DNA of 64,000 nt, taken from positions 310,001 through 374,000 of the forward strand of contig CANLLN010000001.1 of the NCBI GenBank assembly GCA_947491945.1. Reading direction: 5' to 3'. The notes under the pieces were generated by a model. That model was not told where the DNA came from. It saw nothing but the letters and a program-made list of their open reading frames with translations, and ran no database searches. Both the position numbers and the translations under genes were made by a program. This document shows, piece by piece, positions 1-64,000 of this stretch; position 1 is the first letter of the stretch; every line of letters begins with the position of its first letter. Source of the DNA: an uncultured Carboxylicivirga sp. GTDB lineage: Bacteria; Bacteroidota; Bacteroidia; Bacteroidales; Marinilabiliaceae.

Positions 1-135
1 TTGAATTTTAATTTTTAACAGGAGTCTGAACTCAATACAAATTATACCATTCAATTTTTAAATATATTATTGTTAATTTTTATTAGAATTATATAATTTC
101 GGCACATTACCTTAGCTCTTATCAGTATTACATCT

Positions 136-1869
136 ATGAAGAAGTTATTATTAATTTGTTCTTTGTTAGTTTTAGTTAGTCAGTGGATAGTAAGTCAGGA
201 CAATGTTGCTAGTTTGATGCAGCAACTTAAAATTGCAACCGAGAGTGCAAAAAAAATACAATTATACTTGAAGTTATCAAGGGCACATTGGACTCTCGAT
301 TATGATAAAAGTAAGTTGTATGCACAACGGGCAACAGCTTTAGCTAAGGAGGAGAAGAATACCTTTGCGCTAGCTCAGAGTTACTCTTGCGTAGGCTCGT
401 TATATAATAATCATCAACAGTATATACCCGCCATCAGGAAGTTAGAAAAAGCCATTGCTTTGTACGATGAAGACTTTTGCTCGGAGGAGGTAGGCTATGA
501 CTACCTGCAACTGGCAGCCTCATATAAAAATATAGGTGATTACGCAACAGGTTTAGAAAGAGCCTTTAAGGCTAATGATATTTACATAAAGCTAAATGAT
601 CAGGATGGTTTGCGTCGAGTAAGCAATTTACTGGGTAGTTTGTATCGCTATTTGGGTAATTATGATAAGTCGATTTATTATTATTCAAAAAGCCTGGAAA
701 TTAGTGAACTGCAAGGATATCAACCGGGAATAGCAGCTGCATTAAACAATTGGGGGCTGGTGCATAAGTTGCAGGGAAATAGTAAGATGGCATTGGAGTG
801 CTATAAAAGAAGTGGAGCCATTGAAAAGAAATTGGGCGACAAGCGTGGAATGGGTATTTACTACAATAACGTTGGCATTATCTATATGGAAAAAGGGATG
901 CTGGATAGTGCGTTTGTTTATTTTAAAAGTGCCCAGGCTCTTCGAGAGGAAGTTGACGATGAGAAAGGAATGGCAAACGTATATGATAATTTTGGCGATT
1001 ATTATCAAAAGACCGGTAACCTAAAGAAGGCGGAAGAATATTATATTATGTGCATCGATCTTGCTCAAAAGCTTAATTTGGTCAGGCTTCAGGGGGTTGC
1101 CTATCAATCGCTTACAGATGTGTATAGGAAAAGCAATAACTATAAGGAAGCTTTTTGGGCTCATAAGCGTTTTAAACAGTTAAGCGATAGCTTGTATAAC
1201 ACTAATCGATTAATGGAGTATGCACAGCTGGAGATGCAAAATGAAATGAAAGAAAGCCACGCAGAGCAGGAGCTTAACGACCAACGGGAACACTTTATCT
1301 ATTGTGTAGTCATTGGTTTATTTCTGATTTTATTAATGGTTTTTATCATTCTTCACCAAAAGCAACGGGGTAATTCGATTCGGCAAAAGTTACGGGCAGC
1401 CAAATTAGTTGAGAAGCAGAAAGAGATTAAGTGCGCACTTGAGAGAAAAGATAAAGAGTTGGTGGCTTTTTCTATGAACATTGCTCAGTTTCATGAATTA
1501 AATTTATCGGTGATAAATAAGCTTGAAACAGCCATTGAAACTTTAAAAAAGGATAATAAGCCAATTATTCAAAATATTATTAATGAAATAAGATCCGATC
1601 TGAATCATAGTTCATGGGAGGAGTTTGAGTTACGCTTTTTACAAGTTCATCAAAGTTTTTATGATAATTTAATGAGTCAATTTCCTTCCTTATCGAAGAA
1701 TGAAAAACGCCTTTGTGCATTCTTAAGGTTAGATATGTCAACCAAGGAAATTTCTGCCATTACCGGGCAAACACCCCATACTGTTAACGTGGCAAGAACT
1801 CGTTTACGTAAAAAACTTAATCTGGTTAATACTGATGTTTCTTTGAATGAATTCCTGATTTCTTATTGA
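136..1869 (+). CDS. TPR-repeat membrane regulator with C-terminal HTH
   Basis: Probably an inner-membrane transcription regulator. The N-terminus is a signal peptide (MKKLLLICSLLVLVSQWIVS). About eight TPR repeats (roughly residues 35-360) follow in the periplasm, then one membrane segment at about 386-407, a charged coiled-coil stretch, and a C-terminal LuxR-like helix-turn-helix at about 521-565 (core KEISAITGQTPHTVNVARTR). This TPR-TM-HTH layout is common in Bacteroidota and often sits beside susC/susD genes, but its signals are mostly unknown. It lies 599 bp upstream of the susC/susD pair on the same strand, so it may control that pair (inference). A weak -7-like box, TAATTTCG, is at 94-101. 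No phosphorylation site is visible, so it is not a classical two-component protein. Confidence 0.85.
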   Translation: MKKLLLICSLLVLVSQWIVSQDNVASLMQQLKIATESAKKIQLYLKLSRAHWTLDYDKSKLYAQRATALAKEEKNTFALAQSYSCVGSLYNNHQQYIPAIRKLEKAIALYDEDFCSEEVGYDYLQLAASYKNIGDYATGLERAFKANDIYIKLNDQDGLRRVSNLLGSLYRYLGNYDKSIYYYSKSLEISELQGYQPGIAAALNNWGLVHKLQGNSKMALECYKRSGAIEKKLGDKRGMGIYYNNVGIIYMEKGMLDSAFVYFKSAQALREEVDDEKGMANVYDNFGDYYQKTGNLKKAEEYYIMCIDLAQKLNLVRLQGVAYQSLTDVYRKSNNYKEAFWAHKRFKQLSDSLYNTNRLMEYAQLEMQNEMKESHAEQELNDQREHFIYCVVIGLFLILLMVFIILHQKQRGNSIRQKLRAAKLVEKQKEIKCALERKDKELVAFSMNIAQFHELNLSVINKLETAIETLKKDNKPIIQNIINEIRSDLNHSSWEEFELRFLQVHQSFYDNLMSQFPSLSKNEKRLCAFLRLDMSTKEISAITGQTPHTVNVARTRLRKKLNLVNTDVSLNEFLISY

Positions 1870-2468
1870 TTGATATTCAATAATATGAATCTAATTGTAT
1901 GCTAAATGTATCACTCGCGTATTGTCATTGTATGCCATGATTTTTTAGACAGTTAGATTTTAGTATACATTTTCGCAGGGCACAGAACAACCAAAGCCCA
2001 ATGAAAATAAAAGTTAACAAATTCCATCCGCTTAAGATTCCTTTATCACTAAAGGAACATTTTGATGTACAAAAGCAAATTTTTTGTTTGAATTGTTTTT
2101 GTCTTACAACCTTAAGTTATAAATACTTTTTGATAGGAAATTATCTTTTATAATTCTTCTATTACCTATTAAGGAGGATCATATATCAACTTTCAATCAA
2201 AGTTGTTTTGACTCAACCTCTGCTGGCCAAAATTCTCAATAAGAATAATCCATCTTATAATCTGCACATTTCAATGAAGATTGTAATGAATATTTACCGA
2301 TTAACAAAAGTAAATAGCAGAATTACTGGCTCTAATGAATACTTCGCTGAGCTATTGATCATTTTCTTACCAAAATCAGTGTGTTCTAACGAGGGCACAT
2401 GTTAACAATAATGACATTAACAATATAATAAATTGATTAATGTTAATTCTTACTTTAAAATTTGAACT
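1870..2468. other. Long intergenic leader before susC
   Basis: This is 599 bp of AT-rich DNA with no convincing gene. It holds an 8-bp stem-loop at 2038-2057 and a strong ribosome-binding-like AAGGAGG at 2171-2177 that has no ATG within a normal distance. A 50-codon ATG frame at 2001-2153 and a TTG-started frame at 2208-2405 look like chance. A clear -33/-7 promoter was not found. The region may be a long 5' leader or a regulator binding region for the susC that follows. Confidence 0.5.
2038..2057. terminator. Short stem-loop, possible terminator or leader hairpin
   Basis: The arms TTCCTTTA and TAAAGGAA pair perfectly (8 bp) around a TCAC loop and are followed by CATTTTG. It lies 170 bp past the TPR regulator gene. 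It has low GC and no strong T-run, so its role as a terminator is uncertain. Confidence 0.3.
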
Positions 2469-5465
2469 ATGAAGAAACTGCGATTATCATTATTTGTGTG
2501 TATGAGTTTGCTTGTATCACAAATATTCGCTCAAGGCCATTCTGTGTCTGGTAAAGTTACCGATAGTGATGGGATGGCACTACCGGGTGTTACTGTTGTA
2601 ATCAAGGGTACCACAGATGGTACAATAACCGATTACGATGGAAAATACCAAATCAATACACCTTCAGGACAAGAGACTTTGGTTTTCTCTTTTATTGGAT
2701 TTACGAAACTGGAGCAGCCCATTGAGGGTAAAACAATTGTTGATGTAGTTCTTGTAAGCGATATTGAGGAGATTGATGAGGTTATGGTGGTAGCCTATGG
2801 TACTACAAAGAAGGCCTCCTTTACCGGATCAGCCGCAGTTGTGAAGTCGGAAGATATCGATAAAGTGCCGGTTACTTCCGTTGAGAAAGCCTTGTCTGGA
2901 ACAATTGCGGGTGTAACGGTATCAGAAACAAGTGGTCAGCCCGGTTCTTATTCTGAAATTCGAATCCGAGGGCTGGGTTCTTTTGCCGCTTCTAATTCTC
3001 CGCTTTATGTAGTTGACGGAGTGCCGATCACCACCGGCGCAATGTCAGAGGGTGGAAACTTGATGTCTTCCATTCCTACAGGTGATATTGAAAGTATTAC
3101 CGTGTTAAAAGATGCAGCGGCAGCTTCGCTGTATGGTTCGCGGGCAGCTAATGGTGTCATTGTAATTACTACCAAACAAGGTAAAAAAGGTGTTACTAAA
3201 TACAACCTTAAGGCAAGTTACGGAATATCTGACTTTGCAGTAGATAACTACAAAGGGGTTAGTGGCGAAGATCATATCATGCTTCACAAAGAATCGTTGG
3301 AAAACTTTTTTGGTGCGGGGCATGAGGACGTTGATCATTATATGAATTTATATGAGTGGTATGAGCCCGAAGGTGGCTTTACCGATTGGTATGATCTCTT
3401 GTTTAGGAAAGGTGCTTCAAAAAACATTGAGCTTTCAGCCACCGGGGGTACCGACAAAACACAGTTTTATATCTCAGGAAGCATGCTGGATCAGGAAGGT
3501 TTAGCATTAAATTCTGATTTTAAGAGATATTCGGGCAGGATTAGATTGACACATAAGGTGAATGACAAATTTAATATAGGTGTTAATATTTTAACTTCTC
3601 ATACCGATCAGGATGTGGCCAATAACGGGACCAGTTACTTTAATCCATTTTATAATGTGAGCCGAAATACCTGGCCTACGGAAACGCCGTATGACGAAAA
3701 TGGCGAGTTAAAATACGAATTGGTCAATGCCGGTTATTATAACCTTCTGCGCGAATATGAATTAAACGAAAAAACGGCGCAAGTATTCAGAAGCATGAGT
3801 TCTGCTTATTTTGAGTACAAACCCATTACTTCGTTAACATTCAAATCAACCAATAGCTACGATTGGATAAATAACGACTATGTTCGTTATGGATCCCCTT
3901 CATCTCGCTCATTCGAAGATGTTAAGGGATATGTGTACAATAGCAATAGTAAAAGAAAACGCTTAACAACATCGAATCTAATCACTTTTGATAAAACATT
4001 GGCAGGTGAGCATAACATAAATGTGATTGGTGCCTTTGAAGCTGAAAGATATCAGGCAAGTAATTATGCGGCCGAAGGCGAAGGGCTGCCTAACGAGAGC
4101 TTAAAGGAGTTATCCGTTACGGCCATGCCTGTGGGTGCTTATGGCTATTCAAGTGCCTATACAATGGTCTCATACCTGTCCAGGGTGAATTATGATTTTA
4201 ATAATAAGTATTATCTGTCGGCCAGTCTCCGTAGAGATGGTAGCTCACGACTTGGTGTGAATGAAAGATGGGCCGACTTTTGGTCAGTTTCCGGTTCATG
4301 GCGACTGACAGAGGAGAACTTTCTGAAGGATCTCGAGTTTCTGGATGATTTAAAGATCAGGGCATCCTACGGAACCAATGGTACTCTACCTCCCGGGTAT
4401 TACGATCACCTGGCTCTTTACAGCTATGAAGAAAGTTATGATGGAAAAAATGCTGCTACAGAAGATCAAATTGACAGCCCCGACTTGACCTGGGAGAAAA
4501 ACAAAACCTTCAATATTGGTTTGGAATTTGGATTATTTAACAGGATTAGAGGGGGTGTTGAATATTTCGAGAGACATACGTCTGATTTAATAATGGATTT
4601 AGATTTAGCCCCTACCATTGGTGCTGGAAGTACCATGGTTAACATTGGTGAAATGAAAAATAAAGGGATTGAGGTTGAATTGCATACGGACAATATAGTG
4701 AAGGGTAATTTCAGATGGTCATCTACCTTTATTTTTTCCAGCGTGAGAAACGAAATTGTTAAGCTGGCAGGTGGCAAGGATATTATCGGATCATATTCCA
4801 TTCGCCGCGAAGGCCTGCCGTATTATTCTTATTTTCTACCAATTTGGGCCGGTGTTGATCCGGCAGATGGTTCGCCAATGTGGTATTTAGTTGATGAAGA
4901 TGGAAACGTCACCGATGAAGTGACACATGACTCCACCGTGGCAAGTAAAAATAAAGCCTATGCAGGTTCGGGTGAGCCAGATTTTTATGGAAGTATAGGA
5001 AATGAACTATCCTATAAAGGATTTAACCTGTCATTCATGTTCAATTACTCGGTAGGAGGAAAGATATGGTATAACTCGGGTTATAAGTCGTGGAACGATG
5101 GACGCAGTCCTAAATATGTTATTCAGGAAAGTCAGGTAGACCGCTGGCAAAAGCCAGGTGATATTGCCAAGCATCCGAAACGCATTTGGAATGGGAACAA
5201 TGGTTCCGATATCCGATCTACCCGATTTTTATTCGATAATAACTACCTGCGTTTAAAAGATATAACACTGTCGTATAACCTTCCCAGCTCATTGCTTAAC
5301 AGATACGGAATCGACAATATAAGGACCTATGTGCAGGGACGAAATCTATTGACGTTTGCGTCGCAAGACATTATGGATCCGGAACATGGAGGGGCCAGTG
5401 GATATGCTTATTTTGAGATGCCACCGGTGAAAACAATATCGTTTGGTATTGAAATTGGATTCTAG
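2469..5465 (+). CDS. SusC/RagA-type TonB-dependent outer-membrane transporter
   Basis: Outer-membrane TonB-dependent importer of oligosaccharides (or peptides) that works with the SusD lipoprotein encoded next. The 998-aa protein has a signal peptide ending near SQIFAQ and an N-terminal carboxypeptidase-regulatory-like domain at about 25-105 (GKVTDSDGMALPGVTVVIKG). Next comes a plug domain (AYGTTKKASFTGSAAVV, LYVVDGVPI, VLKDAAAASLYGSRAANGV) and a long C-terminal beta-barrel ending in an aromatic residue (EIGF). Length and motifs are typical of the family. The susD gene begins 30 bp after its stop. No degradative enzymes accompany this pair, so its substrate cannot be named. Confidence 0.97.
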   Translation: MKKLRLSLFVCMSLLVSQIFAQGHSVSGKVTDSDGMALPGVTVVIKGTTDGTITDYDGKYQINTPSGQETLVFSFIGFTKLEQPIEGKTIVDVVLVSDIEEIDEVMVVAYGTTKKASFTGSAAVVKSEDIDKVPVTSVEKALSGTIAGVTVSETSGQPGSYSEIRIRGLGSFAASNSPLYVVDGVPITTGAMSEGGNLMSSIPTGDIESITVLKDAAAASLYGSRAANGVIVITTKQGKKGVTKYNLKASYGISDFAVDNYKGVSGEDHIMLHKESLENFFGAGHEDVDHYMNLYEWYEPEGGFTDWYDLLFRKGASKNIELSATGGTDKTQFYISGSMLDQEGLALNSDFKRYSGRIRLTHKVNDKFNIGVNILTSHTDQDVANNGTSYFNPFYNVSRNTWPTETPYDENGELKYELVNAGYYNLLREYELNEKTAQVFRSMSSAYFEYKPITSLTFKSTNSYDWINNDYVRYGSPSSRSFEDVKGYVYNSNSKRKRLTTSNLITFDKTLAGEHNINVIGAFEAERYQASNYAAEGEGLPNESLKELSVTAMPVGAYGYSSAYTMVSYLSRVNYDFNNKYYLSASLRRDGSSRLGVNERWADFWSVSGSWRLTEENFLKDLEFLDDLKIRASYGTNGTLPPGYYDHLALYSYEESYDGKNAATEDQIDSPDLTWEKNKTFNIGLEFGLFNRIRGGVEYFERHTSDLIMDLDLAPTIGAGSTMVNIGEMKNKGIEVELHTDNIVKGNFRWSSTFIFSSVRNEIVKLAGGKDIIGSYSIRREGLPYYSYFLPIWAGVDPADGSPMWYLVDEDGNVTDEVTHDSTVASKNKAYAGSGEPDFYGSIGNELSYKGFNLSFMFNYSVGGKIWYNSGYKSWNDGRSPKYVIQESQVDRWQKPGDIAKHPKRIWNGNNGSDIRSTRFLFDNNYLRLKDITLSYNLPSSLLNRYGIDNIRTYVQGRNLLTFASQDIMDPEHGGASGYAYFEMPPVKTISFGIEIGF

Positions 5466-5495
5466 ATAGTGCTATATAAATTAAAATCAAGATAA

Positions 5496-6983
5496 ATGAA
5501 AAATATAAAGTTTATAATAAGCTTATTCATGCTTGCTTTGCTGACAGTAGTGCAATCATGTTCTGAGGATTTTCTGGTTGAGTATCCAACCGAGAAGCAA
5601 GCTCCCGGAGATATAAAGAAATTGGCCGATGTGGAGGTGGTGATGAATGGGGCGTATAACCTGATGCAGAGCGTCGGTTTTTTAAATAGTAATTTTATTA
5701 CCCGCAACGATATGCGGTCTGATGATATGCAGGTGCCTGACTTTGGCAGACTTGAGGATGAGTATCGTTATGATTATGATGAGCAAAACAGTGTATTGAG
5801 TATTTGGTCAACCCCTTATACGATCATCAGACAGGTCAATAATATTATTGCTATGCTCGAAGGTATGGAAACTGAATCAGCTGGCGACCAGGCTAAAAAA
5901 GATGATATGATAGGGCAATGCTTAGCCATAAGAGCCTTGGCGCACTTCTCACTTTGCAATTCGTATGGCTTACCCTATTCGCATAACGCAGGAGAGTCAT
6001 TGGGTGTTCCCATTGTTACCACAGTATTGCCAAAGGATGCTCAAGTAAAAAGAAGTACTGTAGCACAGGTATATGAACAAATTATCAAGGATCTGACAAC
6101 TGCCATACCATTGTTATCCGAGGCAAAGAAGGGCGGAAAAATAAATTCCTGGGCGGCCAAAACTTTGTTGGCGCGTGTGTTCTTGTATAAGGAAGATAAT
6201 GCTAAGGCTTATGAAACAGCCGTTGACGTGATTAAGGAAGGTCCTTATACCTTATTGAAAAGAAGTGAATACGTGGATGCCTGGGCTGAAGAATTTAATT
6301 CGGAATCGATTTTTTCATGTGTCAACAGTGCGGCCGATAATGGTGGTGGCAATTCAGTTGCCAACCTATCTGACCCTGAGGGGTATGGGCAGTTTATTGC
6401 ATCACAGGATTTAATTGATTTAGTGAATTCTGATCCTGATGATATTCGAAACGAAATGTTATACATCGATCAGCTAAGTGTGATGGGCGATCCAACAACT
6501 TATGGACGAGTACTTAAGTATCCCGGTATTGGCAATACAAAAGCGGTTGTTGTAGCGCATTTTGAAAGTGAAGGGGATCCAAAACCAGACTTAGTATCTG
6601 CAGCTACAACCAGTAATGTACCCATTTTCCGTTTGTCAGAACTTTACTTAATTGCTGCCGAAGCAGCTGTTAAAGGCGGCGGTGAGGATGCTGCCACCTA
6701 TTTAAATGCCATCGTTGAGCGGGCCAATCCGGCTGCATCAGTTGCAGAGGCAGATGTTACACTTGACAGGGTATTAACAGAACGAAGAAAAGAGTTAATG
6801 GCTGAAGGACACCGCTTTTTTGATCTGATTCGTAATAAGCGTGACATTGTTAGAACCGAGTGTGCTAGAACGGCCCATATGACAGCGCGCATGCATATTC
6901 CGTATGATGATTATCAGGTTGTGTTTGCCATTCCTTTAGAGGAGATATTAATTAATCCTTTAACACAGAATCCTGTTTACTAG
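5496..6983 (+). CDS. SusD/RagB-type surface nutrient-binding lipoprotein
   Basis: Cell-surface lipoprotein that caps the SusC transporter and binds its substrate. A lipoprotein signal peptide ends at Cys22 (TVVQSC). The 495-aa body has the SusD fold: the N-terminal part (YPTEKQAPGDI...EVVMNGAYNLMQS), TPR-like helices (AIRALAHFSLCNSYG), and the hallmark C-terminal stretch LTERRKELMAEGHRFFDLIR. It is co-transcribed with the susC 30 bp upstream. Homologs bind glycans or, in some systems, peptides or glycosaminoglycans. The ligand here is unknown. Confidence 0.96.
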   Translation: MKNIKFIISLFMLALLTVVQSCSEDFLVEYPTEKQAPGDIKKLADVEVVMNGAYNLMQSVGFLNSNFITRNDMRSDDMQVPDFGRLEDEYRYDYDEQNSVLSIWSTPYTIIRQVNNIIAMLEGMETESAGDQAKKDDMIGQCLAIRALAHFSLCNSYGLPYSHNAGESLGVPIVTTVLPKDAQVKRSTVAQVYEQIIKDLTTAIPLLSEAKKGGKINSWAAKTLLARVFLYKEDNAKAYETAVDVIKEGPYTLLKRSEYVDAWAEEFNSESIFSCVNSAADNGGGNSVANLSDPEGYGQFIASQDLIDLVNSDPDDIRNEMLYIDQLSVMGDPTTYGRVLKYPGIGNTKAVVVAHFESEGDPKPDLVSAATTSNVPIFRLSELYLIAAEAAVKGGGEDAATYLNAIVERANPAASVAEADVTLDRVLTERRKELMAEGHRFFDLIRNKRDIVRTECARTAHMTARMHIPYDDYQVVFAIPLEEILINPLTQNPVY

Positions 6984-7010
6984 TGATCCACTGAAATAAA
7001 AAATAGAGTT

Positions 7011-7080
7011 ATGAAACGAGCCATGGGCAAGCGTTGCCTATACAGAAGGATGATTATTTCCTGGCGAGTTCCATATGGCA
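7011..7080. repeat. 70-nt intercistronic repeat element, copy A
   Basis: This stretch begins ATGAAACGAGCCAT and ends GGCGAGTTCCATATGGCA. A second copy lies at 56443-56511 with near-identical ends and a diverged middle. The two ends are an imperfect inverted repeat (9 of 12 positions pair), so the RNA could fold into a long hairpin. In both copies the element ends 21-23 nt before the start codon of the next operon gene, and the sequence in between is also alike. Reading frames through the copies differ, so nucleotide structure, not a peptide, seems conserved. Confidence 0.6.
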
Positions 7081-7101
7081 AATGAAAGAAAATATAATCA
7101 C

Positions 7102-8310
7102 ATGAAAAATATGTATTCAAATAAATTACTCATCTTGTGTATGAGTATGCTGATAGTCTTTGGACTGTTTAGCGCTTGTGAAGAAGATAAGACTGAAGTT
7201 TTCTGGAATGATAAGCAGGCACCCACTTTAATCAGTATTTCCCCTGCCAGTGCAAAAGAGGGGAATGAAATAACCATTGAGGGTAAATATTTCTCATCAA
7301 CGGCCGATAATAAAGTGACACTTAACGGACTTGAGGCAGAGGTTACTGCGGCCAACCTTACTACGATTAAAGCCATTGTGCCTGAGGGTGCCACTTCCGG
7401 CGATATTGTTGTTAACAAGAATGGCATGGCTTCAAATAGTTTGCCTTGTACAATTGTGCCATTGGTTATTCCGACAGTAGCGTCAATTAGTCCCGAAAAG
7501 GGTAAGATAGGTGAAGAGGTTATTATTACCGGTACAGACTTCAGTACAACACCATCCGAAAACATTGTGAAATTTAATGGTACGGAAGCTACTGTAATCG
7601 AATCTACAGAAACTACAATTACTGCAAAAGTTCCACCAGGTGCAACTACTGGTAATGTGACCGTTACTAGAGATCGTGAATCGAATGGTGTTATGTTTAC
7701 GGTGAAAATATCATATAACTTTACGATGCAGATATCCGCAGATGAAGATGATGTGGAAGAAGGTGCCTTGAATGGCGCTATGGCACTGACCAGTAGCGAT
7801 TTGGAATTAGCAGAATACGATACCTGGGATGCCATATCCGGCACCGATCAAGGAGTGCAGACCATAGGTCTTCGTTTTAATGAGATTGCAATTCCCACAG
7901 GAGCCAGCATTCTATCTGCTTCAATTCAGTTTACTTGTGATGCTCCTGGAGCCGATGAAGCACAAATGACTATTTATGGTGAAAACACAGGCAATTCACA
8001 ACCGTTTACCGAAGAGGCTTATAATGTAACCCGGAGGTCAAAAACAACGGAAAATTCGGTTTGGGAAATTCCTGAATGGGAAGCTGCCGGAGATGCAGGT
8101 ATGGCTCAAAGAACCACTGAGTTAGCCGGTGTAGTGCAAGAAATAGTGGATCGTCAGGACTGGAGTTCGGGTAATAGTATGTCTTTCATTTTAGAACCAA
8201 GCGGTTCCAGTGTTAATGAAACAAGCAGTAAGGGAGGACGTGAAGCTGAAGCCGGAGTTGGTGATGATGCGGCTATTTTAACCATTATTTACGAATTGGA
8301 GTCGAATTAA
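7102..8310 (+). CDS. IPT/TIG-domain surface lipoprotein (SusE/F-position)
   Basis: Likely a surface glycan-binding lipoprotein in the position that SusE/SusF proteins take. I chose the ATG at 7102 because it puts a clean lipoprotein signal peptide at the start, with lipobox GLFSAC and Cys26; an upstream in-frame ATG at 7075 would add nine polar residues and falls in the repeat element. Two IPT/TIG Ig-like domains follow (about 40-120, APTLISISPASAKEGNEITI; and about 125-205, IPTVASISPEKGKIGEEVII). The C-terminal 200 residues form a beta-rich domain (LTSSDLELAEYDTW, IGLRFNEIAIPTGASI) of a kind I know from other secreted proteins but cannot name. About 402 aa. It is the third gene of the susC/susD operon. 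Confidence 0.85.
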   Translation: MKNMYSNKLLILCMSMLIVFGLFSACEEDKTEVFWNDKQAPTLISISPASAKEGNEITIEGKYFSSTADNKVTLNGLEAEVTAANLTTIKAIVPEGATSGDIVVNKNGMASNSLPCTIVPLVIPTVASISPEKGKIGEEVIITGTDFSTTPSENIVKFNGTEATVIESTETTITAKVPPGATTGNVTVTRDRESNGVMFTVKISYNFTMQISADEDDVEEGALNGAMALTSSDLELAEYDTWDAISGTDQGVQTIGLRFNEIAIPTGASILSASIQFTCDAPGADEAQMTIYGENTGNSQPFTEEAYNVTRRSKTTENSVWEIPEWEAAGDAGMAQRTTELAGVVQEIVDRQDWSSGNSMSFILEPSGSSVNETSSKGGREAEAGVGDDAAILTIIYELESN

Positions 8311-8341
8311 TACCGATATATAACTTCATTATTAAATCTAT

Positions 8342-8382
8342 AAAAAGGGAAGCCTCTGAATCACGAAGAGGCTTCCCTTTTT
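8342..8382. terminator. Bidirectional rho-independent terminator
   Basis: Two perfect 16-bp arms pair around a 9-nt loop. The core arm is GGGAAGCCTCT, with an A-run before it and a T-run after it. It lies between two convergent genes, the IPT lipoprotein (+) and the Tricorn-like protease (-), and has a T-tract on either strand, so it can stop transcription from both sides. Confidence 0.93.
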
Positions 8383-8407
8383 AAAGTAACATATTTATTG
8401 TTTCTCA

Positions 8408-11400
8408 TTAGCGCACCTCATATTCCTGATGCTCGGGCTTTACATATTTTTTTGTTTCTAATTCTTTAAGGATGACCTCTATGGCTTTTTCCAGCTGTGG
8501 ATCAATATTTTTGGCTAGCTGACCGGCATCTTCATCCACTTCCACATCCGGGTCTACACCATGTCCTTCCTTAAACCATTCGCCGGTATAAGGGTCGTAC
8601 ATGCGGAAAGTTGGCGCGGTTACCCTACCACCATCAATCAGTTGGGGCATACCCGAAATGCCAATCAGTCCGCCCCAGGTGCGGGTACCCACCAGTTGGC
8701 CTAAGCCGGCTTTACGGAAATAGTCGGGGAAAGCATCACCTCCTGAACCACTCCAACCATTAATCAACATCACTTTAGGCCCGAAATGCGCTATTGGAGG
8801 CCATTGCCAGTCCTGGCCGTCGCGCACGGCCCAAAAAGCCAGGGGTTTGCGATTCAAGAGCTCTATAAAGCGATCCGGTATTTGTCCGCCGTTATTAAAG
8901 CGTTCGTCGATGATTAAGGCGCTTTTGGTCCATTGCCCCATGAATTGACGCACCAACTCATTTTGGCCATCGATACCCGTGCTGGGCACATAAATATAGC
9001 CTACCTTCCCATTGGTCGCTTCTGCAACACGAGTCCGCTTACTTTCAATCCATTCAAGGTTACGCAAGCGGTACTCATCTTTCATAGCTTTAACGACTAC
9101 TTTTCGGGCGCCATTAAATTGAGGCGTGCTGTTTACTGTCAACTCAATGGTTTTATCAGCATAGCCTTGCAAGGCGGCATAAGGTGATGCATTCACATCT
9201 ACCGGGGTGCCGTTCACAGCTAGTAAATAATCACCCTCGTTAACCGTAACGCCCGGTGCTGCCAATGGTGAAACAACTTCGGCATCCCAAATGCTGCCTT
9301 TTACAATGTGGTCAATGATGTAATGATTGTCTTTAACGGCAAAGTCAACACCAAGGTAGCCTACGGGCAGCTTAGAGGCTTGTTCAGTGTCTCCGCCGCC
9401 CTTGTAGGCATGCGAGGCATTTAATTCGCCAATCATCTCGCCCAATACAAAATTAACATCCCAACGGGTTACACAGGCTTCCAGTAAAGGCAGATACTGT
9501 TGATAAATAGCTTGCCAATCAAGGCCATGCATATTCTTGTCGTAAAAGAAATCACGCTCCATGCGCCAGGCATCCCGATAAATCTGTAACCACTCTTCTT
9601 TTGGGTTTATAGTAACCCTGAAATCTTTTGTGTTTAAAGGTTTATCTAATTTCTGATCTTCCGAAGGCGAGATAATGGCCAGGGTCTGATTTTTTCGTAC
9701 CAACAGCTTTTCTCCATTGGCAGCTACCTGATAGCCATCGATACCTTTCACAATGGTTTTTTCTTCACGCTCTTCCAAGTCGTAGTATTTGAGCGTATGT
9801 TTATCATCAGCTCCGGCCATAAACATAATCTTGCCCTTTACCGAAGCCAGGTTGCTATAGTCACCATTTTTAACAGGCAGCAGTACTATGCGACTCTCGA
9901 ACCCGGCTATATCAATTTTGGTGTCTTGAGTTTCTTCTTTAGCGTCCTTTTTTTCGTCCTTATCTTTTTTCTTCTTATCCGTTTCTTTTTTATCGTCCTT
10001 CTTTATTTCAACGCTATCGTTGCGGAAGGATAAAGGCGATGTCATATCCTTTGTTAAAGGTACAGCGGCCAGTAAAGTTGACTTTGGATAAATAAAGCTG
10101 TTGTCAAAGTCGCTGTATTCCGGGTTAAAATGACGATTAGTGGTAAAATACAGGTATTTACCCTCCACATCAAAAACCGGATTGGCATCGTTGTAATAAC
10201 CACTGCTTACCTGGTATAAACGGCGATTGACAATATCGAATAAAGCGATGGCCGACGTTCTTTTATCGGTATCTTTGGCATAGGCCAGCCACTGACTATT
10301 GGCGTCCCATGAAACGCTGAAATTACTTAACGCTCCATGAAAATAATACAGCTGTTTATCGATGGTGAGCACCTCTTTCGTGTCGATAAACACCACCTTA
10401 ATTTCCATGTTCTGCTCTATAAAAGCCAGTTTTTTACTATCGGGAGACCAATGTAAACTGTAACGGAAGCCATTGGTAAACGAGGTGATGGTTTGGGTAG
10501 AGCCATCTTCCATGTTGCGCAGTACCAGCTGGTATTCTCCCGAGGCATCGCTCCAGTAGGCCACGTATTTACCATTGGGCGACCATGCTGGTGAGCGTTC
10601 TGCCACGCCCGATGTCTGCGTGAGGTTAATGGTATATCCGTGCTCGGCAGGTAAGGTAAATATTTCTCCACGTACTTCCAGCGCCACGCGCTTGGCATCG
10701 TGAGCAATAAAAGTATTGGAGAAGCGGCCTTTTAAATCGATGTTTTGAGGCATTAAGCTTTGTTGGTCTGTCACTACATTCACTTTTACCTCCTTGCTTT
10801 TACTTGCATCGATATTATAGACATATAGCTTGCCGGCTGCTTCAAAAACAATGTCATCGGGGCCCATGGATGGGTAATGCACATCAGTATCGGTAAATTG
10901 CGTCAGCTGCTTAACTGCTTTGGTGCTTATGTTGTATTTCCAAAGATTAAAACGTTTTGCATCACCACGGTCTGATAAGAAATACACCTCGTTGCCCTTC
11001 ATCATTGGCAGCTCATTATTGGCGGCATGTTTGGCAATTTTCTCGGCCGATTTAGTTTCCAGATTCATCAGCCAAATATCGGGGGCAGTCCCTCCGCGAT
11101 ACCTTTTCCAGGTGCGTGTTAAGCGGCTCTTATCGGTGAAGGCAATGGTTTGTCCGTCTTCCGAAAAAGATCCAAACTCGGCATGTTCAATGGATAATCT
11201 TTGAGGCAGTCCTGTTTCGGGCTGGGTCAGGTAAAACTGGTTCCACCGCATCTTACCACTTTTACGAGCCGATGCAAACAAAACCTGTGTGCCATTGGGG
11301 TGCCAGTCCACCACCCTGTCGTTATAGCCATGCCAGGTATGGCGCGTGGGCATGCCACCGGTAACCGGAATGGTGTAAACATCGGTATTGCCAGAATAGT

Positions 11401-11641
11401 TGCCGCTAAAAGCAATGGTCTGGCCGTCGGGCGAAAACTTAGGAAAGGACTCTTCCCCTGTTGGAGAGCTTAGTTTTGTAGCCGTGCCGCCGTCTTTATC
11501 GACTATCCAGATATCGCCGGCATAGGTGAATGTGATTTGGGTTTTACTGATGTCGGGGTATCGAAACATCCGTGCATCAATTTGGGCATGGGCTAGCGTC
11601 CATACACATAATAACAGCATTGAGAAGATCGTCTTTTGCAT
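8408..11641 (-). CDS. Tricorn-protease-like S41 serine peptidase
   Basis: Large exported peptidase of the Tricorn type, expected to cut oligopeptides in the periplasm. Signal peptide: MQKTIFSMLLLCVWTLAHAQ. Residues about 25-300 are a beta-propeller of TolB/PD40-like repeats (SPDGQTIAFSGNYSG) and about 330-520 a second propeller (SPNGKYVAYWSD). A very acidic/basic, Lys/Asp/Glu-rich linker sits near 545-575. A PDZ-like domain comes at about 770-850, then the S41 core. The nucleophile is Ser966 in GWSGSGGDAF; a His in LNASHAYKGGGD and a Glu in EGHGVDPDVEV match the expected catalytic sites. Size (1077 aa) and Ser position agree with Tricorn. It stands alone on the minus strand. Confidence 0.93.
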   Translation of the reverse strand: MQKTIFSMLLLCVWTLAHAQIDARMFRYPDISKTQITFTYAGDIWIVDKDGGTATKLSSPTGEESFPKFSPDGQTIAFSGNYSGNTDVYTIPVTGGMPTRHTWHGYNDRVVDWHPNGTQVLFASARKSGKMRWNQFYLTQPETGLPQRLSIEHAEFGSFSEDGQTIAFTDKSRLTRTWKRYRGGTAPDIWLMNLETKSAEKIAKHAANNELPMMKGNEVYFLSDRGDAKRFNLWKYNISTKAVKQLTQFTDTDVHYPSMGPDDIVFEAAGKLYVYNIDASKSKEVKVNVVTDQQSLMPQNIDLKGRFSNTFIAHDAKRVALEVRGEIFTLPAEHGYTINLTQTSGVAERSPAWSPNGKYVAYWSDASGEYQLVLRNMEDGSTQTITSFTNGFRYSLHWSPDSKKLAFIEQNMEIKVVFIDTKEVLTIDKQLYYFHGALSNFSVSWDANSQWLAYAKDTDKRTSAIALFDIVNRRLYQVSSGYYNDANPVFDVEGKYLYFTTNRHFNPEYSDFDNSFIYPKSTLLAAVPLTKDMTSPLSFRNDSVEIKKDDKKETDKKKKDKDEKKDAKEETQDTKIDIAGFESRIVLLPVKNGDYSNLASVKGKIMFMAGADDKHTLKYYDLEEREEKTIVKGIDGYQVAANGEKLLVRKNQTLAIISPSEDQKLDKPLNTKDFRVTINPKEEWLQIYRDAWRMERDFFYDKNMHGLDWQAIYQQYLPLLEACVTRWDVNFVLGEMIGELNASHAYKGGGDTEQASKLPVGYLGVDFAVKDNHYIIDHIVKGSIWDAEVVSPLAAPGVTVNEGDYLLAVNGTPVDVNASPYAALQGYADKTIELTVNSTPQFNGARKVVVKAMKDEYRLRNLEWIESKRTRVAEATNGKVGYIYVPSTGIDGQNELVRQFMGQWTKSALIIDERFNNGGQIPDRFIELLNRKPLAFWAVRDGQDWQWPPIAHFGPKVMLINGWSGSGGDAFPDYFRKAGLGQLVGTRTWGGLIGISGMPQLIDGGRVTAPTFRMYDPYTGEWFKEGHGVDPDVEVDEDAGQLAKNIDPQLEKAIEVILKELETKKYVKPEHQEYEVR

Positions 11642-11894
11642 GCTTACATAGATTTCGTTAATAATAGTCTATTATGTATGTAATTTCATGATATTTAATG
11701 AGAAACAAAAGTTTAATCATGATTTTTACTTCAATTGATGTGGTGGCCTAAAGTGTTTAATAGCATATGAATACTTTTAAATGGTATTCATGACAGTTTT
11801 AATAATTTTAATTGATGAGCTGACTAGAAGATGTATCTGATATTTCATACCTTAAGCATGTTTCAGTGTTAGGTTCACATTTTAAGTTGTTTAA

Positions 11895-12578
11895 ATGATG
11901 ATGGAAGAAGAGCAGGAGAGGGGTACCGCTGAGGGGGATGGCAGCGTGAAAGAAGTGGTGATTGTGGACGACCAAAATCTCTTTGCCGAAGGTATCACAA
12001 CGATTATTAATGGCATACAGCAAGTGAAGGTGACGGCGACACTGGAGAATGGTAATAAGCTAATTGAAAAGCTGGATGTGTTGCGACCCGATGTACTATT
12101 TCTCGACCTTAACCTACCGGGTAAAAATGGTTTAGAGCTGCTGGCAGACATTCGGTGTTGTTTCCCCGATTTGATCATTGCCATTTTAACCATGTACGAA
12201 GATGCCTACCTGGTGAAGAAGATTAGGGAGGGTAAGGCCAATGCTTACCTTACAAAAAAAGCGAGCATTGAGGAGCTGCAACACGTTATTTTCTCCGTGC
12301 CCAGCGATTCATTTTTTATTAGTGAAAGCATACAGGTTGATGATGCGGATGCCTTTGAGTTGGCCGATGATGACTTTACGGTGAAAGCGCAGATTACTCA
12401 GCGCGAAAAGGAGATCATCCGCCTGATTGTGGATGGGAAAAGCACCGAAGAGATATCAGAAGCCCTCATCATTAGTTACGAGACGGTAAAGACGCACCGT
12501 AAAAACATCTTTCGCAAGCTACAGCTGAATAAGGTAACCGAGCTAATCAAATACGCCTATGAGCACCAGCTTTTGTAA
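11895..12578 (+). CDS. NarL/FixJ-type response regulator
   Basis: Cytoplasmic DNA-binding response regulator. An N-terminal receiver domain (about 17-135) starts at VVIVDDQNLFAEGI. The phosphoacceptor is Asp71 in LFLDLNLPGKNG, and the conserved Lys lies in AYLTKKAS. A LuxR-type HTH (about 165-222) has TQREKEIIRLIVDGKSTEEI and YETVKTHRKNIFRKL. Its last 20 bp overlap the start of the histidine kinase gene, so the two form a cognate pair. The first 16 residues are an unusual Glu/Gly-rich run; a later start is possible but no better ATG is present. Confidence 0.93.
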   Translation: MMMEEEQERGTAEGDGSVKEVVIVDDQNLFAEGITTIINGIQQVKVTATLENGNKLIEKLDVLRPDVLFLDLNLPGKNGLELLADIRCCFPDLIIAILTMYEDAYLVKKIREGKANAYLTKKASIEELQHVIFSVPSDSFFISESIQVDDADAFELADDDFTVKAQITQREKEIIRLIVDGKSTEEISEALIISYETVKTHRKNIFRKLQLNKVTELIKYAYEHQLL

Positions 12579-14433
12579 GATCTTCAAGCCTGGGAAGGTG
12601 TTGATGCCGGCCTTATTGCTGTTTCACCTGGTGGCCTGTAATCACTCACCGCCCGATGCCTTGGAATCGGCCATGATCCTCCAGGATAATTTTCGTTCTG
12701 TTACCTTGAAAAAACACTGTTGCCTTTATACATCGCTGCAGGATATAGCCATCGATAGTATTGTTTTAAGGTTACAGGACGGCCAGGCTGAATGCGCTAA
12801 GCTCCGGTATAACGATTTTATATGGCTGTACTTCACCCTCGATAATCAAAGCCGGCATAGCAATTATGCCTTGGAAATCAACAATAACTACCTGCACCAC
12901 TATGAGCTTTATCAAATCACTGACGATACCATACGTTCGATAGGCAAAGGAGGCATTGCCTATCCTTTCCATGAGCGCAGTATAGAAAACCGGCGTTTTA
13001 TAGAAGCCTTGCAAATAGCTCCCGGCCAAACGTGCTCTTATATTTTAAAAATAGACGACCGCGAGCGCGAGACCAGCCTCTCGCTAAGGATCTGGAACCG
13101 TGCTGCCTTCAATAAAAGCGAAGCAAGCGACCTACTGTTTTACAACCTTTATTTCGGAGGCCTGGTGTTTATCGCACTTTTTAGCTTGGTGATGGGCACC
13201 ATACTTAAGATGCGGGTATTTTTTGCCTATAGCCTCTATGCCGTGCTTATGGCCTACTTTATGTTTGATAATCTGGGTTTTGCCTACGAATTCTTATATC
13301 CCGATGCACCTTCTTTGAAGCGCTTTTTGGATACTCTTATGATCACACCCCTGCTTTTTTCTTTTGTTAACTTTGGAGTCGTCTATTTCAATGTAAAAAG
13401 CCGCCATCCTATTTTATATCGCTATGTGCAAATTTTCTATGGGGCGCAGCTGCTTTACCTGCTGCTTTGGGCCATCACCCGCGCATCGTGGCCCATTCAC
13501 TACTATATTTTAATGAACTACTGCTTTGTGCTGCTTACCTTTGTGGTGCAAATTGCCATTGTGGTGCAGGGCATCAAACACCAGCGCACCAAGGCCTTAT
13601 TTTTTATGACTGCTGTGGGGGTGTTGCTCATCGGTGCGGTTCTTTTTGCCCTCTCGTATGCCGGTCGCCTGCCCTACGAGTGGTTTCCCACCAATCCGCT
13701 TTTAATGGGCTCGGTGCTTGAGTTCGGCATCTTTTCGCTGGCGCTTGTTTATGAGGTACACCAAATCAACAAAGCTAAAAACGACCTTCTGCTGGCCAAT
13801 GCCCGCCATCAAAAGGAACTGTTGGCGGCCTACGTGGAAGGGACAGAAAAGGAGCGTGCCCGCCTATCGGCCGAGTTGCACGATAACGTGGGCAGTCGCT
13901 TGGCTCTGCTCAAGCATAAGGTGAATCAACCTACGGATAGCGAAGAGCTGAATACCGATTTGGATAAGCTCTATCGTAATGTGCGTTCCATGTCGCATGC
14001 TCTGGCACCTCATGCTCTGGCACCTCATGCTCTGGAGCTCATGGGGCTGCGTGAGTTCTTGCAGCGTTATTTGAGTGATTATCGGAAAAGTACAGACATA
14101 CACGTTAATGCCTACTTTGATGAACTTCCCGCAGGCATCAGTCCTGACTTATCCCGTCAGGTGTTTCGTATCGTGCAGGAGGCGCTGCAAAATATTCTGA
14201 AATATGCCGAGGCATCGCTGGTAGAGCTACAGCTTGTGGTGCACGAGGCCGAACTCATCCTCACCATTGATGATGATGGCAAAGGCTTTGATGCGGCTGC
14301 TATCAACGCCGTGGCGTCCCATGGAATTCATAACATGCAGTCGCGCGCCAAGGCGCTGGGTGGCAGCTTTGAGTTAAGCACCAGCCCCGGAAAAGGCACA
14401 CACATCGTGGCCAAACTTCCCCTCGAGGTATAG
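12559..14433 (+). CDS. 7TM-DISM sensor histidine kinase (HisKA_3)
   Basis: Membrane sensor kinase partnered with the response regulator whose gene it overlaps by 20 bp. The N-terminus looks like a lipoprotein signal (LFHLVAC, Cys27). A periplasmic 7TMR-DISMED2-like beta domain (about 40-185) follows, then seven membrane helices (about 195-400). A short coiled coil leads to the HisKA_3 dimerisation helix with His441 (SAELHDNVGSRLALLKHK) and a HATPase domain at about 525-622 (DDDGKGFD, GIHNMQSRAKALGG). An alternative start at 12604 would shorten the N-terminus by 15 residues. Odd feature: a 15-bp in-frame tandem repeat at 13996-14040 gives SHALAPHALAPHALELMG, lengthening the segment after the dimerisation helix. 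Confidence 0.92.
   Translation: MSTSFCKIFKPGKVLMPALLLFHLVACNHSPPDALESAMILQDNFRSVTLKKHCCLYTSLQDIAIDSIVLRLQDGQAECAKLRYNDFIWLYFTLDNQSRHSNYALEINNNYLHHYELYQITDDTIRSIGKGGIAYPFHERSIENRRFIEALQIAPGQTCSYILKIDDRERETSLSLRIWNRAAFNKSEASDLLFYNLYFGGLVFIALFSLVMGTILKMRVFFAYSLYAVLMAYFMFDNLGFAYEFLYPDAPSLKRFLDTLMITPLLFSFVNFGVVYFNVKSRHPILYRYVQIFYGAQLLYLLLWAITRASWPIHYYILMNYCFVLLTFVVQIAIVVQGIKHQRTKALFFMTAVGVLLIGAVLFALSYAGRLPYEWFPTNPLLMGSVLEFGIFSLALVYEVHQINKAKNDLLLANARHQKELLAAYVEGTEKERARLSAELHDNVGSRLALLKHKVNQPTDSEELNTDLDKLYRNVRSMSHALAPHALAPHALELMGLREFLQRYLSDYRKSTDIHVNAYFDELPAGISPDLSRQVFRIVQEALQNILKYAEASLVELQLVVHEAELILTIDDDGKGFDAAAINAVASHGIHNMQSRAKALGGSFELSTSPGKGTHIVAKLPLEV
13996..14040. repeat. 15-bp in-frame tandem repeat inside kinase gene
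   Basis: The unit CATGCTCTGGCACCT occurs twice in a row (13996-14010 and 14011-14025) and is followed by a third partial copy, CATGCTCTGGAGCTC. It adds five residues (HALAP) at the conserved Pro-containing turn between the HisKA_3 helices. It looks like a replication-slippage duplication that keeps the frame. Confidence 0.85.
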
Positions 14434-14727
14434 TAGAGTATTCAGGTGTTTTACAGAACGTTCGTCATCACAAGGCGCTTACAAAAAACCGTTCCGTAAA
14501 CACTTAATTAGTTGGGAATCTTCAAAACTTATAATTGGATTTAATCGCCTCCGTTTGTCTCTCTTCAGGCAATTTACCCCTTTTGGGGGATTTACCTTCA
14601 ATTATGGCAAGCTTAATTTTGTTTTAGTTAAGAGAAATACAACAACATTGAGTTGAAGTATTCAGGCCGATGGCTTCAAGATGTTAGACAAAACGAAATA
14701 CAAACAGATAGATAATTTGAAAGAGCT
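14434..14727. other. Intergenic region with regulated promoter
   Basis: This 294-bp gap separates the histidine kinase gene from the PAS-LuxR regulator gene. Near its left end is an imperfect hairpin (arms about 14445-14460 and 14490-14504, GTGTTT...AAACAC) that may end transcription of the two-component genes. Its middle holds the CCCC/GGGG palindrome and promoter listed separately. Confidence 0.5.
14575..14621 (+). promoter_or_regulatory. CCCC/GGGG palindrome plus -33/-7 promoter, copy 1
   Basis: The palindrome TACCCCTTTTGGGGGA (14575-14590) abuts a -33 element TTTA (14591-14594). A 19-nt spacer then leads to a perfect Bacteroidota -7 box TAATTTTG (14614-14621). The start codon of the PAS-LuxR gene is about 106 nt downstream. 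The same palindrome, -33 and 19-nt spacing recur at 15514-15560. A regulator bound at the palindrome would touch the -33 region. Confidence 0.75.
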
Positions 14728-15504
14728 ATGGAAGAGCTAATGGTGAAGAAAGAGCAGGGGAAGGGCACATTTTTAGATAATATTATTTCATATCTGCCGG
14801 CATCGGTGCATGTAATAGAAATAAACGAACGTTTAGAAACCAAACTTTATTGGAGCAGCGGTAACTACGAGAAATATACCGGAGTGACGGTTGATCAGCG
14901 GAAGGCCATGGGCTTCTTGCATCCCCGGGATATTTATCACCCCGATGATGTGGAGCCCATATTAGCATTGACGGAATATTTATATGCGAATCCCGGGGCC
15001 GAGGCCTCCCTCTTTTGTCGATTTTGTATTCATAATCAATCACAATGGGTTTATGTGAAGCTTCGGCGTATATCCGTTGTATCCGGAAAAAGGCATGCCT
15101 TGAGTTTATTTTTTCCCCTGGGAAATGCCCATGGGGTGAATCATTTACAGTTCGATACTTATTTAAAAGAAAAAGCATGCCATAAAAACAAATCTAAGCT
15201 GGAGGTGTTAACGCCCAGTGAATTACAAGTGTTTCGATTACTGGGCACTGGCTTATCAACAAAAGAGGCAGCCGATGCTCTTTGCAGAAGCCGTGAAACG
15301 GTGAACAACCACCGGCGTGCAATTTTTAAAAAGCTTGATATTCATAAAATAGGTGAGTTGGTGGCCTTGGTTAAGGAATGTGGTTTGGATCGATCATCTC
15401 AGCCTGATAATCAGTTTGTTTATGAGAAAGCAAAAAGGACAGAGAAAAGTATGCCCTATATGGGAAGTGTGATTGATAAAAGTTATCAATTGAATACCGG
15501 GTAA
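14728..15504 (+). CDS. PAS-domain LuxR-type transcription regulator
   Basis: Cytoplasmic one-component regulator. Residues about 15-145 look like a PAS sensor fold (LPASVHVIEIN, YWSSGNYEKYTGV, FLHPRDIYHPDDVEPI, QWVYVKLRRISV). The C-terminal LuxR HTH (about 160-207) contains LTPSELQVFRLLGTGLSTKE and RETVNNHRRAIFKKLDI. There is no receiver Asp. It likely senses a small ligand or metabolic state directly (inference). Its promoter and the promoter of the next gene share a palindrome, which suggests it regulates both itself and the downstream hydrolase pair. The ligand is unknown. Confidence 0.88.
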   Translation: MEELMVKKEQGKGTFLDNIISYLPASVHVIEINERLETKLYWSSGNYEKYTGVTVDQRKAMGFLHPRDIYHPDDVEPILALTEYLYANPGAEASLFCRFCIHNQSQWVYVKLRRISVVSGKRHALSLFFPLGNAHGVNHLQFDTYLKEKACHKNKSKLEVLTPSELQVFRLLGTGLSTKEAADALCRSRETVNNHRRAIFKKLDIHKIGELVALVKECGLDRSSQPDNQFVYEKAKRTEKSMPYMGSVIDKSYQLNTG

Positions 15505-15513
15505 AAGCCAATA

Positions 15514-15560
15514 TACCCCTTTCGGGGGATTTACTATGGTTTAGCACCGGTTTAATTTTG
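15514..15560 (+). promoter_or_regulatory. CCCC/GGGG palindrome plus -33/-7 promoter, copy 2
   Basis: The palindrome TACCCCTTTCGGGGGA (15514-15529) is followed directly by TTTA (15530-15533), a 19-nt spacer and TAATTTTG (15553-15560). This is the same layout as at 14575-14621, differing at one base inside the palindrome. It lies about 97 nt upstream of the DUF900 hydrolase gene and so drives the two-enzyme unit that follows. Confidence 0.75.
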
Positions 15561-15656
15561 GCATTACACTATTAGTCAACTTTTTCGGTGGTAGTCTCAT
15601 AGTAGATGATTTTGAAATCATTCATAAACATATTATTATAATTTAATTTTTGCATT

Positions 15657-16667
15657 ATGACAAAATCCAATTTATTTATTAGTGTGCGCAATGTTATTAA
15701 GCCAAAGGATGGTACCCCTTATTTTGGAAACGAACCCGGTACAACCACATATTTAGACATACCGAATGGAGAAAAGCCTCATCCTGAAAATCATCGTGTT
15801 AATTTAAAATCCTGGATTGCTGAAGTGTTATCGCGAGCCGAAGTAGGAAAGTATAAAGATGGAGAGGGTGGCCAAAGCATGGATGGTTATAGTTACGGCG
15901 ATCTTCTAATTTTTGTACATGGCTATAACAATTCAATGGAGGTGGTTATGAAACGACACGATTTGCTTCAAAAGCGACTTTCCGAAAAAGGGTTTAAAGG
16001 AGCGATAATAAGCTTTGACTGGCCCAGTGATGCGCGCACTTTAAATTATTTAGAAGACCGTTCAGATGCCAAAGCAACAGCAAGTAAGCTGGTTAAGGAT
16101 GGCATAGCCTTGCTCGCAGCTAATCAGGTGGCTGAGGATAGGAACAAGTGTGATATTGATGTTCATCTCCTTGGTCACTCTACAGGTGCGTATGTTATCC
16201 GGGAGGCCTTTTACGAAGCCAATCAAAATAGACGGTTATCCAGAATTAATTGGCAGGTTAGTCAGATAGTATTTATAGGAGGAGATATTGCGCGACGATC
16301 ATTATCTGCACGTAATCCGAAGTCTCAGGCTCTTTTTCAGCATTCTGTGCGAATAACCAATTATCAGAATCCATTCGATAGAGCGCTGAAGCTTTCCAAT
16401 GTGAAACGCTTTGGGGTATCTCCTCGAATAGGTCGTGTTGGTGTGCCTGATAATAAACCCGAAACTGTTGTTAATGTCAATGTTGGAGATCATTGGCGTG
16501 AGCTTAAACGTAGTGATAACAATTCCGATGGTTCGTGGTCACATTCCTGGCACTTTGATGATCCTACCTTTGCTGATGACCTTGTGTACACGCTCAATGG
16601 CGATATTGACCGAAATAGTATTCCTACGCGTGTATTGCAAAATGGAAATTTAACACTGAAAAAGTGA
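15657..16667 (+). CDS. DUF900-like alpha/beta hydrolase
   Basis: Probable cytoplasmic serine hydrolase (no signal peptide or membrane segment). The fold shows in LLIFVHGYNNSMEVV (oxyanion-hole HGYN), GAIISFDWPSD, and the nucleophile elbow LLGHSTGAYVI with Ser175. A late His in SHSWHFDDPTFADD is a candidate catalytic His. These motifs fit the DUF900 branch, whose members are poorly characterised esterase-like proteins. 336 aa. The M19-like gene starts about 48 nt downstream, so the two are probably co-transcribed from the palindrome-bearing promoter. The true substrate cannot be read from the sequence. Confidence 0.82.
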   Translation: MTKSNLFISVRNVIKPKDGTPYFGNEPGTTTYLDIPNGEKPHPENHRVNLKSWIAEVLSRAEVGKYKDGEGGQSMDGYSYGDLLIFVHGYNNSMEVVMKRHDLLQKRLSEKGFKGAIISFDWPSDARTLNYLEDRSDAKATASKLVKDGIALLAANQVAEDRNKCDIDVHLLGHSTGAYVIREAFYEANQNRRLSRINWQVSQIVFIGGDIARRSLSARNPKSQALFQHSVRITNYQNPFDRALKLSNVKRFGVSPRIGRVGVPDNKPETVVNVNVGDHWRELKRSDNNSDGSWSHSWHFDDPTFADDLVYTLNGDIDRNSIPTRVLQNGNLTLKK

Positions 16668-16715
16668 TCCATCTTTAAATGTGTGACAGAGGTTTGTTTA
16701 ATTAATAATAATATT

Positions 16716-18512
16716 ATGAAATTATTTGATTTACATGCACACCCATCATTGCGTGCATTCGGCAACTACGTGGCTGAAAATACTAAATATGATATTTGGA
16801 AAAGAGGAGATAACGAGTTTGATGGCAAGAAAATACTTAGGGAGGTTGATGAGGATGGTTTTTTCAGGCCGGTGTCGCATACATTGGCCGGTAAAATAAT
16901 AGCTAATGCCCTTGAGGATAAGGTAGCTTTGTACACCCAATCAAATTTGGATGAGGCGGTAGAGGGTAATGTGGGATGTATCGTTTTGTCTTTTTACCCC
17001 ATCGAGCAAGAGTTTTTTAAACGAGGAAGAGTAAGAGATAGGCATCTTTTTGACAAAGTTCTCTCTATGGCATCGGGGCAGTCAGTAGAAAAAATTGATC
17101 AAATACAGGCAGGTGTCAACTCTTATTACCAAGAGTACGAGGCCGACAGAAGCCTGCTTGAGGCAAATCAGCATACCGGTGGAAAGAAGAATCCTCAATG
17201 GCGTTACAGAATCGTCTCCAACTACTCGGAATTACAAGCAGTGGTAAAAAAAGATAAAGAGCTAGCCATTATCCTGTCTATGGAGGGTGTTCAGGGCTTA
17301 GCCAATTCCATCGGAGCCAAAAATAGTTACCGGCAGCTTAAAGAAGAGGCACAGCGCAACAGTTCTGAGTTTAAAGAGTGGCAGAAAGGTTTATTGGAGA
17401 ATTTAAAAACAGTAAAGAAAGCTAAAGACACCAACGGCAAGGATCGTGCACCTCTTTTGTTTCTGACGATTGCCCATCATTTCTTTAACTATGTCTGTGG
17501 TCATTGCTCATCGCTTAATTTTCCCGATTTTTTGGTTGACCAGAGTGATACCTATCATTATCTGCAGGAGGGCGAAATAAAGAATACACATTATTTTAAT
17601 TTAGGTATTGTTGATTCCTTTGGCTATGAAATAATCAAAGAGGCTTTAAGAAGAGATCCGGAAGAAGGGATGCGGCGGGTAATAATAGATATTAAGCACA
17701 TGAGTCCGCAGGCCAGAAAGGATTTTTACGCCTTGCTTAATACAGATGCCTACCGGAATGAATTGATACCCTTTGTTTGCAGTCATACGGCTGTTAATGG
17801 TGTGCCTGGGCTGCGCAGAACCGGGAAAAAGGATAGTAGTAGGTATTTTAACATCGCGGATTTAAATTCTTTTGATGAGGATATTAAGCAAATCTATAAG
17901 CACGATGGCTTAATGGGTCTTATGCTTGACGATGGTCGTACTTGCTCAAAGTACTATCAGGCAGTAGTTCGTAAGCTGGATGGTAAGATAGAACGTAAGA
18001 AAAAACGAATTAATAAAATTCGCAAAAAGTTTAGTGAGCGGAAAAATGCAAGGGCCCTGCGTAGGCTTGCCAGAGCAAATGAATTAGAGCGACAGGTAAA
18101 TTTTTTAAAACAGGAATTGGCTGACGAATATTGTGATATCTTTTTCCGTCAGGTCTTTCATATTCTAAATGTACTGAGCCTGGAAGACCCAAAGATTGGA
18201 CGCAATGCCTGGAAGATTGTAACCATTGGCAGTGATTTTGATGGTGTTATCAATCCTATGGATTATTATTCTTCTTACGGACGTCTTGATGATTTTCGCT
18301 TTGATTTGATCGAAAGGTGGAACGACATTCTGGAGGAAACACAAGAGGACGATGTTGATGTAAGTAGTAGCCATGATAATGAATTTGTTAAATTCCTTTA
18401 TGGTGAAACACCGGAATATTGGATCGACAAAGTATTCTGGTATAATGCCAACAATTTTCTTAAAAAATATTTTCATGATGACTATCTGATCCACGGCCGT
18501 GTTGGTAATTAA
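16716..18512 (+). CDS. M19-like (membrane dipeptidase family) metallohydrolase with coiled-coil insertion
   Basis: Predicted zinc-dependent hydrolase related to renal/membrane dipeptidases, but without a signal peptide. I chose the ATG at 16716, which begins MKLFDLHAHPS, over an upstream GTG at 16683. Candidate metal ligands are His7 and His9 (DLHAHP), the bridging Glu190 (LSMEGVQGL), His328 (DIKHMSP) and His357 (CSHTAVNG); Asp507 in GSDFDG matches the late family motif. At about 598 aa it is roughly 200 residues longer than usual. Part of the excess is a highly basic coiled coil at about 418-471 (KIERKKKRINKIRKK). Paired with the DUF900 hydrolase. A dipeptidase role is not assured. Confidence 0.82.
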   Translation: MKLFDLHAHPSLRAFGNYVAENTKYDIWKRGDNEFDGKKILREVDEDGFFRPVSHTLAGKIIANALEDKVALYTQSNLDEAVEGNVGCIVLSFYPIEQEFFKRGRVRDRHLFDKVLSMASGQSVEKIDQIQAGVNSYYQEYEADRSLLEANQHTGGKKNPQWRYRIVSNYSELQAVVKKDKELAIILSMEGVQGLANSIGAKNSYRQLKEEAQRNSSEFKEWQKGLLENLKTVKKAKDTNGKDRAPLLFLTIAHHFFNYVCGHCSSLNFPDFLVDQSDTYHYLQEGEIKNTHYFNLGIVDSFGYEIIKEALRRDPEEGMRRVIIDIKHMSPQARKDFYALLNTDAYRNELIPFVCSHTAVNGVPGLRRTGKKDSSRYFNIADLNSFDEDIKQIYKHDGLMGLMLDDGRTCSKYYQAVVRKLDGKIERKKKRINKIRKKFSERKNARALRRLARANELERQVNFLKQELADEYCDIFFRQVFHILNVLSLEDPKIGRNAWKIVTIGSDFDGVINPMDYYSSYGRLDDFRFDLIERWNDILEETQEDDVDVSSSHDNEFVKFLYGETPEYWIDKVFWYNANNFLKKYFHDDYLIHGRVGN

Positions 18513-18709
18513 TAGTAAAGATCCTGCTATTGATTATTTCTCTTACAACCCTTGTTGCCTAATCCCATAGTACTTCAACTTATTACACGCTCCTTATTAT
18601 CCTTTTTGTGCCTGGCCGAATAACCTTAGGTTCTGCTACTAATACCTTCTCAACCAGTTGTAAGGGGGGTGCATAGTGGCTAATCATTAACCATTTAAAC
18701 GCAATAATC

Positions 18710-21700
18710 ATGAAAAGACAACTATCTTTTTTAAGCATTTTTTGTTTAGTAACTACCTTCGCGGTAGGGCAAACACCGGGGCTGTGGGGGGTTACCCCTA
18801 GGGGTGGTACTAGTGGTAATGGCGTTATCTTTAAAACCGATGGCAATGGCGATAATTATTCTGTAATGTTAGACTTTCCACAAGAAAGTAAAGATAATAT
18901 TCCACGACAAACTAATTTTGTGGAAACACAGGATGGTAAACTATATTGTGTGGGTGGGGGTAGTTCCTATAGCGATGCCAAGTATGGTGTTATTTATCAA
19001 TTTGATAAGGAATCAGGTGTGCTATCTGTAGTTTATGAGTTTGTTACGTCTGAAGGATATAATCCGGCCGGTTCACTAACTTTACACAGCAATGGATTGA
19101 TCTACGGATTAACTACAAATGGCGGCACATCAAATGCAGGTACGATCTATACATTCAATCCAACTACCAAGGTTAAAACTGATTTGCACCATTTGGGCTC
19201 TCGTTCCCAAGTGGGCTCTAATCCGCTAACTAAGTTAACGTATTGTTCGGATGCTAAGTTTTATGGCACTTTCGATTATGGGGGGCTGAATAACAATGGC
19301 ACATTTTACTCATTTGATCCTTCTAATAATGAATTCACTTTAATTCATGCATTTGAGGCTGCAACAACCGGAAATCGACCGGTACAAGGTTTAGTTAATG
19401 TACATGATAAAATATATGGAGTTACAAGTAGTGGCGGAAGTAATAATAGTGGAACTATGTTTGAATATACCATTTCAGATGGTACTTTCTCAATAGTATA
19501 TTCATTTGATAATGAAAATGGTCGAACTCCTTATGGGGGACTAACCTTACACTCGAATGGTTTTATTTATGGCACTACACAGTCTGGAGGTTATAATAAC
19601 CAGGGTGTAATATTCATGTATAACCCTGTAAATGGTAATTATTCACGTATATATGATTTTAGTATTCAGACAGGTATTTTTCCTCAAGGTTATTTACTGG
19701 AAGATGAAGATGGGGTTTTGTGGGGCTTAACTACTAATGGAGGAGAAGATAATGGAGTGCTCTATTCCTATGATCCTACATCTTACACATACAAAGTTCA
19801 CTACGATTTCGTAGGCCATGGAAGTAATAATATGACAAGTGAATTATTAAAGGCATCCGATGGTTTAATTTATGGTTTTAGATCTGGTACGGGTTCTGAG
19901 GATAGAGGTGTAATCTACAGTTTAAATCCAGCAAATGATAATTATTCAGTGTTAGCTAATTTTTATGGTAAACCCTATGGTAAGGCTCCACAAGGTGGCT
20001 TTGTGCAGGCAAATAATGGTTTACTGTACGGAGTTGTGCAAGATGGCGGTATGTACAGTGAAGGCTGCATTTATGCCTATAATCCGGCTTTAAACACTAT
20101 CGACACCTTGTTTCATTTTGTTGATGACGATACAGGTATGCAACCGGTTGGTACCTTGTTGCAAGCTGATAATGGTAAGCTTTATGGAGTGACATATACA
20201 GGTAAAGGTCCCGATGCAAACGGTAGAGGTGTTTTGTATGAGTATGATATTAAAAGTGATAGCTATAGGGTGCTCAAAAGCTTGGTAAGCAATATGCATG
20301 GAGGCAGCCCTCAGTCCAATAGTTTAATCCAGGCCACTAATGGATTAATATATGGTACAACAACGAGTTACGCCACAAATTCAGGAGGTGCTCTATTCTC
20401 CTATAACATTGAAACAGATGAAATAACCGTACTGCATGAGTTCAGCGGAGGAGACCAAGGTTCTCAACCCTACGGAAAATTACTTCAAGCCAGTGACGGA
20501 AAATTATATGGGACTACCGATCGTGGTGGAGGTAATAATCATGGAACATTGTTTGTTTTTGATATTCCAACGTCCTCCTATGCCACTATACATAACTTTG
20601 AATTAAATGTAAATGGAGGCTATCCCAAAGGTTACCTAATTGAAGTAGGAGAAGGCATTCTGTATGGTTTAACAGAAAATGGAGGTGACAGCCCAAGCAA
20701 TAATGCAGGCGTGTTATTCACTTATGACATCAATACCCAAAGTTTTGCTCATAAGCTTAATTTTAATGGCATAGCTGGTGCGTCGCCTCAAAGCTTAGTG
20801 TTAGCCTCCAATGGCAATCTATATGGCGTTTGTTCATACGGAGGAGCAAATGGAAATTCAGGAACTATTTTTGAATATAATCCACAGATTAATATAATTT
20901 ATAAATTATACGATTTTGATAATGTTACCGGTTTTCAACCGCGTTATGTAAGTTTAATTGAGGTGGGCTGTTTACCAAGTTACGAAACAATTGATGTTAT
21001 TGCCTGTAATACCTATACGGTGCCAAGTGGCGATGAAACTTATACCGAAGAAGGTACCTATACGGTGATGGATACAATACCTAATACCTGTAGTATGGAT
21101 AGTATAATTACGGTCAATTTAACTTTACACCATGCTCCGGAAACCATTGTTGATGTTGAGCTTTGTTTAGGAGAAGGTTACACTTTTGCTGATGGCACAC
21201 AAATAGAAATTATAAGCCATAACCAAAGCCACACCTCTGTTTTAATTGCACAGGCACATACAGGCTGCGACAGCATTGTCACGGAAACATTGGTGGTATT
21301 GCCATTGGCTTATCATAGCGTGGAGTACAGCCTATGCGCCGGTTCGTCCTTTACCTATGCCGATGGCACCGAGGTCAATGATATTCAAGCCGATCAGAGC
21401 CACGTTTCAACGCTGACAGGGGCGGCTTACAACGGTTGCGACAGCATCGTCACCGAAATCCTCACCGTCGTATCGCTTGATAACACAGTTGTTTTGAATG
21501 GAAATACACTGAGCGCTGTGCAGACAGATGCCAGCTATCAATGGTTGGATTGTGAGATGAAGCAGTCACCGATTGCGGGCGCTACCTCGCAGACTTATGT
21601 GGCGGATAGGAGTGGTGAGTATGCTGTAAGCATCACCAAAGAGGGTTGCACGGTGAGTTCAGAGTGCGTCTCGGTGGTTATTACCGGAGTACCGCAAAGC

Positions 21701-21943
21701 GCTGATGGTCATGGTATGAAGGTATATCCTAACCCAACTTCGGGCATGATATACATTGATATAAGTGACGAATTGCTGGGAAGTAAGATTCGCATACTCG
21801 ACTTAAGCGGCAAGCTTGTTTATTCAGGCGTGGCACAGAGTGCTATGTCGGAAGTAGAGCTCCCCCTTAAACCCGGCATTTACATTGTTGAAGTAATCAC
21901 ACCGGATAATCAGAAAAAGCAGTTTAAAGTGATAAAAGAGTAG
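18710..21943 (+). CDS. GloVer-repeat secreted protein with T9SS sorting domain
   Basis: Secreted or surface-anchored repeat protein. After a signal peptide (SIFCLVTTFAVGQ) there are more than a dozen repeats of about 55-60 residues with the core LIYGLTTNGGTSNAGTIYTF; these match the Gloeo_Verruco (GloVer) repeat and should form a propeller-like domain. Next come three repeats of about 55 residues with GCDSIVTETL, an Ig-like stretch near 930-990, and a type A T9SS sorting domain at the end (VYPNPTSGMIYIDIS, KPGIYIVEV). 1077 aa. No enzyme motif is visible. A strong terminator follows, so it is probably a single-gene unit. Confidence 0.88.
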   Translation: MKRQLSFLSIFCLVTTFAVGQTPGLWGVTPRGGTSGNGVIFKTDGNGDNYSVMLDFPQESKDNIPRQTNFVETQDGKLYCVGGGSSYSDAKYGVIYQFDKESGVLSVVYEFVTSEGYNPAGSLTLHSNGLIYGLTTNGGTSNAGTIYTFNPTTKVKTDLHHLGSRSQVGSNPLTKLTYCSDAKFYGTFDYGGLNNNGTFYSFDPSNNEFTLIHAFEAATTGNRPVQGLVNVHDKIYGVTSSGGSNNSGTMFEYTISDGTFSIVYSFDNENGRTPYGGLTLHSNGFIYGTTQSGGYNNQGVIFMYNPVNGNYSRIYDFSIQTGIFPQGYLLEDEDGVLWGLTTNGGEDNGVLYSYDPTSYTYKVHYDFVGHGSNNMTSELLKASDGLIYGFRSGTGSEDRGVIYSLNPANDNYSVLANFYGKPYGKAPQGGFVQANNGLLYGVVQDGGMYSEGCIYAYNPALNTIDTLFHFVDDDTGMQPVGTLLQADNGKLYGVTYTGKGPDANGRGVLYEYDIKSDSYRVLKSLVSNMHGGSPQSNSLIQATNGLIYGTTTSYATNSGGALFSYNIETDEITVLHEFSGGDQGSQPYGKLLQASDGKLYGTTDRGGGNNHGTLFVFDIPTSSYATIHNFELNVNGGYPKGYLIEVGEGILYGLTENGGDSPSNNAGVLFTYDINTQSFAHKLNFNGIAGASPQSLVLASNGNLYGVCSYGGANGNSGTIFEYNPQINIIYKLYDFDNVTGFQPRYVSLIEVGCLPSYETIDVIACNTYTVPSGDETYTEEGTYTVMDTIPNTCSMDSIITVNLTLHHAPETIVDVELCLGEGYTFADGTQIEIISHNQSHTSVLIAQAHTGCDSIVTETLVVLPLAYHSVEYSLCAGSSFTYADGTEVNDIQADQSHVSTLTGAAYNGCDSIVTEILTVVSLDNTVVLNGNTLSAVQTDASYQWLDCEMKQSPIAGATSQTYVADRSGEYAVSITKEGCTVSSECVSVVITGVPQSADGHGMKVYPNPTSGMIYIDISDELLGSKIRILDLSGKLVYSGVAQSAMSEVELPLKPGIYIVEVITPDNQKKQFKVIKE

Positions 21944-21971
21944 CAATAAGTATAGTTGTAGCTGAATTTGC

Positions 21972-22016
21972 ACTCCCCGTCCACCAGTTTACCTAACCGG
22001 AGGACGGGGAGTTTTG
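21972..22016 (+). terminator. Rho-independent terminator
   Basis: The arms ACTCCCCGTCC and GGACGGGGAGT (11 bp, GC-rich) pair perfectly around a 19-nt loop and are followed by TTTTG. It lies 29 bp after the stop of the GloVer-repeat gene. Confidence 0.9.
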
Positions 22017-22159
22017 TATTTGTGCATTATTCTGTAATCAAAACCCATAGCGAGGCAATAAAACAGATACTTTTAGCGCGCTTTACTGAAAAAATGCTTA
22101 TTTCGTACTTAGTTACCTAAGCTGTGATTGAATAATAATTTTATATCCATTCATTTTTT

Positions 22160-23929
22160 ATGACACATCTACACAAAACCATTAGTATAGTGATATGCTG
22201 CCTGTTGAGCGGCACCGTGCTGCTGGCGCAATACAGACCCTTAATCAATGAGGCACCGGATCCAAACGTGGTACCGGAAACCGACTGGACACAAGTTAGC
22301 AAAGGCCTGTACGCTGGGGTGGGCAGCATCGATGAGCGTTATGCCAAATATATGGTTCCGCAAAACCTGAAGGAGTCCATTCACCTGAAGGGTTGGCGGG
22401 GCGAAACAGTGGCCTCCCAGCTTGTACTGTGGGCCGGCTCCGATGTGGAGGCGGTCAGTTGCCAGCTATCGGACTTAAAAGCCAAACGGGGCAAGGAAAA
22501 GATATCCGCCAAAAATATCGGCAGCCGCTTTGTGAGTTATACCCTCACCGATACCTATATTGCAGGCTGTAAACCCAATATAACCGCCGAGATTGATTCT
22601 TCATTGGTGGCCGATGCCCTAGTGGAAGCTTCTTCAGTGGATATGGCGGCCCGCTCGGTACGCCCGCTGTGGCTTCGCGTACACATACCCCGCAATGTTG
22701 CTGCCGGCGAATACACGGGGATCGTCACCCTGAAGGCAAAGCAGCTGCAACCTATCACGCTGCCACTCACCCTTAGCGTGGCAGAACGCGAATTGCCGGA
22801 GCCCGGTCAATGGGCCTTTCATCTGGATCTATGGCAAAACCCTTATGCCGTTGCCCGCTGGTTTGAGGTGGAGCCTTGGAGTAAAGAACATTTCAAGCGG
22901 CTCAGACCCGAGCTGGAACTGCTGGCCTCAGCCGGCCAAAAATGCGTTACGGTAACGCTGAATAACCGCCCCTGGGGAGGTCAAACCTACGATGCTTTTG
23001 GCAGTATGATTGCCTGGCATAAGAAACAAGACGGCAGCTGGCACTACGATTTCAGCATCTTCGATAGGTGGGTGTCCTTTGCGTTGGATTGTGGTATTGG
23101 GCCGCAGATTAACTGCTATACCATGGTGCCCTGGGGCAATACCTTTTATTATTTCGACGAAGCGCTGCAAAAAGAAGTATCCGTAACCATGAATCCCGGC
23201 ACTGACGAATACACGGCTTTCTGGAAACCCTTCCTTACCCGTTTTGTGGCTCACCTAAAGAGTAAGGGTTGGTATCACCAGACTACCATTGCCATGGATG
23301 AGCGATCGAAGAAGGACATGATGGCCGTGTATCAGTTAATACAGGAGGTGTCACCCGACTTAAAAATAGCCCTCGCTGCCGACCACTGGTTTCCTGAGCT
23401 TTCGGATAACCTGTTCGACTTTTGTGCATCTTCCAGATTCACCTTTCCGACCGATTTGCTCGAACGGCGTAGAGCCCAAGGACAGAAGACTACTTATTAC
23501 ACTTGCTGCGTGGAAGCTTATCCCAACACTTTTACTTTTTCACCTCCTGCCGAGTCGGCATGGCTGGGTTGGTACACGGCAGCCCGTGGCCTGGATGGCT
23601 ACCTGCGATGGGCTTATAACAGCTGGACCGAAAATCCTTACCGCGATTCACGTTTCCGTCGCTGGCCGGCCGGCGACACCTACCTGACTTACCCGGGTGG
23701 AGCCAGTTCCATACGTTTCGAACGCCTGCGTGAAGGCATACAGGACTATGAGAAGATAGGGATACTGCGCCGGGAGCTTAGCGATTGCTCCAATGAGGAA
23801 GCCGCTGTTTTGCTGCAACGTCTGGATGACTTGTTGGAATCCTTCACCATCGAACGGATACCGCAGGAAACAGCCCGCAAGATGATTAAAAAAGGAAAAG
23901 CCCTGCTGGAAGAAATGGAAGCTTTATAA
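22160..23929 (+). CDS. DUF4091 glycoside-hydrolase-like protein (GH123-like)
   Basis: Exported protein (signal peptide ending LLSGTVLLAQ) with an N-terminal beta-sandwich (about 60-215) and a TIM-barrel-like domain closed by the DUF4091 signature FERLREGIQDYEKIGILRR. An adjacent acidic pair, Asp380-Glu381 in IAMDERSKKD, resembles the Asp-Glu pair used for substrate-assisted catalysis in GH123-type hexosaminidases, to which DUF4091 proteins are related. Activity on an N-acetylated amino sugar is possible but not shown. 589 aa. It is a monocistron between a terminator and the convergent lysine cluster, and no HTCS operator precedes it. Confidence 0.82.
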   Translation: MTHLHKTISIVICCLLSGTVLLAQYRPLINEAPDPNVVPETDWTQVSKGLYAGVGSIDERYAKYMVPQNLKESIHLKGWRGETVASQLVLWAGSDVEAVSCQLSDLKAKRGKEKISAKNIGSRFVSYTLTDTYIAGCKPNITAEIDSSLVADALVEASSVDMAARSVRPLWLRVHIPRNVAAGEYTGIVTLKAKQLQPITLPLTLSVAERELPEPGQWAFHLDLWQNPYAVARWFEVEPWSKEHFKRLRPELELLASAGQKCVTVTLNNRPWGGQTYDAFGSMIAWHKKQDGSWHYDFSIFDRWVSFALDCGIGPQINCYTMVPWGNTFYYFDEALQKEVSVTMNPGTDEYTAFWKPFLTRFVAHLKSKGWYHQTTIAMDERSKKDMMAVYQLIQEVSPDLKIALAADHWFPELSDNLFDFCASSRFTFPTDLLERRRAQGQKTTYYTCCVEAYPNTFTFSPPAESAWLGWYTAARGLDGYLRWAYNSWTENPYRDSRFRRWPAGDTYLTYPGGASSIRFERLREGIQDYEKIGILRRELSDCSNEEAAVLLQRLDDLLESFTIERIPQETARKMIKKGKALLEEMEAL

Positions 23930-24074
23930 GCTCTATTTAGCGTAGCGCATAAATCAAAACTACCCATCGGGGAGGTGGATGCTTCTCCGGTGGGTTTGTA
24001 ACAGCAAGAAGCGAATGCACACCTTTTACTCTTTAAAAGAACTTTAAACGGTGGAAGACAACTGCATTATATTT

Positions 24075-24152
24075 GACTCCTTAGGAGTCATCTGTTTATA
24101 GCTTGATTTTTAGGCTATAAATCTACGACCCCAGCTGGGGTCGTAGATTTAT
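24075..24152. terminator. Composite palindromic element; bidirectional terminator
   Basis: Three inverted repeats lie in tandem. The first is GACTCCTTAGGAGTC (24075-24089). The second is TATAGC...GCTATA (about 24097-24119). The third is a perfect 36-bp palindrome at 24117-24152 centred on AGCT, with the core ACGACCCCAGCTGGGGTCGT. The last is followed by ATTATTTT. It lies between the convergent DUF4091 (+) and aldehyde dehydrogenase (-) genes, so it probably ends both transcripts. Three nested palindromes exceed what a simple terminator needs and suggest a dispersed repeat. Confidence 0.8.
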
Positions 24153-24186
24153 TATTTTAACGCCTAAATGGATGAAATATAACTCA

Positions 24187-25725
24187 TTACATATCAAATT
24201 TGATGCCTTGTGAAAGGGGAAGCTCGCTGGAATAGTTGATGGTTACCGTTTGACGTCGCATGTAGTTTTTCCAGGCATCGCTGCCACTTTCGCGCCCACC
24301 GCCGGTCTCTTTCTCACCCCCAAAGGCACCGCCTATCTCAGCTCCCGAGGTGCCAATGTTGACGTTGGCAATACCACAATCGCTGCCCCGCTGAGAGAGG
24401 AAAAGCTCTGCTTCCCGCATATTTGTAGTCATGATGCACGATGACAAGCCTTGTGGCACATCGTTTTGTATGGTAATGGCTTCCTCCAGGGTGTTGTAAG
24501 GCATGATGTAGAGCAGGGGCGCAAATAGTTCATGCTGAAGCAGGGGTAGGTTCCTATCCACGAGGGCGATGGACGGTTTAACGTAACAGCCTTGTTTCAG
24601 ATCATTAGTTTCAAGGGGGCACCCTTCCACGATGAGTTCCCCGCCCAATTCTTTGCAGTCCCTAATGCCGTTCAGATACTTATCCACGGCTTGTTGATCA
24701 ATTAGCGGTCCCATCTGTGTTTTGGCATCCAGTGGATTACCTATACGAACCTGTTGGTAGGCTTGCGATAATTTGTCGGCCACCGTATTAAGGATACTGT
24801 GGTGCACAATGAGGCGACGTGTGGAGGTGCAGCGCTGACCACTGGTGCCAATGGCTCCGAAAAAAGCAGCGGGTATGGCAAGGTTCAAGTCCGCCTCCGG
24901 CGTTATAATCATGGCATTGTTACCTCCCAACTCCAGCAATGATTTACCAAAGCGGGCGGCTACCTTTTGCCCCACTGCACGTCCCATTCTCACTGAACCG
25001 GTGGCCGATATAAGGGGGATGTTTTTGTCCACACTCATTTGCTCGCCCAGGTCGCGGCCACCCGTTACCAGGCAGGATATGGCGGACGGAAGATCATTAT
25101 CCTTCAGTATGTCAGCCATCATTTGCTGGCAGGCAAGGGCCGATAAGGGTGTTTTCTCCGAGGCTTTCCAGAGGCATACGTTGCCACATACCCAGGCAAT
25201 GGTGCTGTTCCAGCTCCACACAGCCACCGGAAAGTTAAAGGCCGAGATGATGCCCACAATGCCCAGGGGATGCCATTGCTCGTACATGCGGTGCATGGGG
25301 CGCTCGCTGTGCATCGTAAGGCCATGAAGCTGTCGTGACAGACCGACGGTAAAATCACAGATATCGATCATTTCCTGTACCTCGCCGTAGCTTTCTTGCA
25401 GGGTTTTGCCCATCTCACAGGCAACCAGGCGAGCCAGGTATTCTTTCTCAGTTCGTAGCTTTTGACCAAACTGTCGGACAATCTCACCCCGTTTGGGAGC
25501 CGGCACATTGCGCCATGTTAAAAAGGCGCTTTGGGCTTTGTCTATTAAGGTGGAGTAAGCGGTCTGATCAGTTGTTTTCACCCCGGCAATGAGTTGATTG
25601 TTATGGGGCGAATATACTTCAAGAACAGCGCCATTGGAAGAAATGGGAATGTGCCCCATCCAGGTGCCTTCATTGGTGTCGTTTAGTTGAAAATGTTGGA
25701 GAATATCCTGGTGTGTGATCTTCAT
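24187..25725 (-). CDS. ALDH7-type aldehyde dehydrogenase (2-aminoadipate semialdehyde / P6C dehydrogenase)
   Basis: Cytoplasmic NAD(P)-dependent aldehyde dehydrogenase. The general base is Glu265 in LLELGGNNAMI and the catalytic Cys is Cys299 in TSGQRCTSTRR. Cofactor motifs IISAFNFPVAVWSWN and ATGSVRMG are present. The C-terminal GGAFGGEKETGGGRESGSDA and the overall match point to the ALDH7 (antiquitin) group, which oxidises 2-aminoadipate 6-semialdehyde (or cyclic piperideine-6-carboxylate) to 2-aminoadipate. 512 aa. The two genes upstream on the same strand encode a saccharopine-dehydrogenase-family protein and a DUF1338 protein, which supports a role in lysine breakdown. Confidence 0.92.
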   Translation of the reverse strand: MKITHQDILQHFQLNDTNEGTWMGHIPISSNGAVLEVYSPHNNQLIAGVKTTDQTAYSTLIDKAQSAFLTWRNVPAPKRGEIVRQFGQKLRTEKEYLARLVACEMGKTLQESYGEVQEMIDICDFTVGLSRQLHGLTMHSERPMHRMYEQWHPLGIVGIISAFNFPVAVWSWNSTIAWVCGNVCLWKASEKTPLSALACQQMMADILKDNDLPSAISCLVTGGRDLGEQMSVDKNIPLISATGSVRMGRAVGQKVAARFGKSLLELGGNNAMIITPEADLNLAIPAAFFGAIGTSGQRCTSTRRLIVHHSILNTVADKLSQAYQQVRIGNPLDAKTQMGPLIDQQAVDKYLNGIRDCKELGGELIVEGCPLETNDLKQGCYVKPSIALVDRNLPLLQHELFAPLLYIMPYNTLEEAITIQNDVPQGLSSCIMTTNMREAELFLSQRGSDCGIANVNIGTSGAEIGGAFGGEKETGGGRESGSDAWKNYMRRQTVTINYSSELPLSQGIKFDM

Positions 25726-25823
25726 AATTTGTTGTAATTTGTAATAAATGAATAATTGCTTGTACCTATGAGCGTTGAAGTGTGTCTTATTTGTTATGTT
25801 CGTAAACCATGTTAATCTGTTTC

Positions 25824-25865
25824 ATTACTCATATCTCACTACTCATATCTCACTACTCATATCTC
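25824..25865. repeat. Three-copy 14-bp tandem repeat
   Basis: The unit ACTACTCATATCTC occurs three times head to tail (first copy ATTACTCATATCTC) between the DUF1338 and aldehyde dehydrogenase genes. The 205-bp gap it sits in is otherwise plain. The role is unknown. It could be a slippage-prone spacer or part of a dispersed repeat. Confidence 0.85.
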
Positions 25866-25930
25866 ATTAAATGACTACTGCCTTCTGTCTAAAAAAAGGC
25901 TTACCTTAATTTATTTTGCAGATGATGGGC

Positions 25931-26830
25931 TCAATCGTCACGTTTACGGGTTTGACTGGAGTAGGTGCTTTCAAATATCTTATCGGCATTGGCTGTTTCA
26001 AAGCCGTCGCGTCGATGCTTTCGGCCAATTTTATCCGGCGGTAAGTGCAGGAATTCAGGTAGTATCTTCCGCTCGGCAAACTCTACATAACTGCCGGCTA
26101 TAGGGTGCGTTTCGTCATTGGCAAAGGTGGCATCTATTAAATGCGAAACCGACGAGCTTTGTTTTAGCAGCCCGTCCTGACTGATCTTTATCACTCCACC
26201 GGAGGTGTTTAGTTGGATGCCAATATCAGTCAGTAACTGATTAAATAGCTCAAGCCGGTTGTAAGGTGCCGGCAGGTTATGCACGCTAATGGTAAAATGA
26301 TTTAAGTAGTATTTGTTATAAATGGTCCAGGCAGCATATTCACTGGCAGCTGCAAGTGTTTCATACTCTTGCCAGCTTGGGGTGTGCCAAAGGGGTGAAT
26401 GCAGGAAGTTATCTACCCCGTTGGCGTCATCCAAATCCAGCTGATCCACCGGATCAGTCCTCACCTCATTGGTAAAGGAGCGAATGAGTTGTTGTATGGA
26501 AGCCGGAAAATCATTAACTCGCAACTCGCTGATAAAGATGCGCGGAAGTCGATCATCAGGTGGGGCATACCAGCGGGCATTCAGTTTCTTGTGCTCGAAG
26601 TAATAATCATCGCGCGCCGTGTAGCCATGGTGTAGAAATATCTTTTCCAGTGATTGAATGCCTAATTGCGGCTCCCCGATGGTACGAAAGGCAATGTGGT
26701 CGTTCTCAATATCGCTCGGGTTCTCAATAAGTCCTTTTTCTTTAAGTACTTCGATGATTTTATTTACATCCTTAACCCTCAGCTGGTAGCGAACCATTAA
26801 TCCGTCCAGTATTTTGTTCAGTGTTGTCAT
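25931..26830 (-). CDS. DUF1338 family (HglS-like 2-oxoadipate dioxygenase/decarboxylase)
   Basis: Predicted Fe(II)-dependent enzyme of the vicinal-oxygen-chelate type. Characterised DUF1338 proteins (HglS of Pseudomonas putida) turn 2-oxoadipate into D-2-hydroxyglutarate in lysine catabolism. Candidate metal ligands are His45 (NDHIAFRT), His178 (LNHFTISVH) and Glu250 (YVEFAER). A conserved Arg/Glu-rich segment lies at about 97-107 (RIFISELRVNDF). At 299 aa it is shorter than the Pseudomonas enzyme but has both halves of the fold. Its start overlaps the stop of the upstream dehydrogenase gene by 4 bp (ATGA), so translation is coupled. Its presence here strengthens the lysine-degradation reading. 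Confidence 0.85.
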   Translation of the reverse strand: MTTLNKILDGLMVRYQLRVKDVNKIIEVLKEKGLIENPSDIENDHIAFRTIGEPQLGIQSLEKIFLHHGYTARDDYYFEHKKLNARWYAPPDDRLPRIFISELRVNDFPASIQQLIRSFTNEVRTDPVDQLDLDDANGVDNFLHSPLWHTPSWQEYETLAAASEYAAWTIYNKYYLNHFTISVHNLPAPYNRLELFNQLLTDIGIQLNTSGGVIKISQDGLLKQSSSVSHLIDATFANDETHPIAGSYVEFAERKILPEFLHLPPDKIGRKHRRDGFETANADKIFESTYSSQTRKRDD

Positions 26831-27894
26831 ATTATTTGATTTTGATAGTATTGCCCGTAGCTTGTGGCAAGAAAATGGTTCAGGTTAATATCTTCTTGCT
26901 TTAAATAGCCCTTAGCAGGCACTTTGCCCTGATGAACCAGTTCAATAACACTGCACACACTGGCAGCCGTAGTCCATGAAATGGCACGGTAGCGCACGCC
27001 ATCAATGGTTTGTGGCAGGTAAGTATGAAAAAACTCTTCCCGGAATAATTTATCTTCCTGCCAGCCTTCAACAGCGGCATATACGTGCACCAGGTCTTCG
27101 TTTACAGGGGGCTTGGCCAGGGTGAGTATCTCCTCCAGAGTTTCCCGCTTATCTTTAAGGATGAGTTCGGTAATGAGGAAGCGCATCAGGCGTGCATGAC
27201 CCGGATAGCGAATCGTTTTGTAGTTAAGTGTATCCACCTTTCCTTCCAGTGTTTTGCATAGGGTGCCCAGACCGCCGCTGGTATAGAAAGCTTCGTATTC
27301 GCGCCCCTCGATGTTAATGGTTTCCACACCCATAAGGGAGCTTACATATTTTCGTTGGCCACTGGCGATTACTTCAGCATCCTCAATGTATTCATTAATT
27401 ACGCCGGCCGGCGACCAATTAAAGGAGTAGCCCAGCAATCCGTTGGGATAGCGGGGCAGGGCGCCCACCCGTAGCTCTACATCGCGCAGCCGGGTAAACT
27501 TTTTAATGAGGTCAAAGCCCACGATGGCAATATAACCCGGTGCCAAACCACACTGAGGCGCCATGATCCCTTTTGATGTTTTTGCCATGCTGCTGATGGC
27601 CTTGGATGTTTTTATATCCTCGGTTAAATCGAAGTAATGGATACCCAGTTGGTGTGCCAGACGCGCAATAACGATGTTGTATTTAAAAGGCAGGCAGGAC
27701 ACCACGGCATCGTAGTTTTTAAACTGCTTGAGGTTTGCTGCTTCATCATTAAGGTCAATAAGCGAGCAAGGGAATGAGAAGGGCGTGGTTGGAACCTGTG
27801 CGTCAAAACCGTGCACATGAAACGATTTATTCAGGAGAAGCGCAACCAAAGCACCTACTTTGCCCAGACCAACTACAGCAAGGTTTTTAATCAT
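26827..27894 (-). CDS. Saccharopine dehydrogenase / lysine 6-dehydrogenase family protein
   Basis: Cytoplasmic NAD(P)-binding dehydrogenase, 355 aa. The Rossmann motif is at the N-terminus (VVGLGKVGALVALLL). Family motifs follow: YDAVVSCLPFKYN, HYFDLTED, and GIMAPQCGLAPGYIAIVGFD. It should yield 2-aminoadipate 6-semialdehyde either from saccharopine (LYS9-like) or directly from lysine (lysine 6-dehydrogenase). Its length fits the lysine 6-dehydrogenase form, and no lysine-ketoglutarate reductase is seen nearby, but both remain possible. First gene of the minus-strand cluster that continues with DUF1338 and ALDH7. Confidence 0.85.
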   Translation of the reverse strand: MIKNLAVVGLGKVGALVALLLNKSFHVHGFDAQVPTTPFSFPCSLIDLNDEAANLKQFKNYDAVVSCLPFKYNIVIARLAHQLGIHYFDLTEDIKTSKAISSMAKTSKGIMAPQCGLAPGYIAIVGFDLIKKFTRLRDVELRVGALPRYPNGLLGYSFNWSPAGVINEYIEDAEVIASGQRKYVSSLMGVETINIEGREYEAFYTSGGLGTLCKTLEGKVDTLNYKTIRYPGHARLMRFLITELILKDKRETLEEILTLAKPPVNEDLVHVYAAVEGWQEDKLFREEFFHTYLPQTIDGVRYRAISWTTAASVCSVIELVHQGKVPAKGYLKQEDINLNHFLATSYGQYYQNQII

Positions 27895-28239
27895 ATTGTT
27901 TGAGTATTAAGTTTGTTGACAACTAAATGTATGTAAATTAAAGCAGTTTGTCCACTCTTATTTTATTCCATATTTATTATTTGCATATAGGTCTATTTTG
28001 TTGATAAACACATATATGCTTATGATGATTTTGGCTTAGCTTACATTAAATTAATTCCATATTAATTAACTAACCTTTCAGGTTTATCGAAGTACTATTG
28101 ACCTGACATATTCAATCATTTTTTGGGGAAAATGAATATGTAAGAAGTCGTATACATCTATTATTTGCTGCGCGATTAGCAAGTATGGAGTATGATTTAA
28201 GATTGGGGGACTAGTAACAATTAGGGGGGATTTTTAGTT
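27895..28239. other. Divergent intergenic region, lysine cluster / histidine kinase
   Basis: This 345-bp AT-rich gap lies between two divergent genes. A -7-like TACATTTA on the minus strand about 30-40 nt before the dehydrogenase start is the best promoter candidate for the lysine cluster, but no good -33 goes with it. On the plus side a purine-rich AGGGGGG (28223-28229) sits about 10 nt before the GTG start of the kinase. I see no gene, repeat or RNA element here. Confidence 0.4.
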
Positions 28240-30036
28240 GTGGATAAATGGAAAGGGTTTAATTCTGCCGATAAAAAGGGCACACTTTACTTATTGTCCT
28301 TAGTGATTGGAATCGGATATATTATAGATATTTTTTCACTTGATAATGTAGTGCTAAAGAATTTGAATATTATCGCATTGCTAATAACAGCAGTGAGTTT
28401 GATATTTAGTCTAAAGGAGAGTGTTCTAGACCGGGTATTTCAGATAGTAGTATATACATTGCTACTTTGTGTGGTTGCCACTAGTTTTTTGAAGGCTAAT
28501 CATATAGTAGATGACGAAATGTATTTTTCAGCTGCTGTTATTGGCGCTTTAATACCCATTACAGGCTTTGTGCTTGGAAAGAAGCACACTATTTTTTTGG
28601 GGAGCTTCTTGCTGCTTTTTGTTTTTTCGGCTTTCGCTAATAGTCGTGATTACTGTGTTGCTCATGATAGGTGTCTGCTTATTATAATCCTCCTAATTGG
28701 TTATACTTACGGCATGTATTATCTGATTAGCCTAATAGAAAAGGGTGCAGTAAACCGAAAGGTTCTTTTTGGCCGATTAGAGCAGCAAAATAGGGATAAT
28801 TTGTTTGTCAACTCCTTGGCCATGGAGTTAATGGCCAGCCAGGCTGCCGATGATATTGCACCCCTTCTACTCAATAAGATAAAATCTTATACGGATGCTG
28901 GCTTTGCAATATTTTCAGTTTATGATCCTTTGCAAAAGTGTATGCTAGTGAAACATATTGATGCGGAGGATAGCATTATTAAGACCATTGAAAAGGTAGT
29001 TGAAGAGGATATGCTTAAGGTAAGGATACCGGTAGATGATGCTACTCGTCAAATGATGCTGAATGAAAAAATAGGTATTAGTCAGTCATTTGCAGACATT
29101 ACGTTTGGAGCAGTTTCCTCCACAGACAATACAGCTATTAAATGTCAAACCGGCTTAAATACATTTATAGGTATTGTTCACGAAGTTTCTAACCAACTTT
29201 ACGCAACAACATTAATCGGGCTAAGGCAAAAATACGATTTACCTTCTATTGCTACCCTCAAGTCTTATTCGTATGTCGCGTCTTTAACATTGAAAAGAAA
29301 TATTACCGAATTAGCGCTTCAGGAAAGTGAATCGAAACTTAAGTGTCTTATTGCAGACAAGGATCGATATATGCAAATTATTTCTCATGACTTGAGGAGT
29401 CCCTTTCAGAGTCTTATGGGTTTTTCTGAGATTTTGGTTAATAGTCTGAATGATTGTTCGTCCGAAGAAATTAGGGATGGGCTCCTGATAATTAACCAGA
29501 CTTCGCAGAATACCTATAATCTGTTTGAGGATCTGCTGCTTTGGAGCAAAGCCCAGTCGGGCAAACTTATTCTTGAACACGGATCCGTTCTGTTAAAAGA
29601 GCTGTGCGATAGTATTATTGAAGTGCTGAGGTTTAATGCCGAACAAAAAGGGCTGACAATAGTAAATAAGGTACCTGAGCTTTTTCGAATATGGGCTGAT
29701 AGTAATGTGCTAAAAACGGTACTTCGAAACCTTATCAGCAATGCTATAAAATTTTCTAATCATGATTCCGATGTTCTGGTTACGGCGGAAGTGGCTGATG
29801 GGTCAGTGATTGTGGGTATCAGCGATTGGGGTGTGGGAATTAGTGTGGAAAGACAGCAAAATATCTGGGATGACAATCAATTAACCACCACTTTTGGTAC
29901 AGGCAACGAGCAGGGTACTGGTACCGGATTGCTGCTTTGCAAAGAGTTGATTGAAAAGCATGGTGGAAAAATATGGGTGGAGAGCCGCATTAATAATGGG
30001 AGTACCTTTAAAATAAGCATCCCGAATCTTACCTAA
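28240..30036 (+). CDS. Membrane sensor histidine kinase (GAF-like, HisKA, HATPase)
   Basis: Sensor kinase without an adjacent response regulator. It starts with GTG after an AGGGGGG ribosome-binding-like run. About six membrane helices span residues 15-170. A GAF-like cytoplasmic domain follows (about 190-350), then a short coiled coil, the HisKA helix with His383 (IISHDLRSPFQSLMGF), and a HATPase domain (NLISNAIKFSNH, ISDWGVGIS, GTGTGLLLCKELIEKHGG). 598 aa. The transmembrane part has no family I can name. Its partner must be encoded elsewhere. It abuts a sulfatase remnant on the other strand. Confidence 0.9.
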   Translation: MDKWKGFNSADKKGTLYLLSLVIGIGYIIDIFSLDNVVLKNLNIIALLITAVSLIFSLKESVLDRVFQIVVYTLLLCVVATSFLKANHIVDDEMYFSAAVIGALIPITGFVLGKKHTIFLGSFLLLFVFSAFANSRDYCVAHDRCLLIIILLIGYTYGMYYLISLIEKGAVNRKVLFGRLEQQNRDNLFVNSLAMELMASQAADDIAPLLLNKIKSYTDAGFAIFSVYDPLQKCMLVKHIDAEDSIIKTIEKVVEEDMLKVRIPVDDATRQMMLNEKIGISQSFADITFGAVSSTDNTAIKCQTGLNTFIGIVHEVSNQLYATTLIGLRQKYDLPSIATLKSYSYVASLTLKRNITELALQESESKLKCLIADKDRYMQIISHDLRSPFQSLMGFSEILVNSLNDCSSEEIRDGLLIINQTSQNTYNLFEDLLLWSKAQSGKLILEHGSVLLKELCDSIIEVLRFNAEQKGLTIVNKVPELFRIWADSNVLKTVLRNLISNAIKFSNHDSDVLVTAEVADGSVIVGISDWGVGISVERQQNIWDDNQLTTTFGTGNEQGTGTGLLLCKELIEKHGGKIWVESRINNGSTFKISIPNLT

Positions 30037-30291
30037 GCTGTAGGTGCCGAAGGCATAGCGATGGCACTCCTTGCTCTTAAAAGATCCTAGGAATGCCTTG
30101 CCATGCATGTATTCGGGTGGCTGTATGCCGGCCAGCGATAGGACGGTGGGGCCCAGATCCATGAGTGAAAGCAAATCGTCTACCACCGTGCCGGCCTGCA
30201 GTTGGTCTGGGAAACGCACAATTAAAGGTACCTGTAAACCGGAGTTGCCGACAGCCCGTTTTTTTATAATGAGCCTGGTTGCCCACTTCAT
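30037..30291 (-). pseudogene. C-terminal remnant of an S1 sulfatase
   Basis: On the minus strand, right after the GH-sulfatase fusion gene, about 75 codons read as sulfatase: KKRAVGNSGLQVPLIVRFPD, DLLSLMDLGPTVLSLAGIQP and PEYMHGKAFLG, then KECHRYAFGT. These are the middle-to-late core motifs of S1 enzymes. The catalytic CxPSR and metal-binding segments are absent, upstream sequence breaks into other frames, and the match stops at the 3' end of the histidine kinase gene. So it is a truncated relic of a further sulfatase gene, probably once the gene after the fusion in the same operon. Confidence 0.8.
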
Positions 30292-30329
30292 CCCAGGCGG
30301 TGGTGAGACAGTAAAACGGGTAATCGCAT

Positions 30330-33300
30330 TTATTCTTTAATAAATTTATGTACGCTGCGTTTTATCCCTTTGTTTAGTTCAAGGAAATACAGGCCTATGG
30401 CTAAACGGGAGACATCCAGGCCATCTTGCGGCCGGGTTTGATGAATAAGCAGGCTGCCCCGTGTGTTATAGACCCTGACCTCATGAACCAATTGGCTTGT
30501 TTTAAAATAAAGTTTATTGGTGGCAGGATTAGGGTAGATTACAGCCGACAAATGCTCTTGTTCCTCAATGCCATTTGCATTAGTAGCAGAGGTGTAGGAT
30601 ATCTTCAAATCATCAATCCAAACTTTATAGTCTTGCCCCGGTGTAAGATCCATATTATTGAAATAGAGAAATAAACGATTGTTAGTGAGTGAAACTGTGT
30701 CAAAAAAGTATTGATAATCAGTGCTTAGCGTGTGCCATTTGCCGACTTGATTACTTGCTCCTATCTTCACCTGATTCAATCCTTCAGTATTGGTGCGGGC
30801 GCGATAGGAAACTATGTAGTGCTCGCTGCTGAAATTGAGCAGATCGATGGTTCGTAGTTTAGCCTGGGCACCATTACCACTACTGGCTTTGGGGTTAAAG
30901 CTGATTTCCAGAGCCTGGCTGCCTTCGTTACTGCTGTCATCCACAACGAGGGCGCTAAAGTTATTTAAAAAGTCGCCTTTCCATAAACGCTCCCAGATGG
31001 ATTGGCTGTTGAGCCACAAGTCACCGTTAAACGATTCATTGAGATTGTAGTTTTCGAAATGTTCGATAAAGGGAAAACTTATAGGGTCCGTGGTTGGCTG
31101 GTTAAAGAAGCTGTTTTGCCGGGTCCACCAGCTGGCAGCTTTGGTCTTTAGCTCTTCTACTACCGATGCATAGTCGGGGTCATTGGCCAGGTTGATTGTT
31201 TCCAACGGATCGGTTTCGTAGTCGTATAATTCCATGGCTTTGATACGCGAGTCATCCCAGTCAATCATGTCGGTGCGGTCGCTGCTGCTTTGCATCCATA
31301 AGGTAAGTCGGTAACGATCGGAACGGAAGGAGTAGCTGGCACCACCGCCTGATCGGTATTCTGTCACGGCCAGGTCTTTGTTCAGCGATTCACCTCTTAG
31401 CACCGGCGCCAGGCTTTGCCCCTGTAGCTTTGACGATGGAATCTCCAATCCGGCCAGGTCGCACAGGGTGGGGTAGATGTCGATAAATTCAACGGGAGCA
31501 TGGTGTTGCCCACTGGTTCCGTTGGGAGCGCTAATAATCAGCGGGGCGCGGGCAGCATTTTCAAACTGCGTGTGTTTGCCCCATTGGTTATGGTCGCCCA
31601 GGTGATAGCCATGGTCACCAAAGAGCAGGATCACCGTATTGTCCATCAGGTTCTTTTCTTCCAGCTTATCCAATAGTTTACCCACTTGTGCATCAATATA
31701 GGAAACACAGGCATAGTAACCATGCAGGAGCTGCCGTTGATCATCGGGGCTGAGCAAGCCATCGCCCAGTGTTGGGTCGTTATATGTCCATGTGTCTGGT
31801 ATATCCGTGTAGCCTATAGGTTCAGGTGTGTGATAAGCATAATCGGGACTGCCGGCGGCCACTTTTTGAAAGGCTGCCAAATCAATGGTGTGGCGGTCAT
31901 ACAGATCCCAGTATTTTTTGGGGGCTATAAAAGGTATGTGAGGCTTTTTAAAACCAACTGCCATAAAAAAGGGCTGCTTGTTGGAACTCAGGGCATCCAG
32001 TTTATTGAGGGCATCTATGGCTATTTGCCCATCCGTATACCCATCGTCATCAACTCCTTCGGGGCCTTGTTCGGTGGCCGTGTTGGGGCTTACCCGGTAG
32101 TTGCTGCCCTGTACAAATGGCGGGTAGTGGTCAGGATAGGTGTAATCGTTCGGCTGCGTGTAAGGAACGGACCAGCTGAAAATATCATGCTGATCGTCCA
32201 CGTTGCGGGGGTCGTATACCTTGCCACAGGCTGCTGTTGAATAGCCTTTATTGATAAAATACTCGGGCAATGTTACCACTTTAGGATTCTCTGTTCTCAT
32301 TAGCGATGAGAGGTTGCGAATGCCGGTACCGTCGGGTGTTAAACCACTCATAATACTGGCGCGCGAAGGCCCACACACGGCCCATTGACAGTAGGCTTTG
32401 GTGAATACCACACCCTGTTCGGCCAGACGGTCGATGTTAGGTGTGTGTATCTGCGATTCGACGTAACAGTTTAGCAAGGGTTTAAGGTCATCAACGGCAA
32501 TCATCAAAACGTTGTGTTTGGGTTGGATAATTTTAGGTTTAACAACCAGGTAGTTAACGCTGTATTTTTTCGCCTCGAACACATGGTCGCCGGTATAGTT
32601 GGCCTTGTAGGGTTCGATGGTGGCAAAATTATCAGGGCCGCCACCCGGCGTATTGCCTGACCGGTCATTGATGTAGAATTTCTTGTCGCCGGCCTCAATG
32701 CTGTTGGCATAAAACTCGTGCCAGTACAGGTCGGCCGCTTGTGCATTGAGTGCTTCCAAATCCAGTTTCACTGTTTTAGGTGTGTCGTTGCTGTTGATAA
32801 TGATCAGACCGATTTCGCCAGAGCTAAAGGTAGATGCGTAAACCTGAACAGATGCATTATCGGAGTTGCTTGCCACCATCTGGTCGCCAAAGCTGCGTTC
32901 AAAATACTGATAAGGGATGTAGCTCTGGCGTGGGGTGTAATCGTCTTGGTCGGGATCATTTTTGGCCAGAAAGCCTTTGCTTTCCTGTGCACTCTCGCTC
33001 CAGTTCCATTCCGATACCCATAAATCAATCATGCCATAGCCGTGCTTAATGGCTTCGGCCAATACCTGCGTTATGAAAATGCCATTGACCATGGTGCAGT
33101 TGATGGGGCCGCGTGAGTTAAACTCCGTCATGGCCACCGGGAAATAATCGCGGGCTTTATCGGTGTATTTCTCAACGCAATTGAGCAAGGTGGTATGCAC
33201 GTCTCCTACCTGCGGCACGCTGGCTAGTATGTTTTCGGCAGTTGCCTCCTTTACGGTAGTAAAATAGTTATGCACCACCAAAAAGTCGGCATGGTTTTGT

Positions 33301-34103
33301 ACTTCGGGTAGCAGGGTGCTGTTCCAGTCATCGTCTTCGCGGGTAACCACCGCTCCCACTTTTATGGAAGGGTCAATCGCTTTCATGGCTTCTGCAAACA
33401 CGCAAAAATCTTCGCCATATTCCTTACCCGTGGTGATGACGCCATCAATCTCAAAGCCTTCTTCCCATTTGCCATAGCATTCGTTGCCTATCTCCCAGTA
33501 TTTAATATTGGCCTTGAGTTCGATATTTAATTGGTGGACAAAACCAGCCGCGTAATCGGCAGCCTGCTGTACACGTGCCTGGCGTGTTCCTTGGGGAGTG
33601 ACACCGTAACGGGCATAAAAATAGTTAACCACAACAGTGGCTTCGCTGTTGGCATTGTTTTTAAACTGAACAAACAGTTCGGGGCTCATACTGCTGTTTT
33701 GGGTGCCGTCAATTGATTTGATGGGTATTCGTGTTTCAGCGGGTGTTTGGCCGTCGTAAAAATAGAGGTTAGAGCCACTTCCCGCTGGAAAACGCATGGA
33801 GCCAATGCCGGCGTTGGCATAAAGGTGCGTGCGGTTTAGCTGATCATTACTATTCCGAAAGGGGGTGTTAACACCAAAGTGAGTAGGCAGTACCTTGTTA
33901 AGGGTGGTGTTGACATCAATGGTGATGGTTGCATCGGCAGTGGATGATTGGGGTAAGTCAATGGGACTAAAAGATGACGGCGTATTAAAGGTTTTTGCCT
34001 GCCAGGTGTCGTTAAAAAACGGACGTTGGTTTTGGGCCTTTAACGACAGCATCAAGGAGCAAAATAGCACCCACGTTAATATGGCTGGTAATGATTTTTG
34101 CAT
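30330..34103 (-). CDS. Secreted glycoside hydrolase-S1 sulfatase fusion with T9SS signal
   Basis: One 1257-aa exported protein with two catalytic parts. After the signal peptide (ending MLSLKAQ), residues about 60-530 form a clan GH-A-like hydrolase resembling arabinofuranosidase-type families (GH51/GH39/GH79-like): acid/base Glu208 in YWEIGNECYG and nucleophile Glu327 in AMTEFNSRG. Residues about 535-1010 are a complete S1_7-like sulfatase: MIAVDDLKPLL, Cys577 in AVCGPSRAS (converted to formylglycine), LLFGDHGYHLGDH. A carbohydrate-binding-like beta domain (about 1020-1165) follows, then a T9SS type A sorting domain (IYPNPATNKLYF). The two activities should act on one sulfated glycan outside the cell. 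The exact GH family is unsure. HTCS-type operators precede it. Confidence 0.9.
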   Translation of the reverse strand: MQKSLPAILTWVLFCSLMLSLKAQNQRPFFNDTWQAKTFNTPSSFSPIDLPQSSTADATITIDVNTTLNKVLPTHFGVNTPFRNSNDQLNRTHLYANAGIGSMRFPAGSGSNLYFYDGQTPAETRIPIKSIDGTQNSSMSPELFVQFKNNANSEATVVVNYFYARYGVTPQGTRQARVQQAADYAAGFVHQLNIELKANIKYWEIGNECYGKWEEGFEIDGVITTGKEYGEDFCVFAEAMKAIDPSIKVGAVVTREDDDWNSTLLPEVQNHADFLVVHNYFTTVKEATAENILASVPQVGDVHTTLLNCVEKYTDKARDYFPVAMTEFNSRGPINCTMVNGIFITQVLAEAIKHGYGMIDLWVSEWNWSESAQESKGFLAKNDPDQDDYTPRQSYIPYQYFERSFGDQMVASNSDNASVQVYASTFSSGEIGLIIINSNDTPKTVKLDLEALNAQAADLYWHEFYANSIEAGDKKFYINDRSGNTPGGGPDNFATIEPYKANYTGDHVFEAKKYSVNYLVVKPKIIQPKHNVLMIAVDDLKPLLNCYVESQIHTPNIDRLAEQGVVFTKAYCQWAVCGPSRASIMSGLTPDGTGIRNLSSLMRTENPKVVTLPEYFINKGYSTAACGKVYDPRNVDDQHDIFSWSVPYTQPNDYTYPDHYPPFVQGSNYRVSPNTATEQGPEGVDDDGYTDGQIAIDALNKLDALSSNKQPFFMAVGFKKPHIPFIAPKKYWDLYDRHTIDLAAFQKVAAGSPDYAYHTPEPIGYTDIPDTWTYNDPTLGDGLLSPDDQRQLLHGYYACVSYIDAQVGKLLDKLEEKNLMDNTVILLFGDHGYHLGDHNQWGKHTQFENAARAPLIISAPNGTSGQHHAPVEFIDIYPTLCDLAGLEIPSSKLQGQSLAPVLRGESLNKDLAVTEYRSGGGASYSFRSDRYRLTLWMQSSSDRTDMIDWDDSRIKAMELYDYETDPLETINLANDPDYASVVEELKTKAASWWTRQNSFFNQPTTDPISFPFIEHFENYNLNESFNGDLWLNSQSIWERLWKGDFLNNFSALVVDDSSNEGSQALEISFNPKASSGNGAQAKLRTIDLLNFSSEHYIVSYRARTNTEGLNQVKIGASNQVGKWHTLSTDYQYFFDTVSLTNNRLFLYFNNMDLTPGQDYKVWIDDLKISYTSATNANGIEEQEHLSAVIYPNPATNKLYFKTSQLVHEVRVYNTRGSLLIHQTRPQDGLDVSRLAIGLYFLELNKGIKRSVHKFIKE

Positions 34104-34133
34104 AGTGTGAATTTAAACGGATTAATCAAGCAA

Positions 34134-34200
34134 TAAAAATAAAAGATACTGCAATTGAGGGGGTTGTGCTTTTCGTTCTGCGTAGGATGAAAAATCGTTC
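34134..34200 (-). promoter_or_regulatory. Predicted HTCS operator and promoter of the GH-sulfatase fusion gene
   Basis: Reading the minus strand: half-site GAACGATTTTT (34200-34190), a second half-site GAACGAAAAGC whose start is 22 bp further on (34178-34168), exactly 26 nt, then TATTTTTA (34141-34134), a 5-of-6 match to the fixed bases of TAnnTTTG. The start codon is about 30 nt beyond. The same geometry occurs at three other promoters in this window. Confidence 0.72.
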
Positions 34201-34211
34201 AATGCGTTTTT

Positions 34212-34278
34212 GAATCAAAATTACACCCAGCAGGAACGATTTTTCAACCCTGTGCATGCCTTGACATTAATACTTTAG
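34212..34278 (+). promoter_or_regulatory. Predicted HTCS operator and promoter of the secreted binding-protein gene
   Basis: Half-sites GAATCA (34212) and GAACGATTTTT (34234-34244) start 22 bp apart; 26 nt later is TACTTTAG (34271-34278), a -7-like box. The strong half-sites here and in the opposite promoter form a perfect 13-bp inverted repeat, TGAAAAATCGTTC (34188-34200) and its complement (34234-34246). The downstream start codon is about 27 nt past the -7 box. Confidence 0.72.
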
Positions 34279-34305
34279 TGGAAGCAAATTTAAAATTCAA
34301 TGATT

Positions 34306-35703
34306 ATGAGAAAAATTTTTACAATGCTTGGTTTAGGTCTGTGTACATTAAGTATGTCAGCACAGCTAATTTGGGAAGGGAGTTTTGAGCAAACCCCGCC
34401 AGCAGGTCAGCAAGATGCTTTTTTAGCAGTAGGTACTTCTGTGGTGAGCAGAGTAGCCTGGGAAGGTAAAATGGCTACCGATTCTTATTGGAATAATTTG
34501 TGGGTAGATAAGAATACAGAATACAATAATAAGATGACTATTGTTTCAGATGCTCATAGTGGTAGTCAGGCAATTTTATTTGAAATCAGTCATGTCGATA
34601 AAGGTAACAGACTACGTTCTACTGTTAAAGATTATACTGCAGGAGACTGGGTGAAAGCTACTTTTTGGGCAAAGACCGATGCGGCCGGTGTGGCTAAAGG
34701 GGGTAAGTTAATTGGTTTATTTGAGAATTACTCGCAGGAATTGACTACCGAGTATCAGGAATTTGTATCCTATGGTCAGATTGGAGGCAGTGGACGCATT
34801 GAGCTTTGGTTTCCGGATGCCGGAACCTCTGAAGTTGATAATTACAAGGTGTGGCTTGATGATGTAAGCTTGGAATGGGCGCCCAGTGGACCTCCTTACA
34901 TGCCTGATCTTGAAAATTTTCCGTGCACTGAAGATTTTGAGTCAAACGTTTATGTGATTGGCAATGAGATAGCCAAGCAAAACGCTACAGATGGAGAATT
35001 GGATAGCTGGCCTGTTACCACGCCACAGGTTTTCGATCGTTTTTGGAGAGGAAACAACACTACGGAGTATCTGGCTACCGTAGATGGCGATGCTTATGAT
35101 GGCAGCAAAGCCATGAAGCTGGCTATTGAAACAAAGCTGGATGCCACAGCAGGTACGGCTTATGATTTCCGTTTGCGTACGGTAAATCTTCCGGAGGGCG
35201 ATTATAAAATTACCCTTTATGCCAAGACGGATGCGGCCGGTGAGGGCATCGCTAAAATTGGTTTTACCAGTGAGGCGGATAGCTGGGAAACCTTAACCAC
35301 CGAGTATAAGGAGTACAGCGGTGTGGGTAATGTAACCATTAACCCGAGCAATAATACCGGACGTTTAATCGTGTTCTATACGTCCGATCCTACTTTGACC
35401 GTAACACAGTCGTATAATATGTGGATTGATGGTATAAAAATAGAAGAGGGTACAGCTACGGCTATCGAAGATAAAAAGGCCGAACAGGTATCGCTTTACC
35501 CCAATCCCGTGGGCAATGAGTTGTTCATTAACACGGCGGGACGTATCGATCAGGTTGAGTTATATAGTTTATCCGGGCAATGCTTAAAAGTGGTGAACGA
35601 GGTTTCAGGAGCTATTAATACCAATGAATTACCACAAGGTATTTATATTGCTTCCATTACGGTAGATGGTCAAACATTGCAAAAGAAATTCATTAAAAAA
35701 TAA
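34306..35703 (+). CDS. Secreted protein with two carbohydrate-binding-like domains and T9SS signal
   Basis: Likely a secreted glycan-binding protein. I favour the ATG at 34306 (MRKIFTMLGLGLCTLSMSAQ), two codons after another ATG at 34300. Two related beta-sandwich domains follow: about 30-200 (MTIVSDAHSGSQAILFEI, YKVWLDDVSLEW) and about 235-390 (FWRGNNTTEYLATVDGD, YNMWIDGIKIEEG). The second closely mirrors the C-terminal binding-like domain of the fusion protein encoded divergently (ERLWKGDFLNN, YKVWIDDLKISY). A type A T9SS sorting domain ends the protein (SLYPNPVGNELFINTAG). No catalytic motif is seen. It has the same predicted operator as the PUL's susC and is first in line before two sulfatase genes. 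Confidence 0.82.
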   Translation: MRKIFTMLGLGLCTLSMSAQLIWEGSFEQTPPAGQQDAFLAVGTSVVSRVAWEGKMATDSYWNNLWVDKNTEYNNKMTIVSDAHSGSQAILFEISHVDKGNRLRSTVKDYTAGDWVKATFWAKTDAAGVAKGGKLIGLFENYSQELTTEYQEFVSYGQIGGSGRIELWFPDAGTSEVDNYKVWLDDVSLEWAPSGPPYMPDLENFPCTEDFESNVYVIGNEIAKQNATDGELDSWPVTTPQVFDRFWRGNNTTEYLATVDGDAYDGSKAMKLAIETKLDATAGTAYDFRLRTVNLPEGDYKITLYAKTDAAGEGIAKIGFTSEADSWETLTTEYKEYSGVGNVTINPSNNTGRLIVFYTSDPTLTVTQSYNMWIDGIKIEEGTATAIEDKKAEQVSLYPNPVGNELFINTAGRIDQVELYSLSGQCLKVVNEVSGAINTNELPQGIYIASITVDGQTLQKKFIKK

Positions 35704-35715
35704 TATTTAACTTCC

Positions 35716-35751
35716 GTCCCCTTGCCTTTGAAACTGAGCAAGGGGACTTTT
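35716..35751 (+). terminator. Rho-independent terminator (possibly partial read-through)
   Basis: The arms GTCCCCTTGC and GCAAGGGGAC (10 bp) pair around a 12-nt loop and are followed by TTTTG. It lies just after the binding-protein gene and before the sulfatase gene on the same strand. It may make the first gene more abundant than the sulfatases that follow. Confidence 0.87.
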
Positions 35752-35784
35752 GATTTAGGGAAAGAGTAGATTAATTAATTTTGT

Positions 35785-37266
35785 ATGAGAATAGTACTAA
35801 ATATTATTTGGGGAGCCATGTTGTTTACTTTACCATTAGTGGTAAATGCAAGCAACAAGCAGTTAGCAAAACAGCCAAATATCCTTATTTTTTATGTGGA
35901 TGATTTGGGCTGGATGGATTTAGCCTGTCAGGGATCAAAGTTTTATGAAACACCTGCTATTGATAAGCTGGCCGCTGAGGGTGTTCGTTTTACCCAGGCA
36001 TATACCGCTCACCCCCGTTGTGTGCCGGCCCGTTATGGGGTGATGACCGGGAAGTACCCGGCCCGAGGGCATGTGCCGGGCAAAGGTGGGCTGGTTCCTG
36101 AAGACCTAACCATTGCAGAGGCATTGCAGGCAGGCGGTTATTCAACTTTTTTCACCGGTAAATGGCATTTGCTCTTTAAGGATAAGGAAGGCAATATGCC
36201 CGAAAAGCAGGGGTTTGATGTGAACGTGGCAGGTGGAGCGGCCGGATCACCGCCTACCTATTGGTATCCGTACCGAAAGGGCGAGTCAACAGCCGCCGGT
36301 CGAAAGGGTTTTAAAAAAGACGAAATACATGGATTGGAAGATGGCCATGAAGGTGAGTACATCACCGACCGTATCACCGACGAGACTATTGAATTCATGC
36401 AGCAGCATGTGAAGCAACAGCCCGATCAACCTTTCTTTGCTTTTCTTTCGCATTATGGTGTACACACACCTTTCGAGGCCAAACCTGAGTTGGTAAAGAA
36501 GTATCAAAAGAAATTGAAAACCATGCAGTATGATTTGCCGGAGTACGAAAAAACGCTGACCGGTGATACTAAAATGCGTCAGGACTTTCCGGTTTACGCG
36601 GCAATGATCGAGAGCATTGATCAAAGCATGGCTAAGGTAAGCAAAATCCTTGAGGAATTGGGGCTTGCCGATAATACCATTGTCATTTTTACGGCCGATA
36701 ACGGTGGGCTGTCAACACGGGGCAATACCCGTAAATTGGCCACATCGAATTACCCGCTTCGTTACGGGAAAGGCTGGCTTTACGAAGGCGGTATTCGCGA
36801 AGCTTTTATTGTAAAATGGCCGGGCGTAACGCCTAAAGGGCAGGTGTCAGAGGCTCTGGTGACGGGTACCGATATTTATCCAACGGTATTGGCCATGGCC
36901 GGCTTGCCGCTGCGTCCCCACGATCATTTGGATGGGGTGGATGTGACGGCCGCTTTTAGAGGTGAGAAATTTGAGCGTGAGACACCCATCTTTTGGCATT
37001 CTCCAATGGGACGACCAACAAGCACCGGCGATCGCAACAGCACGGCTGTGCGTCTGGGCGATTATAAGCTGATTGACTGGTACGATGAAGGAATCATTGA
37101 GCTATACAACCTGAAAGAGGACATTGGCGAACAACACGATCTTTCCAAAAAAATGCCGAAGAAGGCAGAGGCCTTGCATCAGCTCGTTATAGAGTGGCGG
37201 CAATCTGTCAATGCTGTGAAGATTGACCCTAAAAATCATAAATGGAGCAAAAAGGGAAAGCAGTAA
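35785..37266 (+). CDS. S1 sulfatase (CVPAR type)
   Basis: Exported arylsulfatase-like enzyme that removes sulfate esters from sugars. Signal peptide about 1-22 (TLPLVVNA). Metal-binding start FYVDDLGWMDLACQG; catalytic Cys79 in HPRCVPARYGVMTGKYPARG, the site converted to formylglycine; later GKWHLLF, SHYGVHTPF, IFTADNGGLS and YEGGIREAFIVKWPG. 493 aa, full length. Its motifs and spacing closely match the partial sulfatase at the right edge of the window (HPRCVPSRY), so the two are paralogs in one S1 subfamily; I will not guess the number. The position of the sulfate it attacks is unknown. Confidence 0.94.
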   Translation: MRIVLNIIWGAMLFTLPLVVNASNKQLAKQPNILIFYVDDLGWMDLACQGSKFYETPAIDKLAAEGVRFTQAYTAHPRCVPARYGVMTGKYPARGHVPGKGGLVPEDLTIAEALQAGGYSTFFTGKWHLLFKDKEGNMPEKQGFDVNVAGGAAGSPPTYWYPYRKGESTAAGRKGFKKDEIHGLEDGHEGEYITDRITDETIEFMQQHVKQQPDQPFFAFLSHYGVHTPFEAKPELVKKYQKKLKTMQYDLPEYEKTLTGDTKMRQDFPVYAAMIESIDQSMAKVSKILEELGLADNTIVIFTADNGGLSTRGNTRKLATSNYPLRYGKGWLYEGGIREAFIVKWPGVTPKGQVSEALVTGTDIYPTVLAMAGLPLRPHDHLDGVDVTAAFRGEKFERETPIFWHSPMGRPTSTGDRNSTAVRLGDYKLIDWYDEGIIELYNLKEDIGEQHDLSKKMPKKAEALHQLVIEWRQSVNAVKIDPKNHKWSKKGKQ

Positions 37267-37351
37267 TATGTTTAGCCATTATTGTGCCAGTAAAAGACTG
37301 CTCTGGTAATAAAGGGGCTATACATGTAATTTAAAAACAAAATACGTTTTT

Positions 37352-38881
37352 ATGAAGAAGATTTTTGTGTTTGCAGTGTTGGGTCTCATTTTATTTATGA
37401 ATGTAGGGCATTGCCGGGCGGAGAAGAAGCAGAAAACCAATGTCCTGTTTATCGTGGTGGATGATTTAAAACCCATGTTAGGTTGCTATAGCGATCAACA
37501 GATCATTAGTCCTAACATGGATGCTTTGGCCGGACAGGGTGTGCTATTTGAAAATGCATATTGTCAGCAGGCGGTGTGCGCTGCTTCACGCGTCAGTGTC
37601 TTTAGCGGGCTCCGACCCGATCAGACCAGGGTATGGGATTTAAAAACCAATATGCGGGATGTAAATCCTGGTGTGGTGACCTTACCGCAGTATTTTCAAA
37701 AACATGGCTACCAAACAGCCGCTGCCGGTAAAATCATTCATGGGGCAAAAAATAATGACCCACGGTCGTGGAGCATTCCTTATCAGGAAGACAGGCATTA
37801 CACCTACGCCAAGGGTTTTAAGTACCCGGCCAATGGAAAATACCAAAATAAAGTCATTCATAAAGCCTATCGCGAAAGTAAAAAGGAGAAATTGGGCTGG
37901 AAAGCAACCAATCAGTATCTGAAGGAATGTGGATTGTCGCCTTCGGTGGAGTGTTTGGATGTGCCTGACGATGCTTATGAAGATGGTGCGGTGGCTGTAA
38001 AGGGAATGGAGCTGTTAAATGAGATGAGTCAAGCGGAGCAGCCTTTTTTCCTGGCCCTGGGTTTTCATAAGCCGCATCTGCCTTTTGCCGCGCCTAAAAA
38101 ATACTGGGACATGTACCAGCGATCAGACATCAGCCAGGCCCCTTTCATGGAAAAATCCGAAGGGGCACCTGTGCATGCTTATCATAGCTGGGGAGAGTTG
38201 CGTAACTACTCCGATATACTGCCAACGGGCCAGGTGCCGGCAGATAAGCAAAAGGAATTGATTCACGGGTACAAGGCCTGCGTAACTTACGTGGATGCCC
38301 AAATAGGTAAAGTCTTGACGAAGCTTGATGAATTGGGATTGCGTGAAAATACGGTGGTTGTTTTATGGGGCGATCATGGCTGGCACCTGGGCGATCATGG
38401 CCTTTGGTGTAAGCACTCCAATTTTGAGCAGGCGGTTAAAGCCCCGTTGATCATTTCTGCCCCCGGCATGAAGCAAGGCAAAGTGGCCGCCACCATGGCC
38501 GAGTTTGTAGATATGTATCCGACTTTGTGCGAGCTAACCGATTTGCCCGTTGGTGAGCATTTAGACGGATTGAGTCTGGTGCCCGCACTTAAGAACCCCA
38601 AAAAGGAAGTAAAAAACTATGCCATCAGTCAGTTTCCGCGCGGGGATAAAATAATGGGTTATACCATTCGTAATCAGCAGTACCGCTATACGATATGGTT
38701 GCAGGGGCCATTCCGTAAGCAACAGATCTATACCCAACCTAAAATTGTGGCGACCGAGTTGTATGATTATATCAACGATCCGCTTGAAAAAACATCACTG
38801 GCAGATGATACGCAGCATGAGGCGATTCGGGTATCCATGCAAACACAGTTGCTGGAAATATTAAATAGTCAGAAACGATGA
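37352..38881 (+). CDS. S1 sulfatase, S1_7-like (CAASR type)
   Basis: Exported sulfatase of the iduronate-2-sulfatase-like branch (S1_7-like by motif). Signal peptide about 1-23. Motifs: VVDDLKPMLGCYSDQQ, catalytic Cys76 in QQAVCAASRVSVFSG, PQYFQKHGYQTAAAGKI, FHKPHLPFAAPKKYWDMY, LWGDHGWHLGDHG, EFVDMYPTLCEL. The usual Pro at Cys+2 is Ala (CAASR), which still fits the permitted C-x-(P/A)-S-R pattern. 509 aa. The stop overlaps the next gene's start by 4 bp (ATGA), so sulfatase and SGNH esterase are translationally coupled and may act on one glycan. Close relatives in this window: the fusion sulfatase domain and the gene at 58987. Confidence 0.93.
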   Translation: MKKIFVFAVLGLILFMNVGHCRAEKKQKTNVLFIVVDDLKPMLGCYSDQQIISPNMDALAGQGVLFENAYCQQAVCAASRVSVFSGLRPDQTRVWDLKTNMRDVNPGVVTLPQYFQKHGYQTAAAGKIIHGAKNNDPRSWSIPYQEDRHYTYAKGFKYPANGKYQNKVIHKAYRESKKEKLGWKATNQYLKECGLSPSVECLDVPDDAYEDGAVAVKGMELLNEMSQAEQPFFLALGFHKPHLPFAAPKKYWDMYQRSDISQAPFMEKSEGAPVHAYHSWGELRNYSDILPTGQVPADKQKELIHGYKACVTYVDAQIGKVLTKLDELGLRENTVVVLWGDHGWHLGDHGLWCKHSNFEQAVKAPLIISAPGMKQGKVAATMAEFVDMYPTLCELTDLPVGEHLDGLSLVPALKNPKKEVKNYAISQFPRGDKIMGYTIRNQQYRYTIWLQGPFRKQQIYTQPKIVATELYDYINDPLEKTSLADDTQHEAIRVSMQTQLLEILNSQKR

Positions 38882-39972
38882 AAAGCATTATTTTAACAAC
38901 TATCATGGTGGTGATGACGGCTGTGGCTTGTAAAAGTCCGGGAGCCCAGGGGGCTATGAAAGCAGTGGATCTTACCAGCAAGTGGATAGTTGTTAAGGGA
39001 GCTAATTATGTGAATCGGGATGAAGGTCAGCTGACCTTCTCCCGTTTTTCGGAAGAAACATTAAATGCGCCCGTGAGCGATGCCATGTTTAATGCTGATA
39101 AGGCTCGCACTAATAGTGGCATCCGCATATTCTTTAAGACAAGGAGTGCTCAGGTGTGCCTTACATTTAAACCGATGCAAGGACAAAACCGGGGTAGCGA
39201 ATTTGCCATTTATCAAGATAGCGTACAGACGCATGTTTTTAACTTCAAAGGAGATAAGGCAAAGGAGTTCATGAGTTTTAAATTCGAAAACTCATCGGGC
39301 GATGAAACTCTTTTTGAAGTGACCCTGCCCAGTTTTGCCAATGTAGCTCTCGTTGGAATGGAGTTGGACGAAGAGGCCACTTTATTGCCTGTTGCAGCGC
39401 AAAATCAGCCCGTGTACCTGGCTCTTGGTAACAGTATCACCCATGGTGTAGGACAGGGGTCGGCTACCTTTCTAACTTATCCTTATTTATTGGCCAAGGC
39501 CTTAAACTTTGATTACTACAACCTGGCGGTTGGTGGTGCAAAAATATCACCGGCCATTGCCCGCATGATGCGTGAAATGCCGCTGGCTGATGTGATTACC
39601 ATTTTAATAGGTTACAACGACTTGATGTTTAAAGATAAATCAGTAGAAGAGTTTTCACAATCGTATTTAGCTTACCTGAAGGAAATCCGACACAATCAGC
39701 CGAAGGCAAATATTTATTGCATTACCTTAACCCATACTCGTGCTAGAGCCAATGAGCGAACCGGCCTGACACCTGAGGATTTCCGCATCGCTTTAAAGCA
39801 TTTGGTTTACCAGCTGCAATCGGAAGGCGACACGAAACTGCACCTCATTGAAGGCGATAAAATCACCTCGGAAGCTAACCTGCGACCTGATTTGTTGACC
39901 GATAAAGTGCATTTTAGTATTGATGGTGCGGCTTTATTTGCTGATACCTTGAGTAAAATTATTTCCTATTAG
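38878..39972 (+). CDS. SGNH/GDSL-family lipoprotein esterase
   Basis: Probable carbohydrate esterase (for example a deacetylase) at the cell envelope. Lipoprotein signal with Cys18 (MTAVACKS). Residues about 30-170 form a beta-sandwich. The SGNH domain starts with LALGNSITHG, nucleophile Ser186 (the common GDS is GNS here). Block II Gly lies in LAVGGAKIS, the block III Asn in IGYNDLMF, and the catalytic Asp342/His345 in TDKVHFSIDG. 364 aa. It is translationally coupled to the preceding sulfatase, so it likely removes acetyl or similar groups that hinder desulfation or cleavage (inference). Confidence 0.87.
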   Translation: MKSIILTTIMVVMTAVACKSPGAQGAMKAVDLTSKWIVVKGANYVNRDEGQLTFSRFSEETLNAPVSDAMFNADKARTNSGIRIFFKTRSAQVCLTFKPMQGQNRGSEFAIYQDSVQTHVFNFKGDKAKEFMSFKFENSSGDETLFEVTLPSFANVALVGMELDEEATLLPVAAQNQPVYLALGNSITHGVGQGSATFLTYPYLLAKALNFDYYNLAVGGAKISPAIARMMREMPLADVITILIGYNDLMFKDKSVEEFSQSYLAYLKEIRHNQPKANIYCITLTHTRARANERTGLTPEDFRIALKHLVYQLQSEGDTKLHLIEGDKITSEANLRPDLLTDKVHFSIDGAALFADTLSKIISY

Positions 39973-39987
39973 ATTTATTCAAGCGCC

Positions 39988-40019
39988 AACTTTTTCAAAG
40001 TTTAAAACTTTGAAAAGTT
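39988..40019. terminator. Bidirectional terminator hairpin
   Basis: AACTTTTTCAAAGTTT pairs with AAAACTTTGAAAAGTT with one bulge. It lies in the 58-bp gap between the convergent SGNH (+) and HTCS (-) genes and has A/T tracts on both sides. Confidence 0.75.
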
Positions 40020-40030
40020 ATTTACTTCAC

Positions 40031-43000
40031 TTACTTTTTCAAATATTGACTAGGGGTAACACCAAAGTATTTTTTAAATGTCTGGCTAAAATATTTCGGA
40101 TCGGTAAAACCAATCATATAGGCTGTTTCGCTGATGTTATGGCCGTCCTCTTTCATGATACGGGCAGCTTCTTTTAATTTGATGGTCATCAGAAACTGTT
40201 GTGGCGATAAATCTGTTAATGACTTTATTTTGCGGTATAAAACCGGGCGACTCATACCCAGGGCCTGCGCTGTTTGTTCAACACTAAGCTTTTCACTGTC
40301 GATATGCGTAATAATATGCTGTTTAATTTTCTCCAGAAATGCCTGATCGGTTTGATTGGTAGAAGCCTCTTCTATTTGCGAGGAGGGTTCTCTAAAGGTT
40401 TGCTTAAGGCGTTGCCTGTTTTTTAGCAGGTTACTGATTTGCGCCCTCAAGAGCTTAATATCGAATGGCTTTTCCAGGTAGGCATCAGCCCCGTGTTCCA
40501 GACCTTCGCGTTTGTAGTCGGGCGAATCAAGTGCTGTCAGTAGTACGATGGGGATATGGCAGGTGGACAGATCATTTTTAAGTTTCATACAGAGTTGATG
40601 GCCATTCATTTTAGGCATCATTACATCTGACACAATGATATCGGGCATGTGTTCAGTTGCTAGTTTCATCCCTTCTTCGCCATCGGCTGCTTTCAACACC
40701 CGGTATTGTGTATCGAACTCAATGGCCAGACTATCCAGCAGTTCTGGGTTATCTTCCACCAATAGTAGTTTTGGTCCTGAGGAATTTGAATTTAATGTAT
40801 CCGCAGTTCTGCTGTAAATAGGGGTGAGGGCACTTTCTTCGGCATCAAAATGCCGGGTTTCATCCGGGGTGAATAATTTTTTGCCCAGGGGCAGTTTCAC
40901 CGTGAAGGTTGAGCCCATACCATATTCGCTCTTGAAGGATATTTTGCCTTTGTGCAGTTCAACCAGTTGCTTGCTCAGCATTAAGCCTACACCACTGCCT
41001 ACCTCTTTGGAGTTAATGGCATTGGTAGCCCGGTAATAGCGTTGAAAAATATTTTTTTGTTGGTTGGCCGGTATGCCTTCTCCCGAATCCTGTACATGAA
41101 TAGTGGCATATTTGGCTGTGTACTCAGTACTAATTTTGATCGTTCCACCGGCTGGCGTATACTTAAAAGCGTTAGAAAACAGATTAAACATTACCTTTTC
41201 CATCTTACTCCGATCGATCCAGATGTCTTCGCCATGTTCAGCCAGTGCTGTCTTAACCTTAATTTGCTTCTCACTGGCCAGTGGTGTAAAGGACTCTAAA
41301 CGTTCGGTAATGAATTGATTAAGGTGTGTTTTCTCCACCTGTAGCTGCATCTTTTGTAGGTCAGCCTTTTGAAAATCCAGCAACTGATTCACGAGGTTGG
41401 TCAGGCGGTCCACGTTTCGTTTCACCAGGTTCAGGTTACGATCCTCAGCTTCGTCTTTACCACCGGCCTCCACCATTTTTTCAATGGGCAGCTTTATCAG
41501 CGAAAGGGGCGTTCTTAAGTCGTGGGCAATGGATATAAAAAACTGTTGTTTCTCCGAGGCATGGCGTTCCTGAATAATGATGTGGTAATAGTGCATATTT
41601 AACAGTATTAATCCCAGCAGAACAAGGGCATACAGCACATAGGCCACAGGTGTTTTCCAGAATGGCGGAGCAATACTGATTTGTATCGTCTTAACCTGGT
41701 TTTGCCACACACCATCATCGTTGGTTACCATTACTTTTAAGGTGTAGTCGCCGTGGGGTAGCTTGGAGTAGATAGCTTCGCGCACTGCGGTAGGACCATT
41801 CCATTGCTCCTCGAAGCCCTCCAGTTTCCATTTATACCTTACATTTTGGGGATTGGTGTAGCAGATGGTGCCGAACTCAAAGCTCAGTGAGTTTTGATCG
41901 TGTTGAAGCTTTAACACCTGCTGCGAATTGATGTTTTCGGTTAACACGCCATCCGGATCAATCTCTACTTTTTGACCAAACAGGCTCATGCTCATTAATA
42001 AAGGCGTGCTTACTTGTTCCGATTTAGTGATATTATCCGGGTGAAACCAAGAGATGCCTTTGGACCCACCGTAAATAAGCCGACCCGAAGAATGCAGGCA
42101 AGCTGCGTTTTCAGAAAATTCTGTATTGGCAAGGCCATCACTGCTATTGTAGTTATCAAAAAGATGTGTTGAGTCGTTTAGCACCGATAAACCACCGGTT
42201 GAACTTACCCAAAGTCGCTCTTGCTGATCCCATAAGATGCTACGGATATAACCGGAAGGCAGGTTGTTATTCTCATAGGTTTTCAGCTCGTCGTTTGCCA
42301 TATCCCATTCGAGAAGTCCGTTTACATCGGTACCCAGAAATACTTTATCCTTTGAGGGATGCTTACGGATGCAGATAATGCGGCTTTTGAGCAATAGGCT
42401 TTGGGAAGGACGGGAAACTTCCAGCGTGGCTTTGTCCACCATAAAAAGGCCAAACAGCGTGCCAACCAGTACTTTGTTTTTGTACTCACAAATCGATCGC
42501 ACGTTACTGATATTAACCGTTTGAGTAGTTTGAGCTTTTTCATCTATAATACTGATATTTCCCCATATACCACCGGTCCATATCCGGCTCTGGCTGTCGC
42601 ATATAACCTGGTAAAGATGATTGGTTTGTGTTGTGAAAGGGCCGGTGGAGCTTTTCGTAATGACACGTTTTCGCCCGTTGGATGGTTCTATTTTAATCAG
42701 ACCGCGTCCATAAGTGGCTACCCAAATAGCATCATTCTTACTTTTGCACATCGACATGACATGAAAGGGTTTCTGAAGCGTTTTTTTTAAGGCCGGGATG
42801 TGCTTCCACTTATTTTTTTCAGGCGTGTAAATGCTAATTCCTGTTTTGGTACCGAACCAAAGTTGTTTATCGTGTTCTAAAACAGCATTAACAACATTGT
42901 TACGCAGGCTGTTATGTATGTGGGGTATATGCTTGAGTACGCTAAATTGCTTTTTGTTTGGGTTGGCAATATTAATACCGCCTCCATAAGTGGCTACCCA

Positions 43001-43987
43001 CAAAATATCATCCGGACTGTAGTAAAGTTTGTAAACACCATTGGAAGACAGTGAGTTAATATTGTTGTCATCGGCGAAATAGGATTCTTTAACCGCCAGT
43101 TGTTTATCTGTAATGTAAAGCCCAATGCCATCAAGGGCTATGGCCAGATGGTTTTTGTCAGGTGTGCTAATAATATCCGTTACGGGATAGTTCTTTTCAT
43201 TGTTACTAAGGTTTTTACGGGCAGTAAGCTGGAGTTGATTTTGGTGAATCTCAAATTTGAAGATCTCCGAATTGCGTGAGCCCATAAACAGCGTGTCCTC
43301 CTCCTGATGTAAGCACATGATGTCAATCTTAGAAAGTAGTTGGTTCAGCTGCCTGTCGGATGATAAACCAACCATTTCTTTCGATGACTTATTGATTAAA
43401 TGCAGACCATTGACAGTGCCCACCCAGATATGCTTGTCGTCGCAGAGGCTAATGTCATTGACAGCCTGCGATACTTGTTTAATGGCTGATAGTTCAGAAG
43501 TTTCGATGTTGAAATGATAAAGACCACCCGTTGTGCCAATCCAAATGCTTTCATCATCTTCCGATAGGATGGCGTAGATATTAAACAAAGCATCGTTGTG
43601 TTCGAAAGGCAGTACCTTATAAAAAGCGTCTGCTTTACGGTTATAGGCATATAGGTTGCCGTTTTTAGTACCACACAGAATATCGTATTTATCAGAAGTA
43701 ACCAGGCAGTTAATGATGTCATCGTTTGGATAAAGGCCATCTGGTGAAGATAATGAATAGTGCATAATGTCGGCTCCGTTGAACTTGTCCAGTCCATTGT
43801 GCGTAGCCAGCCACATAAAGCCTTCTTTGTCCTGAATGACTGAAACCACGCGGCTGTTTTTTAGGCCTTCATCGACTGATATCTGGTCGAATCGATAGTT
43901 GTATTGAGCAGCAGCACCATTGCAGGTGCAAAATAGGCAAAGAATCAGGAAGGTACACTTAATTAAAACCGGCTTGAGCAAACTCAT
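40031..43987 (-). CDS. Hybrid two-component system regulator (HTCS)
   Basis: Single-protein sensor and transcription activator for the surrounding PUL. Signal peptide about 1-28. The periplasmic sensor has many two-component propeller repeats (about 30-700; IWIGTTGGLYHFN, LWFGTKTGISIYTP) and a Y_Y_Y domain (about 715-785). One membrane helix lies near 790-810. Cytoplasmic parts are HisKA with His822 (SIAHDLRTPLSL), a HATPase (FQRYYRATNAINSKEVGSGV), a receiver with Asp1121 (IIVSDVMMPKMNG), and an AraC-type HTH at the end (LSVEQTAQALGMSRPVLYRK, FKKYFGVTPSQYL). Such proteins bind an oligosaccharide in the periplasm. Its own promoter carries the shared operator, so positive autoregulation is likely. 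Confidence 0.96.
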   Translation of the reverse strand: MSLLKPVLIKCTFLILCLFCTCNGAAAQYNYRFDQISVDEGLKNSRVVSVIQDKEGFMWLATHNGLDKFNGADIMHYSLSSPDGLYPNDDIINCLVTSDKYDILCGTKNGNLYAYNRKADAFYKVLPFEHNDALFNIYAILSEDDESIWIGTTGGLYHFNIETSELSAIKQVSQAVNDISLCDDKHIWVGTVNGLHLINKSSKEMVGLSSDRQLNQLLSKIDIMCLHQEEDTLFMGSRNSEIFKFEIHQNQLQLTARKNLSNNEKNYPVTDIISTPDKNHLAIALDGIGLYITDKQLAVKESYFADDNNINSLSSNGVYKLYYSPDDILWVATYGGGINIANPNKKQFSVLKHIPHIHNSLRNNVVNAVLEHDKQLWFGTKTGISIYTPEKNKWKHIPALKKTLQKPFHVMSMCKSKNDAIWVATYGRGLIKIEPSNGRKRVITKSSTGPFTTQTNHLYQVICDSQSRIWTGGIWGNISIIDEKAQTTQTVNISNVRSICEYKNKVLVGTLFGLFMVDKATLEVSRPSQSLLLKSRIICIRKHPSKDKVFLGTDVNGLLEWDMANDELKTYENNNLPSGYIRSILWDQQERLWVSSTGGLSVLNDSTHLFDNYNSSDGLANTEFSENAACLHSSGRLIYGGSKGISWFHPDNITKSEQVSTPLLMSMSLFGQKVEIDPDGVLTENINSQQVLKLQHDQNSLSFEFGTICYTNPQNVRYKWKLEGFEEQWNGPTAVREAIYSKLPHGDYTLKVMVTNDDGVWQNQVKTIQISIAPPFWKTPVAYVLYALVLLGLILLNMHYYHIIIQERHASEKQQFFISIAHDLRTPLSLIKLPIEKMVEAGGKDEAEDRNLNLVKRNVDRLTNLVNQLLDFQKADLQKMQLQVEKTHLNQFITERLESFTPLASEKQIKVKTALAEHGEDIWIDRSKMEKVMFNLFSNAFKYTPAGGTIKISTEYTAKYATIHVQDSGEGIPANQQKNIFQRYYRATNAINSKEVGSGVGLMLSKQLVELHKGKISFKSEYGMGSTFTVKLPLGKKLFTPDETRHFDAEESALTPIYSRTADTLNSNSSGPKLLLVEDNPELLDSLAIEFDTQYRVLKAADGEEGMKLATEHMPDIIVSDVMMPKMNGHQLCMKLKNDLSTCHIPIVLLTALDSPDYKREGLEHGADAYLEKPFDIKLLRAQISNLLKNRQRLKQTFREPSSQIEEASTNQTDQAFLEKIKQHIITHIDSEKLSVEQTAQALGMSRPVLYRKIKSLTDLSPQQFLMTIKLKEAARIMKEDGHNISETAYMIGFTDPKYFSQTFKKYFGVTPSQYLKK

Positions 43988-44051
43988 GTGGATTTTTTTA
44001 ACTTAAAATTTATCAAAAGTACTGAATATTTGTGAGTCGGGTTTGTCAAGG

Positions 44052-44118
44052 CATAAGTATTTAAATATCCGCCTGCTCAGGTAGTGCAGATGATTCAAAA
44101 AGGTGGTAAGTATCGTTC
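44052..44118 (-). promoter_or_regulatory. Predicted HTCS operator and promoter of the HTCS gene itself
   Basis: Minus strand: GAACGATACTT (44118-44108), then GAATCATCTGC starting 22 bp on (44096-44086), 26 nt, then TACTTATG (44059-44052), a 5-of-6 match to TAnnTTTG. The start codon is about 65 nt downstream. Half-site order differs from the susC promoter but spacing is identical. Confidence 0.65.
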
Positions 44119-44286
44119 ATGCCGGCAGTATTCCTGGTCTTATGCTAATAGGTATCACTAGTTGTGCATTGCCTTTTTTGTTGCTGCAGCAGGGTGATAA
44201 TAGGAATTTCATGCCGGGCATGGAGCTAAAGTCGTTGCTTTATTACTCCTGAATAAGAGTCATTTATACAGGGCTCGTTATTTAGT

Positions 44287-44353
44287 GAATCATCGACCTA
44301 CCTTAAGCGAACGATTTTTATATCTTGTCATCATGGCACTGTCCTTAATATTG
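44287..44353 (+). promoter_or_regulatory. Predicted HTCS operator and promoter of the PUL susC
   Basis: GAATCATCGAC (44287-44297) and GAACGATTTTT (44309-44319) start 22 bp apart, followed by 26 nt and TAATATTG (44346-44353), a -7-like box. The susC ATG is 37 nt further. The operator sits where an AraC-type activator would contact RNA polymerase and where no good -33 TTTG exists. Confidence 0.72.
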
Positions 44354-44390
44354 CTGCGTATAGTTTAAGTCAAAAAGTAAAATCTAAGTT

Positions 44391-47300
44391 ATGAAGAAAT
44401 TGATGTTAGGCTTAGTTGTCCTATTAATATCTGCTCTCAGTTTTGCACAGAGTGGCATTACTGTAGCAGGTAAAGTAACGGATACATTCGGAGAACCCTT
44501 GCCTGGTGTTTCAGTGGTAATTAAAGGCACAACCAAGGGTACTATTACCGATGTACAGGGACAATACAGCCTGAAAGTATCAGCGGATCGGGAGGTGCTA
44601 GTTTTCTCGTTCATTGGGTTTAAAAAGTACGAAAGACAAGTTGGCTCAAACAGAATCATCGACCTGGTGATGGAGGATGAAATTACCGATTTGGATGAGG
44701 TGGTGGTAGTAGGATACGGCGAGATGCGAAAGAGCGATGTGACCGGCGCCGTTAGCTCCGTAAAAGAGTCGGATGAAGTAGCCAGGCAGTATCCTTCTGT
44801 CGATATGTTGTTGCAAGGTCGTGCTTCCGGATTGCAGGTAACGGGTAATGCCGGTAGTCCCGGAAGTGCGGTGAGTGTCCGTATTCGCGGTACAAACAGC
44901 TTACGCAGTAATAATGAGCCTTTGTATGTGGTGGATGGGGTATTAATTTCCACCGCCGGCACCGATGTGTCGGATCCATCTACTGATGCCAATGAATTGC
45001 AATCGCCACAGAATGGCTTAACCGGATTAAATCCGCAGGATATTGAGTCGATTGAGGTGCTGAAGGATGCCTCAGCAACGGCGATCTATGGGTCGAGAGG
45101 TGCTAACGGTGTAGTGTTAATCACTACCAAAAGCGGACAGAAAAACACTGGTGGAAATGCCAAGGTATCAGCCTATGGTTCGCTGGAGTGGAACACCATT
45201 GAGCGCAAGTTGGAGTTGCTCGATGGGCCCGGATGGGCTATGTACCAGAATGAAGCAGATCAGCTGAAAGGTTTTGATCCTAAGTACCATATTGATGGCA
45301 ATCAGGTTTATAGGTTAAGTACTGATGCGGACAATAACCCGGTTATTGGCGATGTGCCTTATGATGAAGTAAACTGGCAGGACGAGATTTATCAAACCAC
45401 GATGAGTTACAATGCGGGTTTATCAATTAGTGGGGGTTCAGAAAAGTCGAGTTATTATTTTTCAATGGGTATGAACGATCAGCGAGGTATCGTAGAAACC
45501 ACACGCATTAAAAAGGGCGATTTACGCTTTAATTATGATCGTGATATTAGTTCGCGTCTGAAAATGCAAACCCGCACCAGCATGATGTATCAGGATGGTA
45601 CCTTCGCACAGGCAGGCAGTAAATCGGGTGGAAACCGTAGTTTTACCAAGCAGATATTGTCGTACCGCCCACTGATTAGTAGCGATGACACTGAAGGTGA
45701 TGATGATGAATTAGATTTGGAGGTTTCTAATCCTTATGCCTGGCTAACTGATTATGATGATAATACCAAGGAAATCAGAATTAATCAGTCTGTTGCGTTT
45801 ACTTATGAAATTGCCAAAGGATTAAAATACAAGCTGAACGGCGGTATCGATTATCGAAAAAAGGATCGAACCAAGTTTTATGACTTAGGTGTATTTGTAG
45901 GCCGAAAGGAAAATGGATTGGCCAACTACTCGTATCAGGATCGAAAGTCGTTTGTGATTGATAACCTATTGATGTATAACCGTAATTTCAGACGTAAGCA
46001 TAAAATTAATGCGGTTGCAGGGGTAACCTACGATGGTGTGAATACTCAAAATAAATTATATGAAGTAAAAGACTTTCCGGTAAAAAACCTGGGGTCGGAC
46101 TTTCCTCAGGGGGGACAAATTATTCTGCGTCCGATGACCATTTTAAACAGTGAGGAAGAAATGTTCTCCGTTCTGGGACGCGTGAATTATACATTTAAAG
46201 ATCGTTATGTGTTAACAGCCAGCTTTAGGGGCGATAAGTCATCTAAGTTCCAGGGAAGTAATAAATGGGGTTATTTCCCGGCGATGGCTGCGGCATGGCG
46301 TCTGATGGAAGAGCCATTTGTAAAGCAATTGAATGTTTTCTATAACCTCAAGCTTCGCGCAGGTTGGGGATTAACCGGTAATCAAGGTATTTCGCCCTAT
46401 CAAACACTGTCAACGTATTCGAGTGTGAATTATGTAAATGACGGGAATGCCAGCATCGTGGGTAACGTGCCTGCGCGCATACCCAATCCTGATTTGAAAT
46501 GGGAATCCACCGAGCAATATAATGCCGGATTAGACTTTGGTTTTTTCGAAGGCCGCCTAAGTGGTTCGGTAGATATGTATTATAAAACGACCAAGGATTT
46601 ATTGCAGGATATTGAAATTGGTCCATCAAACGGATTTACAAGTATCACCATTAATAGGGGATCTATTGTGAACCGGGGATTGGAGTTTATGTTGAATGGT
46701 GCACTGATCGAGAAAAAAGATTTTACGCTCGATCTTGGAGCAAATATCTCCTTTAACCGCAATAAAGTGAGGCCCCTGGGGCTGCCAACCAGCACGGTAT
46801 GGATCGATGGCCAGGAACAGCAGCGCGAATTGTTCTATGGTGGCAAAGTTTCAACCGGTACTTACTTTAAGCAACCCGCCAATATATTTATGGTTGACGA
46901 GGCCATGGGCTTGTTCTGGGGCTGGCAAACCAATGGTATTTATCAGGATGCTACCCAAGCCGGTGAAGGAGCTACTTTTGATGGTAATCCAAACCAGGCC
47001 GGTGACGTGATTTTTGTTGATCAAAACAATGATGGTAATATCGATGACCTGGATAAGACTATTATAGGTAATCCAAATCCTGATTTTGTTTATGGCTTTA
47101 ATATTGATGTTCGATACAAGCGTTTTACCTTAAGTGCCTTATTTGAGGGGGTGTACGGTGCCGATGTTGTTAACGCCTACAATATGGAGCTGGCTTACGC
47201 CGAAGGACGTGGAACCAATATACTGGTTGATGCCTATAAACAAGCCTGGCGCGAAGATGCCCCATCTAATGCCTATCCACGTATTGGCTATAATCTGAAT

Positions 47301-47573
47301 CAGTACCTGACCGATCGTATCGTGGAGGATGGTAGCTACCTGCGTTTAAATAACCTGACTGTAGGATATGATGTGCCCACCAAGTGGACCAATAACCTGA
47401 TAAGCAATGCACGTGTGTATGCATCGGGTCGTAACCTGTTTACCATTACCGACTATAGTGGATATAACCCGCAGATTACCAGTTTTATGAATGATGGATC
47501 TATCATGGGTGTCGACTGGGTAGGAACGCCTAATGCGCTTACATTTTTGTTGGGTGTAAACCTTACGTTTTAA
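44391..47573 (+). CDS. SusC-like TonB-dependent outer-membrane oligosaccharide transporter
   Basis: The importer of the sulfatase-rich PUL. Signal peptide ends at LISALSFAQ. N-terminal regulatory-like domain (GKVTDTFGEPLPGVSVVIKG) at about 25-105, plug with VVVGYGEMRKSDVTGAVSSV and VRIRGTNSLRSNNEPLYVVD, then a long beta-barrel ending LLGVNLTF. 1060 aa, normal for glycan SusC proteins. susD starts 18 bp after the stop. The HTCS operator unit lies just upstream. By context it takes up cello-oligosaccharide-type fragments that may keep some sulfate (inference). Confidence 0.97.
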   Translation: MKKLMLGLVVLLISALSFAQSGITVAGKVTDTFGEPLPGVSVVIKGTTKGTITDVQGQYSLKVSADREVLVFSFIGFKKYERQVGSNRIIDLVMEDEITDLDEVVVVGYGEMRKSDVTGAVSSVKESDEVARQYPSVDMLLQGRASGLQVTGNAGSPGSAVSVRIRGTNSLRSNNEPLYVVDGVLISTAGTDVSDPSTDANELQSPQNGLTGLNPQDIESIEVLKDASATAIYGSRGANGVVLITTKSGQKNTGGNAKVSAYGSLEWNTIERKLELLDGPGWAMYQNEADQLKGFDPKYHIDGNQVYRLSTDADNNPVIGDVPYDEVNWQDEIYQTTMSYNAGLSISGGSEKSSYYFSMGMNDQRGIVETTRIKKGDLRFNYDRDISSRLKMQTRTSMMYQDGTFAQAGSKSGGNRSFTKQILSYRPLISSDDTEGDDDELDLEVSNPYAWLTDYDDNTKEIRINQSVAFTYEIAKGLKYKLNGGIDYRKKDRTKFYDLGVFVGRKENGLANYSYQDRKSFVIDNLLMYNRNFRRKHKINAVAGVTYDGVNTQNKLYEVKDFPVKNLGSDFPQGGQIILRPMTILNSEEEMFSVLGRVNYTFKDRYVLTASFRGDKSSKFQGSNKWGYFPAMAAAWRLMEEPFVKQLNVFYNLKLRAGWGLTGNQGISPYQTLSTYSSVNYVNDGNASIVGNVPARIPNPDLKWESTEQYNAGLDFGFFEGRLSGSVDMYYKTTKDLLQDIEIGPSNGFTSITINRGSIVNRGLEFMLNGALIEKKDFTLDLGANISFNRNKVRPLGLPTSTVWIDGQEQQRELFYGGKVSTGTYFKQPANIFMVDEAMGLFWGWQTNGIYQDATQAGEGATFDGNPNQAGDVIFVDQNNDGNIDDLDKTIIGNPNPDFVYGFNIDVRYKRFTLSALFEGVYGADVVNAYNMELAYAEGRGTNILVDAYKQAWREDAPSNAYPRIGYNLNQYLTDRIVEDGSYLRLNNLTVGYDVPTKWTNNLISNARVYASGRNLFTITDYSGYNPQITSFMNDGSIMGVDWVGTPNALTFLLGVNLTF

Positions 47574-47590
47574 TCCAAAATACTAGAATA

Positions 47591-49177
47591 ATGAAGAGAT
47601 TATATAAAATTATACTGAGTTGTTTTTTGGCTACCATGATGGTTAGCTGTACTTTGGATGAAGATCCTAAGTTTCCATCAGGCCAAAATTTATATCAAAC
47701 CATTGATGGCAGCAATACAGTGCTCAATGGTTGTTATGCCTCCCTGGCGAGTTTTAATTATTATGGTGCCGATTTACTACACCTAACTTATTTTTCATCC
47801 GGTCTGTATAATAGTAATCGGGATGCAACCTTGCTCGACATAGCAGCCTTAAAGGCATCACCGTCCTTAAATTTTGTCGAAAATGTGTGGCAGGCATCTT
47901 ATCAGGCCATTGGGCGCACCAACGATTTGATTACCCACTTGGAGGACGTGAATCTAAATAACCCCGCTGAGCAGGATAATATTCTGGGGCAGGCTTATTT
48001 CATCAGGGGCCTTGTATATTTTAATTTAGTACGCATATATGGTGGAGTGCCTTTAATCACTAAGAATCCGACCATTGAAACGATGAACCAGCCCAGAGCG
48101 ACAGCAGAAAGCGTTTATGAGCAGATAATTGCAGATTTGGACAGCGCATCTGTTAAAATGAAAGAGGTGGGCGAGCAAACACCGGGGCGTCCTGCAAAAG
48201 GAGCAGCTAACATGTTGTTGGCTAAAGTGTATATGACTTTAGCCGGTAATAAAAGTGCCGATCAAACCGACTATTGGCAAAAAGCCTATAACCATGCTAT
48301 TAAAGCATACGAAAAGTATAGCCTGGTTGATGATTACCATAGCTTGTGGATTGAGGCTACCGCTAATAATACGGTCGAATCGGTTTTTGAAATACAGGGT
48401 AATGTCGAAAACTCCTTGCGCTTGTATCAGTTGTTTACGCCTTCAAATGGAAATATTGGCCGCTCGGTATGGGGTCGCATCAAGCCGAATCTGGAGTGCT
48501 ACGATATGCACAATGAGCGTTATACCTTAACCGATGAAGGTGGTAATGTGCTTAGCCAGGATCCGCGCCTTGCCGCCACCTTTTTGTCAGAATGGCCCAA
48601 ATACAATAACGCCGGTCAAGCCACTAATATTAAGTCATATCCGTTTTTTACCAGACGCGGCAACAAAGACAAAAGTTACCCATGGTTAAACAAGTATTAT
48701 ATCAAGGAACATGAGCGTGCAAGTTACGATACGAATATGAACTTCGTTGTTATGCGTTATGCCGATTTGCTGCTGATGCTGGCTGAAATAGAGAATGAAC
48801 TGAATGGTCCGGCCAATGCGTATCAATACGTTAATCAGGTATTGGCAAGAGCCCGTCGGTCGGGCGAAGAGGCCCAGAGTGAACCGGCCGATTGGTTAGG
48901 TCTGACCCAGGAAGAGTTCAGAGCGGCTATCATGTTCGAATACCGGTATGAGCTCTTGGGCGAAGGGCATGAGTGGTTTAACGATCGCCGGAGAGGTTAT
49001 GAATACTTCAAAGCCAATGTGATTGATGTGCATAATAACCATGGGCTTTATGAGTTTGATAACGCAAGGGATGTGTTGTTGCCCGACGATGAGCGTAATA
49101 TGTTGATGCCAATACCACAATCAGAAATTACGGCCAACCCTAATATTAGTGCGGCCGATCAAAATCCTGGTTACTAA
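47591..49177 (+). CDS. SusD-like surface glycan-binding lipoprotein
   Basis: Partner lid protein for the SusC transporter encoded 18 bp upstream. Lipoprotein signal with Cys20 (TMMVSC). SusD fold motifs: GQAYFIRGLVYFNLVRIYGG, RPAKGAANMLLAKVYMTL, and the late signature MFEYRYELLGEGHEWFNDRRRG; C-terminus NPNISAADQNPGY. 528 aa. No SusE/SusF-like binding lipoprotein follows it; the T9SS binding protein encoded at 34306 may fill that role. Confidence 0.96.
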   Translation: MKRLYKIILSCFLATMMVSCTLDEDPKFPSGQNLYQTIDGSNTVLNGCYASLASFNYYGADLLHLTYFSSGLYNSNRDATLLDIAALKASPSLNFVENVWQASYQAIGRTNDLITHLEDVNLNNPAEQDNILGQAYFIRGLVYFNLVRIYGGVPLITKNPTIETMNQPRATAESVYEQIIADLDSASVKMKEVGEQTPGRPAKGAANMLLAKVYMTLAGNKSADQTDYWQKAYNHAIKAYEKYSLVDDYHSLWIEATANNTVESVFEIQGNVENSLRLYQLFTPSNGNIGRSVWGRIKPNLECYDMHNERYTLTDEGGNVLSQDPRLAATFLSEWPKYNNAGQATNIKSYPFFTRRGNKDKSYPWLNKYYIKEHERASYDTNMNFVVMRYADLLLMLAEIENELNGPANAYQYVNQVLARARRSGEEAQSEPADWLGLTQEEFRAAIMFEYRYELLGEGHEWFNDRRRGYEYFKANVIDVHNNHGLYEFDNARDVLLPDDERNMLMPIPQSEITANPNISAADQNPGY

Positions 49178-49197
49178 GTATACTGATTTATACATTA

Positions 49198-49319
49198 AGG
49201 ATGTCCAAAAGCATTAGTATTTCTCGCAAAAGTGCGCAAAGAAGGAATATAGTGAAGAAAGCAAAGTGATCGCGAAATGCTTAGCGATCCTTGCGTGAAG
49301 GTTTGTATTTGGACACCCT
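49198..49319. repeat. About 120-bp element with imperfect terminal inverted repeats
   Basis: The outer ends AGGATGTCCAAAAGCAT (49198-49214) and TTGTATTTGGACACCCT (49303-49319) are inverted copies matching at 13 of 17 positions. Inside, CGCAAAAGTGCGCAAAG faces GCGATCCTTGCGTGAAG as a second, weaker inverted pair rich in CGCAA motifs. It codes for nothing and sits between susD and the GH3 gene. It looks like a miniature mobile or dispersed repeat that could fold in the mRNA and lower or stabilise expression of the enzymes downstream. Confidence 0.65.
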
Positions 49320-49352
49320 CAATTGTAACATTCACCTGTCAAAATAAGAAAG

Positions 49353-51671
49353 ATGATTAAATTGAAATATATAGGAATCTACTTGCTTGTGATTTTTATG
49401 TTTGGTTGGGGCTGTCAGCCTTCAACTGAAGATACACGGGTTTATCAGGATGCCTCAGTGCCGGTTCAGCAAAGGGTTGACGACCTTTTAAGCCGCATGA
49501 CACTGGAAGAGAAAGTGGCGCAGATGTGTCAGTATGTAGGCCTGGATCACATGCGTCAGGCAGAGCAAAACCTGACCAAGGAACAAATGGAGAAAAGCGA
49601 TGCACAAGGCTTTTACCCCGACCTGCATTCCAGTGATGTGGAAAGACTGGTTGAACAAGGTTTGATAGGTTCATTTCTGCATGTTGTGGACGTAAAGGAG
49701 GCGAATTACCTGCAACGCCTGGCGCAAAAGAGCCGTTTGCAAATTCCTCTGTTGATTGGTATTGATGCCATCCACGGCACGGCATTGGTTAATGGGGCCA
49801 CCGTTTATCCTACGCCCATCGGACTGGCCAGTACCTGGGATACGGCACTGGTAAAAAAGATGTCGGTTGAAACGGCCAAAGAGATGCGGGCCACCGGTGC
49901 GGCCTGGACTTTTACGCCTAACGTGGATGTGGCACGCGAAGCCCGTTGGGGGCGCGTGGGCGAAACCTTCGGCGAAGACCCTGTGCTGGTGTCTGAAATG
50001 AGTGTGGCCATGATCGAAGGCTTACAACACACCAACCATCCCGATAGTTTTAACGTGATTGCTTGCGCCAAGCATCTGATTGCCGGCAGTGAGTCGGTGA
50101 ACGGGCTTAATGGTGCACCTACCGATTTATCAGAACGCATCATCCGCGAAATTTTTCTGCCGCCCTACAAAGCCGCCGTTGATGCCGGTGTGTTTTCGGT
50201 GATGACGGCTCATAATGAGTTAAACGGTATTGCCTGTCATGCCGATAAGTGGATGATGACGGACGTGCTGCGGGACGAATTAGGCTTTGATGGTTTTATC
50301 GTGAGCGACTGGATGGATATTGAACGTCTGGCCACCCGTCATTTTGTGGCCGAAAACCAAACGGAGGCCTGTTTTCAAACCATCGAGGCCGGAATGGATA
50401 TGCATATGCACGGACCCGATTTTTTAAAGCCGGTGATGCAACTGGTAGAGCAGGGTCGTCTTACCGAAGAGCGGATCAACGAAAGTGTACGCCGTTTGCT
50501 GGAAGCTAAATTTCGTTTGGGCTTATTCGAAAATCCATTTGCCGATGAAGAAAAAGTGGCTGATATCTTATTTAATACGGAGCATCAGAAAACAGCCCTT
50601 GAAGCCGCTCAAAAATCAATTGTTCTGTTGAAGAATGATGACTTACTGCCGCTTAAAAAGGGACAGTATAAAAAGATATTCGTTACCGGACCCAACGCGC
50701 ACAACGAAACTATTTTAGGTGATTGGGCCTGGAAGCAACCTGTAGATAATACCATTACTGTGCTTGAAGGCTTAAAGCAGGCCGATCAAGCGGCCCGTTT
50801 CGATTATCTGCCCGTGGGCGATAACCCCAAAGATGTCACTAAAGCACATGTGCGTGAAGCACAAGCACGTGCTAAAATGGCCGATCTGGCCATCGTGGTG
50901 GTGGGTGAAAACTCTTACCGCTGGGAGTGGGATAAAAAAACTTGTGGCGAAAACTCGGCCCGTGCTGACATTAGCCTGGGCGGATTGCAGCAGGAGCTGG
51001 TGGAGTCTATTTATGCCTCAGGCACACCAACCATTGTGATTTTGGTGAATGGCCGTCCGCTGGCTACCGAATGGATCGATAATCATATACCGGCCATCGT
51101 CGAAGCTTGGGAACCAGGAAGTTTTGGTGGACAGGCCGTGGCTGAGGTGATTTATGGCGATGTCAATCCATCGGGTAAACTGCCGATTACCATTCCGCGT
51201 AGCGTGGGACATCAGTTATCGGTTTATAACCACAAGCCATCGCATTATTTTCATAAGTATGTCGATACCAAGTCAACACCATTATATCCCTTTGGACACG
51301 GGTTAAGTTATTCCACATTCGTGTATCAAAACCTGAGTATTTCCAAAGAGACCATCCGTCCGGATGAAAATTTGCTTGCACAGGTTGAAGTGAGCAATAC
51401 ATCGGCTATCGATGGCGAGGAAATCGTACAGCTTTACGTGAACGATAAATATTGCCGGATTACACGTCCGGTTAAAGAACTGAAAGGGTATAAGCGGATA
51501 CACCTTAAGGCCGGTGAAACAAAGCGGGTGAGCTTTACCATTACACCGCAGATGCTACAGTATCTGGATGCCAACTTTCAACCCACCATTGATGCAGGCG
51601 AGTTCAGTGTCATGGTTGGAGGCTCATCGGCCAATACGCAATTGTTAACAATACCTTTTAATGTTAAGTAG
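49353..51671 (+). CDS. GH3 beta-glucosidase-like lipoprotein
   Basis: Exo-acting glycosidase that removes terminal beta-linked sugars (glucose is the most likely) in the periplasm or on the surface. Lipoprotein signal with Cys21 (FGWGCQPS). The N-terminal TIM barrel (about 30-385) has VAREARWGRVGETFGEDPVL, a lysine-histidine motif CAKHLIAG, and nucleophile Asp319 in GFIVSDWMDIE. The alpha/beta sandwich (about 420-640) and a C-terminal FnIII-like domain (about 665-765, EVSNTSAIDGEEIVQLYV) complete the usual 772-aa architecture. The GH9 gene begins 7 nt after its stop. Substrate call rests on family and neighbours. Confidence 0.95.
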   Translation: MIKLKYIGIYLLVIFMFGWGCQPSTEDTRVYQDASVPVQQRVDDLLSRMTLEEKVAQMCQYVGLDHMRQAEQNLTKEQMEKSDAQGFYPDLHSSDVERLVEQGLIGSFLHVVDVKEANYLQRLAQKSRLQIPLLIGIDAIHGTALVNGATVYPTPIGLASTWDTALVKKMSVETAKEMRATGAAWTFTPNVDVAREARWGRVGETFGEDPVLVSEMSVAMIEGLQHTNHPDSFNVIACAKHLIAGSESVNGLNGAPTDLSERIIREIFLPPYKAAVDAGVFSVMTAHNELNGIACHADKWMMTDVLRDELGFDGFIVSDWMDIERLATRHFVAENQTEACFQTIEAGMDMHMHGPDFLKPVMQLVEQGRLTEERINESVRRLLEAKFRLGLFENPFADEEKVADILFNTEHQKTALEAAQKSIVLLKNDDLLPLKKGQYKKIFVTGPNAHNETILGDWAWKQPVDNTITVLEGLKQADQAARFDYLPVGDNPKDVTKAHVREAQARAKMADLAIVVVGENSYRWEWDKKTCGENSARADISLGGLQQELVESIYASGTPTIVILVNGRPLATEWIDNHIPAIVEAWEPGSFGGQAVAEVIYGDVNPSGKLPITIPRSVGHQLSVYNHKPSHYFHKYVDTKSTPLYPFGHGLSYSTFVYQNLSISKETIRPDENLLAQVEVSNTSAIDGEEIVQLYVNDKYCRITRPVKELKGYKRIHLKAGETKRVSFTITPQMLQYLDANFQPTIDAGEFSVMVGGSSANTQLLTIPFNVK

Positions 51672-51677
51672 TTGTCA

Positions 51678-53366
51678 ATGAAATTTATAGCTTTATTAAT
51701 TATACTGTCCATGGGTGCACTGAGAGGTGCTCCCATGCTTAAGGCGCAAGGCGCTAATCAGTACGCTTATCAGCCACAGTCGGTTAAACGGATTTTTATG
51801 GCCAAGGCCTATGCCGGTCAATCGTTTCAATTAATGTCTGCCGATGGCAAGATTGTTTACAGCGGACAGCTCAGCCAATCGCAAAAATGGCCACAGTCCG
51901 GTACTGAAGTATGTTATGCCGATTTAAGCGGGTTTACTTCGGCCGGTCAATACGAATTAGTGGTGGATGGCCATAAGGCCCATGTGCCTGTCACCATTAA
52001 GGGTGATAGTTATAAAACCCTGGGACAGGCGCTGGTGAAGTCGTATTACATGGCACGCGTATCTGAGCCAATCAAAGAGGAGTATGCTGGTGTTTATGCC
52101 CGTCCGCTTGGTCATGCCGACACAAAAGTGAAAATACATGCCTCAGCCGCTTCTGCAGCGCGTCCTGAAGGAACCATTATTTCATCGCCGGGTGGCTGGT
52201 ACGATGCAGGTGATTACGGCAAGTACATTGTTAACTCGGGTATCACCACTTATTCTTTACTTCATTTATGTGAGTTGTTTCCCCAATACAGTGCCGCCAT
52301 CGCCTTGAATATTCCCGAAAGTGGCAATGGCGCTTCGGATGTACTCAACGAAGCCATTATCAACCTGAAATGGATGTTGACCATGCAAGATCCAAACGAT
52401 GGGGGTGTGTATCATAAATTAACGAGCAAACGATTCTGTGGCATGGTTATGCCTCATAACGATCCGCTTGAACGTTACGTGGTGATGAAAACAACGGCCG
52501 CCACGCTCGATTTTGCAGCTACCATGGCCAAAGCCTACCGCGTCATCAAACCGTTTGAAAAGCAATATCCGGGTTTGGCTGATCAGTGTTTGAAAGCGGC
52601 CAATGAAGCCTGGTTGTGGTGCGAAAAAAATCCGGCCATCCTCTATCAGCAGCCGGACGATATCAGTACAGGAGAGTATAAAGACAAGGATATCAGTGAT
52701 GAGTGGTTTTGGGCCGCTGCCGAAATGTATCTGGCAACCGGATTAAACAAGTACAAGGGCCACATGAATAGTAAGGAGCAGGATTTTATTGTGCCACAGT
52801 GGGGTAATGTCAATGTGCTAGGTTTATACAGCTTGCAACAAGCGGATCAGTTACCAAAAGCCGGTGAGAAAGCCCTACTTAAAATGGCGGATCGCTTGTA
52901 TAAAGCCTACGATAATTCGGCTTATCGTATTTCTATCACAAAGTTCCCATGGGGGAGTAACAGCGAGTTAAGTAATCAGGGTATTTTGTTGATGCATGCC
53001 TATTTGCTTACCAAGGATGCAAAGTATTTAGCCGCATCGGATGCCTGTGTGAGCTATTTGCTTGGCGCCAATGCTTTGGGAAGGAGTTTTGTTACCGGCT
53101 TTGGCCATAATCCGCCCATGAATGTGCATGATCGTCGTTGCTCTGCCGATGCCATTGCTGATCCTATTCCGGGATTGTTGGCAGGTGGGCCATCGCGTCA
53201 GGCACCGCACGATTGCGGTGTTGAGGCTTATCCCTCAACTTTTCCTGCAATGAGCTATGTTGATTTGGAGTGCAGCTTTTCAACCAACGAAATTGCCATT
53301 AACTGGAATGCAGCTGCCAGTTTACTGGTTTTAGGCCTGGATGCCATTTATGTTTCAGAAAATTAA
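51678..53366 (+). CDS. GH9 endo-beta-1,4-glucanase/cellodextrinase-like
   Basis: Inverting glycoside hydrolase of family 9, mostly beta-1,4-glucanases. I chose the ATG at 51678, 7 nt after the GH3 stop, over an in-frame TTG at 51672. A signal peptide (FIALLIILSMGALRGAP) leads to an N-terminal Ig-like domain (about 30-120), then the (alpha/alpha)6 barrel. Catalytic Asp176/Asp179 lie in GGWYDAGDYGKY; the family motif TGFGHNPPMNVHDRR and the acid Glu538 in FSTNEIAINWNA are present. 562 aa, complete. Some GH9 with Ig domains are exo-enzymes on short oligomers or glucosaminidases, so endo action is not certain. Confidence 0.94.
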   Translation: MKFIALLIILSMGALRGAPMLKAQGANQYAYQPQSVKRIFMAKAYAGQSFQLMSADGKIVYSGQLSQSQKWPQSGTEVCYADLSGFTSAGQYELVVDGHKAHVPVTIKGDSYKTLGQALVKSYYMARVSEPIKEEYAGVYARPLGHADTKVKIHASAASAARPEGTIISSPGGWYDAGDYGKYIVNSGITTYSLLHLCELFPQYSAAIALNIPESGNGASDVLNEAIINLKWMLTMQDPNDGGVYHKLTSKRFCGMVMPHNDPLERYVVMKTTAATLDFAATMAKAYRVIKPFEKQYPGLADQCLKAANEAWLWCEKNPAILYQQPDDISTGEYKDKDISDEWFWAAAEMYLATGLNKYKGHMNSKEQDFIVPQWGNVNVLGLYSLQQADQLPKAGEKALLKMADRLYKAYDNSAYRISITKFPWGSNSELSNQGILLMHAYLLTKDAKYLAASDACVSYLLGANALGRSFVTGFGHNPPMNVHDRRCSADAIADPIPGLLAGGPSRQAPHDCGVEAYPSTFPAMSYVDLECSFSTNEIAINWNAAASLLVLGLDAIYVSEN

Positions 53367-53376
53367 AATTATCCGT

Positions 53377-54984
53377 ATGCAGATAAATAAAATTATCATA
53401 GGCCTGCTTTTGGTCGCTTGTTCCCTGCCGGTATTTTCGCAGGCAAAAAGCGATAAGCGCCCTAATATCGTGTTTTTCATAGCGGATGACATGACGCGCG
53501 ATATGTTTAACTTCCTGCCGGAGAGTAAGGGGCGGAACCTAACGCCTAACCTGGATAAGCTGGTGGAGGAAGGGACCGTAATGATGGGGCAGCACGTGGC
53601 CGCCACGGTTTGTACACCCAGTCGTTTTAACGTGCTGACCGGCACCTACGCCAGCCGTGCCAACAACCCCCAGGTATTACAGCAGCTGAAGAAAAATGAT
53701 GGTCAACGTGTGGTGGAGTGGAATACACACATCATGCCCGGAGATGCCAACCTGGCAAGTTTAATGAAAGCAGCCGGTTATAAAACGGGGGCCGTTGGTA
53801 AAAACCATGTGTACGAAGTGGAAGATTATGTGAAGATTCCGATTACCGCCGATGCCTCTGATAAAAAAGTGATGAAGCAGCAACGTGCTAACTACAAGGC
53901 TACACAGGCAGCTTATCAAGCTTGTGGTTTTGATTTTGCCGAGGGAATCTATTACGAGAACCCGGATTTTAACGGGCCCTGGGATTTGGCCGTTCACAAC
54001 CTGGATTGGTCTACCGAGGCAGCCCTGGGATTTATTAAAGACTCCGGTGACGAACCTTTCTTTTTATATTTTGCCACTACCTTACCGCACGGACCACTGG
54101 AGGCTGAAAGAGCCTGGAATGCCGACCGGACCATTACACCCATCGGTAAGTTGGATAAAGCACCGGATGTGTTGCCGCATCAATCAACCATCCCAAAACG
54201 ATTGAAGGCTGCCGGCCAGGAAGTGAATGATCGTAAAGCCAATTTATTATGGATGGATGATGCCTTGGGCGCTCTTGTTCAGAGTCTAAAAGATAAAGGT
54301 GTTTACGACAATACCATTATTTTCTTCTTCAACGATCATGGTCAGTATGCCAAGGGAACGGTTTACCAGGGCGCTACCGGTAATCCGAGTATCGTATGGA
54401 AGAAAGGCGGGTTCGAAGCCGGATCGAGTACGGATGCTTTGGTGTCGAACGTGGATTTCACCCCTACGATTCTGGATTTGGTTGGACAAAAATACAATGA
54501 AAAGGAGTTTGACGGTCGTAGTTTTGCCAGTGTGTTGGAAGGTAAAGAAGCCCGTGAACGTGGTTCTTTGTATTTCGAGATCGGTTATTCGCGAGGCGTC
54601 CGTAAGGGAAAGTATAAATACCTGGCCTTGCGTTATCCGCAGTGGGTTAAAAACCTGACAGCAGAGGAGCGTCAACAAATTTTGGATGATTATAACAAAA
54701 AGCTCAAAACACGGGGGAAAGCACCTAATAATACCGATCCGTCAAAGCCATTCGGGCATGTGCAGATCATACCCGGAGGTGGCGATGCCGAGTTCCCATC
54801 CACACAGCGATATCCGCATTATGCCGATGCCGATCAGTTGTACGATCTGGAGAAGGATCCTAACGAGAAGGTGAATCTCTATCATCATCCCGATTACCAG
54901 GACATCGTGAAAGAGATGCGTGCAGAACTTAAAAAGCACATCCAGTCTATTCCAGGCAGTTTTGGTGAGTTTAAAACAAAATAA
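53377..54984 (+). CDS. S1 sulfatase (CTPSR type)
   Basis: Exported sulfatase, 535 aa from the ATG at 53377 (MQINKIIIGLLLVACSLPVF), which starts 10 nt after the GH9 stop; an in-frame ATG at 53341 would overlap GH9 and add 12 residues before the signal peptide. Catalytic Cys79 lies in AATVCTPSRFNVLTG; metal and core motifs are FFIADDMTRDM, AVGKNHVYE, FATTLPHGPLE, FFNDHGQYAKG. The form of the C-terminal core (VDFTPTILDLVG, DQLYDLEKDPNEKVNL) is standard. It differs clearly from the S1_7-like sulfatases of the locus, so it probably targets another sulfate position or sugar. Confidence 0.93.
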   Translation: MQINKIIIGLLLVACSLPVFSQAKSDKRPNIVFFIADDMTRDMFNFLPESKGRNLTPNLDKLVEEGTVMMGQHVAATVCTPSRFNVLTGTYASRANNPQVLQQLKKNDGQRVVEWNTHIMPGDANLASLMKAAGYKTGAVGKNHVYEVEDYVKIPITADASDKKVMKQQRANYKATQAAYQACGFDFAEGIYYENPDFNGPWDLAVHNLDWSTEAALGFIKDSGDEPFFLYFATTLPHGPLEAERAWNADRTITPIGKLDKAPDVLPHQSTIPKRLKAAGQEVNDRKANLLWMDDALGALVQSLKDKGVYDNTIIFFFNDHGQYAKGTVYQGATGNPSIVWKKGGFEAGSSTDALVSNVDFTPTILDLVGQKYNEKEFDGRSFASVLEGKEARERGSLYFEIGYSRGVRKGKYKYLALRYPQWVKNLTAEERQQILDDYNKKLKTRGKAPNNTDPSKPFGHVQIIPGGGDAEFPSTQRYPHYADADQLYDLEKDPNEKVNLYHHPDYQDIVKEMRAELKKHIQSIPGSFGEFKTK

Positions 54985-55005
54985 GGATCTCAGTATTTCA
55001 AAATT

Positions 55006-56412
55006 ATGGCTTCAGATAAAATTAAATTAAAAGAAAAAATTGGCTATGCTCTGGGCGATACCTCAGCTAATATTGCCTGGCGCGCCATCACCTCTTTTCT
55101 ACTGGTTTTTTATACCGATGTATTCGGTATTTCGGCAGTGGCCGCCGGTGTATTGCTCCTGATTACGCGTTTGTCCGACGGGGTTACCGATGTAATCATG
55201 GGTATGATTGCCGACCGTACCAACACCAAGCATGGTAAGTTTCGACCCTGGATACTCTGGTCGGCTGTGCCTTTTGGTATTTTGTTAGTGCTGACCTTTT
55301 CAACGCCCGGCTTTGGTCCTACGGGTAAACTTATTTATGCCTACGTAACTTACATATTATTAACCCTGGTATATACCGCCAATAACGTGCCTTATTCGGC
55401 CTTAATGGGTGTGATGACAGCCGATCAGAAAGAACGCACGTCGCTTTCTTCTTTTCGTTTCGCGGGTGCTTACTTCGGTGGCATCATTGCGCAGGGTTTA
55501 TTGATTTACCTGGTTTTGTTTTTGGGTGGTGGCGATGAAAGTAAAGGTTATCAGTACTCCATGTACGTGTTGGCCGGTTTGTTAGTGGTCTTCCTGTTGG
55601 TAACGTTTTTCACCACGCGCGAGCGTGTGCCGGCACCAAAGAATCAGCAATCATCAGTATGGCACGACCTATCCGATTTAATTAAAAATAAGCCCTGGCT
55701 TATTCTGCTGGTCGTAGGTTTTCTATTCGTAACTTTTAATTCCATCAAGCAGGGAATTACTGTTATCTATTTCAAGCGCTTTGTTGGGAATGAACTACTG
55801 GCGGCCTCTTACATGGTGGTGTTGCTGGTTGTTTCCATGGTTGCGGCTTTGGTAACAACGCCTCTGGCAAATTATTTCGGGAAGAAACGTTTATTTATCT
55901 ATGTGATGCTGTTTTCGGGTATCACCACCGGGCTTATTCACCTGGCCGGGCCGCAGGATACAGTCCTGGTATTTGTGTTGGGTTCGCTGGCCGAATTCGG
56001 AGCGGGTATCATGCCGGTGTTGTTCTTTGCAATGCTGGGCGATTCAGCCGATTACTCGGAATGGAAACATAACCGTCGGGCCACAGGATTGATCTATTCG
56101 GCTGGTACCTTTGCCATGAAATTTGGTGGCGGTGTGGCCGGTGCCATCATCGGTTTTGTATTGGGTGGATATGGTTATGATGGTATGAACGAGCAAACCA
56201 TTCCGGCAGCTCTTCCGGGTATAAAACTATTAATGAGTTGGATTCCTTCCATTTTCATGGTGCTGTCTGTTGTGGCGATGATTGCTTACCCGCTTTCTTC
56301 GGCCAAGATGAAAGACATTGAAAAGGATCTTTCAGTGAATAGAGAGCAGGAGGGTGAGGCACCCATTAAGGTGACCGAAGGCACAGGCGAAGTGAGTGCC
56401 CTAACTGTGTAG
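55006..56412 (+). CDS. GPH-family (MFS) sugar:cation symporter
   Basis: Inner-membrane carrier of the glycoside-pentoside-hexuronide:cation symporter family, about 12 membrane helices in 468 aa. Family hallmarks near the N-terminus: KIGYALGDTSANIAWR, LITRLSDGVTDVIMGMIADR, TNTKHGKFRPWILW; later NVPYSALMGVMTAD and MLGDSADYSEWKHNRRATG. It should move a di- or oligosaccharide from periplasm to cytoplasm. The cellobiose phosphorylase gene follows, so cellobiose is the best guess for its substrate. Confidence 0.93.
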   Translation: MASDKIKLKEKIGYALGDTSANIAWRAITSFLLVFYTDVFGISAVAAGVLLLITRLSDGVTDVIMGMIADRTNTKHGKFRPWILWSAVPFGILLVLTFSTPGFGPTGKLIYAYVTYILLTLVYTANNVPYSALMGVMTADQKERTSLSSFRFAGAYFGGIIAQGLLIYLVLFLGGGDESKGYQYSMYVLAGLLVVFLLVTFFTTRERVPAPKNQQSSVWHDLSDLIKNKPWLILLVVGFLFVTFNSIKQGITVIYFKRFVGNELLAASYMVVLLVVSMVAALVTTPLANYFGKKRLFIYVMLFSGITTGLIHLAGPQDTVLVFVLGSLAEFGAGIMPVLFFAMLGDSADYSEWKHNRRATGLIYSAGTFAMKFGGGVAGAIIGFVLGGYGYDGMNEQTIPAALPGIKLLMSWIPSIFMVLSVVAMIAYPLSSAKMKDIEKDLSVNREQEGEAPIKVTEGTGEVSALTV

Positions 56413-56442
56413 TTGATTAGTAATACGATTTATAAAAAGGAC

Positions 56443-56511
56443 AATGAAACGAGCCATTCGAGCGTCTTTCTTAAATAGGGGAATGAGTGTATTGGCGAGT
56501 TCCATGTGGCA
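56443..56511. repeat. 70-nt intercistronic repeat element, copy B
   Basis: Starts ATGAAACGAGCCAT and ends GGCGAGTTCCATGTGGCA, matching copy A at 7011-7080 at both ends; the 36-nt middle is diverged. It lies between the symporter stop and the GH94 start codon, with 23 nt between its end and the ATG, as in copy A. The inverted ends could form a hairpin in the operon mRNA. Confidence 0.6.
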
Positions 56512-56534
56512 ATTAAAAAACAAATTATAGACAC

Positions 56535-58967
56535 ATGAAGTACGGATATTTTGACGATATAAACAGGGAGTATGTAATAACGAACCCTGAAACACCATGG
56601 CCATGGATTAATTATTTAGGTAACGAGGATTTCTTTTCGTTGATTTCAAATACGGCAGGCGGGTATAGCTTTTATAAAGATGCCAAATTCCGTCGCCTGA
56701 CCCGTTACCGCTATAACAACGTGCCGATGGACAATGGCGGTCGTTATTTTTACATTAAGGATGGCGATACAGTATGGTCGCCGGGTTGGAAACCGGTTAA
56801 AACGCCTTTGGATAGCTATGAGTGCCGCCATGGTATGAGCTACACGAAAATCATCGGTTCAAAAAATGGCGTGAAAGCGGAGAATCTTTTTTTTGTGCCT
56901 TTGAAAACCTGGGCCGAAGTGCAAAAGGTGAAGCTGACGAACGAGAGTAGTGAGGTTAAGAAACTGAAATTATTCTCATTCATGGAGTGGTGCCTTTGGA
57001 ATGCCGAGGACGATCAGAACAACTTGCAGCGTAACCTGTCCACCGGTGAGGTAGAGATTGACGGTTCAACCATTTATCACAAAACAGAATACAAAGAGCG
57101 CCGCAATCATTATGCCTTTTACCATGTCAATGCCCCTATTCAGGGTTTCGATACCGATCGGGAGACTTTTGTAGGATTGTACAACGAATTTTCAGGCCCT
57201 AAAGCCGTGTTGGAAGGACAGCCCGGTAATTCAGAGGCACACGGTTGGTCGCCCATCGCATCGCATTACCTGGAGGTGGAGTTGCAACCGGGTGAGAGTA
57301 AAGAATTCGTGTTTGTACTGGGTTACATCGAAAATCCTGAAGACCAGAAGTGGGAGAGTAAAGGCGTGATTAACAAAGTGCCTGCCAAGGCCGTTATCGA
57401 GAAGTTTGATACGGTAGAAAATGTGGAGAGCGCACTAAATGATTTAGCCGACTACTGGAATAAGCTGCTGAATGTTTATCAGCTCGAAAGTGGCGATGAT
57501 AAGCTCAACCGCATGGTAAACATATGGAACCAATACCAGTGTATGGTTACCTTCAACATGTCGCGCTCGGCGTCTTTCTTCGAAGTAGGTATTGGCCGTG
57601 GAATGGGCTTCCGCGATTCTAATCAGGATTTGATTGGTTTTGTGCATCAAATACCGGAACGCGCCAAAGAGCGCATCATCGATATTGCCTCCACGCAGTT
57701 TGAGAATGGCGGAGCTTATCATCAATATCAGCCATTAACCAAGCGTGGGAACGATGCCATCGGTGGTAATTTTAACGACGACCCGCTTTGGTTGATCTTA
57801 TCAACCACGGCTTACATCAAGGAAACAGGTGATTTTTCCATCTTGGAGGAGCAGGTACCTTTCGATAATGATGAGCAAAAGGCCCAAAGCTTGTTTGAAC
57901 ACCTGAAGCGTTCGCTCTATTTTACCGTTAATAATAAGGGTCCTCATGGCTTGCCATTGATTGGCCGTGCCGATTGGAATGACTGTCTGAACCTCAATTG
58001 TTTCTCAACCAATCCCAATGAATCATTCCAAACCACCGGAAATAAAGAAGGTGGTCAGGCCGAATCGCTTATGATTGCCGGATTGTTTGTGGTATATGGT
58101 CGCGATTTTATTCAGTTGTGCCAGCAGATCGGAAAGAGTGAAGAAGCCGCTGAGGCCCAAAAACAAGTGGATGCCATGGTGGAAGCCATCAAAACACATG
58201 GCTGGGATGGAGAATGGTTCTTGCGTGCCTACGATTATTACGGTAATAAAGTAGGAAGCGAAATCAATGAAGAAGGTAAGATTTTTATCGAGTCGCAGGG
58301 CTGGTGTACCATGGCAGGAATTGGCAAAGAAGAGGGCCTATGTGAGAAGGCTTTGGATGCCGTGAAGGAGCGCCTGGATTGTGAATATGGCATAGTGCTT
58401 AACAACCCGGCCTTCACTAAGTATGTGATTGAGTACGGCGAGATATCTACTTATCCGAAAGGATACAAGGAAAATGCCGGTATCTTCTGTCATAACAACC
58501 CGTGGATTATGATTGGTGAAACGGAAATAGGTCGTGGTGAGCGTGCTTGGGAATATTACCAGAAGATTTGTCCGTCGTACCTGGAAGAGATTAGCGAACT
58601 GCATAAGACCGAACCGTATGTGTATTCGCAAATGATTGCCGGTAAGGATGCCTACAAGCCCGGTGAGGCCAAAAATTCGTGGTTAACCGGAACGGCTGCC
58701 TGGAATTTTTATGCTATTTCGCAGTATATCTTAGGCATTAAACCCGATTACAACGGCTTGTGTATCGATCCATGTCTCCCTCAGTCATTAGGTGAATACA
58801 CGGTTAAGCGTGTGTTCCGTGGTGTTAACTACGAAATCACGGTTAAATCAGGTCCTAAAGGCAAAGGGGTGAAGACCATGACCATCGATGGCGAAGTGGT
58901 TGCGGGTAATATCATTCCTGTTGGAACGCCCGGCGAAACCAAGCGGGTAGTGGTAGAATTATTTTAA
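56535..58967 (+). CDS. GH94 cellobiose phosphorylase
   Basis: Cytoplasmic enzyme that splits cellobiose with phosphate into glucose and alpha-glucose-1-phosphate. It has no signal peptide and is 810 aa, the family length. The N-terminus ([36 protein letters not shown]), central blocks [20 protein letters not shown] and [15 protein letters not shown], and the catalytic acid Asp480 in [14 protein letters not shown] follow the clostridial cellobiose phosphorylases very closely from memory, much more than the chitobiose phosphorylases of the same family. The C-terminal motif [10 protein letters not shown] is present. With the upstream symporter it forms an energy-saving cellobiose route and is the best evidence for a beta-1,4-glucan backbone. 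Confidence 0.95.
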
Positions 58968-58986
58968 GTTTCTAAAAGAATAAGTT

Positions 58987-60984
58987 ATGAGCTTTAAATT
59001 CAAAAATTTAGTATTGGCTTTAATGGCTGTTTGCAGTTTGTCTGTAAAGGCACAGGAAAAGACCAATGTATTATTCATAGCCGTAGATGATCTTAAGCCC
59101 CTCTTAGGGGCTTATGGTCATGATCAACTTCAAACTCCTCATATCGATGCCCTGGCCAAAGAAGGGGTGGTGTTTACTAATGCCCATTGTCAGCAGGCCG
59201 TTTGCGGGCCATCGCGTGCAAGTATTTTTACGGGTATGCGCCCGGATTATACGGGTGTAAGGGATTTGAAGACACGCATGCGCGATGTGAATCCGGATAT
59301 CCTGTCCATGCCCCAGTATTTCCGTCAAAACGGATATGCCACGGTGGCAGTGGGTAAGATTTACGATCCGCGTTGTGTGGATAAGCAATATGATGGCCCC
59401 TCGTGGAGCATCCCGTATAGCGAAAGCGCAAAATATACTTACCCCGAAGCTTATGGCGAGCCGGGCCTGTCGTATTATGCGTTGAAGGAAAACCAGTTGA
59501 GAGTTAGAGAACTGGAACAGGAGGCGGCCGAAAAAGGCATCAAAAATGTACATAAGTATGTATCCGATCGCTTTAAGCCATCGACCGAATGTGCCGATGT
59601 GCCCGACGAAGCCTATATGGATGGTCAGATTGCCAACAACGGTATTCGCTACATGAATGAATTGGCCAAAGCCGATGAGCCATTTTTTCTGGCTGTGGGT
59701 TTTAAACGGCCTCACCTGCCGTTTGCAGCCCCTAAAAAATACTGGGATCTGTACAACAGGGAAGATATACAGGTGGCAACTTATCGCGAGGCGGTTAAAA
59801 ATGGGGTCGACATCGCCTATCATAAATCGGGCGAGTTATACTCCTACACCGATATACCGCCGCTGACTTCGTTCTCTGATATTTTCACCGATAACCTGCC
59901 CGATGAAAAGCAGAAAGAGCTGATACATGCCTATTATGCCAGCATCTCTTTCGTGGATGCACAGGTGGGTAAGCTGATGGCTAACCTGAAGGCCAAAGGA
60001 CTGGATAAGAATACAGTTATTGTGCTGTGGGGCGATCATGGCTGGCACTTAGGCGATCATTCGCTGTGGTGTAAGCACACTAATTTCGAGCAGGCAACAC
60101 GCGTGCCTTTGATCATCAAAAAGCCCGATGGAGCCAGTGGCGCTAATGCGCATCCGGTGGAAGCATTGGATGTGTTTCCAACACTTTGCGAGGCAACAGG
60201 TTTGCCAATCCCTTCGCAATTACAGGGTAATAGCCTGATGCCGGTTTTTACCAAGGCAAAAGCGAAAGTAAAAGAGTATGCTATTTCGCAGTTCGGACGA
60301 GGCAAAACACAGGGTTACTCTTTGCGTACCGGGCGTTACCGTTTGACCCTTTGGATGAAAGACGACTGGCATACCGACCAGCCTCTTAATAAGCGCTTGA
60401 TTGTGGCCGGAGAACTGTACGATTATCAAAATGATCCGCTTGAAACAGAAAATTATTATCAGCATGCGGATTATAAAAAGATCAAAGCTGAACTGATGCA
60501 GCTCTTTGAAGCTTTTGCAAACAAGCAAAATCAAGAAATTAGTAGTCTTCGAGAAGGAAATATTTCTGATGCTGTAACGAAAGCATCAGATTTGTCCTTC
60601 AAGCCGGAGTTGACGAAAAACTGGAAAGCAGTTGTGCGTAAAGGGGCCGAGGCCAATTTTCAGCTTGAGGGAAAGAAGCTGTTGGTAGATGTGAAAAAAC
60701 CGGGTGCAAAACCATGGGATCTGGCATTGGTATACAATGGTCAGCTGGAGTTAAAGGAAGGTCAGACCATCGTGTTCACTTTTGATTATGCCGGGCCGGA
60801 GCTAAAAATAGGAATGGGCCCCGTGAACGAAAAAAGAGTGGCCAGGGTAGTTAAGGCATCCCAAAAGTTAAAGCTGCGGACTGCTGAAATGGAGATAACA
60901 GCCAACGGTGCCTGGCCCATGAAAATGCTATTCTTGGAAACAGGCCATTACGAAATAGGAGAGATAACAGTTAGCCTTCGATAA
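58987..60984 (+). CDS. S1 sulfatase, S1_7-like, with C-terminal beta-domain
   Basis: Exported sulfatase (signal peptide about 1-22, MAVCSLSVKAQ). Core motifs: IAVDDLKPLLGAYGHDQ, catalytic Cys73 in QQAVCGPSRASIFTG, VGFKRPHLPFAAPKKYWDLY, LWGDHGWHLGDHSLWC, EALDVFPTLCEATG. The core ends near residue 515. A further 140 or so residues (SFKPELTKNWKAVVRKGAEA, FDYAGPELKIGMG, YEIGEITVSL) look like a jelly-roll carbohydrate-binding domain absent from the 509-aa relative at 37352. 665 aa. It follows GH94 by 19 nt and is one of three S1_7-like sulfatase units in the window. Confidence 0.93.
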   Translation: MSFKFKNLVLALMAVCSLSVKAQEKTNVLFIAVDDLKPLLGAYGHDQLQTPHIDALAKEGVVFTNAHCQQAVCGPSRASIFTGMRPDYTGVRDLKTRMRDVNPDILSMPQYFRQNGYATVAVGKIYDPRCVDKQYDGPSWSIPYSESAKYTYPEAYGEPGLSYYALKENQLRVRELEQEAAEKGIKNVHKYVSDRFKPSTECADVPDEAYMDGQIANNGIRYMNELAKADEPFFLAVGFKRPHLPFAAPKKYWDLYNREDIQVATYREAVKNGVDIAYHKSGELYSYTDIPPLTSFSDIFTDNLPDEKQKELIHAYYASISFVDAQVGKLMANLKAKGLDKNTVIVLWGDHGWHLGDHSLWCKHTNFEQATRVPLIIKKPDGASGANAHPVEALDVFPTLCEATGLPIPSQLQGNSLMPVFTKAKAKVKEYAISQFGRGKTQGYSLRTGRYRLTLWMKDDWHTDQPLNKRLIVAGELYDYQNDPLETENYYQHADYKKIKAELMQLFEAFANKQNQEISSLREGNISDAVTKASDLSFKPELTKNWKAVVRKGAEANFQLEGKKLLVDVKKPGAKPWDLALVYNGQLELKEGQTIVFTFDYAGPELKIGMGPVNEKRVARVVKASQKLKLRTAEMEITANGAWPMKMLFLETGHYEIGEITVSLR

Positions 60985-60994
60985 ATTCTGACAC

Positions 60995-62497
60995 ATGAAA
61001 TATTCTATATTATTTAGTTTAGTTTTACTTGCGCTATTGAGCGCGTGTTCAACAACTCAAAATAGCGATACGGACGAAATATCCATCGAACGGGTGGCAG
61101 GAGCCAAGCAACGCAACGTCATCTTTATCCTTACGGACGATCACCGTTACGATTACATGGGCTTCACCGGTAAGGTACCCTGGCTCGAAACACCGCAGAT
61201 GGATCAGCTGGCCAGTGAAGGAGCCTATATGAAAAACGCCTTTGTGACAACCTCTTTGTGCTCACCCAGCCGCGCCAGTATTTTAACGGGTCAGTATTCG
61301 CACGTGCATACCATCGTGGATAACGTGGCGCCCGATCCAGGTAACCTGGTTTATTTCCCACAGTATCTGCAAAAGGCAGGCTACCAAACCAGTTTCTTTG
61401 GTAAATGGCACATGGGCGATGAGCACGATGACCCGCGTCCCGGCTTCGACCATTGGGAAAGCTTTAAAGGTCAGGGCGAGTATTATGCTCCTAACCTGAA
61501 TATTAATGGAGAGCGTGTACAGTACGATTCAACGACTTATATTACCGATTTATTAACCGAGCATGCTATTGACTGGTTGGATAAGCGGGATGAAGAAAAG
61601 CCATTTTTTATGTACTTATCGCATAAAGCCGTCCATGCCTTGTTTAAGCCGGCCAAACGTCACGATGGCGTGTACGATGGTAAAAAAATTGAACGACCGT
61701 CTACTTACACCCAAACGATTGGTGATGAGTATAAGGATTTGAAATGGCCCGAGTGGGTGAAACAACAGCGTCATAGCTGGCATGGTGTGGATTACATGTA
61801 CCACGATCAGAACGGGACTTTCGATCAGAACCTGCAGAAGTATTGCGAAACACTGCTTGGTGTGGATGAAAGCATCGGCTCTGTGATGGCCTGGTTGAAG
61901 GAAAATGGCCTGGATGAGTCCACCATGGTGATTTACATGGGTGATAACGGCTTTAGCTGGGGCGAGCATGGCCTGATTGACAAGCGTCATTTTTACGAAG
62001 AATCGGTTAAAGTACCCATGCTGATCCGTTGTCCCGAGATATTTAAAGGCGGTAAGAATATCGAACGCATGGTACAGAACGTGGATGTGGCACCAACGAT
62101 TCTGGAATGTGCCGGGGTGAAGAAGCCGGATTACATGCCTGGTAAATCAATGGTTCAACTTTTAAAAGGCAACGAAGAAGGTTGGCGCACACGCGTGTAT
62201 TACGAGTATTTCTGGGAATACGATTTCCCGATGACGCCAACCGTATTTGGTGTGCGTACCGATCGTTACAAATACATGCGTTATCAGGGTATCTGGGACC
62301 AGAATGAATTATACGACATCATTAACGATCCGGATGAAAAATACAACCTGATGGGCGACCCGGAACATGCCGATGTGGCCAAGCAACTGGCTTCCGACCT
62401 TTACGACTGGTTGGAGCAAACGCATGGAATGAATATTCCGTTAAAGCGCACCGTTAAAAATCCTTATGGCGATTATCGTCATCCAAAACAGTATTAA
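60995..62497 (+). CDS. S1 sulfatase lipoprotein, S1_11-like (GlcNAc-6-sulfatase-like)
   Basis: Lipoprotein sulfatase (Cys18 in LLSACSTT), probably periplasmic or surface. Motifs: VIFILTDDHRYDYMG, catalytic Cys89 in TSLCSPSRASILTGQYSH, FFGKWHMGDEHDDPRPGFDH, YLSHKAVHALFKPAKRH, YMGDNGFSWGEHGLIDKRHF, YYEYFWEYDFPMTPTV. The layout resembles glucosamine-6-sulfatase-like enzymes (S1_11 by memory), which act on 6-O-sulfate of gluco-configured sugars; that would suit a sulfated glucan. 500 aa, complete. It follows the previous sulfatase by 10 nt. Confidence 0.92.
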   Translation: MKYSILFSLVLLALLSACSTTQNSDTDEISIERVAGAKQRNVIFILTDDHRYDYMGFTGKVPWLETPQMDQLASEGAYMKNAFVTTSLCSPSRASILTGQYSHVHTIVDNVAPDPGNLVYFPQYLQKAGYQTSFFGKWHMGDEHDDPRPGFDHWESFKGQGEYYAPNLNINGERVQYDSTTYITDLLTEHAIDWLDKRDEEKPFFMYLSHKAVHALFKPAKRHDGVYDGKKIERPSTYTQTIGDEYKDLKWPEWVKQQRHSWHGVDYMYHDQNGTFDQNLQKYCETLLGVDESIGSVMAWLKENGLDESTMVIYMGDNGFSWGEHGLIDKRHFYEESVKVPMLIRCPEIFKGGKNIERMVQNVDVAPTILECAGVKKPDYMPGKSMVQLLKGNEEGWRTRVYYEYFWEYDFPMTPTVFGVRTDRYKYMRYQGIWDQNELYDIINDPDEKYNLMGDPEHADVAKQLASDLYDWLEQTHGMNIPLKRTVKNPYGDYRHPKQY

Positions 62498-62548
62498 TTG
62501 ACAGGGGATGTACGAAATTTAAGTTTCACGCTAATATAGCCAACTATT

Positions 62549-62603
62549 ACACAGAGGTCGCAAGTTATAGAATTTTGTTTTCAATACTTTGCGACCTTTG
62601 TGT
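62549..62603. repeat. Long inverted repeat (CGCAA-type) between sulfatase genes
   Basis: ACACAGAGGTCGCAA (62549-62563) pairs with TTGCGACCTTTGTGT (62589-62603) at 14 of 15 positions around a 25-nt AT-rich loop. It lies in the 165-bp gap between two sulfatase genes on the same strand. It has no T-run directly after the stem, so it is more like a dispersed palindromic repeat or mRNA-processing hairpin than a classic terminator. CGCAA motifs also occur in the 49198-49319 element. Confidence 0.65.
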
Positions 62604-62662
62604 TTGTCTGACTTCTCGAGTGATCTTTATGTTTTGGGGCATCCTCTTTTTTTTCTTTTGCA

Positions 62663-64000
62663 ATGCAACTAAACAAATTATTAACAGGACTTGTGCTGGC
62701 GAGCGGATTATTATTCGCCTGCCACAAACCAATCGAGAAAAAGCAGCCAAACATTCTTTTCTTTCTCGTGGATGATATGGGTTGGGCCGATGTGGGTTAC
62801 AATGGTTCCCAATTTTATGAAACACCTCATATTGATCAGTTAGCCGGCGAGGGAATGGTATTCAGTAACGCCTATGCCACGCATCCCCGCTGCGTACCTT
62901 CGCGTTATTCCATCATCACGGGTAAATATCCCGCCAGGGCACAAATGCCCGGTCCGGGCGAAGGTAAGCTGAATGTGCGCCCGGGTGATGAAGGGAAACT
63001 AAAGACGGATGAGCAAACCATCGCTTCAGCCTTGAAAGAGGCCGGTTATGCCACCTTCTTTGCCGGTAAATGGCACCTGGCTACCTCAGGTACAATGCCT
63101 CAGGATGTGGGCTTTGATGTGAATATTGCCGGTGGCCATGCTGGTTCTCCAATATCCTACTTTTATCCCTATAACGAGGGTCCTCAAAAGGGAAAAAAGG
63201 CACCCATCGAAGGCTTAGAAGATGGTGTGGAAGGCCAATACCTGACGGATCATTTAACGGATAAGACCATCGATTGGCTTAAGCAGCAACATAACGAGGA
63301 GCCCGATCAACCATTTTTTGCCTTTGTATCGCATTACGCCGTACATGAGCCTTTGCATGGTAAGCCCGAACACGTTGAAAAGTTCAGGAAAAAGCTCTCG
63401 ACCATGACCTACGAAGGCGAGGCCTTTGTGGAAGAAGGTGCGGGCACGACGAAAATGCATCAGGATGACCCGGAATACGCAGCTCTGATCTATAGCATGG
63501 ATGAGAGTCTGGGGCGCATCTTGAAAACCGTTGAAGAGATAGGCGAGGCCGACAATACGGTGGTCATCTTCTTTTCTGATAACGGCGGCTTGTCCAACCG
63601 TGGGTTTAATCCCCGACGAGTGGCCACATCCAACTATCCGCTGAGGGCAGGCAAAGGGCATCTCTACGAGGGAGGGGTTCGCGAGCCCATGATTGTTAAG
63701 TGGCCGGGTACGGTAGCGGCCGGTTCTGTATCCAAAGAGGTGGTGACTGGAACAGATTTCTTCCCATCTATACTCGATATGGCCGGTCAGCAGTTAAAGC
63801 CGCGGGCGCATCAGGATGGTGTGAGTTTTATGGCTGCACTGAGGCAACAGAATGCACCCACTAGCGAGCGGCCAATTTTCTGGCATTCGCCTGTCGATCG
63901 TCCGCATGCCACCGGTGATTCCAATTGTACAGCTGTTCGTAAAGGGCGTTACAAGCTCATTGAGTTTTACGATACCAATACCGTTGAGCTGTATGATTTG
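62663..64000 (+). CDS. S1 sulfatase lipoprotein, 3' end outside window (CVPSR type)
   Basis: An open frame of 446 codons runs from the ATG at 62663 (MQLNKLLTGLVLASGLLFAC) to the last base without a stop, so the gene is cut by the window edge. Lipoprotein Cys20; metal motif FFLVDDMGWADVGYNG; catalytic Cys77 in HPRCVPSRYSIITGKYPARA; then FAGKWHLA, SHYAVHEPLHGKPE, FFSDNGGLSNRG, YEGGVREPMIVKWPG and the late FYDTNTVELYDL. It is a paralog of the sulfatase at 35785 with the same motif spacing, and should lack only about 40-50 residues. Confidence 0.93.
   Translation, partial: MQLNKLLTGLVLASGLLFACHKPIEKKQPNILFFLVDDMGWADVGYNGSQFYETPHIDQLAGEGMVFSNAYATHPRCVPSRYSIITGKYPARAQMPGPGEGKLNVRPGDEGKLKTDEQTIASALKEAGYATFFAGKWHLATSGTMPQDVGFDVNIAGGHAGSPISYFYPYNEGPQKGKKAPIEGLEDGVEGQYLTDHLTDKTIDWLKQQHNEEPDQPFFAFVSHYAVHEPLHGKPEHVEKFRKKLSTMTYEGEAFVEEGAGTTKMHQDDPEYAALIYSMDESLGRILKTVEEIGEADNTVVIFFSDNGGLSNRGFNPRRVATSNYPLRAGKGHLYEGGVREPMIVKWPGTVAAGSVSKEVVTGTDFFPSILDMAGQQLKPRAHQDGVSFMAALRQQNAPTSERPIFWHSPVDRPHATGDSNCTAVRKGRYKLIEFYDTNTVELYDL

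Follow-up and report, generated by a model that had tools for sequence, protein, structure and literature searches.

Among the regulators of polysaccharide use in Bacteroides, hybrid two-component regulators (HTCSs) form a major class (PMC11253607), and direct repeats of about 21 bp have already been predicted for them in this genus (Ravcheev et al., 2013; PMC3878776), with motifs for 16 of the 36 HTCSs of B. thetaiotaomicron (PMC3878776). The response-regulator parts of BT4124 and BT4663 gave gel shifts on the promoters of susCD homologs (PMC11253607). The -7 box of the Bacteroidota sigma-A promoter is TAnnTTTG (PMC7366714, PMC9723704). The locus described here resembles the motifs of Ravcheev et al. 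(2013) in its AraC-type HTCS, in a direct repeat of about two helical turns, and in its position within PUL promoter regions, but differs in the distance between half-sites (22 bp as opposed to a mean of 21 bp), in genus, and in half-site sequence (PMC3878776). The motif descriptions of that study give no distance to a promoter element, unlike the arrangement here (PMC3878776). One putative target in this locus is a susC promoter, as for BT4124 and BT4663; the main text of that report does not use the terms direct repeat, half-site or spacing (PMC11253607). Among open-licence papers, we found no earlier report of the promoter distance, of the 22-bp variant with its box at 37 nt, or of the separate geometry of the regulator promoter.

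The window, that is, the whole 64-kb stretch of DNA analysed, contains an HTCS of the class in which a propeller sensor, HisKA/HATPase_c, a receiver and an AraC-type HTH are all found in one chain (Table 1). Among the solved chains matching its sequence are hybrid two-component sensor and C-terminal entries. The gene cluster is a sulfated-sugar cluster of a marine bacterium, whose operators are apparently read by its own sensor HTCS.

Table 1. Operators, -7 boxes and transcribed features of the locus (window coordinates).
Feature	Coordinates	Strand	Remarks
Fused sulfatase with T9SS sorting tail	30330..34103	-	target of operator 1
-7 box TATTTTTA, class TANNTTTA, fused-sulfatase promoter	34134..34141	-	class kept in 11/11 genomes
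Operator 1, half-sites 34200-34184 and 34178-34162	34162..34200	-	faces fused-sulfatase gene; window and genome scans
Operator 2, half-sites 34212-34228 and 34234-34250	34212..34250	+	faces T9SS-sorted protein operon; window and genome scans
-7 box TACTTTAG, T9SS-protein promoter	34271..34278	+	TACYTTAG in 7/9 genomes
Putative transcription unit: T9SS-sorted protein, sulfatase, sulfatase, GDSL protein	34300..39972	+	single unit inferred from gene order
HTCS regulator: sensor propeller, Y_Y_Y, HisKA, HATPase_c, receiver, AraC-type HTH	40031..43987	-	
Conserved HTCS-promoter -7 box TACTTTTG	44014..44021	-	75 nt from proximal half-site start
Earlier-proposed unit 3 box TACTTATG	44052..44059	-	in sequence; distance not conserved
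Operator 3, half-sites 44118-44102 and 44096-44080	44080..44118	-	faces HTCS gene; window and genome scans
Operator 4, half-sites 44287-44303 and 44309-44325	44287..44325	+	faces susC; window and genome scans
-7 box TAATATTG, class TANNATTG, susC promoter	44346..44353	+	class kept in 13/13 genomes
Putative transcription unit: susC, susD, GH3, GH9, sulfatase, MFS, GH94, two sulfatases	44391..62497	+	unit inferred from gene order

A sequence-only reading of the window had proposed four units, each with a pair of GAAYSA half-sites 22 bp apart followed by a box, and all four lie where it placed them. In every unit the box at +59 fits TAnnTTTG at five of six positions, and the single mismatch of each unit to the pattern of half-site pair plus box falls in the box every time. 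A mismatch-free half-site pair occurs in the window only at these four units; the full pattern gave no further window matches with up to three mismatches, and five additional ones at four. Scanning the 4.9-Mb genome (4,897,006 bases in 216 contigs) with at most one mismatch returned four matches, all of them the reported units, while the same pattern read backwards as a control returned none at this threshold, a scan that supports the specificity of the pattern. A constant distance between operator and core promoter makes a weak two-box motif specific enough to find a regulon in a raw genome. Because the search pattern was fitted to these four sites, conservation is a stronger test than the genome scan.

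We compared promoters that could be located in genomes carrying an orthologous HTCS, to which all conservation counts below refer. The direct repeat stands, and the half-site, proposed as an 11-mer, is refined to about 17 bp (GAAYSATTTnTAYACCY). At the effector promoters this half-site is repeated at 22 bp and the -7 box follows at 37 nt, counted from where the proximal half-site starts, an arrangement abbreviated here as 22/37. The 22/37 operator is present at the susC promoter in 13 of 13 genomes and, where the gene could be located, at the fused-sulfatase promoter in 11 of 11 and at the T9SS-protein promoter in 9 of 9, a count in which the gene of G003 was recognised solely by its position and its sorting tail. 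A box matching at least five of six positions stands at +37 in all of these effector promoters (13/13, 11/11 and 9/9, or 33/33), and no other offset between +20 and +110 is common to more than three promoters of any class. Three of the four units thus pass the conservation test in full, and the box of unit 3 fails it. The effector boxes match the sigma-A -7 box at five or more of six positions, but they are conserved, promoter-specific departures from TAnnTTTG (PMC7366714, PMC9723704), which suggests selection on weakness. When the operator-plus-box pattern was refined on the orthologs and up to three mismatches were allowed, 41 matches were found, spread over all 13 genomes with the HTCS ortholog, as compared to one match among six same-genus genomes without it and two matches for the reversed control across all 19 genomes.

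The geometry claimed for all four promoters holds for the three effectors and is not supported at the HTCS gene. An operator facing this gene is present in 11 of the 13 genomes compared, none being found in G006 and G008, and in G017 its repeat reads best at 23. The window itself is the only case with a box at +37; the 10 further genomes in which an operator faces the HTCS gene all lack it, though G026 has TAATTTTG at +36, one base nearer. Instead, 10 of 11 genomes have a perfect TAnnTTTG (6/6) at a distance of 74-76 nt, measured from the beginning of the proximal half-site. It is possible, though rather unlikely, that this operator assists the divergent promoter from afar, or is a remnant, and does not regulate the HTCS gene, as the missing box at the effector distance and the conserved box 38 bp further away would allow. 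Against this, the distance from the operator to the HTCS box stays within 74-76 nt in 10 of 11 genomes, whereas this region's two operators stand anywhere from 97 to 562 bp apart. No fixed looping distance between these operators was seen.

The sequences show the elements with their distances and conservation, their joint occurrence with the HTCS and, as described below, a link of recognition helix to half-site. These are best explained if all four sites serve the HTCS of the cluster as operators and the protein acts as an activator, with the effector operators adjoining a weak core promoter, and our confidence in this reading is high. The direct-repeat operators at all four transcription units probably belong to this HTCS, and the sequence supports the single regulon that had been suggested. 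From these data we infer binding, phosphorylation, activation, sigma contact, and what the weak boxes and the regulator promoter mean. Sugar bound by the sensor domain would lead to phosphorylation of the receiver, and two AraC-type DNA-binding domains would occupy, head to tail, the 17-bp half-sites, which are spaced by two helical turns. The proximal half-site of an effector promoter would end near the expected position of a -33 element, so that the HTCS could touch the sigma factor and compensate for a -7 box held off consensus by selection. With the box taken to extend from -12 to -5 (PMC9723704), the position of the proximal half-site would fit AraC class II activation, in which sigma is contacted from a proximal site that overlaps the upstream promoter element. 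A gapless tally of 42 units, from which six refined-pattern matches judged by eye to be chance and near-duplicate units (G010 versus G012 and G006 versus G008) were dropped and to which 10 units were added, shows no conserved TTTG in the stretch from operator to box; the spacing of -33 and -7 elements is described as variable (PMC7366714). At the HTCS gene, about 38 bp more separate the operator from a -7 box that is perfect, so that the HTCS would be made at a basal level, with modest self-tuning at most. E. coli AraC occupies comparable head-to-tail half-sites about two turns apart at araI1-I2 of araBAD, in class II-type activation, and the proximal half-site there reaches the -35 region, as that of the effector promoters may do here. 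It differs in sigma factor and promoter type, and the regulator here would be phosphorylated and membrane-bound.

AraC-family proteins are common and HTCS binding is predicted from sequence, points that speak for another regulator at these operators, either a stand-alone protein of the AraC family or some other transcription factor. We consider this improbable: the motif co-occurs with the HTCS (although the entire gene cluster does so as well), the HTCS gene is itself faced by an operator in most of the genomes, and HTCSs with the same recognition helix have a similar half-site at other loci. Repression by the HTCS at these sites, relieved by the sugar, is very unlikely, for while a proximal half-site reaching to about -33 might be open to a repressor too, the operator leaves the -7 box uncovered, the effector boxes are kept off consensus as those of activator-dependent promoters would be, and BT1754, itself a known HTCS, has been described as activating PUL22 (PMC11501099). 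Chance similarity, or recent duplication of one promoter, draws on the fitting of the pattern to the four sites but can practically be discounted, as the likeness is confined to half-sites and box with spacers that carry little information, and 13 genomes conserve both operator and box, even upstream of far-diverged susC genes (39% in G006, 37% in G061).

Other HTCS loci favour 21/36, and 21 bp is enriched at them. For this spacing survey a regular-expression finder gave 16 non-orthologous susC promoters, and a profile search, which gave 33, was used instead. The proposed 22-bp spacing stands at the effectors of the clade, whose period is not exactly 21 bp (the published mean, which is no strict criterion), but by these comparisons 22/37 is a local variant and 21 bp the more general preference at HTCS loci. 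The joint step from 21/36 to 22/37 is a natural experiment on the spacing between AraC-type dimers and RNA polymerase. A strict 22/37 coupling was rejected because a few 21/36, 21/37 or 22/36 sites exist inside the ortholog genomes. Scans of 19 genomes gave 22 matches for 21/37 (17 for the reversed control) and 16 for 22/36 (8 for the control), mostly at three mismatches, and just a few of these look real. The GAAC-type 21/36 pattern, scanned over 149 genomes with up to three mismatches, gave 66 matches versus 55 for its reversed control and is therefore unusable alone.

Sequence comparison further links the recognition helix of HTH1 to the half-site. The helix SRPV[LV] is found in the HTCSs of the clade and in five others (G133, L043, G008:C41, G063 and G685), each of which has a similar GAAC-type 21-bp operator. 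Two of these five operators score low (14.0 and 14.4), that of G063 was detected only once the searched flank was widened, and the box of L043 matches at five of six positions and lies at 35. For G336, with the helix SRMQL, no GAAC-type pair was found above the threshold used. These patterns could reflect a Bacteroidota-wide HTCS promoter code, a proposal to which we give an even chance. It would consist of a half-site, 21 bp, a second half-site and 36 nt to the -7 box, with any half-site sequence and with the helix predicting the half-site (SRPV[LV] for GAAC). One lineage would have lengthened both steps by one bp to 22/37, effectors would keep a selected one-base -7 defect, and the regulator promoter would have a perfect box and its separate 75-nt geometry. 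If this code is true, HTCS regulons would be readable straight from sequence. Counting against the activator-operator reading of the cluster, the HTCS of L123, which is 48% identical and has the same SRPV[LV] helix, has no box at +37 of its operator, and its half-sites number three, spaced at 22 bp.

The locus is part of a 4,897,006-base genome assembled into 216 contigs, and encodes a hybrid two-component regulator (HTCS) with an AraC-type helix-turn-helix (HTH), susC/susD, GH3, GH9 and GH94 enzymes, a transporter, a GDSL protein, a T9SS-sorted protein and several sulfatases, one of which has a long N-terminal part ahead of it and a T9SS tail (the fused sulfatase). Gene order gives four transcription units, with one reported site ahead of each: the fused sulfatase (unit 1), the T9SS-sorted protein (unit 2), the HTCS (unit 3) and susC (unit 4). 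Each site had been described as two direct-repeat half-sites whose starts are 22 bp apart and a -7 box (TAnnTTTG, six fixed positions) 37 nt from the start of the proximal half-site, written here as 22/37. The half-sites, spacing and box are all present in the sequence, and a whole-genome scan allowing one mismatch returned these four units only and nothing for the reversed pattern. Judged by sequence comparison, the architecture is a real, conserved operator-promoter arrangement, in which one promoter, facing the HTCS, is corrected here. The operators are most likely of the activator type and part of one HTCS regulon, a function that we infer.

Twelve of the 148 other genomes searched have an ortholog of the HTCS, with identities of 46 to 76%; G061 contains a second copy with 48% identity (locus L123) as well as a closer one. 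The 22/37 pattern of operator and box, allowing up to 3 mismatches, was present in 13/13 ortholog genomes with 41 matches, five of which, judged by eye alone, are probably chance. Among same-genus genomes without an HTCS ortholog 1/6 was positive, and the reversed control gave 2 matches over 19 genomes. Because the pattern was refined on ortholog sequences, the test rests on this control and the six ortholog-free genomes. Over 149 relatives, 40 genomes were positive, and the 27 outside the ortholog set contributed 29 matches, close to what the reversed control gave in the full set of 149 (25 matches). Operators listed without recourse to the box gave the same picture.

Conservation at orthologous loci, as the sequence-only reading would require, is seen on the located promoters of all three effector genes, which keep operator and box at 22/37. 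A box matching at least 5 of 6 positions stands at +37 in 13/13 susC, 11/11 fused-sulfatase and 9/9 T9SS-protein promoters, tallies that take in genomes with the gene located, the fused-sulfatase and T9SS-protein orthologs having been sought in some of the 13. The G022 susC is represented by its first part, which is all that the contig holds and reads as a SusC start, and the G003 gene is classed as the T9SS protein from position and sorting tail only. A weight matrix that accepted any spacing from 20 to 23 and any box offset from 35 to 38 placed the fused-sulfatase operators of G003, G006, G017 and G022 at 22/37 in 4/4 cases, with low scores for G017 (13.2) and G022 (10.8). While the susC genes behind the operators have diverged from that of the window, to 39% identity in G006 and 37% in G061, operator and box are still kept.

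Alignment of 42 units, most of them found by a pattern fixing part of the half-site, gives a half-site of about 17 bp, GAAYSATTTnTAYACCY; the informative positions that lie outside the search pattern include 11 to 15 in the distal copy, and 33 and 34 when counted over the whole unit. No prominent TTTG was found between operator and box in these units. Should the -7 box cover -12 to -5, the placement given for Flavobacterium psychrophilum in the available text (PMC9723704), the half-sites would lie roughly at -71 to -55 and at -49 to -33. The box is TANNATTG in 13/13 susC and TANNTTTA in 11/11 fused-sulfatase promoters, and TACYTTAG in 7/9 T9SS-protein promoters, the remaining two having TACATTTG, a perfect box, and TATATTGG. 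In the susC and fused-sulfatase classes the off-consensus base is constant while the n positions vary, a pattern that speaks for selection keeping the box a single base off TAnnTTTG. Shared descent contributes to this constancy as well, these genomes being relatives.

The HTCS promoter is arranged differently. An operator faces the HTCS in 11/13 ortholog genomes and was not found in G006 and G008; for the G017 repeat the best reading has a period of 23 bp. Of these 11 genomes, 10 have a perfect TAnnTTTG at a distance of 74 to 76 nt from the proximal half-site start, and the exception, G026, has a perfect box at +36 instead, while a box at +37 occurs in the window only. The unit-3 box proposed earlier was rejected for this reason and is most likely fortuitous, the conserved box being the more distant one (see table). 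The geometry claimed for four promoters is supported for the three effector promoters and not for the HTCS promoter. In G006 and G008 (loci L120 and L121) the gene divergent from the HTCS encodes a sulfatase and not SusC.

Among 33 susC promoters near non-orthologous HTCSs, the distribution of repeat periods has its peak at 21 bp; for 13 ortholog-set promoters (L123 included) the peak is at 22. In the non-coding DNA of non-orthologous loci (203,573 bases), repeats that agree at 13 or more of 17 positions and have a box 33 to 43 nt away numbered 36 at period 21, 8 at 22 and 0 to 12 at each of the remaining periods between 14 and 30. For TATCTRAAA, a half-site unrelated to the first, there are 23 pairs at period 21, and every other period between 16 and 28 has 2 to 10; when the box must be perfect, 7 pairs (six loci) combine period 21 with offset 36, and at most 1 occurs at any other combination. 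The GAAC-type operators of four other HTCSs (in G133, contig C41 of G008, G063 and G685) are also 21/36. Since 21/36 is favoured at non-orthologous loci and 22/37 in the window's clade, both steps are one base pair longer in this clade, which may have lengthened them from a general form. The spacing is a preference, not a law: a G006 sulfatase and a G008 site upstream of a GH9 unit have 21/36, and single sites at 21/37 and 22/36 are seen in ortholog genomes.

Direct-repeat motifs have been predicted for 16/36 B. thetaiotaomicron HTCSs, and in the available text their mean distance is 21 bp (PMC3878776); the window's repeats are similar, although spaced at 22 bp in its clade. Gel shifts of two HTCS response-regulator parts on susCD-homolog promoters are described in the accessible part of PMC11253607. 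In the available text of the open-licence literature, we came across neither a fixed distance to the -7 box nor a 22/37 variant nor a separate distance for the regulator promoter.

The first HTH recognition helix is SRPVL in all 30 aligned ortholog rows, with L123 and duplicates counted, and in 3/63 non-orthologous domains. Using a matrix from the clade's units, we scanned 163 non-orthologous loci for GAAC-type pairs whose spacing was between 20 and 23 and whose box lay between 35 and 38. Nine loci score at least 14, all from five HTCSs with helix SRPVL or SRPVV; L024 (G133), L043 and L157 (G008:C41) came from an overall HTCS similarity search, and the rest were chosen by helix, domain match or earlier match. 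These are three loci in G133 (one about 33 kb away from the HTCS), two each in G008:C41 and G685, one in G063, where no site exceeded the threshold in the first 1.5-kb flanks and a wider flank revealed it, and L043, whose box, at 35, matches at only 5 of 6 positions. In L123, which has the same helix, three half-sites follow one another at 22 bp but there is no box at +37. Three HTCS matches (G007:C78, G030:C48 and G099:C145) contain a single in-frame stop and would be either pseudogenes or assembly errors.

Positions of individual features in the window and at two other HTCS loci
Sequence	Position	Strand	Feature
Window	30330-34103		Fused sulfatase; Sulfatase domain at residues 531-885, about 530 residues before it without Pfam match (E 0.001); sole NCBIfam match, sub-cutoff, to arabinosylfuranosidase (residues 196-313)
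Window	34300-62497		GH9, GH3, GH94 and several sulfatases, suggesting sulfated beta-glucan as PUL substrate
Window	44021-44014		Conserved box, the probable -7 box of the HTCS promoter
L123	16318-16258	-	Three successive GAAC-type half-sites upstream of the second HTCS copy of G061
L020 (different HTCS locus)	near 5524	-	TGTTTAACACTTA repeat, period 22, then TATATTTG; possibly a second, independent 22-bp system
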